Of a DNA stretch of 64,000 bases, positions 1 to 64,000 are shown one piece after another. Below the pieces are notes generated by a model that did no database searches, was not told the origin of the DNA, and worked only from the letters and a program-made list of their open reading frames with translations. A program made the position numbers and the translations under genes. Position 1 is the stretch's first letter; each line of letters begins with the position of its first letter. Source of the stretch: Monilinia fructicola (taxonomy: Eukaryota; Ascomycota; Leotiomycetes; Helotiales; Sclerotiniaceae); assembly GCA_008692225.1 (NCBI GenBank), contig VICG01000003.1:1357501-1421500 (forward strand), in the 5' to 3' direction.

Positions 1-3000
1 TTATGTTGTAGGACTAGAACTACTCGCGGGTGTAATTAGGTGCTGTAGATTCTATCTCATCATTATAGTAGGATGAAAATAAACCGGAATTGTGTAAAGA
101 GTTGAAATAATAAGAATAACCTCAATAAGAATAATAATGCATGACGAAATGAAGGGGTTGATCAGTGATATATATGACGTTTTATTGGATCGCGATGCGA
201 ATTTCTATCAAGAACAAAATCAATTTACCCATAAGTACGAAGTAGTACCGTAAATATACAGGAACGTAACCTCTGTACTCGTATGAGAAATAAAGATTTT
301 TCTAGAAGAGCTTTGGAATGGTTTGGGCCCTCTCCGCATTTTTTGGGGATGATACTGTTTAACTTATTGCTCAACCTCTCTCACAACTAATCGCTTTTAG
401 GTTATAGAAACGATAATCAGCAACCTGGAATGCATCTAGACTGTAGCTTTCACTCCCAAAAATACCATTTTAGACAAACAGTTTGAATCCGATAAGTAAG
501 ACTCAGGTAGATCCTGGATCTTAGCGAGCCCTGACATCTCAATATCGAATAACAAATATAAGCCTAGATTTCAAACTGAAGTACCTTGCCTTATTGCCGC
601 ATGATTTACGCATAAGCAGTTTCTTTGCTTCAAAATGTTGATTAAACATATCTCAATTGCGACTGTGAAAGCTATCCCCCCCCACTTTGGAGCTGGTTCT
701 GAGTCCTACTATTCACACCACAAACTGAAACGCTGTACTGTAATTTTTCAAGATCGCCTGCTTTGGAACCTTGAATGTCCACATCTTCAGGCTGATACAT
801 TATCCAATACAATTTGATGAAGTGAGTTTCTATACGACGCCTTGTTATTGTAGATTGCCCGTCGTCCTGTTGCCTGTCATGCCTCAAAACGGTAAGTTTC
901 TCCACTGGTCTGTCGTATCAGATTATCTTCATTTATACTGTGACTATCCCCCGCTGAGAAGTATCAAACGCTAATTGCGGGTGCCCCGGACGATTCATCT
1001 TGTATCTCATAAATATATATATATCTCAATTTTCGATGGTGCTTGTCGCTGTCACGAGAATTCTCCCTCCAAGCCATTATGCTGACTCTCAACCATCACA
1101 AGCTTTCCAAGCCGGCACACTAATATTGAAGACTTTTCTTGGTGAAGCTTTTATGCTCGTGGCGGCGGTCATGCATAAAAAGAGCTTGTGGATTTCATTC
1201 CGGACGTAACTTTGAAATCGGTTTTTGGTGGTCCCCCTTCATTTTTGAAGAATGAGGTTAGAATTGGCCAATCATATTGCGATAAAGCAACACGTTGTTG
1301 TCTCTCAAGCTCTCACAGGTTTTTCGGAGTTTGAAATAAGCGTTGGCTCTAGCGGCTGGGTGGGGCCGATATATGCGACGCATTTGGGGAATATCGGTGA
1401 GGCTGTGAGCCCCTTGTAAACGATACGCTGGCCCAGAAGTAATTTTTCGCATTTTGATGTTTTCGGATGAACAGCGCTGACAGCAGTGGAATTTGGAAGT
1501 GCCCGGGGGTATATAATCACCGGTCAACTAAACTGATACCACTCTACCTACTAGGTGGCTATCCGGTATATATCCATTCTAATATATTGCCATCCCATGC
1601 AGGCTTACGAAATCCTGCCAAGTCTCTTCTCCCACGTGCGTAGGCCTTGAAACGCGAGACGCTCATCTTCAGCATAATCTCCTCTGTCAAATTGTGTCTC
1701 ACGGTATGACGAAGGTGGAAGTCTCCCGTCATCTAATAGATCCGACAGAGCGGCTCCTTACTCACTCTCTGCATCATGACTTTAGTGGCGTGAATGCATC
1801 GTGGTTGTGGCACGTTTTGGCATACTTGGCAATGAATGGCCAAGAGCAAGCCATGCGTAAGGCTGACCGGAAGGTTTAGAATACCCTATCGCATTCAGTT
1901 GGCTTAGCCCAAGGATGATTCTTGAGATCGGTATCACCGAGATGAAGAAGCAAAAATTTGCACGGGAGCCCCAGCAAATCGAGCAGCGATTCTAACTTAA
2001 TGGGCCCGGATTCTACTTGTGTCGTCGTAATGAGTTTCTATCTTTAAACATTCCAAAATAGCCCACACTGAATACTAAAGTAGATGCATCTCTCGTCCGG
2101 CGTTCACGCGCTATGCAGTGCTTCATGCATGCATGGCGATCAAGAAGAATGCATATATTGGTATATAGGCAGCTTGTTCTCCGCGGACTCATATTTCAGT
2201 CCCGTTCGCGTACTTGGCAGTCGAGGAGACGTCAGTTGCTCTTTTGTGAACCGTTTCCTTGATATAGGCGGATATGCACAATCGGGTCCAGTGACCGGAA
2301 ATTCCTGCGAACCCGCATAGCATTAAATCCGGTTGTCTCGAGTGAGAGTTTCTACCATCTTTCATCCGAACATACTGTGCGCTCCCTTCATCCGCAGTTG
2401 ACCCATCGACGTAGCTTGGCCATCCTTCGGACAAATTATCTTCATATTGGAGTTATTTTCCGGTTGATATCGTCTGTTTGATGTTTTGACCAAGTTGTCG
2501 ATTTCCATGAGAACTCTAATGGTGTATCGCAAGTCATCACTATAACACACTGCTCGTAACACTCACATCATGATTGCTCGCTACCCAAAAAGCTACAACA
2601 ACTTGGAGGACCTCTTGATGTTCAAAGTTGCTCTATTTCCCAATATTTACACTACATTGTCTGGCATGGCTCTTAGCGATGTATATCGTCATGAAAACAC
2701 TTGTAATATGATCGATGTAGTTCATGGGAGTTTGTATCAGAATTCTCACCTAAACTGCAATGGCAGTTACATGTAAACGCGCCCAAGTCAAATGTTACTC
2801 GCGATAGAGGATGAAGAGATTCCGAAGACAAGCTGGACCGATGAGGTCAAGCGGATGCAAAGAAAATTGTTATTGGCGTATTCATATGGAAGCACTCAAT
2901 ATTTATCACGCGCATAAAGTTGAATTCTACCTTAGTAGATAATCAAAGATAGCTCTTGAATGCCTACCTAGATGGGCAGGTAGTGCAGATGGAAAGTTTT

Positions 3001-5113
3001 CAGAAATAATGGATGCTCAATAAAAAACCTGAAAAAGGCACCTTGTATCGCGAGGAAAAGCAGGATGCCAGTAACAAATGAAGATATTTTGACAGAATAG
3101 CGAAACAGAAAGGATAACTTGAATTATCAAATTGATGGTGTAGCTACGTACCTAGGTAGGTGGTTGAATTATTTAACAGAATCGTTGGTGGCCAACAGCC
3201 ATTGTCGCCCCCTTCGTGAAGATTTCACATATCATTAGGTAATTTGTCTAAACACAGCTTCGACTCCCCTCGCCTCGTGACCTGCTTCGCCTATCCTGTA
3301 TATATAAAAGAAAAGCAACATCTTCAACCAAGAAGGTGATTACTTCTGTGGGCAAGAGGTTGACTTCGGTCAGGAAGATGTTTAACACACCAGTTAGTCA
3401 CAACCAAGTTACGAAAGAGTCCACTTGACCACGTCCTCAGGGAGATGAGAGAATTCATTCTTCTGCATGATTTTTAGTCGTGTGTAGAAGTTTAAAGTAA
3501 GAAAATACTAATAAGTTATTGACTGCATCGCTTCAACTTTTTGCATCGATAAATAAACAACCTTATTCATTTATTGATGAGGCGAAGAAACCCTTGGAAG
3601 TGTTTGTTCGCTTGATTAGATCCACCCAACCCCGCTTATTGCATCTGTCGTCTCGTCTCTCCTGAGATCCCCCTTCTCTTCTGTTTGCAATTAGTTATTT
3701 ATCAACGAGTACAATGATAGATAGATATCAATTAATGAGCTGTTGATTCGTCGAGATCGAAAACCTACGAAATACAATCGGCGAGACCACAGCACTCCCC
3801 TCCTTCCTCTCTTAATAACAATTCAACGTGTTGACATAAACAACTTCTGTCATTTTGCATTATTATGTTCACGTAACCTAGTAGAAGAAATGCTTCGAGC
3901 ATTCAGAATTTCGCTCTTACAGAATTTGCAGGGTTAAATCAGAGTTCCTCACTCCTACCGTTTACCTGCTTTTGGGTTTAATTACTTCACTTTGGCACTC
4001 GAAAGCACTGGGAAGAAACGACTTCATGTCAACATCACTTTCTGGCCATTGCAGTGCCATCTTTTGATCATGTACATGGTAGAAGATAGTGAGACTCACC
4101 CTCATTGTTTCCGCACTATTTCTAGTTTCATCAGTACTCCTATGTTGCATATATACTCACCATATTTGTGAATTTTAGAAAGTAAAATGGCGATGTGACT
4201 TGACTTGAGCCGCGTGTTTTTATTTTTGCGGAAGACGAAGCCCAAGCAAGGTAGGATCGCGAAACTATAAGTTTTGGAATTCTACCAGGTAGGTGAAAGT
4301 GGTTTAATGAAGCTACGGCTTTATGTTAATGGCGCTGAGGAGCTCTAAGTACAGCAGGCTATGTGATTGACTTCTCGGGAAGCTTCATACATGTACGATC
4401 GCCGTGAATATATTCCATGGAGTCAACAGAGACACAGCGATAATCTATGCTATTGCCGAGCAAGTGATAAGGGGTCGATCAAGGCACTGACAGACGGGTT
4501 CATGCATGGCCTTGTCGTCAAAATATCAACATTAAAAGAGAACACTTACTTGGAAAAACACCTATGCTACCAGCTATGCGAGGCAAAGAACGGAGGCAAA
4601 GAAAGGATACTATGAACAACATAAAAGGAAGATGTCTTGTTATTTCGGATTTGGTGAACCAGTCAATCAAGTTTAAAGGAAAGTACAGATATTGCCATGT
4701 TCGCGATGATAGTCAAATTTCGAGGAGCGGGTAACAATCAACAATATGTGAAGGGGTAGCGTAGCGCGAAGGTGTCGCTTACATTGCAAAAATTACGGGC
4801 CAGGGGTGAGAGGGAATGAGGACTGTAACGTAACTGGGCGATAAGTTTTCTAATTCGTCGGGCTGCAATCCAAATCTTAAACTAAAAGGGTTTCATGTTC
4901 GACAGTATGTTTGTCCATTATTTGAATGGGATGCTTCTCTCTAACCAAGAAATTCCCTTATTATAAGACTGCAGTCCGGGCTGTTGATGACCTTGAAGAA
5001 TGATTTGTGAATATAACTGAAAAGTTCATCAAACATGCCAGTCTGCACTACTGCTATGCATAGAAATTCTCTCACTCATACTGCAATCATTGGTTGAACT
5101 TGAAATTTGATCT
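1..5113. other. Left intergenic region, no supported gene
   Basis: I find no reading with codon texture, splice signals or a recognisable domain on either strand. All open stretches are under about 90 codons and look random. A poly-C run lies near 677-684, and copies of the CCTAGGTA-type palindrome common in this window occur (for example near 3150). Promoter or 3' regions of genes outside the window may lie here, but nothing marks them. Confidence 0.6.
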
Positions 5114-6251
5114 TCAGCCTATTTTTTTAACTTCTATAACTGCTCTTCTGACCCCATCAGACTCTTCCCTGACCTGTTCCACTAGAGCTCCCCTCGCTGT
5201 AACATCTTCGACGAAATCTTCTATAGAGCCACCGACCCCAAAGTAAACCTTCTTGGCTCCAACCAAAGCTGTCTTGTTCGAACCTGTGCTCAACTCGAGT
5301 AATGCTATTAATGTTTCAGCGAAGGCTCTCAGAGCCACAGGAGAATAAATTGTTTCTGCCCCAATGATAGTTGTGTCCTCGCACGATGCTTGCATCTTAT
5401 CGTTGACTAGAGACACGAAATCTTGAGACCAGGCACCAGAAAACAATGAAAGATTGATGTTGCGGGTATCCAGGGAAGAGATGAATTCAGCTATGAGTGC
5501 GTCATCGATATCGAGTTCGCCTTCAGATTCCCAGGACTCAGACTTTGTGATTTGTGCCCAAGAAAGGAGAATGTTAGGTAATGTGACGAGCTGCAGGACT
5601 GTAGGATTGTAGTCTGCAAGTCCAAGCTCCAGACCAGAAGTGGAGGAGGCTGCGCCTTCAAGAAACCATTGGAAAACTGCTAGAGATGGAAGAGCAGTTC
5701 CACAGCCGAGCTGTTAGATTTGTCAGCATGATTATCTATAGTAACTGGAATATATAGAGAGTGCTATAAACAACATAATACGAACCTCTAGAACTCTTCG
5801 CCTTCCCTCACTCACAGCCGTCCTTCCACTGAGAACCTTTACCAAATCCACCGAACTTTCCCAACTTTTGAAACCCCCCTCGTAAACACCAGTCTTCACA
5901 TCATCATTTCCCAATCCCACCAAGCCTTCCCCTTTCCCTTCATCCTCAGCCATCAACTGCGCCCTAACGTCCCATAACTCCCTTCTCGGAATTCCTATCT
6001 CCTTACCACTATCCAACTTAACAGTCAATGTAGAATAAGCAATCTGAGACGGTAATGTCTTCAGTAATTCTTCCAGAGTATGATGGATTGGAGGCAAAAG
6101 CGGCTGCCCAGACACTGGAAATGCTCCGCTAGATTTCCGTGGTGCGAGGCTGCCGGTCTCTGCAGCGTGACTGGAAACAGTAGGAAGAGCTTCTTGGGTA
6201 GAATCTATCTCTATATCATCGCCTGCCGAACGAAAAGCTGAAGCCCGACAT
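5114..6251 (-). CDS. HPM1: Protein-histidine N-methyltransferase, Hpm1/METTL18 family
   Basis: SAM-dependent methyltransferase of the family that methylates a histidine of ribosomal protein uL3 (known for the yeast and human proteins). Two exons are visible: 6251-5786 and 5710-5114, with a 75-base intron (GTTCGT...CTGAC...AACAG). Read in order, the N-terminus starts MSGFSFSFG, like the family start. Then come RRELWDVRAQLMAED and YEGGFKSWESSVDL, then the SAM-binding motif LELGCGTALP just after the intron. FSGAWS, ETIYSP and KVYFGVGGSIEDF follow near the C-terminus. The length would be about 353 aa, close to yeast Hpm1. The ATG at 6251 is out of frame with the rest: one extra base near 6224 separates MSFSFG from GDDIEID, so either there is an indel or the start lies elsewhere. 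The upstream CACGTG at 6337-6342 belongs to its promoter region. The family call is firm; the 5' end is not. Confidence 0.87.
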
Positions 6252-6621
6252 CGTTAAGACTTGACCAGGATTAACGTGGATGCGTCAATGCAAATCTTAT
6301 ATCGCATTGCAGAAATGATCATGAAAATTGGCACATCACGTGTGTCACCTTATTTGAGATGCCCCGCACTATTGGAGCGCTCGAGACTACCTAGCTAGAT
6401 ACTACCTACAATAGCGAACAAATCGTGAAGTAGAAAACAACATAATTTGCATGGAGTATTTCTCAACATAAAAAAATAGGTGACGATTTTGCATATACGT
6501 GGAATAACATTCACAGTATGGTGAGCAAGTTTATGCAGAATTTAACAATTGTTTTCAATAATCCATTCGCTGATACTTCTCCACCATTATTTTAAGTAAT
6601 TACAACGATTGAAGCGGACCC
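6252..6621. promoter_or_regulatory. HPM1 upstream / NOP12 downstream spacer
   Basis: This 370-base spacer separates two minus-strand genes, so it should hold the NOP12 3' end and the HPM1 promoter. A perfect E-box, CACGTG, lies at 6337-6342, about 85 bases before the HPM1 ATG. A run of A near 6471 and AT-rich sequence close to the NOP12 stop are the only other features. No further gene is visible. Confidence 0.45.
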
Positions 6622-8550
6622 TTACTTTGAGCCTCGCTTTTTCCACTCCGCACCTCTGTTTGAAGACCTCGTTCTAGGCTTACCCTTTTTCTTTCCGCCA
6701 CCCTTTCCTCCCAATTTCAGATCCTTTGGCTTGCCCTTGCTTGCGCTAGCTCTGTAACCTTCAAAAACAAAGCTCTCGGGTGCTTTTATAACCAGCCATT
6801 CCACTCTTGGCCTCTCCATCTCCAGTGGTCGGTTTGTGACTTCTGCTACCCAATGTGGTATCATTGGCCCCAGTTTTCTTAAATTTTGCGCCACCGGCTT
6901 TTCCTAACAACTTCGTAGCTCTACCCTGTAATGAGGCTTGATTTGGGTCAACCTTTGGATTGTAAATCTGGGAGGACTTTGAAGATTTTGGCTGACGAGC
7001 TGTGGGTCGGGAAGAGACTTGTTTGTGTTGGGCTTTGGCACGGACAACACGAAGAACTCGAGGAAGCATCGGTGGATACTTTTTCTCATTGAACAATAAG
7101 GCAGCCTCAACTGCATTTGCATCCTGTATAACCATGTCAATAAGACCTCAAATGTTGTTAAATGAAAAGAGAAACTAACTTTGAATTGAACATAAGCGAA
7201 CCCCTTGCCAACACGGGTTTTTTCATCACGAATGACTCGCACACTCTCTACTTCACCGGCCTTTCCAAATTGCCTCCATAGACCTTCTTCAATATCGGAT
7301 GGTATTTTTGACCGTTTCCGGCTGTTCTCGCCATCCTGTTCGAGAAGGGATTCATCATCTACGAAGCCTAGGTTTCCGACGAAAACACATCGGCGATGAT
7401 CGGTTTTCGCAGGATGGGCGACACCATCAACACGAAGATGGCGGTCTAGTACCATAGTCCCGTTGAGCCTCTTGACGGCTTCCCTAGCTGCGAATGATGT
7501 AGAGTAGACGGCGTAAGCATTTGTGCTCTTCGTTGTGGCAGTCATGATATCCTTCTTAGCAAAAGCAGCCTTCTTTGGTAGTGCTGAAGTAGCGTAAGCA
7601 GTGGAACGGAAGCGGAGAGATTCCAGTTTATGGGATGGTTTGCCGGAAGGGGGAGGAGGAAGGTCGTCGATGAAAGAGGATAGGTGGGACATGAGGGTCT
7701 TCTTGTCAGCTTTAGACGATATGGTAGAGCTTGCTACATTTCCAAGGAAAATAGTGCGAGATGCCTTTTCAAGCTCGGTCGCGTCTTTGTTCGGTACGAG
7801 AGATTCATGTATGGGAACATCGGAGGGTGTTTTTCTCCTGTGACTCTCCTCATTAGACTCATCTGTTTCCTCCTCAATTTCGACCTCATCATCAGATTCT
7901 GCATCCTCCATCTCCTCATCAGAACCACCCTCTTCAGTGGCTTCTTTAACTAGGTTTTGCTCAGCAGCCAACTTTTGGCGTTTCAAGCGCCTTTCAGCTT
8001 GACGCTCTTCTTCTTCTTTCTCCTCTTCTCTGGCTAGCTTCTCTAGATATTTCCCTTCGAGATCTTGTTCATCATTCTTCCTTTTGCGTTTTCGTTCCGG
8101 TTTATCGGTTTTGGCTTGAATGAATTTATCTAATTCGAGAGTCTCCTCAGGTGTCTCGTTAGAATCCTCATCATCGTCTGAAAGGCCGGAGATTTCAGCG
8201 TCTTCAAGGTCGCCATCAATGCTACTCAAGTCATCATCCCCCTCTCTCATTTCAGCATCGCCCTCATCAGAGCCGTCTGATGATTCTACATCTTGCGACT
8301 CCAGATTTGTACGGCGCAGAGGCGGTGCTTCCTGGTATCTAGATTTTGGAGGAGCTTGTACTGGACCAGCCTAATACAAATCAGCAAACATGAGCGATGC
8401 AACGATTTTGAGACTTACACTTGATGCAAAAAGTAAGGCTAGAGTAGGGTCGACAGCCTTGTCTTCTGCAAGGAATAATTTGCTAGCACCTTCTTTGGGG
8501 TTGATTTGGTTCTCCCCATGGTTACTGTCAGTTCGACTTCGTTTTCCCAT
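6622..8550 (-). CDS. NOP12: Nucleolar RNA-binding protein Nop12 (two RRMs)
   Basis: Nop12 acts in the nucleolus in 60S subunit and 5.8S/25S pre-rRNA maturation (known from yeast). There are three exons: 8550-8419, 8370-7180 and 7123-6622. The introns are 48 bases (GTAAGT) and 56 bases (GTTAGT). The N-terminus MGKRSRTDSN leads into a long acidic and Lys/Arg-rich region with coiled-coil character. RRM1 starts at SRTIFLGNVAS. RRM2 has RNP2 RCVFVGNLGF and RNP1 GKGFAYVQF, with the last intron splitting it just after RNP1. The C-terminus is basic (GGKGGGKKKGKPRTR), ending EWKKRGSK. An extra T in 6784-6787 shifts the frame before the conserved FVFEGYRAS...GKPKDLKLG tail; without it the protein is about 607 aa. 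As annotated here the tail would be replaced by a short wrong-frame end. The gene is divergent with the DEP1-like gene. Confidence 0.92.
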
Positions 8551-8833
8551 TGTGATAAAAGTGTCACTAGATTTGACACAATTGACCTCTTGTTGTTCTA
8601 AGGTGCTGAGATTTCTGGGATTATCTGATGGTCCCTGGAGTTTAAAAAATAAAATGTTTGCAGGGATCATAGATGTTAATTCTGCCGATAGCTGATGACC
8701 GCTTTTTCACAACCGAGGATCTACCGATGATACTATCTTGATTGTTGATTCTATTCTACTGCTTTGGTTTGCGAAAAAGACAATTGACATGAACATTACA
8801 ACCATTTTGAACAATACTTAAACTACCCTCAAG
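8551..8833. promoter_or_regulatory. Divergent promoter between NOP12 and the DEP1-like gene
   Basis: The two start codons face away from each other across 283 bases, so both core promoters must overlap here. The half nearest the DEP1-like gene is pyrimidine- and AT-rich. I see no confident TATA box or known operator. Confidence 0.6.
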
Positions 8834-11187
8834 ATGAGTGGCAAAGCTCAGACCGACAAAGTAGTAGATCTTATCATAACAGATGAAGCTTCTGTCGATG
8901 ATGATGAGCTCAGTGATGTTGATCTTGAAGAAGACGATGGATCCAGCAGTTTGAGCGAATTCGAAGATAGAGATGCCGAACAAGAACACGAGGATGATGC
9001 AGAGGCCTCGGATGAACTCAGTAATCCTTCCGAAGATGATGATTCTGAGGCGGAGACTGAGCGACTGGAGGAATCACCGCAAAAATTAAGAGCTCAAAAG
9101 AATGTAGTTCTTAATTCCCATAACGCGGCCGACTCTTATGGGCGCAGTCCTACCAAATTACACAATCAGACAATTATGGCAGATAAGGCAGATAAGGCAG
9201 ACGAAGATGAGGCAGACCACTTATCCGACGAGGAAGTTTCCGTTATCAACGATAGCCCTAAAAGTTCCGTCCATGATGACACCGAGTTGGATCACGACCC
9301 AGCGACAACTTCTACGTCTTTAGAACATTCTTCAGGCGAAGGAAAGAGAACAACCTCGACCTCCGAACCCGATTCAAAAAAGCGTAAGCGATCAATCATG
9401 GGTAGTGGCGCACTCGATGGTTTCGATGAACCTTTGTCAAAGCGGATGGGGGCTGTCATCAACCAAGGCGACGACTATGCGATCGACGACGAATTGCCCG
9501 CAGAAGAAGACGTATCGAACCCAATCAGTGGTAATATGTCAGGCGAAGAAGGCGATGGACAACAGGAGGCTCTGGCGGATGCGGTAGAGGCAATACTTCC
9601 CAACAACGAAATCGTCGAAACCGCTGACATACCGGCGTCGCCTAAAAAACGAGGACGGAAGAAGAAAGTGGCTGTGGAGCACGGCATGACTATGGAGGAC
9701 GAGTTAGAAGGTGTGCAGAACAGCACGCTGATCAATGGCGATGATGATGCAAGGAACGGCGAGGAGGGCCATGCAGAAATTGATGGGGATGATGAAGCGG
9801 AAGTTGTACCAAAGACGGAGGAAGAATGTGAGTTTGCATTCAAAGATGTAAAGCGTGTTTGCAGATGTCCTAACATAGATTTAACAGTGGAAGAAAAGAT
9901 GAGCGCTTTTGATCAACTAGGCGGAATTGAGAAAAACTTCTCAGTCTTCAGAGACAGGTCAGTCTTCATTCATTGCCATTATTTCGTCCACTGACATGTA
10001 CCCAGGCTCTACGATGAACGTCTCGCCCAGATGAATAGAGAGGAGGCTATGCTACGACAAGATGAGCCCACGCACCCCGAATTTCTAGCGATGATGCGTT
10101 GTATCGAAGCACGAAGAGAAGAGAGAATTCGTGTTGCAGAGAACCTGCGTGAATATGAGTTGCAGACTCTCAAAACTTATGCTGTTGCAAGGAGGAGCCA
10201 AATTCTTGTTCAATACCGTCAAGAAGCAAGAGAGATTCGGGAAACCAAGATGGAGCAGGTAGGCAAGCAATGGTACGAAATACAACATGATAGAAGGAAT
10301 TACTCTACCGGCGTACCCGAGTACACTCTGAATTATCCGACGAAGAGATCACAACAGGTTCAGAACCAGGTAGCATATTCCAACGAAGTTTCCATCCTCT
10401 CTGGTATCGCAAAACATGTAGGATTTCCAGCCGCTCCACCCATGGCCCAAGCAACGCCTTCCGAAGCCGATGACGACTTCGAGAAGATGGGAGTAAGTGC
10501 TTTATTTTAAAGTCATGGTTAGGATTTAGTCCAAGAAGATTTGTCATGAGGGGGACAAGCTGACGGGCTTCATAGCGGACTAGACATGTTCATCAACCTG
10601 CAGCTTTATCTTTGCAAGAATTAGCGACACTGCGAACAGTAGGATCAACATCGCGATTCAGGCCAGCAGAAGAACAGTTTATTGAACAAACACCATGGGC
10701 AAATCCACAGCATCCTTCCCACGCTCACTTGTTACAACGTCAAACATCAGCACAGCATACTCCAAGAACCACAAGCCCTTTGTCTCAAGTTCAAGCACAA
10801 CCCCGTCGTCATTCTCATCAACAAAGCGGTCCTATCTCTGGAACGCTTTCTAACATACCAACATCAGCCTTACAACATACCAGTGGATACATGTTATCTA
10901 CTGGAAAAGTTACTCCACATAACCCATTTTCTAATGCCTCACACTCACACATGATCGTACCATCGCCTTTAGGCAGTCGGCAGCCATCGTTGTCCCCGAA
11001 GCAAGCCCGACCTCCTCATCCCCCGCTGCATATTTCCAACGATCAAGAAAATCATCAGGCCTCAATAGCCAATAATCAAATCCATCACATGTCACGCGCC
11101 GCGCTCCAGGAGGTGGTCCAAGAGATGGCTCGCGAATCGTCACCTGCAGAGATTGTAACGAAAAGGGATTTGGCTGGTCATTTTTGA
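8834..11187 (+). CDS. Sds3-like/Dep1-type subunit of a histone deacetylase complex
   Basis: Probable Sds3-like protein of the Rpd3-L/Sin3 co-repressor type; fungal members are usually called Dep1. Four exons are read: 8834-9827, 9888-9957, 10006-10492 and 10576-11187. The introns are 60, 48 and 83 bases with clear GT..AG and CTAAC/CTGAC signals, giving 720 aa with no frame problem. Residues 1-330 are very acidic and serine-rich, with a basic patch PKKRGRKKK near 275. The conserved Sds3-like core follows: EEKMSAFDQLGGIEKNF, YDERLAQMNREE, PTHPEFLAMMRCIEARRE and a helical arm to about residue 510. The C-terminal 200 residues are Gln/Pro/His-rich and probably disordered. The start is supported by the immediate acidic N-terminus and the promoter position. 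Family assignment is good. Dep1 rather than Sds3 rests on the acidic N-terminus and is less certain. Confidence 0.82.
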
Positions 11188-12494
11188 TTGAAGTTTTAAT
11201 GACCACGCAGGCGCAGATTTTATGATTGAAGGTGCATGGTAGGAGTCAGGCAGAAGAGCATTTTGCTTACTTTGGCGTTTTTGGCTCCATAAATATGGTA
11301 CATGATTCCCTATGGACGATATTGCAATAAGGCTATGTCCATCTGTATTTATAGCATATGGCTACAAGCTAGACTTGATGCCCATGAATATTCCGAAATT
11401 TTTCCTTCATCCAAACGCCTCCCACTGAATTTATACAAATCATTGCATCTACCTTTGTGTGACCTTGTTGTAGACTTTGCCTCATTCGAGCTTTCCCATT
11501 ATAGAGTCGCCTTCGACATCTTTCGTAGATTCCAGTCATAGAGCCCCTGTTGGGCCCAGTCACATCTTCTTAATTGAGTCAAGAGTCCCGTTTGGTAGGT
11601 GCAGCTGGTACTTTGACATCTTCAAATTCATCTTGCGATACTGCTCTAATAGTGAAAGCGACTGTAGATAATTATTATTGTGAACTGATTCGAAAAACCC
11701 TCTCAAATACTTACAAACCCCAAGAGCGAATGCGAAAATGCCAGCACCCGTTTAAAGCATTCTTCACAAGGTATGGTCTTCTTGCTCGAATGAGAGCCGC
11801 GGACTGTTTATAATTCTTATCGTAGTATGAAGACTTAGGAACTCTATAATGATCCCTTATTAATATCTTTTGAATATGTTCACTTGCATGGAGTCATACG
11901 AACGTAGAGAACTTACAACGGCATTTTGGATTGGGATCTTTGTACTTTGATGGGATCTATGGCGCCACTTTCTTTCTCGATAGAAATCTCAACCCAGAGG
12001 TGATGAAGTTTAACCTTGTCATAGGGACTTATTGATTACTAGATACCTACCTAGGTATTTATATATCTGCGATGTTCAGCCTTACCGATAAGGCTACCTC
12101 AGAAGTTTAACCTTACCTACCTGAGTACCTCAACCTTACTTGGTCCCTCCGGAGCATGATTTGGAGTTGGTTTATCGCGCAAGCTAAGAAGAGTCGCGTC
12201 TTCCCCATATGATTGTTCTATCAACCTTCAAGCATCGCATCGCATCGCATCGCATCGCATTTCATCAAAGAAAGACAACTTCACCCCTCCCTTGACTCTT
12301 TCAGCAACAACAGGCACAGAATGGTTTTGATCCAATTCTACTGCATACAAAACGGAACGACATAGTGGAAATCAGTGTAGTCCTTTCTCACATGCAGTTT
12401 GTTGTATATTAATTACAATTCATCGTAGATCATATTCAACTTCATTCTTTCCCCCGCAAGCTCTGGAGCCCCTAAGACACCCTTCCTCCTCATC
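11188..12494. other. Intergenic region between DEP1-like and PTA1
   Basis: No gene is supported. The stretch holds the 3' end of the upstream gene, several CCTACCTAGGTA-type palindromic repeats around 12045-12130, a pentamer microsatellite, and a pyrimidine-rich leader just before the PTA1 ATG. Confidence 0.5.
12232..12260. repeat. GCATC pentamer microsatellite
   Basis: Almost six tandem copies of GCATC lie about 235 bases upstream of the PTA1 start, in its presumed promoter or 5' UTR. The run is perfect and should be length-polymorphic. Confidence 0.9.
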
Positions 12495-15088
12495 ATGGCT
12501 ACTTTGACTGTTGAACAGCAAATCACTCAACTGAATGATGCTCGGAAACTTGTACTCTCCGATGCCACCTATTATACCCAGATTATTCAAGGAATACTAC
12601 CGATTATTGGACCATCCGCGAGGGTAGAATTACGAAGATGGGGTTCGGACTTTCTTGCAGAGACCTTCTCAAGTCCTACCATACCTTCGTCGCAGAAAGA
12701 AACTTTGAGCTTGGTTGTACTTGATACATTAAAGGATATGATTGAGAATCCGCACGAAGATAGCGCGGTAGTTAAGAGTACTGTGCAAACTGCAGCTAGC
12801 ATATACCCACTTGTCGTTCGATGGATGTACGTTAGTTTCTGTATTTCTGCTCCCTTATGGTCATGAGTTGAAATGTCTCCCCCTCGGCATACATTTGGAT
12901 AAAGTCAAGCAACAAGCAATGTCAATTGAAGCTGGTTCTAACTTGTGTGGCCAAAATAGTATCAACAATCCTTACGATGTACCCACCTGGGATCGCATGG
13001 TCGCTATTAAAACTCGAATACTTCGAATGTGGGATACTGCAAAGCCAGGAGTTAGAATATGCTGCATAAAGTTTGCCCAAAGGGTTGTGTTGGTCCAAAC
13101 AACAGGCCCTGATGCAGACTCTAAAGTATGAAAGCTTCTGGTATTTCTTCAAAGGATATGAGACTAACACTTATTTTGGTTCAGCGTGGGGATCCCCTTC
13201 AGGTTTCCCTGTCTATGGTGCCTCCGAATCATACCCTTCTCCCTCCCCGAAACCTCGAAGCCGAAGCATCCGGCCTTCTCGATAGACTCCTGGCTGTCTT
13301 TCAAGAAAATTCTAGGTATGTTGGTACTATTAGATGCCACCTTCCCCCGCCCCGTTTCGAAACTAACATCTTTAGCGATGCTGTACTTGTTGATGCAACC
13401 TTGAACTCCCTTTCCATCCTAATTCGAGCCCGTCCCCATATTGCAAATAAAATCTTGAATGTTCTCTTAAACTTCAATCCTTTGAAACTAGCCAATTCCC
13501 CAATGACACCCAAGTTGCGCGTTATGGTTAAATCTATGGAAAAGACTACTAGATCACTACTTATCCATATCAGCAAGCGGTATGTCCTGTTGCCCCTATT
13601 TAAGTCTGCTTGTTATAAGCTGACGGATGTAGGGATCCCCACAATCCACTCAATGGGCGAATTCAGCAATACGTGGAACGGATGATGCGTTCTAAAACGG
13701 AAATATTCGACGAGGCAAACAGAAAGCGCGGCCCTCCAGAACCAGTGGACGGCATGGATCCCGCCAAACGACAAAAGCTTGCGGCACAAGTTACATCACC
13801 TGCTCCCAATCGACTACATGTACCACCTTTAACACCTGGAAACCACACAATCGCTGAGCTCTTTACTATCACGACCGATGAAGCTCTAAAAGGATTCGAC
13901 GTTGCACTTCTATCGGAAGATCTGGTCGTCAAAATCGGCATCACAATCCTCCAGAAGATAGATGCGAACACCGTCGAACAAGCCATTAGCGTAGGTTTCG
14001 TAAATCCAATGACATAACTACATGATTACTCATCTGACTATTAGGGCGTGAAAGCAAGGCTTCAAGCTCTCTCGGAGCCTAGACCCGAAGAAATCAATGC
14101 TGAAACGGCTCCACTGAGCGTAGAAGAAGACGATGATGATTACGAGCCTGATATCTACAGCGCCGAGGATACCGAGCAAATTTTGAACAAGCTAGATAGC
14201 TCACCACCCGAAGAAGTCAAACCGGATATCGAGAAGGTAGCCAATGTGGCCCTCGGACCATTTACGTTGCCCCCCCCTCCATCTTTGAATGCCGAGGAAG
14301 CGGCTCTAGTTGGCCAAGGTACTGTTTCTCGAGTCTTTGGTGTAATGCAAACCTTAGATGAACCGGCGGCAAGAAAGACAAAAGCGGGTATAAATAGACT
14401 GGCAGCTAGTGCATATGATCGAGATGCATGGATTACTATCATCACACGCCTTGCAACGCGTGCTGGGGCCGGTCTCGAAGAACCTTCCGATGCTATTAAG
14501 GTAGAATCGCCAGATCTTGAACGATTGACATTGAGCAATACCATCCGACAATCTCTTCTTGTGTATATCTTGGAAGACTTCCGAAAACGAATCGACATCG
14601 CAGTTGCTTGGCTCTGCGAAGAATGGTACAATGACAAAGTGCAAATGAAGCTTGGTGATAGTTCAGCAGTGCTGCATTATGAGAAATGGACACTCAAGGT
14701 ATTAGATGGAATTTCCATATATCTTGATGCGAAGGACAAAGTCTTGACCAGGTTCTTGAGCGAGATTCCTGGCTTGAGTTCAGAGGTGTTGAGCAAAATC
14801 AAGGGGCTTTGCAAAGATCCAACAATGGTCAATTTATCATTGACTAGTCTTCTTTATTTGGTTATGATGCGACCACCGGTCCGAGAATTGGCTCTGGACG
14901 CGGTAGAAGATATCTGGAACACCTGTAAGAATTTCCGCTCAACTACATTGGCCATGCTAACCTTTGAAGACGAGAATGCGAAACCCATCGCTGCTAAATA
15001 TCTCAAAAAATGGCGACCAGGATTTGAGGACAAACTCAAAGGCGATGATGAAAAATCGAAAACAAATGGCATGGTTATTGGTGCTTAG
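12495..15088 (+). CDS. PTA1: Pta1/symplekin, pre-mRNA 3'-end processing scaffold
   Basis: Pta1 (symplekin) is the scaffold of the cleavage and polyadenylation factor and also contacts Ssu72 and RNA polymerase II. Six exons are read: 12495-12826, 12960-13125, 13185-13315, 13376-13579, 13633-13990 and 14045-15088. The introns are 53-133 bases, all GT..AG, and the total is 744 aa, near the yeast length. The N-terminal half is the HEAT-like Symplekin/Pta1 N-terminal domain: QLNDARKLVLSD, RVELRRWGSDFLAETF, then IRCH-type core segments RICCIKFAQRVVLVQT, NHTLLPPRNLEAEASGLLDR and DATLNSLSILIRARPHIANK. A Pro/Lys-rich linker with DPAKRQK follows, then a helical C-terminal domain ending KYLKKWRPGFEDKLK. 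There is no frameshift. The start is the first ATG after a pyrimidine-rich leader and matches the family's short N-terminus. Confidence 0.93.
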
Positions 15089-15715
15089 GTGAATCGAACA
15101 GGCCATTTGCTGATTTAGCCTCGATGAATATGCCCTATTTGTACTTTAGAATTCCTCGCATTTCAGCATTAATCGGCGTATAAAAGGGGTTTCATTTGAA
15201 AGAAAGTACGACTGGGGGCCAAAGAAATGGCCAGATGCATATTAATGTACTATCAGGGGGTTTGCCTGGGAGGCTGGATCAGATACACGTCGATGAATTC
15301 TAGCTAGGCATATTCAATTTGATCATACGTCTTAGCATGATCTGCCTAATTCAATATAAAGGTTAATGATATTATTTCTTCTGGTGCAACCTTTGTTAAT
15401 GAATTTTGTGTTGTACTGCATGTCTTCCTTCATAGATATAGCTAGCGATCTCGTAACGAATTGGTGGAGATATTAATGGGATATTTTTATGACCCGAATA
15501 AGACGCCAAGCAATTTGGTACGCTGCTATCGGCCATACCAGCCCCACGCTCTCAGCCTCTACTCACCCACTCACTCACCCACCCACTCACTCAAACCACG
15601 AGTAGTATGGCCGTAGCAAGAGCAGAACCCTCAGCCCAGCCAGAGCGCAGAGAAGCTCTCCCGACCACGGAAGATTACATGCCGAGCAGATAAAAAGGGC
15701 GCAGCCAAGCGAGCA

Positions 15716-15740
15716 GCGCATGCGCGCGCATGCACACGCG
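15716..15740. repeat. Alternating purine-pyrimidine (GC/CA) tract
   Basis: Twenty-five consecutive bases alternate purine and pyrimidine without a break, mainly GC and CA steps, in a locally GC-rich stretch. Such tracts can adopt left-handed Z-DNA under supercoiling. No gene starts nearby, so a role is unknown. Confidence 0.75.
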
Positions 15741-16059
15741 GATGATGCCCACGTTCAAGTGAACGCATTTTGCGACACGAACGTTCCTGAAGAACAGCTG
15801 GAACTGTCGAGAGGAAAAGGAGACGCGTCCTGGTGGTGATCTTCGTGTTTCCCTTGTGAAGTATACTAGGTGGCTAGCTATAGGGAATTAGGATGCTCGT
15901 ACATGTCGGTGACATCGCGTGGTGTGGAGGAGAGAGCTCTGGACTTGGAACCCCCCTCCGCCTCGCCCTCGAGAGGGCACAAATCATGAGTGCGGGAAGC
16001 TGATCGAAGGGTGGAAACTGTACGGTTTGACCAGCGGTGCATGGGCCACCGGCGAGATC

Positions 16060-16060
<1 letters not shown>

Positions 16061-16091
<31 letters not shown>
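16061..16091. repeat. (GAT)10 microsatellite
   Basis: Ten perfect GAT triplets. They could encode a poly-Asp or poly-Met run in an open frame here, but no coding context supports that. Confidence 0.95.
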
Positions 16092-16093
<2 letters not shown>

Positions 16094-19000
16094 TTCCTTG
16101 CGACCAGGAAACGTGGAGGGAGAATTGCCGGCTTCCGGTATATGGGGCTATGTATGCTCGATCGATAAGGAGGTATTTTCCAACTATGCATCTGCATACA
16201 ATCTGGACTTGTCACGCTTCATTCAGTGCATGTATCGCATTGCAACGCATGCATGCAGGGACCGCTTAGCTAGGGGTGAGGTATGGTCAGGGCTTGGATC
16301 CATTGGCGTCTTCTCCCCAGCGTGCGAATATCAATATCGGAATGAGAGGGGACGCGCCTTGCTATTTGCCTGGATAAAGGACTTGGAGGCTTTTTCGTTC
16401 GCGCCTGTTTTGGTCCTGATCATCTACAGTGGACTTTTATCCAAATTTACGAAGTTCGTCAAGGCTGGGGGTCGTGCTGGGGATGCTCGTTACCTGAGCG
16501 GGACGGATATCGTAGTGGCAAGTTGACTCGCAGGACGGTGTAGTAATCATGGATTTGCAAGTTATGGTAGTAGTGCTGGGTGTTTCTCTAGGCAAGGATG
16601 CTAAAGCGATGGCTAGATGGACATCCTAACTTTTATCACGTGAATGTTGTGCGGCGCATAAGGCGAGTGGAAGGCCGCTGATAACGAGATGCTCGCGTGC
16701 TGTATATACTGCCGATGTGGGATATCAGGTATCTTGGGTAACAAATGATAGGGTGAGGCTAACAACCATGGGATTCGGAGATTCCGGCTCGGTATCCAAT
16801 CCTTGATAGAAGGGGAATGATACAAATAGGCCGTGAATATAGCCTTGAAGAGACAACTGAGACTGTAAACACCGTGATGCTAGACTGCCAGCTAATATTC
16901 CGACTCTCCATTGATTGGGCATAATATGAGGTATCCGAAAAGGTAAATGAAAGCCATTGCCCTATTTTAGTAGAGAGCCTATCCTTTGCACTCGAAAAAA
17001 TCACACTAGAATTCCCCTGTAAGCTGTATTCCAATTTTGTGAAGCGGTGTTTGATGTACTGCTAGAACAATAGGTATTGGGTGTTTACTTTAAATGAACG
17101 ACGCAGAATTCTCCTTGAAATTCTAGATACGAGTTCGTCTCGCGCAACTCTTTGCCGATGCAGATGGTATCAAATTCCGCCGATGGCAAAGCGTCTGGAG
17201 GGGGAAACCCGTGGTTGACCTGCAAGGTACTAGAGAATGCTTAATTACAATTAAAGTCTTTGTATTACATCCAACAATAAAGTAGACAAAAAAACTCTCA
17301 TAAAATTCTCTGTTTATCTCGTATCCTACTCCATTGGGAACCAGTGGGTAAGGAGTTCAATGTAGAGTATCAATTTACATGAAGAAATCCCAACCTCGCT
17401 TTTAGTACATTTGTACTTGGACTAATGAGATGAACCCATCTGAAAATTATCGGTAATGGTGAGCTATAACCAGAGTGACATATGCTAACTGGCGTGGCGG
17501 CAACCTCTAAGAGAACATCGAAAGATAAGTTCGGGGACCACGCCTTCCATTCCAAAAAGTGGGAGCTGACAAGCATAAAATACAAGGACTAGAAATTCAA
17601 AGAACCAGTACCATTCCGCCGCCAAATCTGAGAACAGGGGAAAGCACTACGGAATTGTAAGCATAATTGTCTGCACGGCGGAAACAACAGGTCCGCTCGA
17701 TTGGGAACAGCATCTGACACGGTTAAAGAGAGCATGCTGCTTTTTGAGAATCGCTAGTGAGTGGGCTGTGGAACTACTTACTCCCAAACTCTAGGCAAAA
17801 GTACAGGTGAGCGAAGAGCGCAGGATCAAAGCCTGGGCTGTCATAAGCAGCCTTAGAAAATCCGGATACACTTATTAGAGCGTTTGCGGCACCAAGTGCG
17901 AGAATAATGTGGAGAGCCTTGCAAGGTATTCAGGAAAGTTGGTAGCATCGTCGCATAGCAACCATGATCTGAGTTTGAAATGCTCTGAGATAGAGCATTC
18001 GTGAGACCGGAGTTATACTTAGAAACAGCTGCTTTCACCTGAGAGCTTCAACAGTCGTCAAATCAAAATTCTTTTCAAGAAAATTTATCGCTTTTTTGGA
18101 ATGTATCAGCAAGGCCAGCAGGATCAAGTGGTGGAGGAGGAGTTTTCCCAAACTTGACACAGCGTAAGTCTGGTACAAATGATAGCTGTTAAGAAGTCCG
18201 GTGTAGTTTGATGGAGAGGGTATTCGAAGCCAAGACTCATGAAGTTACGCTTAGCAATGTCGCCAACAGAACCCTAATCAATTTAGGGGCTTTTGTAAAA
18301 AAAAAGTACAACGTCAAGCCACTCCTCATAATGCCCCTGAAAGTTTGGTAAGCTGTAACAATATTGAAAGTTTCAGTAACGAGCGATATCACCTTAAAAA
18401 GACGTAAAAGGGCCAAGGAAAATGAGCTGTTGAGCGCCGTCAGTGGATGCCCTATATCATGATCGCAAGGGTACCACTCGAAACTTTCGCCAATGATAAA
18501 AGCTTGCGTTCACCCCTTGATGCTCCACTGGCAAAACAGTTAATGACGATTGTGCATTTCATGTGCTTAACGCCAAGGGCGTCAAGGGCGTCAAGAGGGT
18601 CAAGGATTCTATCGGTCCCGTGTTCAATGAATTCAACATCGGTCTCCGAGCGGCTATTGACTTGTGCAGGCGTATTGCAATCGAAGATAACATTTTCATA
18701 GATTCATCAAGATCCTGAGTGATTTATTAGCCAGCAGCAGCACCGCGAAGATTAGGAATCCTCGAAGATAACCCCAAGAACACAACTCTCACAAGGTTGC
18801 ATGGGTAATTATTGGGAGCTTTAATCCACCAGATCTTGCGCGCCAGTTTCCTCGGCCGTCGAATACGTGATCGATCATTGTCCTTCCATTCAATATGTAC
18901 TAAAGGTATAAATGGTAGATTCAACTCTTTGTGACTGAGTCAAGTCAAGCCAGATATGAAATTCCGGTAGATAGACTCAGACTTACCTCCCTCGCTAAAG

Positions 19001-20509
19001 CCATTGTGAGAGTGATGTCACACAAATTCTGCAAGGACGCATGAAGAAGCACAAAATGAACATAGAAAAATGGCAAATCGAGACTGACGTAGCAAGACGT
19101 ATATTGATCTTACTGGACATCATCCACAGTCTTGCATATATCATGCTGAGAAATCCCAGATAATCCAGAGCCGAGCTACTAGTAAGATAACCAAGTTCCA
19201 AAACAGGGAGATTGATAATGATATCCATCATGATTGCCTTCATGCATGTATAGCAATTCTTATCCACTGAAATTTCAAAACTCATAACCTGGTAATGACT
19301 GAAGTAAGGTTTGCCAAACCCATGGAAGATATCTCCTAGTGTTGTTGAGATCTTTGAACTTTACGACCACTTGGCCAATAATTAAAATGTTCAATATCCG
19401 ATTTTATGAGCCCCTAAAACTCTGAGTTGTACAGTATTTTATGCTCCACATTGTCGTTGAACTTAGGGATTCCACTTTTTCCTTGCAAGAGGTCATACCT
19501 ACCTAGACTATTTGATGATGAAGATCTGTGAATTGTCAATCCGGACTGAAGATGTTGAAGTGCAATCCATGTGTTCAGTCAAGTTGTTCTTCCACATTTC
19601 CCCTCCTTCCCTCTCCATACTACCAGTAGGTTTCTTGAGAATTGAGGATTGAGAAATGAGATTACGAATCTCAGAAAGATTGGTAGGATGGAAAAATAAG
19701 AGAAAAATGAATAATGTGTGCTTAGTTGAAACAAGATCGACTTTTAATTCGAAATCTTTCGAGAAGGGATGTTCGCATGAAGGATGAGAAAGTAGGCTCA
19801 AGAGGGAGGTTTGAGCAGATGATAAGGTGTGTGTTTTTGAGAAGGTTAGGTAGTTAGAGGTCATCTCAAGTAGCGCAGGAGGGATTAGGTGATGCATGGA
19901 TTAGCTAAAACGAGGCTATTGATGTTAGCCCTGGAGATTAGATAAGCTTACCTTCCTCCTTCCTTCCCTTGGCACGAGACCGACAACTCCCCAGCCCTTC
20001 ATTATTACATGTACGGAGTACACTCCCACCGGTACCGACTCTGCACGTATGTTAGTAGCCGGAGATGGATGATGATTACTACGGAGCAACAATAAGAAGA
20101 ATGGATCCAAGTAGTATTAAAAGGGAAGAACAAGATTACCTAGGTAGTAGAAGAACTCGAAACATTCATCGGTTATTCAAATCTCAAAAATAATATATAT
20201 AAAATTGTGTTTTTTTATATTAATTATATTAAGGTTGATGCTTGTTTAGGTAAAACACACTTATTCTTTTACCTCACTACTCTCTTTGTAGAAATAAATA
20301 ATCTTAGAATAAAATTGAAGAGGAAGGAGATTGCCCAATGCCCGCCTACCGGTGACCTTCAAATTCAAGTCTTTATTAAAAGTCCGTCAAGTTGCATTTC
20401 ATGGATATTTATTACTGTGGTCCATTGTTTACCTATTGAAGCTTAAGTAAGCACTTTTAGATGTAGTGGGTGGGTGCTCGCGGTTATAGCTAGTAGATAA
20501 GTAGATGTG

Positions 20510-20785
20510 TACGGAGTATATATATATATGTGTATATATGTATCTATGTCCACGAGTATTTAGGTATATATGTATCTCCTTATGTTTGTATATAAATATG
20601 TATGTATGTATATCAACATATATGTATGTACTAAGTATATATATATGTGTATGTATATATGCATGTACCTAGTATATAATAAATATATATATACAATGTA
20701 TATATGTATGTATCTATCGCATTTAAAACCTACCAAAAGGCATATCTATATACTAAATAACTGTAAAGGTATATACATACTTACC
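20510..20785. repeat. TA/TATG microsatellite zone
   Basis: About 275 bases dominated by TATA, TATG and TATC words. Apparent Tyr/Met/Cys-rich readings here are products of the repeat and not genes. It directly abuts the left end of the MITE at 20790. Confidence 0.85.
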
Positions 20786-20789
20786 TAAA

Positions 20790-21048
20790 TATACTTGGCG
20801 TTGTTTTGGGTCAATGCCGGGCTAAAAATTAACTGAAAAAGGAACTTATTTTAAAAAAATTATAATAAATTAACAAATCAATTAAAAATTATAAATAATG
20901 CTTTATAGTATTATTAAATTAAAAAATAAACGTTTAGTATATTTAAATTCTTAAAATGGAAGTTTTATAATATATAAAAAAGAATTTAAAAAATATACTA
21001 TTTTGTAGATTTTTAGCCCGGCATTGACCCAAAACAACGCCAAGTATA
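20790..21048. mobile_element. MITE with ~39-bp terminal inverted repeats
   Basis: The left end (20790-20829) reads TATACTTGGCGTTGTTTTGG... and the right end (21010-21048) is its reverse complement almost base for base, through GGGTCAATGCCGGGCTAAAAAT. The 180 bases between are almost pure A/T with no coding capacity. The outermost TA on each side fits a TA target duplication as made by Tc1/mariner elements, leaving TACTTGGCG as the true terminus. Size and structure are those of a non-autonomous miniature element. The interior may be RIP-degraded. Confidence 0.9.
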
Positions 21049-21231
21049 CAGAGTAAGGTTACTGTAGCTAGATAGATACCTAGCAGATCCATGGATACAG
21101 TAGTCACGTTTAATACAGCCTTACATTAAAATCAGTCAAGAGCGGGAGATGTTTGTTCCTTCCAGGTTGTGCCTACCATGACTACTTATGGATATAGCTA
21201 GGTACCTACATATTGACTCAAGTATCCACGT

Positions 21232-21305
21232 GATGCTGATTGATGTTGATGGTGATGGTGATGGTGATGGTGATGTTTGATGTTGATGTTGATGTTGATG
21301 TTGAT
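21232..21305. repeat. GATGTT/GATGGT hexamer repeat
   Basis: An imperfect tandem array of GATGTT and GATGGT units about 74 bases long, close after a CACGTG at the end of the preceding line of sequence. No coding context. Confidence 0.88.
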
Positions 21306-21996
21306 TTCTTCACATATATGACGTGCATTGCTTTCCTGCATTGCTGCATTGATCATCTCGACGCTTAGTAATAGATAATAAACGGGCCATTCAAGGTTGT
21401 TACCAACAAAGTCAGAAACTGCTTTGCCCGATTCGTTGCTCGGTCAATCTCATGGGTGGTGTGCAGCATGTACGGGGTACCAGGTACCATTACTGTCCTA
21501 AGTCCTTGTATTGTATTGTAACTATCTTTTTGTTCCCGAGAAGAAGACGATCTGCGTTCGTTTGTGTCTGTCTATGTTTGTCTCGGTATCTGTGTCTAAT
21601 CTGTCTCTGCCTCTGTCTCTGCCTCAGTCTCTGTTCTTGTCTCTCTTCTTATTATCATTATCATTATTATTATAATTAACCTTACCATTTGCCTTCCTAT
21701 CCGCTCACCCACTCACACCTACTCACCCGCTCACCCGCCCAGCCGCCCACTCAAGTACACGGAGTACAAGTTTATCCATCTCTCATCATTCGTTATATTG
21801 GTATCAACCCTTACCATCCACCCTCCCCTTCCCATCCCTCCACTTCGAACAGGGTTACTTGGGCAGCATTTGTTTTCGTTACACGTACTCGTGGAGCAAA
21901 GAAAACCGTTGTACTCTGTACATAACTTTCAGCAACCCATGGAAGTTGTGTATTGCTTAATAGGATTATCCTAGATTTGACACGGAGAAATGAGCA

Positions 21997-23489
21997 ATGC
22001 CAACTCGAGCAGAAACTCCTCCTTTGGATCCATCTTTCAGACGAGATATCCATATTCATACTGATTCTTCAAGTATAGGTAAGTTTAACATTTCTGATTA
22101 TGATCCAAACTTCTTATCGCAAATCGACGCGCCATGATATGTATGACCTGCGACTTACATTTCAATGAAGAATTGGAATTACGGGGAAGAGATTAACAGC
22201 CGTTGCTCAATTGTTCGTCTTTATGCGAAGCCCCTCGATTTACTGATTGAATGATCAATACTTCCAGCGCAATCTTGTAACAATGACTGACGAGTGTTTT
22301 GACCCAGATTCCGAGTCTCCCCATATTAATAGGGTACAAACTACTCCTACACATGCTCCTCTCACGATACTTTCTTCCAGCGCAATGAACATGCCTCACC
22401 TCAATACGGATCCCTCCTTGATCAAATCTTCAACAGGCACAATAAGATCTGTACCTCCCGATGACTCTCGATTCGGTACAGATTCTCCGGACAGCCCGAC
22501 TGTTCAATCTCACTTACAAAGTGACTCTACTTTATCCGCGACTCCACGAAAGACCAGCTACAATTCTACAAATGGCTCGAAGCCCCCCTCTTAGTCGTCA
22601 GAATCCGTCGGCGATCGGGGTACCCCGGGGAGTTGTCAGAAGCATATCCACCGAATTTGGGCCTACCAAATACTCAAGCAGCAATGTACACGTTGTCGAA
22701 GATAGCCCCGCCAATGATGGTGAAGATTTCAACTCTGCTATTGGAAAAGCAAACCTGGGAAAGTCGGGGAGGGTGATAGAACGACTTACCAAGGAAAATG
22801 ACATGCTGAAGCGGGATGTAAAGATTGAGAGGCTGAGAGCGGAAGAGGCTCTCGATCAAGCAAGACTAGCAGAAAGCAGATTCGCCCAAGAGAACGAAGA
22901 ATGGGAACGGAAGTTGCGTGACGCCGCCATGAATTCAACCGTTCTAAAGAGAAGGGAGCGGCAACTTGCGGATGCAAAAGAAAAAATTGACGCAGAACGA
23001 CTGAAAGCCGAGAAAGCTACTGAGAGTGAGTTGTTTTGGAAGGCTGAGATGGAGAAATTGGAGAAGGAATGCAAAGCGAAGGTCGAAGAAGCGCAGAGCC
23101 GGGCAGAGTTGTACGAAGAAAGGAATAACATCATGACCAACCATTGGAAAGACCAAGAGAAGCAGGCTACTCGAACTGTGGCGAAGCTGGAGAAGGAAAT
23201 CAAAACCATTGTCAATGAAAGGAGGGCCGATGATGAAAAAATAACCATGCTCAAACGACTCGCAGAGCAGCAAGCCGACCAGCTGAAAATACTTCAAAAA
23301 GAAAAGGATGATGTTGATCGGAAATATGAGGACTATAAGGCAGAGAAGGAACATTCTCTCGTGGAAATCAAGGAGAACGCCATGAAGCAGGAGAAAGCGA
23401 ATGAAGAAATATTGGCCGAGACACAGAAAGTGCTTGGGGAGCTAAAGTGGGCTCTCAATGTGAAGAAGTACGTGAAAGGGGCTGAATGA
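21997..23489 (+). CDS. Coiled-coil protein resembling SHE3 (RNA-transport adaptor)
   Basis: Long coiled-coil protein of the kind annotated in ascomycetes as SWI5-dependent HO expression protein 3 (She3), the adaptor linking She2-bound mRNA to myosin in yeast. A role in mRNA transport is inference. Exon 1 is 21997-22078 (start MPTRAETPPLD) and exon 2 is 22308-23489. The 229-base intron has donor GTAAGT, branch CTGAC and acceptor CCCAG. The first 170 residues are Ser/Thr/Pro-rich. From GKSGRVIERLTKENDMLK onward the rest is one almost continuous charged heptad coiled coil, ending ELKWALNVKKYVKGAE. The frame is broken by one extra C in the C6 run at 22583-22588, between NSTNGSKPP and LSRQNPSAIG. 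Ignoring that base gives 420 aa. Confidence 0.65.
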
Positions 23490-24528
23490 GAAGCTCGATA
23501 CCCGACTCTAGCCATTTGCAGTCTAAGCAATTCTCTTGACTTCAACTATTATCTCTTCCCCCTTGATTTTCAGAATCTTGAAACGCACATTTGTCATTTT
23601 GTTTTCAGACTGCAGTACATTACGGCATCATCCTCGAGCGCTTTGGCGACACCAGAGACTGCATTTCGTTGGAGAAACTGGATACATTATATTTTCTGCG
23701 CTTTTGTACATTAGAAACTATGGTTTTGGTCTCCCGGGTTGAACTTAGGCCAAGAAGCCCAGGGTGTTATGGAGTTTCTTCTTGTGTTTACTTGGGATTA
23801 TTATATCTAAGCACAGTACATTGGGGCAAGCACTGGGAAGTATATCAGCATTAGATTTGCCTGGGCTATTGATGATGATTGAATGAACTAGATTTATTTT
23901 TGATCATTTTTTGTGCTGTGTTTGTTTTATATCTTGAAATACAACTCGAGACAAAGAAGCAAAGTGTAATGTTGTCGACAGCTAAATTAGATATTTTCAT
24001 TTGTGGTTATTGGACGGATCATAGCATGCAGCAGAACCGTGAAACCGTTTGCAGACTCTGGCATATGCAGGTACCCATGGATGACTCCACGACTATATTG
24101 CTACGAGCAAACGGCCAGGTTTGTTAGAATAGTACCTTGTCATAGAATGCAAAACTGTTTGTCGTCCACTGGTTCGTCTGATATGTTTCCCGTGATTCTA
24201 TCTGCTCGCTTCGATATCTGTGACGACGTCGTCTTCCTCACTAGCTCCGTTTATTCATCTCGTCTGTTTACTTCCCTCCTTGTTTACCAAACAAAGCTCC
24301 TTCCTCTTCCAATCACGGTTTTTCTCCCACGCGCGCGCAGCAATGATCAACAAGTTTCTTTCAGCGGTATCCATTTCATGAAATTGTGTTGCGTAGATCT
24401 GATATTTCATTCGATTCTTCTCTCTTCACCTTCAACTTCACCTTTCCTCTTCCGACAAGTTTACTTCGACTATCATATATCGACCGAATTCAAATTGCGA
24501 TCTGCCTGCAGAAAACAAACGCTCGAAG
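23490..24528. other. Intergenic region
   Basis: About 1 kb with the 3' end of the SHE3-like gene and a long pyrimidine-rich stretch (24200-24500) typical of a fungal promoter and leader for the gene starting at 24529. No separate gene is supported. Confidence 0.5.
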
Positions 24529-27500
24529 ATGAGCGCAGATATTCAGAGGAGTAATGGGCACTCATCCGCTACTGGTCACTTGTTTGACCCGGAGCAGAAT
24601 AGTGATTTGGGAAGTCTCGCCACATCTGGAATCTCAGCAGTTATCATTGGTTCAGAATGGCACTTCAAACCAGCTGGAGTCATGGAAGTTGAAAAGCGTT
24701 TCGCGGAGAGACTAAGGCAGATGCGAGCTGTAAGCATGTTTCCCTCAATACGTTTCGAGTGTTTCTTCGACGCAGTTCATCATTCTTATCAAGCCTGTGA
24801 GAATTTCTTCTGCGTCTCAAGCTCTTCTTACAGACGATCTTATATTTGGGCTTTTTATCTTCAAAATCACAGAGCCAACGCATATTCTAGAGCAAGCCTT
24901 AGAACAAATGCTGCGCATTCCTCTTCTTTTCAAACACCCCTGTCAACAAAACAAATAGAATCTATCACTAAAAGGATATTAGGAAGGCTGCATTCAATGG
25001 CGCAACCAGGATCACCATTTCCAGCTCTCTTCGGAAAGACATCTCGTACCCCTGTTACAAGAGTTAAATCGAATCACAAGAGAAATAATTATAGAAGAGG
25101 GAGGTGATAGGAAACCGGGATCCGAGGATGACGACGATGATGATGATACATACAGCGACTTATCCACTGAGGTATGTAACTCCCACAAGACATGCCACTA
25201 TTATAGATGCTCACATTTTCTTAGTTTCATAGCAACTTGATCGAGAAAGTGGCTCAGTACGAACCATTGCAGCACAAAAGCTTACCCAATTCAGCTACAG
25301 ATGATGTCTTTTACCCAGATGTCATCAAAGAGTTTGACTATCGCGGTATCTGGATGTATTATGACGGCAGCCTGATGGACAAAATCTTGAAACTGGCCAT
25401 TGTTCAGGAACTGGAGGCCATGACGGGCAGCAAAATTGTCAAGTCACCCAGCGAGTCCAAGGTTTACATCGGATCAGATCAGAATGGTAGCGTGGATGTG
25501 GTCGTTGCTAAGCTTGATAACATCGCGAAATATAGTGTGGGCGAATTTCCCATCCTTTTGAATTTCATATGAAGCTAATCATCCACGCAGTTGACAAATA
25601 CCTTGTTCTTTCATGTATTCTATACAGAGGAGATAGAGTTGTGCAAATTTGCCATCAAGGCATTTCCTGAGATAAAGAAGAAGTTCCTCGAAACCACTTT
25701 GATGGAGCAAATGCCCTTTCCTGAATATTTATCTGGAAGACTCACAGTCAGAGCTTGTCCATGGAACGCCCCCAAGGTGAGTTATCTTCCAGTGAAAATA
25801 GGCAAGTATACCGCAGCGGTTCCAAGTCTAGGAGCACAAATAGCTGCAACCAAGCTATGGGCTGGTTTTGTTTGGCAGCCTCGTGGAACGTCTGAAGATG
25901 ATCCAGAGAGATACTTTCCCAATGGCTATGTAAAAGAAATTGAGGGACAAGAAGCTAGGGAGGAGACAACAAATAACAACGAAGCTGGTTCGATGCATGT
26001 TGATATTGCAGGCTGGGTAGAAAATGCTTCAACGACGGCCGATCCTTCGCAGAAATTAACCATCGAAGAATGGAGGGGCACGGTCGACATTCGTTCCAAC
26101 CCTTTAGCTCGCTTGGCTATGGCCTCGGAGCCAGAGGCGAGCACACCGAAAATTACGGCGAAAAATGAAGAATGGAATGGTACAATTCACAAAGAGATGG
26201 CGAGAGACTTTGATATGTCCCCCAGTTCTGTAGAAGACTTGAAAAATCCTTTTGAGCCAGACACTAATACACTAAAAGGCCAGTAAAATCCTCTTCCTCA
26301 AAACTAATTTCAGTGCTGACTTTTGCGTAGGGTGGTCATCGCCGGATGAAGGCAGTGAGAGTACAATTATGCAATCAAGCCTTCTTGATTCTGCACTTGA
26401 CGCAGAATTGACAAACTCTGACTGGAATGCCCTCAGAAACAACGCTTCAGAGAATGCGCTTATTGATATTAGCTCAAGTCCCACCAGGTCTCCCAATCTG
26501 AGGATATTCGAGACGCCCAATGGTTCTAATACTTGGAGTGCTGTTCAATATATGGCCTTAGAGCCGCCAGCATTACCAGCCTCTTTGAGGTCCCTTAAAT
26601 TCTCCCAACTTCCGTCCGAGGAACTCCGGGGCTTAATGACTACGTTATCTGCGTCAATGACAGACTCGAAATTGAATTACGGTAACGAGGCTTTAAATCT
26701 GATGGATTTTCCAAAGCTACCCATGGTGCCTGAAAGTTCTAGTTTGAAGCCTTCTTTAATGTCTGCTAATGCATGGCCGAGATTGTCCCCTGCACGAAGC
26801 GCGGGAGGCTTCAGGATCAGATATCATTGGCGGAAATCAAGCAACGCAGCCCGGTGGTCAACTTAAGGATGAGATCAGTACTCGAGTTTTCCACAAGACC
26901 ATGGCTCGGAAAGCATCGCCTGATAGGAAAGAAGTATTAGCGACAAGTATCCCAGAGCCACAAGAATATTTTTTGAAAGATTTTACAGGAACTTTTGGTG
27001 TTTTGATGACCCCTGTGAGAGGCTTTCACGGCAAAGTCAAGGTACATTTGGACTTCGGTAGAATTTTGCTGGGAAATCTTCCTGTAAAGATCGTTTCTAA
27101 AGGTGAACACAGTAAACCATGGGACCCGGATTTTATCAATAGGCACTTGTGCCCACCAAGCGATGTCGAATTAAGACAGGGAGATGGACCTGAGCTTTTT
27201 TTCACTAATCTTCTATCGAAATTGGAAGCTGATTTGATATTCCTCTCCAAGCTTAAAGGCAAAGATGGCACTCGTCTCTGGTCCGAAAAGAGTACCGAGT
27301 GGAAGGTAACATATGAGTTTACGTGCGAAGAAATGCGTACCGGCAAATTATTTACCATTGAGATTGATGCAGAGACGTTTGAAACTCACATTGTGGTTTT
27401 GAAAAGAGTTTGGTGAAATCCATGTGCATGGTACAATGCGCCACTGGGATATCAAACTTGCAGTCGATGGAATTGAAGACGAGGGAGAAATTCGAGATAA

Positions 27501-28051
27501 TTGGCCAGGTTATGATGATCTAGCCAGAGAGATTCAGCGCACTCTTTACATTCCGTAAGTCTGAAAAATCATGACTAAGAATTTGAACTGACGCCTAATC
27601 ATTTAGTCCTGGAAATGAGAAACCAAATCACGCATTCAAACTCCCAAAACATATTATGGAGCAATTCTTTATCTATCATCTCAAGACTCGTAAGACTAGA
27701 ACTTACGACAGTCTTGATGGGAACTCCAAATTACATATTACAGATATTGATAAATCTTGTGGACACGAGTTACCGGTTAAGGATCAAGGAATCTCGGTTT
27801 ACTACTTCCCATGGGAGAAGAGAGAGCCCAGCATGGAGAAAAGATGGTATGAGGCTTCTATCACATCTGTGACGATGGACAAACTCCTCCAGCAGAATGT
27901 GAACCTTGAGCTTGGCGAGGAAGTTTCATGGACAGCCTCAGATCTGGCAGCAAAAAAGCTCTCGAATACATTCATCAAACCTGCATGTACCATGCTAGCA
28001 CAGATGGATGGTGTTGGTTTCTATAATGATATTCAAAATCTCAAGGTTTAG
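24529..28051 (+). CDS. Large uncharacterised ascomycete protein with KH-like segment
   Basis: I do not recognise a named family with confidence; it may belong to a fungal DUF (DUF7905-like, from memory). Exon 1 (24529-24729) starts MSADIQRSNG. Exons that follow include one beginning 25225 (FHSNLIEKVAQYEPLQHK), one at 25591, and the last at 27607-28051. Clear introns are 25172-25224, 25537-25590 and 27555-27606; the splice between about 24730 and 25110 is unresolved. Around 25300-25530 the sequence LKLAIVQELEAMTGSKIVK plus KVYIGSDQNGSVDVVVAKLD resembles a KH domain without the GxxG loop, suggesting RNA binding (inference). An acidic Asp run precedes it and a Ser-rich linker follows. A conserved C-terminal domain runs from YFLKDFTGTFGVLMTP to the end. 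Frame breaks, each cured by removing one base, lie near 26275, 26803 and 27403. Roughly 1,000 aa. Confidence 0.65.
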
Positions 28052-29594
28052 AGATGCACTTAATCACTCTGCAACAGGATACCGAGAGCTGCCAGATACA
28101 AAGTTGGTTCCCTACAGTCTTGAGTAATAGATAGATGCATACTTCGCTGTACCTGGAAAACAACACGATTGATGGGTGGTATTGGCTGGTTCGAGTCCAA
28201 TATGATGGCAATCTAACAGAACGGATGGGGAGATTAGTCATTGTTGCTGCTATCATTCAAATTTCACTTGAACTCTATGATTTTTGGTGCAGGTGTATTA
28301 TGCGTGCAGGATATTATAATGATGAAACCGTCCATGCATGCTTCAGAATTATCCCAATTAATGAATTTGAAATTAAAACCACGTACGAGTAGTTGATATA
28401 AACTCCAAATTGCTACGTTTCGTCAATACACAATAGTATGAAGTAGGGAAAAAAGAGTACACAATGTCCTATACTATCTCCCGCTCAGATACATATTTAT
28501 CTCAAATCTGAATACAATCGAGGGATAGGAGAAATAAGCACTAGCGTCATGACGCCCAACATTAGTCTAGTGATGAGCATTGTTGCATTTAAACTCTCTG
28601 GCGAACTTATAGTGCTTCAGTCTCTTGACTCTCTGCTTCTGCCCTTTCATTGGGTGGTCCCAGATCTGTAGGCTGGTCGCGACTGGGAATGGAAGAGAGA
28701 AAGATAAAGGGGTGCAGGTGACGAGGGGATATTTGGATTAGGGTGCGCGTGGTGACTCAAAGTTTGACGTGGGTGTAATGACATGTCGGTAGACAGAAGG
28801 TCGACATCGACATCGATGGCGTTCTCCTTGAGAATTTCCTCTTCGACATTCTTATTTTTCTTTTTGGCCCCAAGCTCCAGGCTCGAAAGCGAATTCGTAT
28901 ACGCCCTTGGGATAACCCACATGTGATTATCACGTCGTGTTTTTTTTTGGTTCACGCATCACAGAGGTGTGGGCTTCGTAGCGTCATTGTCGTTTGGTGG
29001 TATGTCCTACTCGCGATTTTTCACACTCTTTCTTTTGATGTATCTGTTGCAGTGGAGTACCGGCCAGGTATGCGAAGGATGTGGAGAGAGAACGCTGGGA
29101 TCAAGGGGTTTTTTTGACGCGAGACGGATGTGGAATGGAAAAAGGGGTGGTGGATGGACTGTGTTTTGAGTGTGGAGGAGACGATTTTCGCGAAGTTCTA
29201 CCATTTCGGCGGTGGAGCATTGATTTCGCGCTTAGAAAATCCTACCATAATCAACTATTGACCGATGAGCTTTGGTCGAACGAAATGATGACTTTATATT
29301 CGCGAATAGATTGCGAATGGATGGACAATCAATGAATGTTCTGGTGGTGTTGCTAGATGGGAAGAGAGATGTTTAAGAAATTATGATGTTGGGAGATACT
29401 TCAGACGTAATTAGTTCTAACCTACGTCATCATGAAAGAACGTGCACCAACCACCCATCGCGCATATGCATCTTCCCCTCCTTCATTCTTCAACTCTGTT
29501 TGACCGCCTCCCGTTTGAATATATATACTTGTAACGACAATACACCTCATCAGAGCTACTTACGAGCAAACCGTAGCTGTAACGCGAAGATCAA
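28052..29594. other. Intergenic region
   Basis: No supported gene. A minus-strand open stretch at 28647-28955 with a Lys/Glu-rich patch and a plus-strand one at 28969-29335 have no recognisable features. The final 150 bases are the NAXD promoter side, with short T/C-rich segments. Confidence 0.5.
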
Positions 29595-30755
29595 ATGTCG
29601 GAAGACAATCAGGCCATGTCGAAAGCGACCAGAGATCTGTTGACGAAGGTCAGAAAGATTGTACCACCAATGCTTAGTAAATTTCACAAAGGTACATCCC
29701 ATTCATTGCGTATATTTACGATTCGTTGACATATATAAGGGCAGCTGGGTCGAATAGCCGTGATTGGGGGAAGTGAAGACTACACTGGGGCACCATACTT
29801 CTCTGCAATGGCCAGCGCAAGGCTAGGCGCGGACATGGTACGATTTTCCATAACCACACGTCGCATCGCCGGCCCTTTGGGCTAACTTGTATTTGTGCAG
29901 AGCCATGTCATCTGCGAGCCCGGAGCCGCACAAGTCATCAAGACATACTCCCCAAACCTCATGGTCCACCCATTGATGCGGCAATCTTCCCATGCGAAAA
30001 TGACCGAATCCGCGGGCTCAATTGCTCAAAGCGTGATTGATATGCTACCTCGATTACATGTGATAGTTATTGGGCCTGGACTTGGAAGAGACAAATTAAT
30101 GCAGGAAACATGCGCCAAGGTTCTTGAAGCTGCTAGAGAGAACAATATGCCGTTTGTCCTGGATGCGGACGGTTTACAGCTTGCGCAGAACCGGCCGGAG
30201 CTCGTCCAAGGATATAGGGAGTGCATATTGACACCGAATGTCGTGGAATTTGGCAGACTCTGCAAGAGCAAAGGCATCGAGGTTGAAGGTCTGATTGGAG
30301 CAGAAGGTGCTGAGAAGCTGGCAAAGGCATTTGGTGGTGTCACGGTTGTACAAAAAGGAGCACAGGACTATATTTCGAATGGAGATAAGACATATGTTAG
30401 TGATATAGAGGGAGGATTGAAGAGGAGTGGTGGGCAAGGTGATACTTTGACAGGAAGCCTGGCAACATTCTTGGGATGGAGAAAGGCATACCTGGACAAA
30501 TTATGGGATCATGAGGGGGATATTGATGACATCGAATCATTGGCCTTGGCAGCATTCGGAGGTAGTAGCATAACAAGAGTAAGTACCTCGGAAGTTCAAG
30601 CTTACATGCTGGCATATATTAATTCTCGATAGGAATGCTCAAGGCTAGCTTTCGCCAAGAAGGGCAGGAGCTTGCAAGCCAGCGATCTCACTGAAGAAGT
30701 GCACGCCGCATTTACCAATCTTCTCGACTGTGACGACTCAGGCGCCAAGTTGTAG
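29595..30755 (+). CDS. ATP-dependent (S)-NAD(P)H-hydrate dehydratase
   Basis: Repair enzyme that dehydrates damaged NADHX/NADPHX back to NADH/NADPH using ATP (ADP in bacteria); eukaryotic NAXD/CARKD. Four exons are read: 29595-29691, 29740-29837, 29901-30578 and 30633-30755. The introns are 47, 63 and 54 bases, giving 331 aa with an intact frame, the usual size of the YjeF C-terminal, ribokinase-like fold. Visible motifs are [19 protein letters not shown] near residue 38, GPGLGRD at about 123-129, [19 protein letters not shown] and the phosphate-binding/catalytic [17 protein letters not shown] near 260. The N-terminus has no obvious targeting peptide, though an upstream alternative start cannot be excluded. 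The last exon supplies the C-terminal helix ([16 protein letters not shown]). Confidence 0.96.
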
Positions 30756-31259
30756 ATTAACAAAATAATACAAATTAAATGCTAGTGAGATCTAGATATC
30801 CTTTGCCAGTTACGTGAGGCGGGGAGTGGAAATTGCTTCACTTTCCCAACTGTCGAGCTAATGGACGGCGACACTAGTACAGAACCAGATGGAGCTAAAT
30901 CATAGATATGCAACGAAAGATCAAGTACCGAAAGAGTCAGCAATAGCAGGATGCGAGGTATTCCAATAGAGGAAGAAGGGTGGTACAAAGGCATCAAATG
31001 GCCCGTCAATAAACTCGAGTAGCTCCCTGATGACAACTCCCAAAATAGTGGTTGATCCCGACGGAATCTGAGATCCGTGCCTTTTCCTCAATATCTTGAA
31101 ACAGGGCTGCTGATGTTTTAAGGGTGGTCCTGTCCTGATATTGGCGAGGGAGACCAATGAGGATGGCTCCGGAGCTTATCTCATCCTCAGACCCTTCGGT
31201 GTTACGTAAGCATATAAAATCTATAAACCAGCTAATCAGAGCGATATGGGGTACCCAGT
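30756..31259. other. Spacer between NAXD and the AT island
   Basis: About 500 bases of normal composition ending abruptly at the AT-rich block. Minus-strand open stretches (30921-31157 and an overlapping one) have no domain I recognise. No gene is supported. Confidence 0.45.
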
Positions 31260-31682
31260 CTTTTATCGAAGGGTTTGAACTTATTTGGTTCTATTTTTGG
31301 TGTATATTGTAATATTTAATATTTTAATAAAAAATTAAATTAATTATTATTTATTATATTACTATTTAAATTATTTAAGGGCGATTTAATTTATAAAAAC
31401 AAATTTCTTTTCATTTTTATATATATTCATATATATTTTATTATTATTCGATTAGGTATATATATATCCTTAAAGTTTAAAAGTCAATATAAAAAAAGGT
31501 AATATTTAATAATAACAATTATTCCCCTTTTTATTATTAAATTATTATCCATTTCTATATTAAATTAAATATATCCTAAAGATTTTTTAATCAATTTGAT
31601 TTCCATTATATAAATAACTTTTTTTAAAATATTATAGTTATTAAGAAATGTTCTAATAAATGCTTACCTTTTTGTTACTTTT

Positions 31683-31860
31683 ACTTTTTCTTTATTTTTT
31701 GTATACTTTTGTAAACTTCTATAAACTTTTATAAATTTTTAAGTATTTTTAAGTACTTTTGTATACTTTTATATATTCCTATATACTTTTGTATGCTTTT
31801 GTATACTTTTATATATTTTTGTATACTTTTAATATCTTTTGAGTATTTTTATAATAATCG
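31683..31860 (+). repeat. Degenerate 10-11 base tandem repeat (TATAAACTTTT type)
   Basis: Irregular tandem copies of a TATAAACTTTT/GTATACTTTT word. Similar arrays in the same orientation occur at about 32120-32230 and 35265-35390, and in the opposite orientation at about 39480-39650. Confidence 0.75.
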
Positions 31861-32119
31861 AATAATAAATGTTTTTATAGAATAAGAAAAGTAACTATTT
31901 ACTTTCTTAATATTAATTACTTACTATTTATTATTTTGTTTATATATATAAATTTTTAGATTACTAAAAGCTTATTGTATATAGATTATACAAATAGTTA
32001 AAGATGAATTTAAATATTTTATACGATACGATTTTATTATATAATATAAAATATAAGTCTTTTTTTGTATTTATTTTTTTATTTATTATTAAAAATAAGC
32101 TTTTATTATCTTTTTATTA

Positions 32120-32230
32120 TGTCCTATAAACTTTTATAAGATCTTATAAACTTTTATGAACTTTTATAAACTCTTATAAACTTATATAAATATCTAACAA
32201 CTTTTTTAAATTTTTTTAAACTTTTGATAT
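32120..32230 (+). repeat. Second TATAAACTTTT-type tandem repeat
   Basis: About 110 bases of the same word as the array at 31683, with copies such as CTTTTATAAACTC. It lies about 300 bases upstream of the helicase relic. Confidence 0.7.
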
Positions 32231-32521
32231 ATTATAAACTTTAATAATAATTTGTAGTAATAAAAAAAAAACAAATGGGTGTAGGAAATATATTAAATAA
32301 CAAACCAAAAATAGGAACAAAGGAGATAAAATAGAAGGTAATAAGTTTATTGTATCAAGTTTAATTATATTTAATATTAAATTAGAAGAATATATACAGC
32401 GGATTGAAAAAGTATATTTAAAAAATATGTTGGAAATGATTGAAAAAAAAACATTAATAAAGTATTTTAATATATATAAAAGAACTAATAAATATTTGTT
32501 TATAACGAATTTTTTTTTTGT

Positions 32522-34135
32522 TTAGATGATTTTATTATTTAATTATCAAAACTAATACAAATATATATTCTTTGTTAATTAATATATGGAAAAAATAATA
32601 TCTTATACATTGCTAAAATTGGTTTTAGAAAAAGTTTTATACTCTATGTATATTCAATTTTAATAAAGCAAATTACTCTTTAAATAATTTTATTAACGAA
32701 ACTAGAAGAAGAATAATTTAGAGATATTAGAAAATTACTTGGGATCTTATTTTGTTTTTTGAATATTAAATTTTTAAAAAAGCAAAGTGATATTATTAAA
32801 AAGATATCAAATTTGGAGTATATCTATATACTCTTTAATTTAGAATAAGTATCTTTGGTTAAATTTAAAGATACATTTAAATCCCCAATTTTGTTGTTTA
32901 ATATTGGATTTGTTGCTATAAATGAATACCATTTTATTTTATAATGAAAAAAATTTAGATTGCAATTTATAATGTTAAAGCAATTGTGATATCTTTTATT
33001 ATAAGAAATAGTATAGTTTGAATATATAATTATTTTAAATATTAAGAATTAAGGGATTGTTTTGTAGGATAATAGATTTCAAAATATGGCAGATTATTTA
33101 TATCGAATTAGCATTATCCATACATCAATAGATTATCCAAATATTTCTTTTTCAATTATTTTTATTATTAATAATAAAATTATTAATTATAAATCTTTAT
33201 ATTATTTATTAAATCAAACTATAAATGAAAATAGAAATTTTATATCTGAGAATATTTTTAAAACTATTGTATTTATTAATACAAGAAATACAATTGTTAC
33301 AATAGTAATAGTTTTTTGAAATTATTTATTAATAAAGATAATTAATGAAGAAATAATATATTCTATTGAAAAAGATTTTAAAAAGTTTTATATGCTTAAT
33401 ATAATTAAAATATTTTATTTTAAGTTTAGCTTTATAAATCGAAATACAAAATACAATGAATTTATATTACTAACATTTATTATTTGTATTATAATATTAA
33501 TTATCTCGTTTGTTATAAGAATTAATATTCTAAATTTACTTAAAGTTATTTTTTAAAATATTAGAAAGTTAAAGATAACAAAATATTAGCAAAGGATAAA
33601 GCAAGGAGGTAAAGGATTTTTGTATATATATAAAGTATATATCTTTATTTTATACTATTATTTTGACTTATTTAAATTAAATCTAATAATAAATAAAGTA
33701 TTTACTATTTTAACATTTTCAAATAAAAATTTGATTTAGCGATAAAAGATTATAGAAAAGTATATATTATTAGTTTATTAAAAAGTTTTATAATTGCAAG
33801 TTTTATAATCATTTCAAAACGCTGATATTGATAACTAATTTAATATAGATTTAGATTTGGAAATTAATATTAAAAGTATTGTTAATAATAATGATATTAT
33901 TGAGCCTTTTGTATTAAAAAATATTACTTATATTTGAATAAAAATGAAAATGGATAAGAGAAAGGCTATTCTTTTTATATAGTTAATTATTTATAGCAGC
34001 GAATATTATAAAAAAGCTTTTTTAGATTATTTTAAAGAATATCTTCTTAAAAAAGAAGAAGATGAAGAAATTGTTTTATTCGAAAAATGTTGTAATAAAT
34101 ACAATCTAAATCTTATACTTATTTTAATGATATTT
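32522..34135 (+). pseudogene. RIP-inactivated relic of a RecQ-type DEAH-box helicase
   Basis: One reading frame carries every helicase landmark in order and correct spacing. The Walker A relic is AKIGFRKS at 32612-32635 (canonical AKTGxGKS). The DEAH-type box is VAINEYH at 32912-32932 (canonical VAIDECH). The motif III region follows, then RISIIHTSIDYPNISFSI and KTIVFINTRNTI at 33100-33290. A motif V relic is SFVIRINILNL at 33506-33538, a motif VI relic is QRIKQGGKG near 33587, and the RecQ zinc-binding KCCNKYNLNL (canonical CCDxCNP) lies at 34085-34114. All lie in the same frame over 1.6 kb, so no net indel occurred. Damage is stop codons at former Trp/Gln and substitutions G>R, D>N, C>Y, T>I and A>V, exactly those from C-to-T on either strand. 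The gene is dead. The ancestral element (cellular, subtelomeric or transposon-borne) is unknown. Confidence 0.88.
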
Positions 34136-35264
34136 TCAATAACTATTAAATTGATATTAAAGCTTTAAAAAAGTATTATAATTAAATTTACATTTGAATT
34201 ATTAGAAAAGTAATATAAAACTAAAATACAAAAAATAATATCTAATAAATAACGATTTACATTATTAAAGATTTTCTTTATAAAAAGCAATTTATACTTA
34301 TAATTAACTAATTTATATCATTGAAAACTTAATAATAATCTTTTTAAATAGTAAAATAATTTAATTATTAATAATTTGTATAATAAAATCCCAAAATTAG
34401 AATTATAAAAGTTTTTTAATTAATATAAAGATAAATTGATATTTTTTCTTTAATCTTTTTATAATTTAATTACTTTTTTATATATAGAATATAGGAAAAT
34501 AATAAATTGGAAAAAGAAAAATAAAGAAAAGGCTAAAAAACAAAAAAAAAAAGGTTGAAAAGCAAAAAGCTGTAAATAAATCCAATTTTATAATTTAATT
34601 TTTTAAAGCTATATTGATATTAGCAAAAAAACAATTATATACATTTTAAAAAGCTTAAAATAATAATATTTTATAGTAATTAATGCAACTTTAAATTAGT
34701 AAAAAAAATTTAAATACTTAATTCAGAATGTTTAAACCTATTTAACCTGCTAATCCTTTAGTATTTAAATTTGCTATTTGATTTTCTAGCCTATTAGCAT
34801 TAGCATTAGCAAAAGTTAAAACTACTCTATATACAAATAGTATACAATCTAATATAAAACTATTATTAATATTTAAAGTAAAAAGAAAAAGAAATAAATT
34901 TTTTGTATATAATCCAATAATTTCTAATAGTATTTTTATTTTATTTTTTTTTTATCTCAATTTATGTTTTACAACCCAATAGTTTAATTATTCTCATTAT
35001 TAAGTATATTACAAGAAATACAAAATAAAGTAAGAAATACAAAGATATTTTTTGCTCAATCTTTAATTTCAAGGTTATCACCATTCCTAATTCAAATATA
35101 AGATAATTAAATATTTGATAATAAAATAGTATTAAAAATTTAGTTAAATAAAGATATAGTTTTAAATAGTTAAATAAATAATAACAATATATAAAAAAAC
35201 ATTTTATAAAAATATTATAATATAATTTTTAATAGCTTTCATTTATTTATAAATACTTTTAAAA

Positions 35265-35390
35265 ATTTTTATAAGCTATTATAAGTTACTATAAACTCTT
35301 ATAAACTTCTATAAGCTCCTATACAATCCTATAAACTTTTGTAAACTTTTATAAACTTTTATAAACTCCTATAAACTTTTAAATTAATAA
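35265..35390 (+). repeat. Third TATAAACTTTT-type tandem repeat
   Basis: About 125 bases of the same degenerate word, for example repeated CTATAAACTC and TTTTATAAACT units, lying downstream of the helicase relic and in direct orientation to the arrays upstream of it. Confidence 0.75.
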
Positions 35391-35540
35391 ATATAAATGT
35401 TAATTAAATAAGCAAAGCAAAAGCAAACGGATGAAAAAAAGCAATAATACTTTAACTCTGTATTATTCCATTAATATTATTGATTTTGTTTATGAAAGTA
35501 TAACAACTTTTGTATTATTTTATAAACTCCTATAACTTTT

Positions 35541-35598
35541 TCGAATAAAAGCTCTTTCAAATAAAAGCTCTTTCGAATAAAAGCTTTTTCAAATAAAG
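35541..35598. repeat. 16-bp tandem repeat (TCGAATAAAAGCTCTT)
   Basis: Three full copies and a partial fourth of a 16-base unit, alternating TCGAATAAAAGCTCTT and TCAAATAAAAGCTCTT. The G/A alternation at one CpG/TpG-type site fits RIP-style C-to-T change on one copy. Confidence 0.88.
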
Positions 35599-38500
35599 AT
35601 ATCTAACTCAATCCATTAATCAATAAATATATCGCTATAATGTTGTATATCTGGGTTTTAGCCTATTTACAAAATGTTTAATACAATAAAACTATTATAA
35701 AAATGCTTGCTAATGAATTGGAAAAGGATTAAATGTAAAGTAAATTTATTCGCCCTGAATATTCATATGCTTTTTTTATTTTTTATTTATTGCATATTTC
35801 AAATAGATATTGATATATTTTAGCTTTTATAAACTTTGTTAAATAACACTTCTACCACTTGCACTCTTTTTACAATCTAACTTTTCACCTTTATATTCTA
35901 AAGTAAATTTCTTTTTCCACCCCCCCTCCCCTACAGTATTGAATGTATTATTTAACATGAATATAAATGATAGTAATAATAATTATAATTTTGATAATAA
36001 TAATTATAATAAAAAAGCTTTATAATATAATTTTAAAAATGAATATAAAGTTACATTAAAAAAAGCAAAAGTGTATAAAGGGAAAAGTATTAATAATATT
36101 GATAAAAGAGAGAATATTAATATAATATTAAAAATGTATATTATTTTAAAAAAGGAATATAATTAAATGCAGATTAATTATACTAAATATCGCCCTTAAT
36201 CATAAAGCGATATTAAATTTAAAGAAATATACAAACTTATTTAATAAAGCAAATAATAATATAAAACTAATAGTATATTCAATGTATAATTAACTTTGAA
36301 ATAAAGGGATTAGAATTATATTTCTTAAATTATAAAGTTTGAATTGGAAGAATAATTATTGGAAAACAAAAAATATAACTCTTATTGTAAGATTATATAT
36401 AAATGCTAGGTTTATTTTAAGTAGAGTATAAATTAAATAAGATGCCCTGATTTAACATACACTCATTATCAAATAGTTCCTTATAAAAATGGATGTAACC
36501 TTTCCAATCGAGTATAACATAAAAACGTTGCTATATCATCATCTACACAATCGTAAATGTTGGTATTAAATAAGAATATTTGATGAGATGTATAATAGAT
36601 TATAATAAATATGTTATGAAATTATGTTTTAGAAATTATATTTTGGATTTTTAATATAATATTTGTTTATATTATTGTTATTTACAAATTATAAGTATAT
36701 AAAATATTTTAAATAAATTTAATTAATTGATCAATTTGGAATAATTTTAATACAATAAATTATTGGTTTAGATTTAAGTAAAAGTTTGCAGGAATTAGTA
36801 AAAGTTAACAAGATAATATAGAAATAAATATTATACCAAATATTATTTATATTAATCTAATTATAAATATTATAATTATAAATATACTAAGCTATAATTA
36901 TATATATATTGTTGCCTAAATCGAAAACGAATATATGATTAGTATTTTCAATTTTATTTAAAAGTATAGATAAAGTATAAAGGTTTTGTAGATTTGAATT
37001 TTTTGTTAGATTAATTATTTTTAGTTTTTTGTTTATAATAGTATTTTGAAGTTTTCCTTTTTTAATTATATATTGGTTATTAAATACTTTAATTTTATTT
37101 TTAAAAATATTCTCTTTATTAGTTTATAAATCTTTTGATAGATAAACTTTTTTTTTAGATTTAATAGGTTTTGAATTAACTTTATTGTTTTTAATTAATA
37201 AAGTAATTAATATAAGAGTATTAATTTTATATTTATAAATAATATAAGTTTTAAATATAGTTTTATTAAACTAGTTTTTTATTATTGTATAAAAAGTACG
37301 CTAAAAAGTATTTATTAAATATACTTTATTGAAAATTATATTAATATTGTAAATAAAGTTTTTGTAACATTTTATATCAATTTGATAATTAATATTTAAA
37401 TGCTTTTACTCTAAATTAATAACTTTATAAGTGTACTTTTTACCTTATTAATTGATAAAAGTTAAAGCTAATATTGTATATTATAGTTTAGAAGAATATA
37501 TATTTAAAAAAAGAAGTTATTTATAGTAAAGCATTTTTCTATTATAATTCGTTTGTTTAATTTTTTAGAATAGGATTATAAAAGGATTTATTATTTTGTA
37601 TATAATACTAATATTGTTATATTTAACAGTTTTATTGATTATTATATAAACTTTTATTTTATAAAGTAAATAATATATAATAGTATAATTTGGATTAACC
37701 TCTTTATCATCCTCCTACCTTTTTTAAATAAATGCTATTTGTTAAACAAATTTAATAATATTAAAGAATTAAGTTAATATTATTTTTTTTATGCTTTTTG
37801 TAATAAATAATTCTATATCGTATATTTAATAAAAATTATTAATGGTTAATATTAATATTTTTTGTTTTAAAGTTTTATAAAATAAAAGCATAATTTTAGT
37901 ATTAAAGATTTAATATAATAAGGGATGTATTTTATAATATTTGAATAACTTTTTTTTCGCTTTTTTTTGTTTTAAGATTAATGTATCTAATTAGATACAA
38001 TAAGTATTAATAATGTTAAATAAAGTTTTAAAATAAGTATAAATAATGATCGCTTGTATTAATATAGATATATAAAACCATAAAAGATATTTAATTATTT
38101 ATTTTCTTTTATTATAAGGATTTAGAAATTTAATTTACTAAGTTTTAATGGTTTGAATATAAGCAACTATAAATTGGTTTTTATGAATTAATCTAATATT
38201 GGTAATATAATTAAACGATTTATTTTTATTAAATAATAAAAAGGTTAATTACTTTTTAAATATATTGTTATAAATTGTATAAATATTATCTATTGTATCT
38301 TTATTTTTATATATATCATTTAATTAGAAATATTTAATTTGATAAATAATAAAGCGTTTTAAATAAGGTATTTTAAGGTATAATTTAAATTTATAGAAGA
38401 TTAAAATAATATTTTTTTTAAATATATTTTTTATAGCTTTAAATATAAAGTAGATATTTATTTTGATAGTAAAATCATTTTGTATAATATTAAGCGATTT

Positions 38501-39479
38501 GAGAATAATTTGATAATTTAATAGAATGATAAAGTTATATATAAATTGTTTTAGTTTTAAAAGTGGAAGCTTTAAGCAAAGAATTAATATAGTTGTTGTT
38601 AGATTTTTTATACTTTCAATATAGTTTAAACGTTTATTTTTTTTAATCTTTTTGAAATTAAAATTGTTATATACTATTATTATTTGTAAATAATTGCTTT
38701 AAATTTTGATTTCTTTTTTAATTATAATAATAATATCTTTTATTTTATTATTATAATGATTATAATTATTGTATATTCCAAATTTAAAAAACATTTGAAT
38801 ATAACAATACTTTATTTTATAGTTAAGTAAATAATAGTTAAAAAGATTATAAAAGTAATTCGATTTATGTTTATTATAAGTATAAAATATTATACTGGTA
38901 ATTATAAAGATTCTTTAAGCTTGGGTTTTTGTATTTAGTATATTAAAATAACTTTTATAATGAGTATACTTATTAATAACAAATTATATAATAATAGAAT
39001 ATTAAATAGAAGCTTTAACTTAAATAGTTTTATTAATATAAGAGAAATTAATATTATAAAGTTTATTTGATAGAATATTAAAATTAAAAATCTAGAATAT
39101 TAATTAAATATTAAATGTGTTAAATTCCTTTTTTAATATAGTTATAAATTAAGTAATTAAAAATTCTTTTTTTAATATATTAGAAACTTATTCTTTTTTT
39201 AAAACCTTTTGGAACTTTATTTTTTGAAGTGTAAAATTGAAATACTTTTTAATATATATTTTATTAAAAAGCCATTTTGTAATAAATTTCTTAAATAATA
39301 AACTTTTATTCTTTATTATGTTAATAATATATTAAAATTTAGTTTTATATACTTTAAATATAAAAGATTAGGTATTAAAGATATTAATAAATTGAATAAA
39401 GAGATTAGATGATATTTGTAAAAGAGAATTTAATAGTAATATTGTATTATTCGTTATAAAATTTATTATATAAAGAAAA

Positions 39480-39650
39480 ATAATAGAGATTGTTAAAAGG
39501 TATTAAGAGTTGTTAGAATGTAAAAAAAGCTTATAGTAGCTATTAGAAAATCGCAGTAATTCGCAGAAGTTTATAATAATTAATAGGATTTGATAAGAGT
39601 TTATAAGAGTCTATAAGAGTTTGCAGGATATTACAGGATATTGATATTGC
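39480..39650 (-). repeat. Inverted copy of the TATAAACTTTT-type tandem repeat
   Basis: Read on the minus strand this gives CTTATAGACTCTTATAAACTC and related words, the same repeat as at 35265-35390 but in opposite orientation, near the right edge of the AT island. Confidence 0.65.
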
Positions 39651-39896
39651 TCTATATTTAATAATATTTAATATAACATTTTGATAATAGAAATATGAAA
39701 CTTTATAAAATTATTATAATTTAATATATTATTATATAGATACAAAATCGATTTAATTAATATTATTAAATGTAAGTTATTTAATAATATAATTATTTTT
39801 TTTATATCTCGTTATGATTTGGTATATATACAGTCTTGAATAGCTTTTATCAAAGGAATTTAGTTCTTCACTAAAAAAGCAACCAAATAATTTCAG

Positions 39897-40018
39897 ACCC
39901 TCGTGGAGATTAACGTGTTCCTCGCTCTGATTGGCCTAATTTATAATAAATTAGTCAATGCGTATTTATTATTATAAATTTATAATAAATTGCTAAAACG
40001 TTAAAACTCCACGAGGGT
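39897..40018. mobile_element. 122-bp MITE at the right edge of the AT island
   Basis: The left end ACCCTCGTGGAG (39897-39908) and right end CTCCACGAGGGT (40007-40018) are perfect 12-base inverted repeats. The match continues imperfectly to ACGT on each side (about 20 bases in total). The centre is AT-rich with internal AATTTATAATAAATT palindromes. Size and structure suggest a miniature inverted-repeat element. I cannot assign a superfamily, and the target duplication is not obvious. Confidence 0.8.
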
Positions 40019-41632
40019 ATGAAAATTGAGATAATCCGGAGCGATGAAACTTCACCCCGTGTGTATGGGCGTGTCAGCTGATCTCTAAGTACCTAGCCTT
40101 GCTCTCTTGCTTCTCTCCCCGTGGATTTATCTGTTCCCCGCCGGCCAATATTTCAAGGCTTGGTGTAAGCATCCTGTAGCTTGTTTATGCCCGGAAGTAA
40201 GGTTATCGATCCGTGAAATTTAGATAGAATGTGTGTGGATGTTGGAGGGTTTCAATGACTAGTACTTGAGCGTAGAGCCAAACTTTGATGTACAATTGCC
40301 GTCGGCCCGTAGGTGTTGTTGACTATGATCCTGAGGGGAAGACTCTGAGGGTTGAGGGTGAGATGCAGAAATCTTTGTCGTTGAGCTCTTGGTTTTAATG
40401 GGAATGGGGAGATAAATTATGGCGAACTGAGTCACGAAACGAGAATATGATGCCATACGATAGTGTTGGCAGGAGTGATGATCAACCCTGCGTTCTATTT
40501 CTTAAGCCAACAGCCTCGTCCCCTTCTTTTCCATACTGATTGCAACTTGACCGTTTTTCCGCCCTCGCAGCACCAAATTAATTTCTAGTAGCCTCGATTC
40601 CCACGATGGTGCAGACGCCCTGCAGTGACCAGGTAGGAGAGGGTTTGTGCGAGGTTTATATGGGGATATCGACAGCGCAGGAGAGGAGAAATCTATTCAT
40701 CACCATAATGAAAGGAATCAGATGAGGTTAGGTGTTGAAAGGTGTTTGATTGATTGGAGGGATTTCAACCTGATTGAGTTTACTTCGATCTTACCCTGTA
40801 ACCTCTTCCTTTGGCAGCGTCGCGGGTCTGTTTTGTTTCGAAAGATACCTAATTGATCTTCATTCTCGCTATTCGTCGAGGAAAATTAAAGGGGTTCTCT
40901 CGATTAGATAGCTATCTAACCTCTTGATGCGAGCCTCTTCGGCTCATCGAGTTGCAAAGGGACTTTCATGTCGATGATGAGCCATGACGGCTTTGAAGGT
41001 CGGTGGTCACGACAGGGCTTGATCCCGTAGCATTTATTTGGCGCTATCATTGTGTTCTGGCCATAGGAGTAGAATTGCACCTTCAAGATAGATATTCAGT
41101 CGATGAGATCAAACCTTGGGAAACACATGACTTCCGTGCCGGGGGCTCTCCATCTCCGGCTGTAGGTGACAATACACCAGCTCTGTAGCAAGTTGATCTG
41201 GAAATTGGCGCCGCGGATTAGCTGTTATCCCAAGGGCATATATCGAAGTGGAATATTTCAGATTGGCAACGCCATCAATCTAATAACGTGGCCATCCTTG
41301 AGCCCGGTCCTTGACCACTATTTGACGATGATTTAACGGAGAGAAATAAGAGCATGTTGAAACCGTCATCATGTGCATTTCTCAAAAAGATCTTGTTGCA
41401 GTAGCCCTGGAGATTGATGCAATATTCTCCAAGCTAGGCATAGTCACAGATGTTGGCCAATAGGACACGACCCATAATCATGGGGTAATCCCCACTAATC
41501 TTCTTATTTTACCCCTCTCGAATTCTCCTATATTTGGCAGAATCCATGCATGGTTGTACAGAATTCTCTTATCATGCCGTCATACTGCTACGATTTGGCC
41601 GTCACTCGAGACCTTTTCCAGATCCCCAAATC
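40019..41632. other. Intergenic region between the AT island and the SDR gene
   Basis: Composition is normal again. A minus-strand stretch at 40259-40456 (65 codons, Ser/Pro/Gln-rich) is the only mildly coding-like reading and I cannot support it. The last 100 bases are the SDR leader. Confidence 0.5.
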
Positions 41633-42707
41633 ATGAAGTCTTTCCTCAAACTCTTTCAACGAGGCAAACCCGCCGTTTGTACAATAACCTTGCCCAAAAC
41701 TCGCGTCATCTCTTCTCAACATCAGATCAGAATGGTAAGCAGTACCGCAGTTACTAAAGACTATGGAAAGAGAACAGCGATTGTCACGGGATCTGCGAGG
41801 GGAATGTAGGACCTCACAATCTCTCATGGTTTGTCTTAATAAGTTAATGAGTACACAGAGGCAAGGCCATCGCAATCAGACTCGCTGAAGATGGTTTCGA
41901 TGTCTGCATTAACGATATTTCTGCGAATAAACCCGGAATTGACGAGGTTTGCTTTGGAAAGATGTCTCCCAGTCTGCAGAATACTGATTCGATTGAAGAC
42001 GGTGAAAGAGATCCAAAGTATGGGTCGAGCATCTTACGGTCACGTCGCGGATGTTTCCAAACTTAGCGAAGTCGAAGGTCTGATCGAATCCTCAGTTCAG
42101 AACTTGGGAAATTTAAATGTGATGATTGCAAACGCTGGTATTGCACAAGTGAAGGCCCTCTTATCACTATCCGAAGACGAAGTTCGAAGAATGTTCGAGG
42201 TTAACGTCTTTGGGATCTTCAATTGTTACAGCGCTGCTGCTAAACAAATGATTAAACAAGGTGGAGGTGGCAAAATCATAGGTGCTGCCAGGTACGTTCA
42301 TAGGCACCCGAACGCAAGATAGTCGATGACATGTTTAACATACTCCCAGTATCGTTGCCTTCAGACCATTTGCCATGCTTTCCCATTACAGTGCTTCTAA
42401 ATTCGCTGTAAGAGGGTTTACTCAAGCCTTTGCCATGGAATTGGCAGAACACAAGATCACCGTCAACGGCTATGCGCCCGGAATTGTTGGCACAGCCATG
42501 TGGGATTTGATTGATGAGGAGCTTGGAAAAACTAGAGGGGCTGAGAAAGGCGATACGATCAAGAAGTATACTGATGATCTCATCTTGCTTGGAAGAACAA
42601 GTGTTCCAACAGATGTATCTAAATGTGTCAGTTATCTGGCGAGTCCAGACAGTGATTATATGACAGGACAAACTTTGATCATTGATGGAGGGATCGTTAT
42701 GAATTAA
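41633..42707 (+). CDS. Classical short-chain dehydrogenase/reductase (diacetyl reductase-like)
   Basis: NAD(P)-dependent oxidoreductase of the classical SDR superfamily; closest in feel to acetoin/diacetyl (butanediol) reductases, substrate unproven. Four exons are read: 41633-41805, 41859-41946, 41999-42291 and 42350-42707 (introns 53, 52 and 58 bases), giving 303 aa with an intact frame. The cofactor motif TGSARGIG lies at residues 52-59, with IANAGIA after it. Catalytic Ser185 has its codon split by the last intron, and Tyr198 and Lys202 lie in YSASK. PG and the C-terminal MTGQTLIIDGG are typical. An alternative ATG at 41732 (residue 34) gives 270 aa, the usual family size. The extra 33 residues are Lys/Arg/Ser-rich without acids, like a mitochondrial presequence, so dual localisation is possible (inference). 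Confidence 0.93.
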
Positions 42708-43424
42708 TCGATAGAAGTATTTGATTCATTTTCTTCTCATGTTGCTTATTTCCATTGAATAAAGGTTGAAAATTTTGGGCTTTAATAGTGATTTAGTTGA
42801 CCCCTTTTCAAAGTAAGATATCTAGCATGCCATGAAGCTTGGCAGATTCTCCTGCAGTCATTCTTCTTATCACAATTAAAAATACCATTCCTTATTAAAA
42901 CATGATTCACCTAGATGCAAGTTGAGCTCCTATATTAGAACATATACCATTATTCAAGTAGATGCGCGCATTATCAAAGCTTTTGGGCACTTAAAGAATT
43001 CAAACCACTGGCTCGTTTGTGAAACTCTCACAATAGTGTTGCTAGCGAGATCTCGAAATTACTGGAAACAATAGGAGAAGTGAATCAGTTCAAAATTAAG
43101 CAGTCACATATAATATTGTATTAAATGACTTTGCCATGACTCTAAACTCCCCAATCTCAAGATAAAGCCTTGAAACAATAACGACTTCTACATATCCGCC
43201 ATTTTGATTCATATTGAAAATTGTTAATAACGCTTCAGATCTTGGAGTGTTCGTGGGCTTCCTACTATTACTATTTTGAACATCTTACTTGAAAGAAGCC
43301 CTCAAGTTAGAACTCATCTTTACCACTCTATAAGAAGACATACTAAAACAACCAACCCTAGTTTCCAGAAGTGTGAGCATTTAAATCCTCACCTGGGCCC
43401 TATCAACGTACCGCCAACACAAAA
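42708..43424. other. Intergenic region
   Basis: About 700 AT-leaning bases holding the SDR 3' end and the leader of the first gene of the plus-strand array. No gene is visible. Confidence 0.5.
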
Positions 43425-43700
43425 ATGAAGTGGCACAAAGGCAAAGTCATAACGGGCGAAATTTATGAGCCGGAGCTGGAAAGCGTACCGCGCAAAGATC
43501 GAGCCCGAATAAGACGAGAGAAGCGAGAGGAGGAAATGTTGTTCGTTTCGTACGGTATCAAAACCACAAGGGTGAAACATACCGAGATACATGAGATGAC
43601 GGGGTTGGATGAGAGGTATGGAAGATTTCTATGTGTGAAACCGAGCCCATTGAGGAAATGCTGGACTTTCGTTGAAGAGGGAGGAGCACGTGATGGGTGA
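43425..43700 (+). CDS. Array gene 1: small basic protein with LRxCWT C-terminus
   Basis: Not a family I recognise. Single exon, 91 aa, rich in Lys/Arg (RKDRARIRREKREEE near residue 24-38). The C-terminal half reads LFVSYGIKTTRVKHT, then GRFLCVKPSPLRKCWTF near residue 65-82. This part aligns with the C-terminus of the gene at 57341-58364: GIRTNGVRPT and GQYVSFSSPLRHCWTY, with 33 versus 32 residues between the two blocks. There is no signal peptide or membrane segment. The start is the first ATG after a CACAAA context. It is the shortest member of the array, close to a bare copy of the shared C-terminal module. Confidence 0.6.
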   Translation: MKWHKGKVITGEIYEPELESVPRKDRARIRREKREEEMLFVSYGIKTTRVKHTEIHEMTGLDERYGRFLCVKPSPLRKCWTFVEEGGARDG

Positions 43701-45068
43701 GAAAGGCCGAGAGGATTTGTTGTGGATTTGGATATGGCGGGTTTCATGATAGGAGATCGATAAAAGCTGCGCGGCTGCAGGATGAGAACATACATCTATT
43801 GGCAATGCCATGTACGAGCAGTCTGAGAGATGAACGTTGCGCAATTCGAGAAGCATCGCAAATTCATCTTTGTCTCTAGATCTTGCACTTTCACGTGATA
43901 TACTTGACATTTGGCGCCGGGGAGACTCATGAAACGCTATGTTCTCAGCAGTGATGGGGCGTTCAAGTCCCTTCTGTATGCATGTGGCTATTATGCATCA
44001 TTCGATGATTTCAAGATATTTTGGGTGACGTACAGAGACTCGCATACGCTTTGTCGCTGAATAAATTTACCATGTGTTCCCCATTTCCATTGTCTTTGTG
44101 TGTTTTTTTAGCTGTTTCGAAGGTGTAAGATAGCCTGGGATGAAATAGCAGTTCAATAGTCATAGAAAAGCTTATTGTACTCGCGTTGCACTCTTGGGAG
44201 GGAAGCTTCATGGACCACGTGAAATATGCCTGGTTATCCAAAAGTTTCTCAATCGCATATGGCCCGAATGATCCATCCAAAAATCTCATGTTGTTTGCTA
44301 ATATATTCTTGGCGCGCTGCGTGATATTGTCATCTAATGGCAATGACTTATTAGCACCCTGAATCTATTGAAATTAAAACTCCTCTATGTCAAGCCAAAC
44401 CTTGAACTTACGAATGGAGCTGTGAACCCGGTTGGAGAATTTTAGACAGGTATGCTACTTATCTGCCGGGTTTGACTCATAATCGCACTTTCCTTAGTTG
44501 ATTGAACCCTTCAATTTCACTCTTGAGACCGACTCACTAAGTGCAGTTCGGTGGCGACTACAAAATTAAGAACCTTCTTCGCGTATTTTGAGTCAGCGTT
44601 GGCGAGGTTTTTAGTACCGAAAGTGTCATGTAGTTCATTGATTTCAGGTACTGGAAGGTATGTTTACGAACACGATATCTAGCCTTCTAGCATAGTTTCT
44701 AGACTCTAGACCGGAGCGAAGGAACTCAATTTTGAGGACGGACATGCATTATCGAGCTTTTTAGTGCCTGAGTAAGTCTAGATACATGCATCCTAGTTTA
44801 GAGACCTTCAAGTATCATGAGCTAATGAATCTTTGGCGATGATTAGAATAACTCAAGGAGAATGATGAATGCCATTCTTGTTTAGTCATATTGTATATAA
44901 GGCAGGTTAAAGACGTGAAAGATGTGATGTTATAACCTCAAATTACTCTCATTCAACTCTTTTATTATCAATATTTGGTCAAACGGCTCGATCGATAAAA
45001 TTTGCATGGTTAAATTAGGGCTTTATTAACCCAGCATCATTTACCGAGTGCAGGCATCCAGGGGAGAA
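43701..45068. other. Spacer with a possible minus-strand gene fragment
   Basis: Between array genes 1 and 2. Most is non-coding, but the minus strand carries the fragmentary reading described separately at 44011-44690. Confidence 0.4.
44011..44690 (-). pseudogene. Possible unidentified minus-strand gene or gene fragment
   Basis: The minus strand reads GANKSLPLDDNITQRAKN... then NMRFLDGSFGPYAIEKLL and SMKLPSQECN down to a stop at 44011. Upstream segments on the same strand (PEINELHDTFGTKNLANAD, KYAKKVLNFVVATELHL) also look coding, with plausible intron borders between (acceptor TTCAATAG before 44350, donor GTAAGT upstream of it). I could not find a convincing start codon or a family, and one linking segment contains a stop. 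It could be a real spliced gene, a partial copy or a decaying one. It is the only minus-strand coding signal inside the plus-strand array. Confidence 0.3.
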
Positions 45069-45587
45069 ATGTCTTTCGATTGGGCAGACAATACCTTCGA
45101 GGCTGTAAGCTCATAATTTTTCAATCTAAATTCCCTTCGTAGTTGTTTCTCGTTTTTCTATTCAAAGTCACGCAGGAACATTTTTATCATGTTAGAAAGG
45201 TCACGCTGACAAAAGCTACTACAGATAGCCAATGGGGAGCTACCAGACTTTCCAACTTGGGACTTTAATACCAATTTTATTCTTGGTATGACGGAGGCTC
45301 AAATTAGTATTAGTGATATGATGGAACGCGGGACGTGCTTATTCAGATGCTTGTTCTATAAAAGATATGGCACTCAGAGTAAGGGCATGGAGACAACGGC
45401 GGGAACATCTGTGAGTTCAGTGAGTCAACAGTCAACAGCATGAATACTGATAGAGTACCAGAACAGAGATATTGATATGGAAAATGTAGAGGAAGAACCA
45501 GAGGAAAACGAGTTAAGATTGTGGCCAGGTGGTGGAAAGTGGAGGGTAAAGAAGAGGAGCCCTTTGAGAGTGATGACGTTGGCTTAG
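45069..45587 (+). CDS. Array gene 2: small protein with SPLR-type C-terminus
   Basis: Unrecognised. Three exons are read: 45069-45104, 45225-45410 and 45456-45587, with introns of 120 bases (branch CTGAC) and 45 bases, giving 117 aa in frame. It starts MSFDWADNTF, then GELPDFPTWDF, a middle with RGTCLFRCLFYKRYG, and an acidic stretch ENVEEEPEENE. It ends GGGKWRVKKRSPLRVMTLA. The last block matches the shared C-terminal module (G-x-W-x-x-V-K-x-S-P-L-R), but the Cys-Trp pair is replaced by Val-Met. The acidic, aromatic N-terminus faintly resembles the gene at 61579 (MSFFEDTWGLPEFF). Splice choices are mine and the last acceptor is the least certain. Confidence 0.5.
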
Positions 45588-46393
45588 AAAGTCTTAAGAC
45601 TGTGAGGACTTAATTTGGTGATGATGATGGGAGAATGAGCCATGGTTCGGAAAGAAGAGATGGAATGAATGGGATGGATATATGGGAGCGATATGAGGTA
45701 GCAAGATATGTCACTTTACCTTCAATGACACTACTCTGCTTAGCCTTACTTGAGTAGATTTTACAAAGGATCATTTGATAGAATTGTGCCTATGTTTACC
45801 ATATGAATCTTTCAGAGAAACGTTAATCAATCGTTTTTGACAGATAGTGCCACCATAATGTTTAAAATTTATGTTATTGAAATCTCAAATTCCTTACATA
45901 CCACAATACAACTAGTTACGTTGAAAGTAAAATAGGCCTTTCGGTATCTGCTTCATACAAAACACTGCAGATTAAATACATATGGCTGGTACGAGTAAAG
46001 TCATGATAGTATAAGCTGGTAAAGATCTGAAGTTCAAATAGTACAGCTGCAGACCATAAGATATCAGATGTTGTTACGCCAACCATAACTTTTATCTTCC
46101 AATACCATTCAAGGGTCTAGTTGCGTGAATCAAAACATCTAATTCCTGGAAGTTATTCACCTGCATATATTCGGCTTCTTCACAAAATTAGACACTCTAC
46201 TGTAGGCCTAGATTAAAGTACTTCGCGAGACGGATTTCAAAGCCTCCATCTTTCTTCTACAAACAACTTGATACAACTACAATTAATTACTTATAAGGAC
46301 ATTCAGAGATATATATCAAAATAGATACCTCTATATCTAACCCAGCTTTCTATCTCCTGATACCCCTAATTCACATTCAGAAGTCATCCCACC
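45588..46393. other. Intergenic region
   Basis: About 800 bases without a coding signal; the last 100 are a pyrimidine-rich leader before array gene 3. Confidence 0.5.
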
Positions 46394-47456
46394 ATGTCTT
46401 TAGCGAACCTGTTACCACCTTTGACCAAGTCGTGGGCAGACGAAGTCAATGACGAAGTCGAACAGCAGCTATTAGAAACTGCTCTCTCTACCATATCTAC
46501 CAGCTACCCTATTGATACATCCAGACTAGATCACAAGCTGAATATGGAAGACCTCGAAGTACTCCCACCTGACTTCATAGATTACGAGGTAAGAAAAACT
46601 TTCAGCATGTATTGATGCATCTTTGACCATTTTCTTACAGGCTCTGGAATTATCGGACGAAGAATATACCTTCAAATCCTACGCCTACGCTTCGGACGCT
46701 GAGAAGACCTCGAAAAATGAACGCGCTGCTGTCCTCTCGTCCGACACCAATATGTTAGCCAAATACATGACAATGGATATCCCCAGAACATTGCCGTACA
46801 GTATACCGGGACCCAATGCTTGTGAGTTCTTCAATAACAACTTTGAGGACAAGAAGTGTAAGCGCGTATCGAGCGATAAAAGTGAAGAGCACGAGGAGCA
46901 ATCCACGGCAGCTGCTGAATACAGCTTGGAAACTTCGGAGGAACCTACTGAAGACCTCCCAGATTATCTGGAAAGTTTCAGTTCATATGTCGAGTCGCCT
47001 CAAACCACTCCAGATCTTGGCAGCTCGTTCTTCTCAGACCACGAATTTGATTATAGCGCGGAGAGTGATGAGGACGAAGAGAGACCTTGGATTGAGAACC
47101 CATTGATGGGAAAGGATGTAGTCGCTATTCAAGAGTCATTTGCAGCCGTTAAATCCAGCGAATATGATTCACATCCTCCGAAGAATGTTCACGGTGGTTG
47201 GGTAAGCAAGTTCCGTTGTTTGAATTCATACCCAGTCCCAGGCTCCAATTCTCATGTCAGATTTTGTATTCTTTCCGCTCAGTAACAAGTCTTTCCCATC
47301 TACTATCCTGCCCAAGCTCCTCTAGATGACTTTCTTCAATGATGATTACTGACATTTGTGGCTTTATAGAAACCTCGGAAATGGAAGTGGGTACCATCAA
47401 ATCTAAGACGATGTCAGACAGTTGTTCGACATGAAGGATTCAAGTACCAAACGTAG
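46394..47456 (+). CDS. Array gene 3: acidic protein ending in the LRRC module
   Basis: Unrecognised. Exons 46394-46588, 46641-47201 and 47370-47456 with introns of 52 and 168 bases give 280 aa. The N-terminus MSLANLLPPLTKSWADEV is followed by long acidic Ser/Glu-rich stretches (for example EEHEEQSTAAAEYSLETSEE and SAESDEDEERPW), likely disordered. The small last exon, which begins after a clear GTAAGC donor and CTGAC...TATAG acceptor, encodes RKWKWVPSNLRRCQTVV and ends KYQT. The shared module is thus carried by its own exon, which supports it being a unit. No signal peptide, membrane segment or known domain. Confidence 0.6.
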
Positions 47457-48077
47457 GATCTAATTGATATATCATGAACACTGAATGGCTTTATATTTGG
47501 GTCGATTAAATCGCGCAGTAGCATCTCGGGATTGAACTCAGTTATATGAAATTGATCAGGTCAAGGTGTTATAAAGGTGTCAATTTCCCAGTTTTTTTCG
47601 AGCCAGGAAATTGCAAGACGGGACAAATCAATATCATATTAATAATAAGGCGAAGATTTTGATGAGAAGAAATCATAACATAAGAATCTTCAATACAATT
47701 TATATTCAGGAAATATATGCTTTTAATCATTCCTTCTCTCTTTGGTTTGTTAAGTGATCGATCTTCTTCCTTCCCGCTCAATGGATCTTCAGAGACCCGT
47801 GGACTGTCATAATTTCCTATGGCGGTGACCTCTATTCACTTGAGATCTTGAATGGAATAACAACTGAACGCCAGTATAAAACTTGGATTTTATTTCACCA
47901 CATATCCAACCCTATCGTACGACATCTTGGTATTCAAACCAACCACTTTTGTGATTTCTTGAATCATTTCATCACAACCACCTCACCCAACCACAGGAAC
48001 ACAAAATAAATCCAAAAAACAAACGGGTAAGCAGTCTGGAATCCATCATATCGGAGCCACAAGGAGATTATATCAAG
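47457..48077. other. Intergenic region
   Basis: About 620 AT-leaning bases with no gene; the final 100 are the leader of array gene 4. Confidence 0.5.
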
Positions 48078-49078
48078 ATGTTATCACCTCAAGTATGGCG
48101 TACTATACGATGGCAAACCGCAATAAATACAGACTACGATGGCGCAGTCCTTGTTGGAGGTCTGGAGAATGAACTTCGGCATTTTGGCGACCCTGATGAA
48201 GAACATGATTTCTGGACAGATCCAACACCATCAAGTTCCTGTCCTGTAAGTATGACTGTTTCAAGATATCTTATAGTTGCCGTCCCTGTGCGTGGTCGCA
48301 AGCTAACCAAAATCTCAATGAATAGTATACACATGAGGGCACAAGAGCTATTGCGACAGCCCAGAAAAAGGAAGAGCAACAAAATTTAAGGGCTTCTTGT
48401 AAATCTTCAACCTTGGGTATCTACAACTACAAGCCCGATACGAGCTCCAAGAGTCCTGACGGGATTGTCGTAGAAGATGAAGGAAAGAAAAATGAAGAGG
48501 AAGAGGACGGCTACAAAATCGAAACAGACGGGGAGCCACTCGAGTTTCATGATGAATGGTTTGAACAAGTCTTGCTAGATAATGAAGAATGTGAGGTAGG
48601 ATTCGATGATTGTGCACAATGTGGAGGGATCTCTAAAGGAATAATTGTCGACGATAACGAAAAGATCAAGAACTGTGAGCACAATACCGAGGATATAGAG
48701 GCAGTATCGACAAGATCCTCCGATACTCGCACAGATCAAGAGGACGAGAACAGTGATGCTGACTTCGAAGAAAGCTTCATCTTAATGTTCAATGAGGAAC
48801 TCGATGTCAAAGGCGATACCGAGGAAACGAAAAATAAGATTTCGTCGACTCAATCCTCTAAAGACAGTTGCTCCTGTCGATGTGGTGAATCTGAATTCAT
48901 CAAGATCGATGACACAGATACAATCAATGGCCTGAATGGAGTTGCGGCGACACCATGTCCTGCTCGGGCTGTTATCGCAGCCCAGCCGGGACTCTGGCGA
49001 GCTATGAGTGCTTGCCGGCCACTTGAAAGAGCACGTCGTCCGCATATTGTAATGCCAGGAAGTTGGCAAGCGGTATGA
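48078..49078 (+). CDS. Array gene 4: acidic Cys-containing protein, divergent C-terminus
   Basis: Unrecognised. Two exons, 48078-48245 and 48326-49078, with an 80-base intron (GTAAGT, branch CTAAC), give 306 aa. After MLSPQVWRTIRWQT the protein is strongly acidic (EEEEDGYKIE, DQEDENSDADFEES). Cysteine pairs occur at DDCAQCGG and DSCSCRCG, which could bind metal, though I see no classical finger. The C-terminus GLWRAMSACRPLERARRP keeps a G-x-W-R...P-L-x-R pattern like the module of its neighbours, but without CWT, so it is a possible, divergent member. No targeting signal. Confidence 0.58.
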
Positions 49079-50611
49079 GCTCATGAGTGATTGTGTGAAC
49101 ATCAGGAAGTTGGTTCAGATTGAAGACAGGTACCTGAGAAGAAAAAACGGCTCGCTATTATACGTCTACATCTTCTTTCTATGGAACTCGAGAAGGCTGT
49201 GTGCTCCTCAGTCCTTGAGCCTGTACGTATATAATGCACCGTGCCACGAAAGATACTCTTCCACAAGGTGTATAGAGGAATTATATCCAAATCATATCTG
49301 CGATTTGAATTCAAACAGGAGGCATTCAAGATTTGAGGTGAAAAGTGATTCTTATGGTTTGGAAAATCACGTTCTTGATGCTTATTTGGCCCATTGATCT
49401 TTCTGTAAGTTGAGAACTTGGGGGCGGTTCCCCGTCTGGCTGTGAGATAGAACTCTCGTGACGGTACAGCAACCACCAAGCAATTCAAACCTTATTCAGA
49501 GTACTTTTTGACATGCTTAGCATGCAATTGCAATGACCAAATCATTTAGCAAAATCGTTTCTGATCAAATCTAGTGTGTGAGTCGAGTCATGTCGGTCAT
49601 CTTACTTTGGCTATAGACCATCGCTGAACTGCGACTATGGAAAAAAACTGCGCTAAATTCCATGTTTATCGGATCTGATAGCGTACTTCTGACAGCTCTG
49701 GTAGAAGGCGGTCTCAAATATCAAAATCAATAGTGGGAGGTAAGAAATGGGGATGGGGGCAAAAACACATGTGAGAGATTATCACAACATTGTGATTCCA
49801 GGATTCTCCATGATCAATGTCTTGGTCTCTTTAGCTTACTTACAAGTTCTTCAGAATGAAAAGTCTCAAGTGAAAGGATTATTATGACATGGAAAACTCC
49901 CGCTTATCTACGAATAGGTATAGAGTGATTTGGGAGAAGTAGAAAAATTGGACGAACAAGTTCGCACGACTTCATACCAGAGTGAAGGTATCAGGTACGT
50001 GCCTCTACCACATGCAGTGTAGGAAAAGACTCTCAAGGGTATGTTAGACATGGTTTTAAACGTTTTAGAGGCATTTACATACATACTGTCATAGACTGCA
50101 TCCTAAGACTCAGCTGACTAGCTCCCAGTTCAGGAGATTGAGTGCCCCACGCAAGCGAGTGTCCCGCTAAAAAATACCGGATCGAACTTTTCTTGATTGA
50201 AAGAATTATAGAAGGAAAGTTCCCTTTCCACGACTGGAAACTAGTCAGCTCAGTCTTCGAATACCGACTATTGGTATACCCAATACTGGCAATTAGTTCA
50301 TGAACCAGACCAAAGTCATGACTCAATGCCGACTATTAGGTCATGACTTCGTCTAAAGACATGACCCAATTCCGACGATCGGTATATGAATTAGTACCAA
50401 AGACATGACTAGGCCTTCTACTACAAATCGAAGATTCTATTTAATTGAGATACCCCCCAAGTTCACATCAATGTTTTGAAATATCCATATCATTCACAAA
50501 CATTGAATCATCTCCAAAATACTCTACGATCATCTCAAGCATATTTTCTACTTTTGTACAACAAAATCTACTCCCTCGACAACAAATCTTGTACACATAC
50601 CTACTACAACA
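49079..50611. other. Intergenic region with a repeated GTCATGAC-type block
   Basis: About 1.5 kb without a supported gene. A block of imperfect repeats at 50250-50420 lies upstream of array gene 5 and is described separately. Elsewhere I see nothing. Confidence 0.5.
50250..50420. repeat. Imperfect ~45-50 bp repeats carrying TCATGAC
   Basis: Three to four imperfect units share AAAGACATGACCCAATTCCG-type sequence followed by a CCGACTATTGG-like word. The best core is the perfect 10-base palindrome AGTCATGACT at 50314-50323, overlapping an AP-1-like TGACTCA. The block ends about 190 bases before the ATG of array gene 5, so it could be a clustered operator; this is inference. Confidence 0.7.
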
Positions 50612-50935
50612 ATGCCATCTAAGATGGCCGAGTCCTTACCAATGGACAAAGCCTCCATTCTAGAGAAAGCCGAGTCTACGAACAAGATATACGGTTACGT
50701 GTTTGAAATGAAACTCCCAAAAGATTTTGAGGCACGCGAGAAGAGAATTGTTGATTTCGAAGATGCCGTACTTCGCAGAAAGATTTATCAGATACTCGCA
50801 AATGATACTTCCAAGGCATTCCAGATACCAACACGCAAAGTCACTCCAGAGATGATTAAAGCACGAGCTTTTGGCTTCTCTGTCCTTGATTGTGTTGGAA
50901 ATACTAGTCAGTTGGACACAGAGCAAAGCGGATGA
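50612..50935 (+). CDS. Array gene 5: small helical protein, no shared module
   Basis: Unrecognised, 107 aa, single exon. It is Lys/Glu-rich and mostly helical in appearance (DFEAREKRIVDFEDAVLRRK, then IPTRKVTPEMIKARAFGF), with little low complexity. It lacks the LRxCW module seen in most neighbours; either a downstream exon was missed or this gene is unrelated. MPSKMAESLP is the first ATG after a CAACAATG context, which favours this start. The regulatory-looking repeats lie just upstream. Confidence 0.5.
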   Translation: MPSKMAESLPMDKASILEKAESTNKIYGYVFEMKLPKDFEAREKRIVDFEDAVLRRKIYQILANDTSKAFQIPTRKVTPEMIKARAFGFSVLDCVGNTSQLDTEQSG

Positions 50936-51691
50936 AAAAATGGTGAACCATCAGATTCGTAAGGGGAGAAGTCATTGTCGCCAAAAGCTTCCGTAAGGAT
51001 TCTTGAATGACAATATCACGTTGGGAAAAATGAGAGGTGGAAATAAGGAAGGAGGCAATGTGCGGTCAGATGGATGGATTATTTCAATCTATGGGACGAT
51101 TGGGACGGCTAGATCAAGAAATTTTCGGGAATCTGAGATCGAAGATTCTATTTCTGGTGTACATATATTAGCCTGAACAATGATGCTAATTGATGTAACT
51201 TCCATCGAGAAATAATCTGAGATGTATATTCATTTTACCTGGTGATGAAAATTGTGAACCCGCAACTACTTAGAATTCAGCATGACAAACAAGACATAGT
51301 GATATCTGGGAATTTCAAGACAGATAGGAGTCAATAAGTGACAGTCATGCCTATTCATTGAATATTTCAGTAACCTTGAATGTTAGTAGATGATAATCTC
51401 CATATAGATTTAGATCATATGCCTATAATTGGGAACTTGCTCAAAAAGCCCTGCATGATATTACGAAACTTGCATTTTACTACTGTATTATCGCATTTTG
51501 ACGTAAAACTGACATCTAACTTTGAGGCTAAAGATACCTAGTAGTCAATAGTCTCCAAATCTCCCTTAGAAAATTTAGACTCGTATGCCTCAAACTTAAT
51601 CTATTCATACATGACACACACATTAATTGAGCAGTAGTTAGATCACGAGACCTCTGGGAAAGTATTTAAATTGAGCTTGCAGCAGTTTCTC
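50936..51691. other. Intergenic region
   Basis: About 750 bases without visible gene or repeat. Confidence 0.5.
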
Positions 51692-52078
51692 ATGGCAGAT
51701 CAGGCGAACCTCCTGAAGTATTCTTCCAACTCAAAATCAAGGCTGAAAGAAATCAACTCGCTCACACCCAAGGCTATCATAGCAACCGCAAATATGCCAC
51801 CTCAACGAAAATCTCCAACAACTTCAACATCGAGCAAGACCGGCAGGCCCCAGCTTTCGGCTTCCCGAAGAGCTAGAACACCTCTCCCATCCTCCCCTGT
51901 CCCCAAACGCTTCGAACATGGAACTTACTCATATCAAGTCTGGATGTGGCACAAGTCAAATCTTAGAAGAAGGGGAATCACAGCCGATATTCGTGAGCCT
52001 ACTGCCGCAGAAGAGACATTGAAACATCGGTGCGTGAGATTGAGTTGCCTTCGATGGTCACAAAGCTATAGTGATTAG
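51692..52078 (+). CDS. Array gene 6: basic Ser/Pro/Thr-rich protein with SNLRRR motif
   Basis: Unrecognised, up to 128 aa from the ATG at 51692; a second ATG at 51794 (MPPQRKSPTT) is an alternative start. A basic Ser/Thr/Pro-rich stretch (SSKTGRPQLSASRRARTPLP) leads to YQVWMWHKSNLRRRGIT, the shared module with Arg in place of Cys. After LKHR a possible donor GTGCGT at 52030 and acceptor at 52118 would replace the last 16 residues and end at 52149; I cannot decide between the two ends. Unlike most neighbours it is basic rather than acidic. Confidence 0.5.
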   Translation: MADQANLLKYSSNSKSRLKEINSLTPKAIIATANMPPQRKSPTTSTSSKTGRPQLSASRRARTPLPSSPVPKRFEHGTYSYQVWMWHKSNLRRRGITADIREPTAAEETLKHRCVRLSCLRWSQSYSD

Positions 52079-52149
52079 GAGTAATTCGGATACCTCTGGC
52101 ACAGTCTTGATATGATAGCGTTGCGGCAATGTCATACTGTAAAGGATAA

Positions 52150-52903
52150 CCTGGGAGAGGATCTTCTTGGAAAAAAACTACCTTTGGAATATCTGCGTTG
52201 GAAATGGATTGTTGGAGAAAGCAATAGAGGGTGGACAGAGTAGGGATTTGTGTTCAAGTCTCCTATTCTGGTGTGATATAGTTTGGACTTGACAGATTGG
52301 GTTTGCCAAAAGAGGCAATAGCATGTAGCAGATATCATCACATCACATCAATCCATTGCTTCTTCCCATTGCCAAAGCTCTCGTTGTTCGTTTGAATACC
52401 ATCTGCCATGATACTCTGTTCTTTATAATGTGAAGAATTTAATGACTAAAAAAGTGCTGCCGTCAATTCCTCCACTTAATCTAGACAATCAATTACTTTT
52501 CATACATGGCTTCATGAAAGCCAAACAATGGAAGCAATTTTACTTTTAATGGAGGGAATTTCACCTAATGTGAGTCAGAGATGGGACATCGGACGAGATG
52601 GTTTACTTGAAAATATTCACTTCGACGAAAAGAGATTTTTTGGGACAAAACGCGTCTTGCAGTTCTTTCAAGATTCTCGACCCAACCTTTTCAATTTTGC
52701 CACCAACTAACTGAGATATCAAAAAACACATTGGATATTATTGTGGCTACAAGGTATGAAGAATATATAAAATGAATATGGCCTTTAGATCAGAATATTG
52801 ACTGGTTTGATAGACATTACTCCATAGATCTGAGCCGAAAACCGAAGATCGAAAATCCACAACCTCACATCCTCTTCGAATTTATCCACGCCTTTCAACC
52901 ATA
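52150..52903. other. Intergenic region
   Basis: About 750 bases. A 60-codon open stretch at 52528-52710 has no support. The leader of array gene 7 occupies the end. Confidence 0.5.
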
Positions 52904-53749
52904 ATGGAAACTTCTGTTCCAGACCTAGATCCGTCCCTAATCGACCCAGCACTCATCGACTCATCACTCAATGCTATAACAGATGATGCAAAGCTAGGTG
53001 AAAACATAGTTGAAGGACAAGTCTTTGATAATAATGAGGACAGCGCGGTCTCTGAGCGTGAAGAGCAAGCTGGGTACCACATTTCAGATGAAAGAAACAA
53101 CGATATGATTGAGGTGGACTTGGTACGCAGCTTGGGAATTAGTCTGATGGGCGACAATGACGCTTCTGGTAGCAATAACACCAATGTGTCTGTACCAAAC
53201 AGAAACGAGGAATATTCTGAGCAGGAGTATTGTGAGTCCATCTCAGATGACGAATACATTTCAGCATCTGAGTATAGTGACGAAGAAGATTTGGCAAACA
53301 TTGAAGAGTCATTGCGACAAGGCGAAGAAGCACGATTAGCTGATCAATTGGCATTCAGCGGAACACCCCTGAATATTCGAATTCCAACTTCACCATCACC
53401 ACCTTCGTACTCGCCACCCCCAACACCAGTTTTAAGACTAGCTCCATTGTTTCCACCTGGTGTCAACATACCAGCAGCTGGCTTCTTTGAAGATCCAGTG
53501 CGGTTCGCCACCCGAATTAATGCTCGTAAGGTTCGAATGCATGAGGCGCGAATTACAATCGGTGAGGACCGGCTTAGACAGCTTCCAGGGTCATGGTGGT
53601 GCCGATGCCCCAAAGTTCCGACATCTCTTAGGAGATGTTGGACTCCATATGATATGTTTGATGCATATTTGGAGAATACTTTGGTTGCCATCCACGACCA
53701 CGGAGCGAAGGAAGCAGAGCTGAAGAAAGGTGCTGAGGTCATCGAATGA
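52904..53749 (+). CDS. Array gene 7: acidic protein with SLRRCWT C-terminus
   Basis: Unrecognised, 281 aa, single exon. The N-terminal 150 residues are acidic (METSVPDLDPSLIDPALIDS..., ASEYSDEEDLANIEES), followed by a Pro-rich segment PTSPSPPSYSPPPTP and a basic stretch INARKVRMHEARITIGED. The module then reads WWCRCPKVPTSLRRCWTPYD, with a helical tail DAYLENTLVAIHDHG. Compared with array genes 1 and 9 the I-x-x-x-x-V-R block sits a few residues further from LRRCWT (39 rather than 32-33). Three cysteines cluster in the module. No signal peptide. Acidic plus Pro-rich plus basic C-terminus suggests a nuclear or chromatin-linked role at most, which is inference. Confidence 0.65.
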   Translation: METSVPDLDPSLIDPALIDSSLNAITDDAKLGENIVEGQVFDNNEDSAVSEREEQAGYHISDERNNDMIEVDLVRSLGISLMGDNDASGSNNTNVSVPNRNEEYSEQEYCESISDDEYISASEYSDEEDLANIEESLRQGEEARLADQLAFSGTPLNIRIPTSPSPPSYSPPPTPVLRLAPLFPPGVNIPAAGFFEDPVRFATRINARKVRMHEARITIGEDRLRQLPGSWWCRCPKVPTSLRRCWTPYDMFDAYLENTLVAIHDHGAKEAELKKGAEVIE

Positions 53750-55613
53750 TTGGATGTTCACAACGATAAAATGATCACGCATTACAAAGAGTAGACATAA
53801 TTGTTGTTCTCGGCTCCCGCATGTATCACGAGGTCATTTTTGTAATAGTCAAAATTAGTCTAATGGATCCACTTTTTCTCGCTTATTTTAAACTTCTCCC
53901 CTGATTCGAACATCGCAAGGTCTCATGAAGCTACTATCAATCTAATTACTAGCAAAACTGCGTGGAATGACCTATACCAACAGAGGAAATACTCACTATT
54001 GAACTTGGGACAAAGGTTTCTGTCCATAATGTTATCAGGGCTAAAAGTCATTTGGCTCCGGCATTTGGCTAAACTACGATTCATCACGTCCTAGGCTAGA
54101 TAAATCCACTGGCTTAGTGTTAGAATAAAGATGACGCATCTCCAGAAAAGGGTTCGAACAGATTTATGCAAGCTGCGTTTAATGCAAGAATACGGAAGAG
54201 AATTGCTCTGCGAAATACTCAAATACAGCTTGTGATACCATCATGCACGTGCGAGATCACCTTCAATTGTCAATAGATCGCCAATAAACCTTTTTCAGTC
54301 AAGGAAAACCTCAAGATATATCAGACTCTGTGCACTGAATGATCTTCATGTCGTTTTTGTGATGTGTTTCGCGGTGTTGATCGACTTAGTTTATGATATC
54401 TAATAACATTGTTTTCCTGCTTTGCCCTTCTATGTCTTAGACTATCATTTCTAACGTCGTATAAACTAGTCTATTCCTCCACATACCGGTATATTCACAA
54501 TGCATCTGTAGATATCCTCATTATTATTTTAAGGTTTCAATGCATAGACTTGTAGATGACTTGTTAGCTTCATTTTGGTTAGTATACACCAGTTCATATG
54601 GAAATGCAGGGTATCAATGATTTCCAAGATCCTTTATACTCCGGAGGATACTATAATGTTTCACCGATAGATGATTTACTTCTCCGTAAGATGGCACAAT
54701 GGGCCGTGTAATATGGTGTATGTACAGAATTGAAAGATTTCGTCATGATGATAGGAATATGTTCTCAGGAATCAGATGGATTTCCGCAGAAGATATGATC
54801 CCAAGAAGTATCGTGATATAAAGCATTTTATTTAGAACAGCTCCCAACATGCGTGTACCTTGAGTGAAAATCAAGTTCCTCGGACCGCTGATACGTTTTC
54901 ATCGCGTCCACGCCACAGGAGTCAATATGGTTGGGTCTCAAAACAAGAACACCTCGCTCAAGTAGTCAAGGCTGATACTAAAGATGAAAGCCCAATTTTA
55001 AGTGATATCGGCACTGGGTGGTTCCCCAGAGTCGAAATCTCGATTTAATAATTCAAACAGGAGATATAATCAGTTTCCGAGATATGTACAGAGTTGAGCA
55101 TTGTCATCGTCCAGATCTCCGTAACGACTAGATCATTGATGGAATTTTTCAATCGAACTTTTCACAGGTGATAGAAGGATGGCTTTTGGGATGAACCAAT
55201 TCGCAGAAGATTTGTAGTTTTAAATGCTTATATTAGATGTTTAGAATTTACTTCTCAGCACGCGAAGGATGATTTAGTTATGATCCATGAGATATTGTAT
55301 CCATGTAGTGGTGAAGAATTCTTAAGCATGCACCTTCCTTCTTTGAACAATCGAGAATATAGTATTTTGCAAGCTCCTCTAAGTTGTTGTCGATTTTCTT
55401 TTGGAAAGAGCGAGGATATCTCTTGCATATTTGTATGCTAGATGGGATGATGTGCCTAGCGAAACTCCTCAGTCAAGAACATCACTCACATCATCGACTC
55501 ATACCAGCTTTTGGAATATAAAGTATATTATACTTTCATTTATATCCCTCTTTTGAGCCATTTCGAGTCGTCCCCAAAAGTAAATAGAGATTCCGAAGCA
55601 ATCGCAGGCCAAA
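53750..55613. other. Intergenic region, possible decayed member
   Basis: The longest gap in the array (about 1.9 kb). A 62-codon frame at 54860-55048 (RHRSQYGWVSKQEHLAQVV) has mild coding flavour and a G-W-V segment faintly like the shared module, but no start, splice or full motif. I regard it as unproven. Confidence 0.4.
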
Positions 55614-56767
55614 ATGACACTTCATCATCTCACTCACTCTCAGCGTGATGCTCCAGAGGCACATATAGTATCAAATCACCAAGAACGAAGTCCACGACGA
55701 ACTCTAAGCTGGAGACGCCGAGATAAGAATAACAACCAGCTACCTGCTCATAGAGTTATGACCATGCTATCAAGTGGAAATGTTCCAAATGACGGGAATA
55801 TAAATTTCGAAGACAATCAAAAATCTCAGCAAGCTCACAATAGCAGCATAATGCGTTCGAATAGCCACCATGGCACGATGACTGGCTGCAATCCAAACGA
55901 CAGCTCCAAGACATACGATCACTCGATTTCAAACAATAGACGGTCTTTCACCGGCCATATCGCTACCAGTAGCTCAACTGTTCTGGCCACAATGTTATCA
56001 TTTACCAAGCCTAACTTCACGATGCGAAGAAATAACCAAGTAGGAAAAGTCTTTTCTCACTATCATAAAACTAAAGCTAATGTTTATAGAACCTGGCTTG
56101 TAATCCCGTTACAACTCAGCCCAGAAACTCTGTACGCAGGGAAAGAAGCTTAAGTCCTGGTGCGGTGGTTGATAGACAAGAAGTCAAAGGAGTTACTGAA
56201 GGAAACGAGGTCTCCCAAGAAACTAATAACCCAGTACCGATATGCTTAAGCAAAGTAAACAGTCAGATTCAGGGAGGGGGGACGGTTACAATCAGGGGAA
56301 GCGATCTTACTGGGATGTCATCTGTGGCATTTCATAATAAACCCAAGCGTGATATCGAGTTTGAAAGGTACATAAAAAGGATTCCCCTTAAGAGTTGGAT
56401 CAGTCGTTTCAATGATATGCAGAGAAAGCCCAAGTCTGCCCGAAGTAAGAAATGCACAAGGAAGCTTCCAATTTCTGGGCGGTTATTTGCATCAAGAAAG
56501 TCTGAATACATGAAACTAGGACTGGAGCTCTCATACGAAGAAGTTAAAACAGCCGACTGGAAACTTCAAGCTTCTACATCTCCAAACTTCAATACTGGAA
56601 GGGCTAGAAAGGCTAAACCGGGGAACTCTAATCTACGGTATTGCTTGACATATACCAATCAAGCTTCGAATGATACTCTTGAGAGTACCTGCGACTGGAC
56701 TTATGATAGAGTGAGACGTTGGCTGTTTTTTGGGGATTACAGCACGCTATGCAACAGTTTTGAGTAG
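55614..56767 (+). CDS. Array gene 8: basic protein with SNLRYCLTY C-terminus
   Basis: Unrecognised, 357 aa from two exons, 55614-56039 and 56120-56767. The 80-base intron is GTAGGA...CTCAG, and splicing joins NNQ to PRNSVRRE and removes an in-frame stop. The N-terminal half is Ser/Asn/His-rich and probably disordered; the C-terminal half is basic with RFNDMQRKPKSARSKKCTRK and GLELSYEEVKTADWKLQ. The module reads KPGNSNLRYCLTYTN, with Leu in place of Trp, followed by a Trp-rich extension (CDWTYDRVRRWLFFGD). The donor is weak (GTAGGA), so an unspliced pair of shorter frames is the alternative. No targeting signal. Confidence 0.55.
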
Positions 56768-57340
56768 TGCACTTGATATTCTAGCATTCCTGTTATCTTG
56801 TTTGATAGTCAGCATCTCTGATTACAGCAAGTATCTGAGTTTCAGTTCAATATATCTAGACCAATAAACCAGCGAGTAATAGTTATGAACTTTCAAACTG
56901 TTCATGGTGGTATTTAACCATCATTCTATGATTCATTTTGTCTTTTCACTGTTTTGGTGAACTTGAAACGACGTATACATTTGAGTTACGGCACAGTTTA
57001 TTATTCTATTCAAAATCCAGACTCTGTCATCTTGTGCAAAGCATCACTGTCATAAAAAGGTTTATTGAAGATGGGCTTTCCGGAGCCGTACTAGACGCAG
57101 AAATACTATATAATTAACCTGATCGCCCCAGTGGTTAAACATCTTCTATACACCACTGTTTATCCATGAAAACTAATTACAACACGCTTTGAATACTCCG
57201 TTGATTGTCATAACTGAGAGATTTATCTATTCTTGAAAACTGATAGAAGTGAAGGGACTCACAACATTGTCTTGGCTTCTCTTGTGATTCTCTGGATATA
57301 TAAAAGGAATATTGCTTCTATATCGCTACATTTGTGCAAT
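56768..57340. other. Intergenic region
   Basis: About 570 AT-leaning bases with no visible feature beyond the leader of array gene 9. Confidence 0.5.
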
Positions 57341-58364
57341 ATGCCCACAAAAGCTATAAATGAAGAATATGGGACACAGAGAGAACTTGCAAGTTCTAAT
57401 CAACTTATTGAAACGGATGAGATTGTAATGAGCAGAGGACAGAGTCTATCGGATGTTTCTCATTCGGTAGGAAAAACAACATCTCCCTCAAAAATTGAAC
57501 AGTTGAAGACATATACTGATTGATTTCAATTAGATTGACAGACCGATATCACCGAGAAACTTCCTTAGCTCATCACCATTGTCACAGATGACCCCAGAAG
57601 GCTCACTGGATGTATCAGAGCTACCAGTATTATCAGACTCAACGACTCAATCATACTTATCTCCACAACCAAGTAGTCTCAGAGTAGGAGATCTAGAGGA
57701 ACGATGTAGATTTGACTTCGAAATGCTCCGAAATGCACTCGAGGAAACTCTCGATACTACTCGGGGAGATGGCAAGGAAAATGCTGATGATAACAGTGGT
57801 ACAATAGAAGAATTGGGGGCCAATGAAGAAGACTCTTTGCTAAAAATCACATTCTTGGAGGTCTCGGAGGAAGAACATGGCAATGTCGAAGAAAATGTGA
57901 GCGATGAGGATTACCTCTATCATGATGAAACACCCCAAAGAGAGGTGCCTGGCCATCCAAATCCCTGGACAGCGGAACAAGCAGAAGAGCCCCTTTTCAA
58001 AGAAAATCTCTTTGAAAATCCTCTACAAGCTCTTGAAGATCAAGAGAATGGTCTTGATATCCGACTGGCTGAGCAATCTACACCGGCTACCCCAAAAATT
58101 ACACCTTGTCTATTATCCAGAACCTGGCTCACCCGTTTCCTCGCCAGAAAACCCAAAGGCAGGCGCCGTATGCCCAATAGACCTGGAAAATTCGTCAGCC
58201 CTCCTGGTAGTCAGCTATTGTCTCTGATTGTGCATGGGATCAGAACAAATGGAGTACGTCCAACAAGAAGAGATATTGAACTTCAACGTCATCCAGCTTT
58301 GGGTCAATACGTGTCGTTTTCTAGTCCTCTTAGGCACTGTTGGACGTACACATCATCCAAATGA
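57341..58364 (+). CDS. Array gene 9: acidic protein with SPLRHCWT C-terminus
   Basis: Unrecognised, 318 aa. Exon 1 is 57341-57466 (MPTKAINEEYGTQREL), then a 67-base intron (GTAGGA...ACTGAT...TTAG), and exon 2 is 57534-58364. The middle is acidic (EELGANEEDSLLK, LEVSEEEHGNVEENVSDED) with a basic stretch LTRFLARKPKGRRRMPNRP near residue 230. The C-terminus LIVHGIRTNGVRPT ... GQYVSFSSPLRHCWTYTSSK aligns with array gene 1 (GIKTTRVKHT ... GRFLCVKPSPLRKCWTF) with nearly equal spacing. This is the clearest evidence of common ancestry in the array. Confidence 0.65.
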
Positions 58365-59305
58365 AGACTTTGATCTGTGGTTTTGGTTGGATGTAGTCAG
58401 AGACTATGAGACGACATGTTGTTTTATGTGTGTAGAGTATTTGGTGGCATCTCAACACATGGGTGGATAGTAATGTCATCGGTCACTTCAAGCGTAAAGC
58501 TGCAATTTAGTATACTAGACGAGGTCTTTCAGATCGTATGATAGGTCTTCCTCTCTGTTTCATGTATCTATGGAATTTAGGAGGAAATTCAAAATACTAT
58601 TTGCTTGATTAAGAACGCCTAATGTGACGTTTATTTGATCTCATCTTCCTCCAACGCCCTCACGGTGTGACCTCGAACTATTGAAGAGCTGTTTTACAGA
58701 GTGCGAGAGCATAGGAAAGAGCATATGTATAAACTCTACCAGTTCATATAGTGACATATAGACCTCAGGCTAAAACCTAATGAACACACCCGTGGACCAT
58801 CTTATTCGTTTGTCTTGGGATATATGTAAAGCTTGAGTTGTGTCTAGCTGTTGGAGATGGTAACCTATTTTTAGATATCTAGGCATCATACAATCAATTA
58901 TAAATTGGATTCAATGTAGTACGATTAGGTGAAATTGAAATCTTGTGTTTCTCAGAGATTAGCAATAATTTTGCCAAAAAATTAACTTGAGATCATCAAG
59001 AAGTTGAACATTCATGTTATCTCAACCAAGTTATGGTGAAGGTGAATGAATATAGGTATAGATTGATGGAGCAGTTCTGCTTTTATCCGAGGCTATCATG
59101 TGAATGCTTGTAAATAGGTTCAGCTTTCAATATATCATTCACTTTTCGATCTGATCAATCGCTTCTCTGCACAATATAGCTTTAAAAGCGTCTTTTCCGT
59201 TCATCCTTCCGTCTATTAATATTCCAACAGAACGCTCCAAATTATACAGAATTTGGAAAACCGACTTACAACACAACAAGAACCATCAAATTAAGAGAAA
59301 TATCA
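58365..59305. other. Intergenic region
   Basis: About 940 bases with no gene; a pyrimidine-rich leader precedes the ATG at 59306. Confidence 0.5.
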
Positions 59306-59882
59306 ATGTCTACGTACGCAAATCGCAACTCATATGTTGGCCCAGAAGATCAAAGAAATATCGTGAGTTTATCTAACCTCGTGTGCTTCTAGTCAACATG
59401 AATCCAAGATCGAAATTAGCTAATTTCTTGAAAGTACAAGGCCGGAATTGACATATATGAGCCTGTAACTGAGATCTCGGGGACAATTACGCCCTTGACT
59501 GTACTTTCACCTGAAGTAATAGAGATTAGGATGAGAGATGGAATCCAGAAATCAAGAAGGAACACCATAACCATGAAAAACAATCATGGGGAGGATATGG
59601 AGATGAGTTTGGCGTTTGGCATCATGAGAGATGGGCCACCATCTACCGATGATGAGGAATCAGAAGAGGAAGGCGCGCATATGGCTATGACAAAGAAAAG
59701 TCATTTTGGCAACCCGATTCTCTCAGATCATGGGTAGCAACTTTCTCAGCAAGAGAGTTGGTGGTTCAGAGAAGGAGGAAGTAAGACCGGAGGCTATTGC
59801 TGTTCAGATCAATGAAGCAGTTGTGCAAAAGAAATCGAAATCTCGCCGTCGTAAGCGTGATGGCGTAGGCAAATCTCGCTGA
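59306..59882 (+). CDS. Array gene 10: small acidic-then-basic protein, frameshifted
   Basis: Unrecognised. Exon 1 is 59306-59362 (MSTYANRNSYVGPEDQRNI), followed by a 78-base intron and exon 2 from 59441. The reading GIDIYEPVTEISGTITPLTV ... PPSTDDEESEEEGAHMAM runs to an apparent stop at 59735. The next frame continues smoothly as MGSNFLSKRVGGSEKEEVRP and a strongly basic end KKSKSRRRKRDGVGKSR to a stop at 59880-59882. Dropping one base near 59713-59725 joins them into 165 aa. The basic tail looks like a nuclear localisation signal. No LRxCW module is present. Confidence 0.5.
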
Positions 59883-61578
59883 AATAATTTTTCACCACTG
59901 TAACATCTAGCTTAATAAGTTTGTTTCCAATAGCAGTGCCTCGATCAGCGCCAGGAAATTAAGCCAACTTTCAAAGTCCAACTGATCCGCTGTCCTTGAT
60001 ACTCTTCTCATCAGCTCGCACGTGATCTGTTTGGTAAACGAAAAGTGAAGGTACATGGGCGTTTTTTTTTTTTTGATTTTGTCAATGTATGTCTTTTTTG
60101 CTCATTTGCTTATGATAATCCAAAGCTTGGATATTTCAAAGTTTACTCTCCAAGATATTCTTGATAGAAGTCAATGAGATACTCTCACCATAGTCTCAAA
60201 AACACTCCAAATCAAGACAATTTTGATCCTCTGCCATTGAATCAACTAATGAATCAAATACCAACAAGAATACAATCTAATTGACTGGATACATTTTGGA
60301 AGCTTAGTCTGCCGGCTTAAAACTATAGCTGGTAATCAGTGTTGTGGCTAGATATCTGGTTAGCCAACATGGCTATGTCTTTCAAGGGAACATCCTTCCT
60401 TCATATTGATATTACAAAGTGCCATTAAGATTAAAAGTGCTTCTGTATAGAACACTGACTATATGATAGTGAGAATAATTCAAGAGAAACACAAATTTCA
60501 AGTATTCCAAGCCATTAAAAATCTCACTGGGTAAGTTTTGTTGTGTTGTACTGCTAGACTTCGATTCAAAATCTAGTCTGTGATCTCGACATGCATATAT
60601 ATGCTCTGTCTAAAGAGCCTAATAGCAAGTAATAGTCAGAATTGAAGTTTTATGGCAAGTTTCCAAGTAATCATTGATTCAAATTGAACTAAAAGTACCA
60701 AGAATCTCATAGTTGGATGAACAGCTGTTGAGATTGTCAAAAGAGATCATTGTGATACATATTACATGATTATCATTAAATATAAGCATTATAGGCTAGT
60801 AATCTATCACCAATCGGCAATAGCTTATAATCTTCAATGAGAATCTCTTTTACTACCTAGGTACTTTGAAAACACGATATTGTTGTTCATATAACAGATG
60901 CTGTCACGTGACCCAGTCATACTGTAGAGTTCTAACATACATGCAAGTTTGGGCTAGTATACAGTTGGCTCTGGGTAGATAGGCTTGGATTCTAGTCATA
61001 AATAATAACTTCATAGTTAACTGATGACACTAGAGACTATTGAGAGTATCATGGAATAGGTCTCTAGGTATCCAATACCACCCACAAGTGATACCGAAGA
61101 GTCTTTTAAAGCTCCAGCAAGGGTAGTGATTTCCTGAGTGCAACACATTATCTTGAAGAAACTCAATAATTCAAATTAGTTGGACTTGATATTTAAATAG
61201 GTGGAATGTGCGAATGGATTTCGATTCTAATGATATAATAATCAGTTCAAATGTATTGGATAACAAGATATAATTAAGTCCAAATTCTTAAATTGAATTG
61301 AAAATTACCAATTTAGCATCGATCCATTATCACTATCATATGGTGAATTTTCGTTTTTAGAGCAAATTGAAAACTAATTTACCGAGTCTAGATGTTTACG
61401 AGGTTGTTTGTATACAACAGTCTGTTGGTCTCAATTGCCCATTCTCCTCAAAAGACTTTCTCCGATCAAATTTCAACTTATTTCAACCCAGAAACAAACC
61501 ATTTCAGTGAACTTCAAAGTACCATTTGTTTATTTTAATTGAAGGGATTCTGCAAAAATTACGTGAATCACTACAAAA
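59883..61578. other. Intergenic region
   Basis: About 1.7 kb of AT-leaning sequence with a T12-type run near 60063-60074. No gene is supported; short open stretches have no coding texture. Confidence 0.5.
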
Positions 61579-63259
61579 ATGTCGTTCTTTGAAGACACCT
61601 GGGGACTACCCGAATTCTTTGATCCACAAGAAGAATTAGAATTCTTAGATCTACCAGATGAAGATTTTTTTGATATTCCAGCAGATAACAATCAAGAATT
61701 GGACGCTCTCTTGACAACCAACAGTGAGGATCAGTCTATTAACAATGAAAGCCTCTCGGAGGATTTAGAAGTCAACAGGGCGAATGTACTAGGAACCAGA
61801 GAAACTTTGAGAGTTGACCCAGATGCAATGGTCTACGAGACACATACAGAGATAGAGAAACTTGAAACAGAGTCAGCTGGGCCAAATACAGGCAGCCATT
61901 CAAATATACAAGTTGAAACACAAGTTCAAGATAGTCCGGTGAGAGCTGTGAATAGCCAGTCCCTTCAGGTACTAATAACTTTCGTCCTACAACGAATTAA
62001 CAATGAGCTGACTGTTCAAGCAAACACCATCCATTTTGGAACAGCCCCAGACTGTTATATCTCCATCTGCATTGCGGATTGCACAAGATCGGTCATTATC
62101 GGGAGCTCCTATCTCATCCCACAGCTCAAACTCCAACACTATGCTACCCCCCGCTACTCCCAAGATTGGACAGAGAGAAAAGTCAACTATCGACAAAATA
62201 ATCGAAGAACACGACAGAAAAACTGCTGAAAGACTAGAAGCTAGGAAAGCTCATGCACTTCGCTTGGGCTACAAAGGCATTAAGAAAAATGCAGGGGGCA
62301 GAAATGTAAACAGGTCTTCCGGAGGTCAAGATGAGTATATAGCAAATCCTCAGAACAGATCTATGTCTAGACACCCTGGGGTGCCGGAACCAATTGCAGC
62401 TAGGCAAACTTACCATTCCCATCTTCAAGGATCAACTCCGAGCTCAGGAATTTTTGGAAAACAACAATTTTCACCAAATGGGCCAAATGCAACAATCTCC
62501 TGCAGCTCTGGGCCCTTTCCAGCAAATGGGTCAAAACAGAATGATTCCTCATCGACAAAACAACAGAAATATAAGAGAGGTATCACATCAGCCCCAGTAA
62601 GTACTGCAAACCCTCTTAGCCAGCATAATTATCAGCACTCCCAATCGAATATGAACCCTTTCCAGCAAAGACCCAACAAGGTGACAACCCATCTGTGGAT
62701 AGAGTTTTCGCCCCAAATATTAACAGACAAGCGTCAGGCTATGGCAACCATGCACCCGTCTCTCATATTCAAAGCTTTAATTCGAGACAACTCATGCAGC
62801 CTCGACTACCAAATCACTCTTCCCAGCGGATGGGCCAGGCAAGGCACGGTTCTGGACCCTCTGCTCTCAATCATAGTGCAGGCTATGAAGAGCCGCATGT
62901 GCCGCTATTCCCCGAGAGAAACTCATGGGAACCACCAATAACCAACATCATACGTGGTGGGGCCAATAATCGGCGCCAAATCTCAGTCAGTCAAATGCAG
63001 CAGTTTGAGGCGCAGCAGCAAGCAAATGCAGGCATATCCCCACAAGCTTTCACTCACCAATCCTGCGGCGCCTAACCAATTCAATGATTGGTATACGACT
63101 CCGATTGATCCCTTTTCTCCGACATCCTTTAGACATGAAGCGAATAGTGACCAATTTTCACAGTCAATGATGGCCAACCCGTTTGCTCCTCCTCCCGGAC
63201 AAACTTCTTTCACACACACTCCAAAGGATAGGGACGGATTTGATATTCCATTCAAGTGA
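61579..63259 (+). CDS. Array gene 11: acidic N-terminus, Gln/Asn/Pro-rich C-terminus
   Basis: Unrecognised, roughly 500 aa. Exon 1 starts MSFFEDTWGLPEFFDPQEEL and is acidic and aromatic. An intron (GTACTA...CAAG, about 61970-62030) joins VNSQSLQ to QTPSILEQPQTVISP. A helical charged segment IDKIIEEHDRKTAERLEAR follows (a short coiled coil), then a low-complexity Gln/Asn/Ser/Pro/Met region (QMGQMQQSPAALGPFQQMG, FEAQQQANAGISPQAFTH), ending DRDGFDIPFK. The C-terminal half jumps frame several times: near 62468-62471, in an unresolved stretch at about 62585-62700, and near 63055. Acidic plus Q-rich composition resembles a transcription co-activator or prion-like protein (inference). No LRxCW module. 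Confidence 0.5.
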
Positions 63260-64000
63260 GATACGCTGCAACCACCCCAAGCTTGACAAGAGATTTCGGA
63301 CGGCCATCTTCGCAGACCTCAAACCAAGACCCAGCTCTACCCAGCCATTCCGTTCTTTTGTTTTCTCCAAGATACATGGGAGCTCAACAGGAGAGCCTCG
63401 CAGCAGCTAGGACTCCGAGTTTCCAAACCCATTTCTAGGCGGCAGATGGAAAAGACCGTTCTGATGGGTTGAAATTTACACATTTCTCTTTTCTCTTTCC
63501 ATGACACCCGAGTATGCACTTGCGTGCAGACTTAAGCATTTATTTTCCTTCCTTCTCTAATTTCAGGATATGCGGAGATTTTGGCAAATATCGTCTTGTG
63601 AGGCGAAGGACTAATCTCTGGTCTATTGCTGCATAGAGGACACCTCAAGGTCGTGGGCCTAGCTTTCCGGCAGCCTAACTGGGTAGATGCTCTGCTTTCT
63701 TCACAAAGACGTCTTTCCAAATAGTTCAATTAATAGCTTATTCGAGCAAAAATAAAAACCCCCAATTCTTTTGGCGAAGCACAGTGAAATCTTTTCATAT
63801 CGTGAATTTTGCTTTCAAACCCGGGCAAACTGACGAATAAACAGATCCCTCTTTGCTAATATGGGTGTTAACCTTGCTAGAAGCTTCACTAATTGTGGTT
63901 TTTAGGTTTTGAATGCCTCCAGCAAGCCTTGGACATTGATAATTGTGGCCAAACCGTCCAGTGCACGTGATATGTGAGCTCTCGATAAAATTAGTCTTAA
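63260..64000. other. Right end of the window, no supported gene
   Basis: The 3' region of array gene 11 and sequence with no clear coding texture. Further Ser/Pro-type readings at 63260-63440 may be a continuation of the same gene if its stop is another frame artefact; I cannot tell. Confidence 0.4.

Follow-up and report, generated by a model that had tools for sequence, protein, structure and literature searches.

Lineage-specific tandem arrays of orphan genes occur in filamentous fungi, and they resemble the locus described here in their same-strand neighbours, their strong divergence, the lack of a Pfam family and an adjoining RIP-affected block. Paralogues in such arrays can usually still be aligned across much of the protein, whereas the array found in Monilinia fructicola can be aligned over a module of 8-12 residues only. 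RXLR-type secreted effector families are also composed of diverged proteins joined by a short Leu-Arg motif; unlike RXLR proteins, the proteins of the array showed no N terminus resembling a signal peptide and carry their motif towards the C-terminal end. A third comparison is offered by the acidic activation-domain regulators, which may be matched by the products of genes C, D and H and of the neighbouring gene J, whose bodies are acidic and contain aromatic residues and leucine. In contrast to these regulators, the array has no recognised DNA-binding domain, and the product of gene F contains no windows of this kind. On the evidence given below, the array appears to represent a genuine gene family that diverges fast and has not yet been described.

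The window studied was a stretch of 64,000 nucleotides from scaffold 3 of M. fructicola Mfrc123 (contig VICG01000003.1, positions 1,357,501-1,421,500); positions below are those of the window. According to passages of PMC6795239, the Mfrc123 genome consists of 20 scaffolds and 44.05 Mb. To the left of the array lies an AT-rich block approximately 9 kb long with a RIP signature (31200..40100, no strand assigned), in which the GC content is 13-23% per kb and the RIP indices are 1.08 and 0.89. The flanking RIP block proposed in the initial annotation was thus found on the left; the indices of the array itself (43-60 kb) were 0.70 and 1.32, which is ordinary and resembles the 1-31 kb region. An ORF at 41891-42707, also left of the array, is presumably short-chain dehydrogenase-like. 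On the right, past gene J, there are ORFs that we take to resemble a lipase, an AAA ATPase and an aldolase, that is, conserved enzymes. All 11 genes modelled in the 43.4-63 kb region lie on the plus strand (only plus-strand genes were modelled), and the minus-strand ORFs that reach 100 aa in this region, four in all, each overlap plus-strand genes. An Rfam scan of 40-64 kb gave no match at the gathering score.

Seven genes of the array had been proposed to share a C-terminal motif, and the quoted motif strings were found on the plus strand in open frames. Gapless motif discovery with leave-one-out scoring was applied to the 11 predicted proteins of the 43.4-63 kb region (the gene J product being cut to 362 residues), and S[PN]LRxC[WLQ]T was ranked at the top de novo. 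The motif score was 49.5 (width 8) and 56.1 nats (width 12) for all eleven proteins and 46.8 (width 8) and 49.0 nats (width 12) for the eight claimed genes alone. As the initial annotation had expected of a genuine family, shuffled sequences did not do as well: none of 382 shuffled sets matched the motif score (0/96, 0/86, 0/100 and 0/100 by setting), and the best shuffle reached 32.2. In an earlier discovery run, the score was reached by 0 of 80 shuffled sets. A leave-one-out five-sequence profile was also compared with 5,779 six-frame ORFs from 184 kb. Held-out A, C and H ranked first among the non-training ORFs (E 1.4e-4, 7e-4 and 1.2e-3, respectively), and held-out F and G ranked second, each below one chance ORF (E 0.09 and 0.44). 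B, E and D were absent among the 16 profile matches listed. Therefore, five of the seven claimed genes, namely A, C, F, G and H, were regarded as secure members, and B and E were regarded as weak. For B and E, the discovery run picked sites other than those claimed earlier; E received some extra support from WxWxxSNLRR, which it has in common with C. Thus, the S[PN]LRxC[WLQ]T motif is above chance in five genes.

The description of the genes as ending in the motif applied to A, B, C, D and H, in which it lies 1-12 residues from the C-terminal end, and failed for E, F and G, in which this distance is 32-38 residues. Among the five secure motifs, Leu, Arg and Thr are each encoded by three kinds of codon and Cys by two. 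Because the fixed residues are kept by differing codons, the motifs resemble one another as peptides and do not reflect a recent DNA copy. The Ser codons of the motif are mixed (AGY and TCN), and F has a Thr codon instead.

The gene models, all on the plus strand, differ in their support. Codon bias was judged against the 95% quantile of spurious ORFs (0.033) and was clear in C, D, X, F, H, I and J (0.08-0.12), so that among the genes with the motif it is C, F and H whose coding bias is clear. Gene A (43425..43700) is a single exon encoding 91 aa, with a secure motif, SPLRKCWT, at 43644-43667 and an ambiguous codon bias (0.030 vs 0.047 in another frame); a minus-strand ORF of 110 aa overlaps it. 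Gene B (45069..45587), a weak member with an SPLRVMT tail, has an uncertain model with introns. Its final piece (45459-45584, 42 codons) has a coding bias of 0.148, and the middle piece before it scores -0.057 and has no coding bias. Gene C (46394..47456) was modelled with exons 46394-46588, 46641-47201 and 47370-47456, encoding 280 aa. The secure motif SNLRRCQT starts at 47397, within the last exon, and the proposal that the module of this gene forms a separate exon fits a GT-AG model with a predicted intron at 47202-47369. Gene D (48078..49078; model exons 48078-48245 and 48326-49078; 306 aa) has a basic tail with PLERARR and lacks the S[PN]LRxC[WLQ]T motif. It had been presented as an eighth gene of the array and may be a degenerate family member, but it was missing from the 16 profile matches listed.

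Gene X (50612..50935, 107 aa) lies inside the array and has no motif. Gene E (51692..52078, 128 aa), with WMWHKSNLRRRGIT, is a weak member nearest to C; its codon score is 0.000, that is, without bias, vs 0.007 in another frame. Gene F (52904..53749, 281 aa) is secure and has a basic module with TSLRRCWT at 53621. The motif SNLRYCLT, earlier assigned to a gene at 55614, does exist, at 56627. However, it sits in the ORF 56315-56767, in a frame other than that of the ORF 55614-56153. The former is gene G (56315..56767, 150 aa counted from the first ATG), whose motif is secure and whose codon bias is ambiguous (0.017); the connection of the upstream ORF to it is putative. Gene H (57341..58364; model exons 57341-57466 and 57534-58364) has a secure SPLRHCWT at 58323 and may alternatively be modelled as one ORF starting at 57588. 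Gene I (59306..59737; model exons 59306-59362 and 59441-59737; 117 aa) has no motif. Gene J (61579..62941; model intron 61969-62020) has an acidic aromatic N terminus and no motif and is probably a neighbour rather than a family member.

Within the 44-Mb M. fructicola genome, the tail motif is nearly confined to the array. The pattern S[PN]LRxC[WL]T had five matches, three of them in the array (A, G and H), compared with two in the control; the two outside matches were an 18-codon open piece (C7) and a wrong frame of a long ORF (C14). S.LR.CWT had ten matches, three in the array (A, F and H), with eight in the control. The seven outside matches were rejected as members, as they lay in open pieces of 12-96 codons and none of the seven had S[PN]LR in a long frame. 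For W.W..S[PN]LR, 35 matches were obtained (2 in the array and 33 outside; control 21), and the 28 outside matches with a locus (five had none) were examined and discarded as carriers: six had an internal stop, and none of the 28 extended as LRxC.T. S[PN]LR.C.T with a restricted fifth residue had 18 matches (3 in the array and 15 outside; control 27). One of these 15, SPLRRCFT on C9, was examined and dismissed as a carrier because it sits in a 57-codon open piece. Since such patterns miss variants, they argue for near-privacy of the motif and are no proof of it.

Searches of the genome at the protein level were conducted with A, exon 2 of C, exon 2 of D, E, F, G, H and X. The queries found themselves, and a significant second locus was obtained for F only. 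Weaker second matches, with E of 0.02 to 0.4, were obtained for H (one) and E (two), and gene X matched only itself at E up to 10. No description of the family was found in the literature on genomes or families of Monilinia and the Sclerotiniaceae, as covered by titles and the beginnings of abstracts and by passages of PMC6795239, PMC8070815, PMC8959702 and PMC8228255, a coverage that is no proof of absence. A literature search for fungal arrays with a short shared motif likewise gave no match.

Likeness outside the motif was studied at the protein and DNA levels. Upstream of the motif, no protein pair was significant after correction; the best anchored match, D-H, ranked 4 of 2001 (Bonferroni 0.056). 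An upstream G-I-[KR]-T block had been reported as common to two members, and this claim was not sustained: in the anchored test (28 pairs), the A-H pair ranked 94 of 2001, which is not significant. As a second family signature, the block was rejected, its best multi-sequence score being no better than that of shuffles; it emerged only in the full-length A-H alignment including the motif (Bonferroni 0.026, 55 pairs). Motif discovery failed to reproduce a link of X and I to A that had been noticed by eye (N-terminal 'G.IYEP' and 'PE.I..R..G'), and this link was dropped. Self-BLAST of the array DNA showed no long duplication and revealed just one inverted repeat plus a short palindrome. Short repeats (18-29 nt) were also present; one of these, a 29-nt stretch containing a TATA box, has 83% likeness upstream of F and H and is not family-wide. 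No family-wide promoter motif was found, the best motif being reached by 18/25 and 20/25 shuffles. Because the upstream block, the promoter and the long DNA matches were all negative, the case for common descent rests on the 8-12-residue motif and on position. According to passages of a comparative study, Monilinia has very few duplications (PMC8228255), and this is a point against reading the array as tandem duplicates.

The second locus found for F lies on scaffold 2 (C2) and spans 153 bases in the protein search, with 73% identity, an E value of 1.2e-18 and one stop. At the DNA level, the fragment matches F over 139 bp with 82% identity and covers the module only; the match extends from approximately 17 residues before the F motif to approximately 22 residues after it. 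In 32 gap-free codons, seven synonymous and six non-synonymous changes were counted, which corresponds to a dN/dS of 0.20 (Fisher p 0.009). Since the limits of the stretch came from local alignment, and since the copy is broken at present and has Arg where the motif has Cys, this value is supportive and not exact. It suggests past protein-level constraint on one or both copies of the F module. The selection signal was measurable in this one module only, and it is one of constraint, not of positive selection.

The proteins were also characterized by their composition. The N-terminal parts had been called mostly acidic; this was true of four of the eight genes, which is not most, and A, E and G have no acidic body. 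The net charge of the body is -36 in C, -38 in D, -33 in F and -25 in H, and that of the 49-residue module is +5, +3, +9 and +4, respectively. In a background set of 23 ORFs (300 codons or more), none had this polarity of acidic body and basic module, by a criterion set after inspection of the data, and one had an equally acidic body. Windows combining acidity with many aromatic residues and leucines were found in B, C, D, H and J and were absent from A, E, F, G, I and X. Such activation-domain-like windows made up 5.0% of all windows in the cluster vs 0.4% in the background, where 4 of 23 ORFs have one. The observed number of windows was equalled by within-body shuffles in 37/200 cases for C, 37/200 for H and 152/200 for J, and composition therefore explains these three. 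Gene D alone stood out in this test (5/200 shuffles), and gene F had no such window, whereas its shuffles average seven.

Three Pfam scans gave nothing above the curated cut-off, the few matches having E values of 0.08 to 0.16, and no recognised DNA-binding domain was among them; the placement of the array outside the described families was borne out in this respect. Assignment of gene I to DUF7765 (E 0.08-0.14, 13 bits vs a cut-off of 27) was rejected as noise, and the literature searched contained no mention of that name. No hydrophobic N terminus was detected by hydropathy, the largest 11-residue mean being 1.10 (B and G were entered without true starts), in agreement with the reported absence of signal peptides. 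A sequence search of the PDB with the profile of alignment A1 gave no match up to E 10, and AlphaFold, given an alignment headed by gene A, produced no confident fold (pLDDT 56). An intracellular or nuclear site of action, as put forward in the initial annotation, is compatible with these data. Overall, its picture of a tandem array with a shared C-terminal module holds for five members and for a motif nearly private within the genome; two of its points, an upstream block and N termini that are mostly acidic, were overstated.

The explanation that we tentatively favour, at somewhat less than an even chance, is that approximately eight old same-strand duplicates have lost nearly all likeness except for a C-terminal module, which acts as a docking tail for a common partner, while the proteins are intracellular and their acidic bodies vary. 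The array genes would share a common descent by old tandem duplication, after which the bodies would have diverged fast, leaving the S[PN]LRxC[WLQ]T module. The products would act inside the fungal cell, where the module may bind one partner common to all members, either as a short docking peptide or as a basic contact, and this binding would keep the tail conserved. The acidic, probably disordered body could vary and carry the action specific to each member, for example, recruiting or titrating chromatin or transcription factors.

The main rivals to the docking-tail explanation are a decaying old array and a set of small nuclear regulators, both of which we regard as rather unlikely. If the old tandem duplicates are now decaying, the motif would be their last recognisable remnant and most members would be functionless. 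This would suit the weak or absent codon bias in A, E, G and part of B, the eroded motifs in B, D and E and the stop in the scaffold 2 copy. However, C, D, F and H are long open frames with coding bias, the motif has been retained through different codons, and the dN/dS of the F module points to constraint. Alternatively, the basic module might be a nucleic-acid contact or a nuclear localisation signal, and the proteins might be small regulators of transcription or chromatin whose activation segments are acidic. The succession of acidic body and basic module in C, D, F and H and the enrichment of acidic aromatic/leucine windows in B, C, D, H and J are consistent with such proteins, but no known DNA-binding domain is present, composition explains the windows of C, H and J, F has none and only D stands out.

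It is highly doubtful that unrelated genes each gained the same short linear motif by docking to one hub, even though no likeness outside the motif was significant after correction and the Ser codon classes AGY and TCN are mixed, with a Thr codon in F. Duplication is an easier route to five secure cases that are adjacent within 15 kb on one strand, and the pattern scans of 44 Mb were at or near the control level outside the array. Just as improbable, in our estimate, is that these are effector-like proteins working in the plant after unconventional export: diverged proteins in the genome of a plant pathogen next to a RIP block fit this view, but by hydropathy the N termini do not resemble signal peptides.

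A broader and quite unlikely reading is that the array constitutes an intracellular system private to the species or genus, in which many unrelated-looking acidic proteins plug into one conserved partner by their tail and fast divergence would come from internal conflict (allorecognition, mycoviruses or transposons). The array would also illustrate how neighbours may diverge until a short constrained peptide alone reveals their kinship, and the kinship of such diverged neighbours escapes similarity-based annotation. Should the tail serve as a docking module common to the members, it would provide a handle on the role of these orphan proteins, and one pull-down with the module might reveal a partner for the whole array.

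A broken fragment resembling the module of gene F was found on contig C2 (scaffold 2) of the M. fructicola genome, at about position 2530300 (1511-1649 of the C2 stretch L005). This fragment matched the C-terminal module only and carried an in-frame stop, and comparison of the gene F module with it gave a dN/dS of about 0.2.

Within the array, genes F and H were each preceded by a 29-nt stretch with a TATA box at its start (window 52763-52791 and 57296-57324, respectively; 83% alike). Upstream of gene X, an imperfect inverted repeat with 39-nt arms of 79% identity was observed (window 50091-50271), followed by several CCGACTATTGGT-like words reaching about 50380. The shared array motif was absent from gene J (window 61579-62941), the N terminus of which was strikingly acidic, aromatic-rich and activation-domain-like. 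In the region at window 8834-10510, an acidic ORF was followed by a second ORF, which resembles an Sds3/Dep1-type histone deacetylase subunit.

A similar peptide stretch (...YAELCRNPFI) occurred both at L011, another locus (9067-9480), and at L005 (about 1930-2060), and this recurrence suggests an interspersed repeat element.
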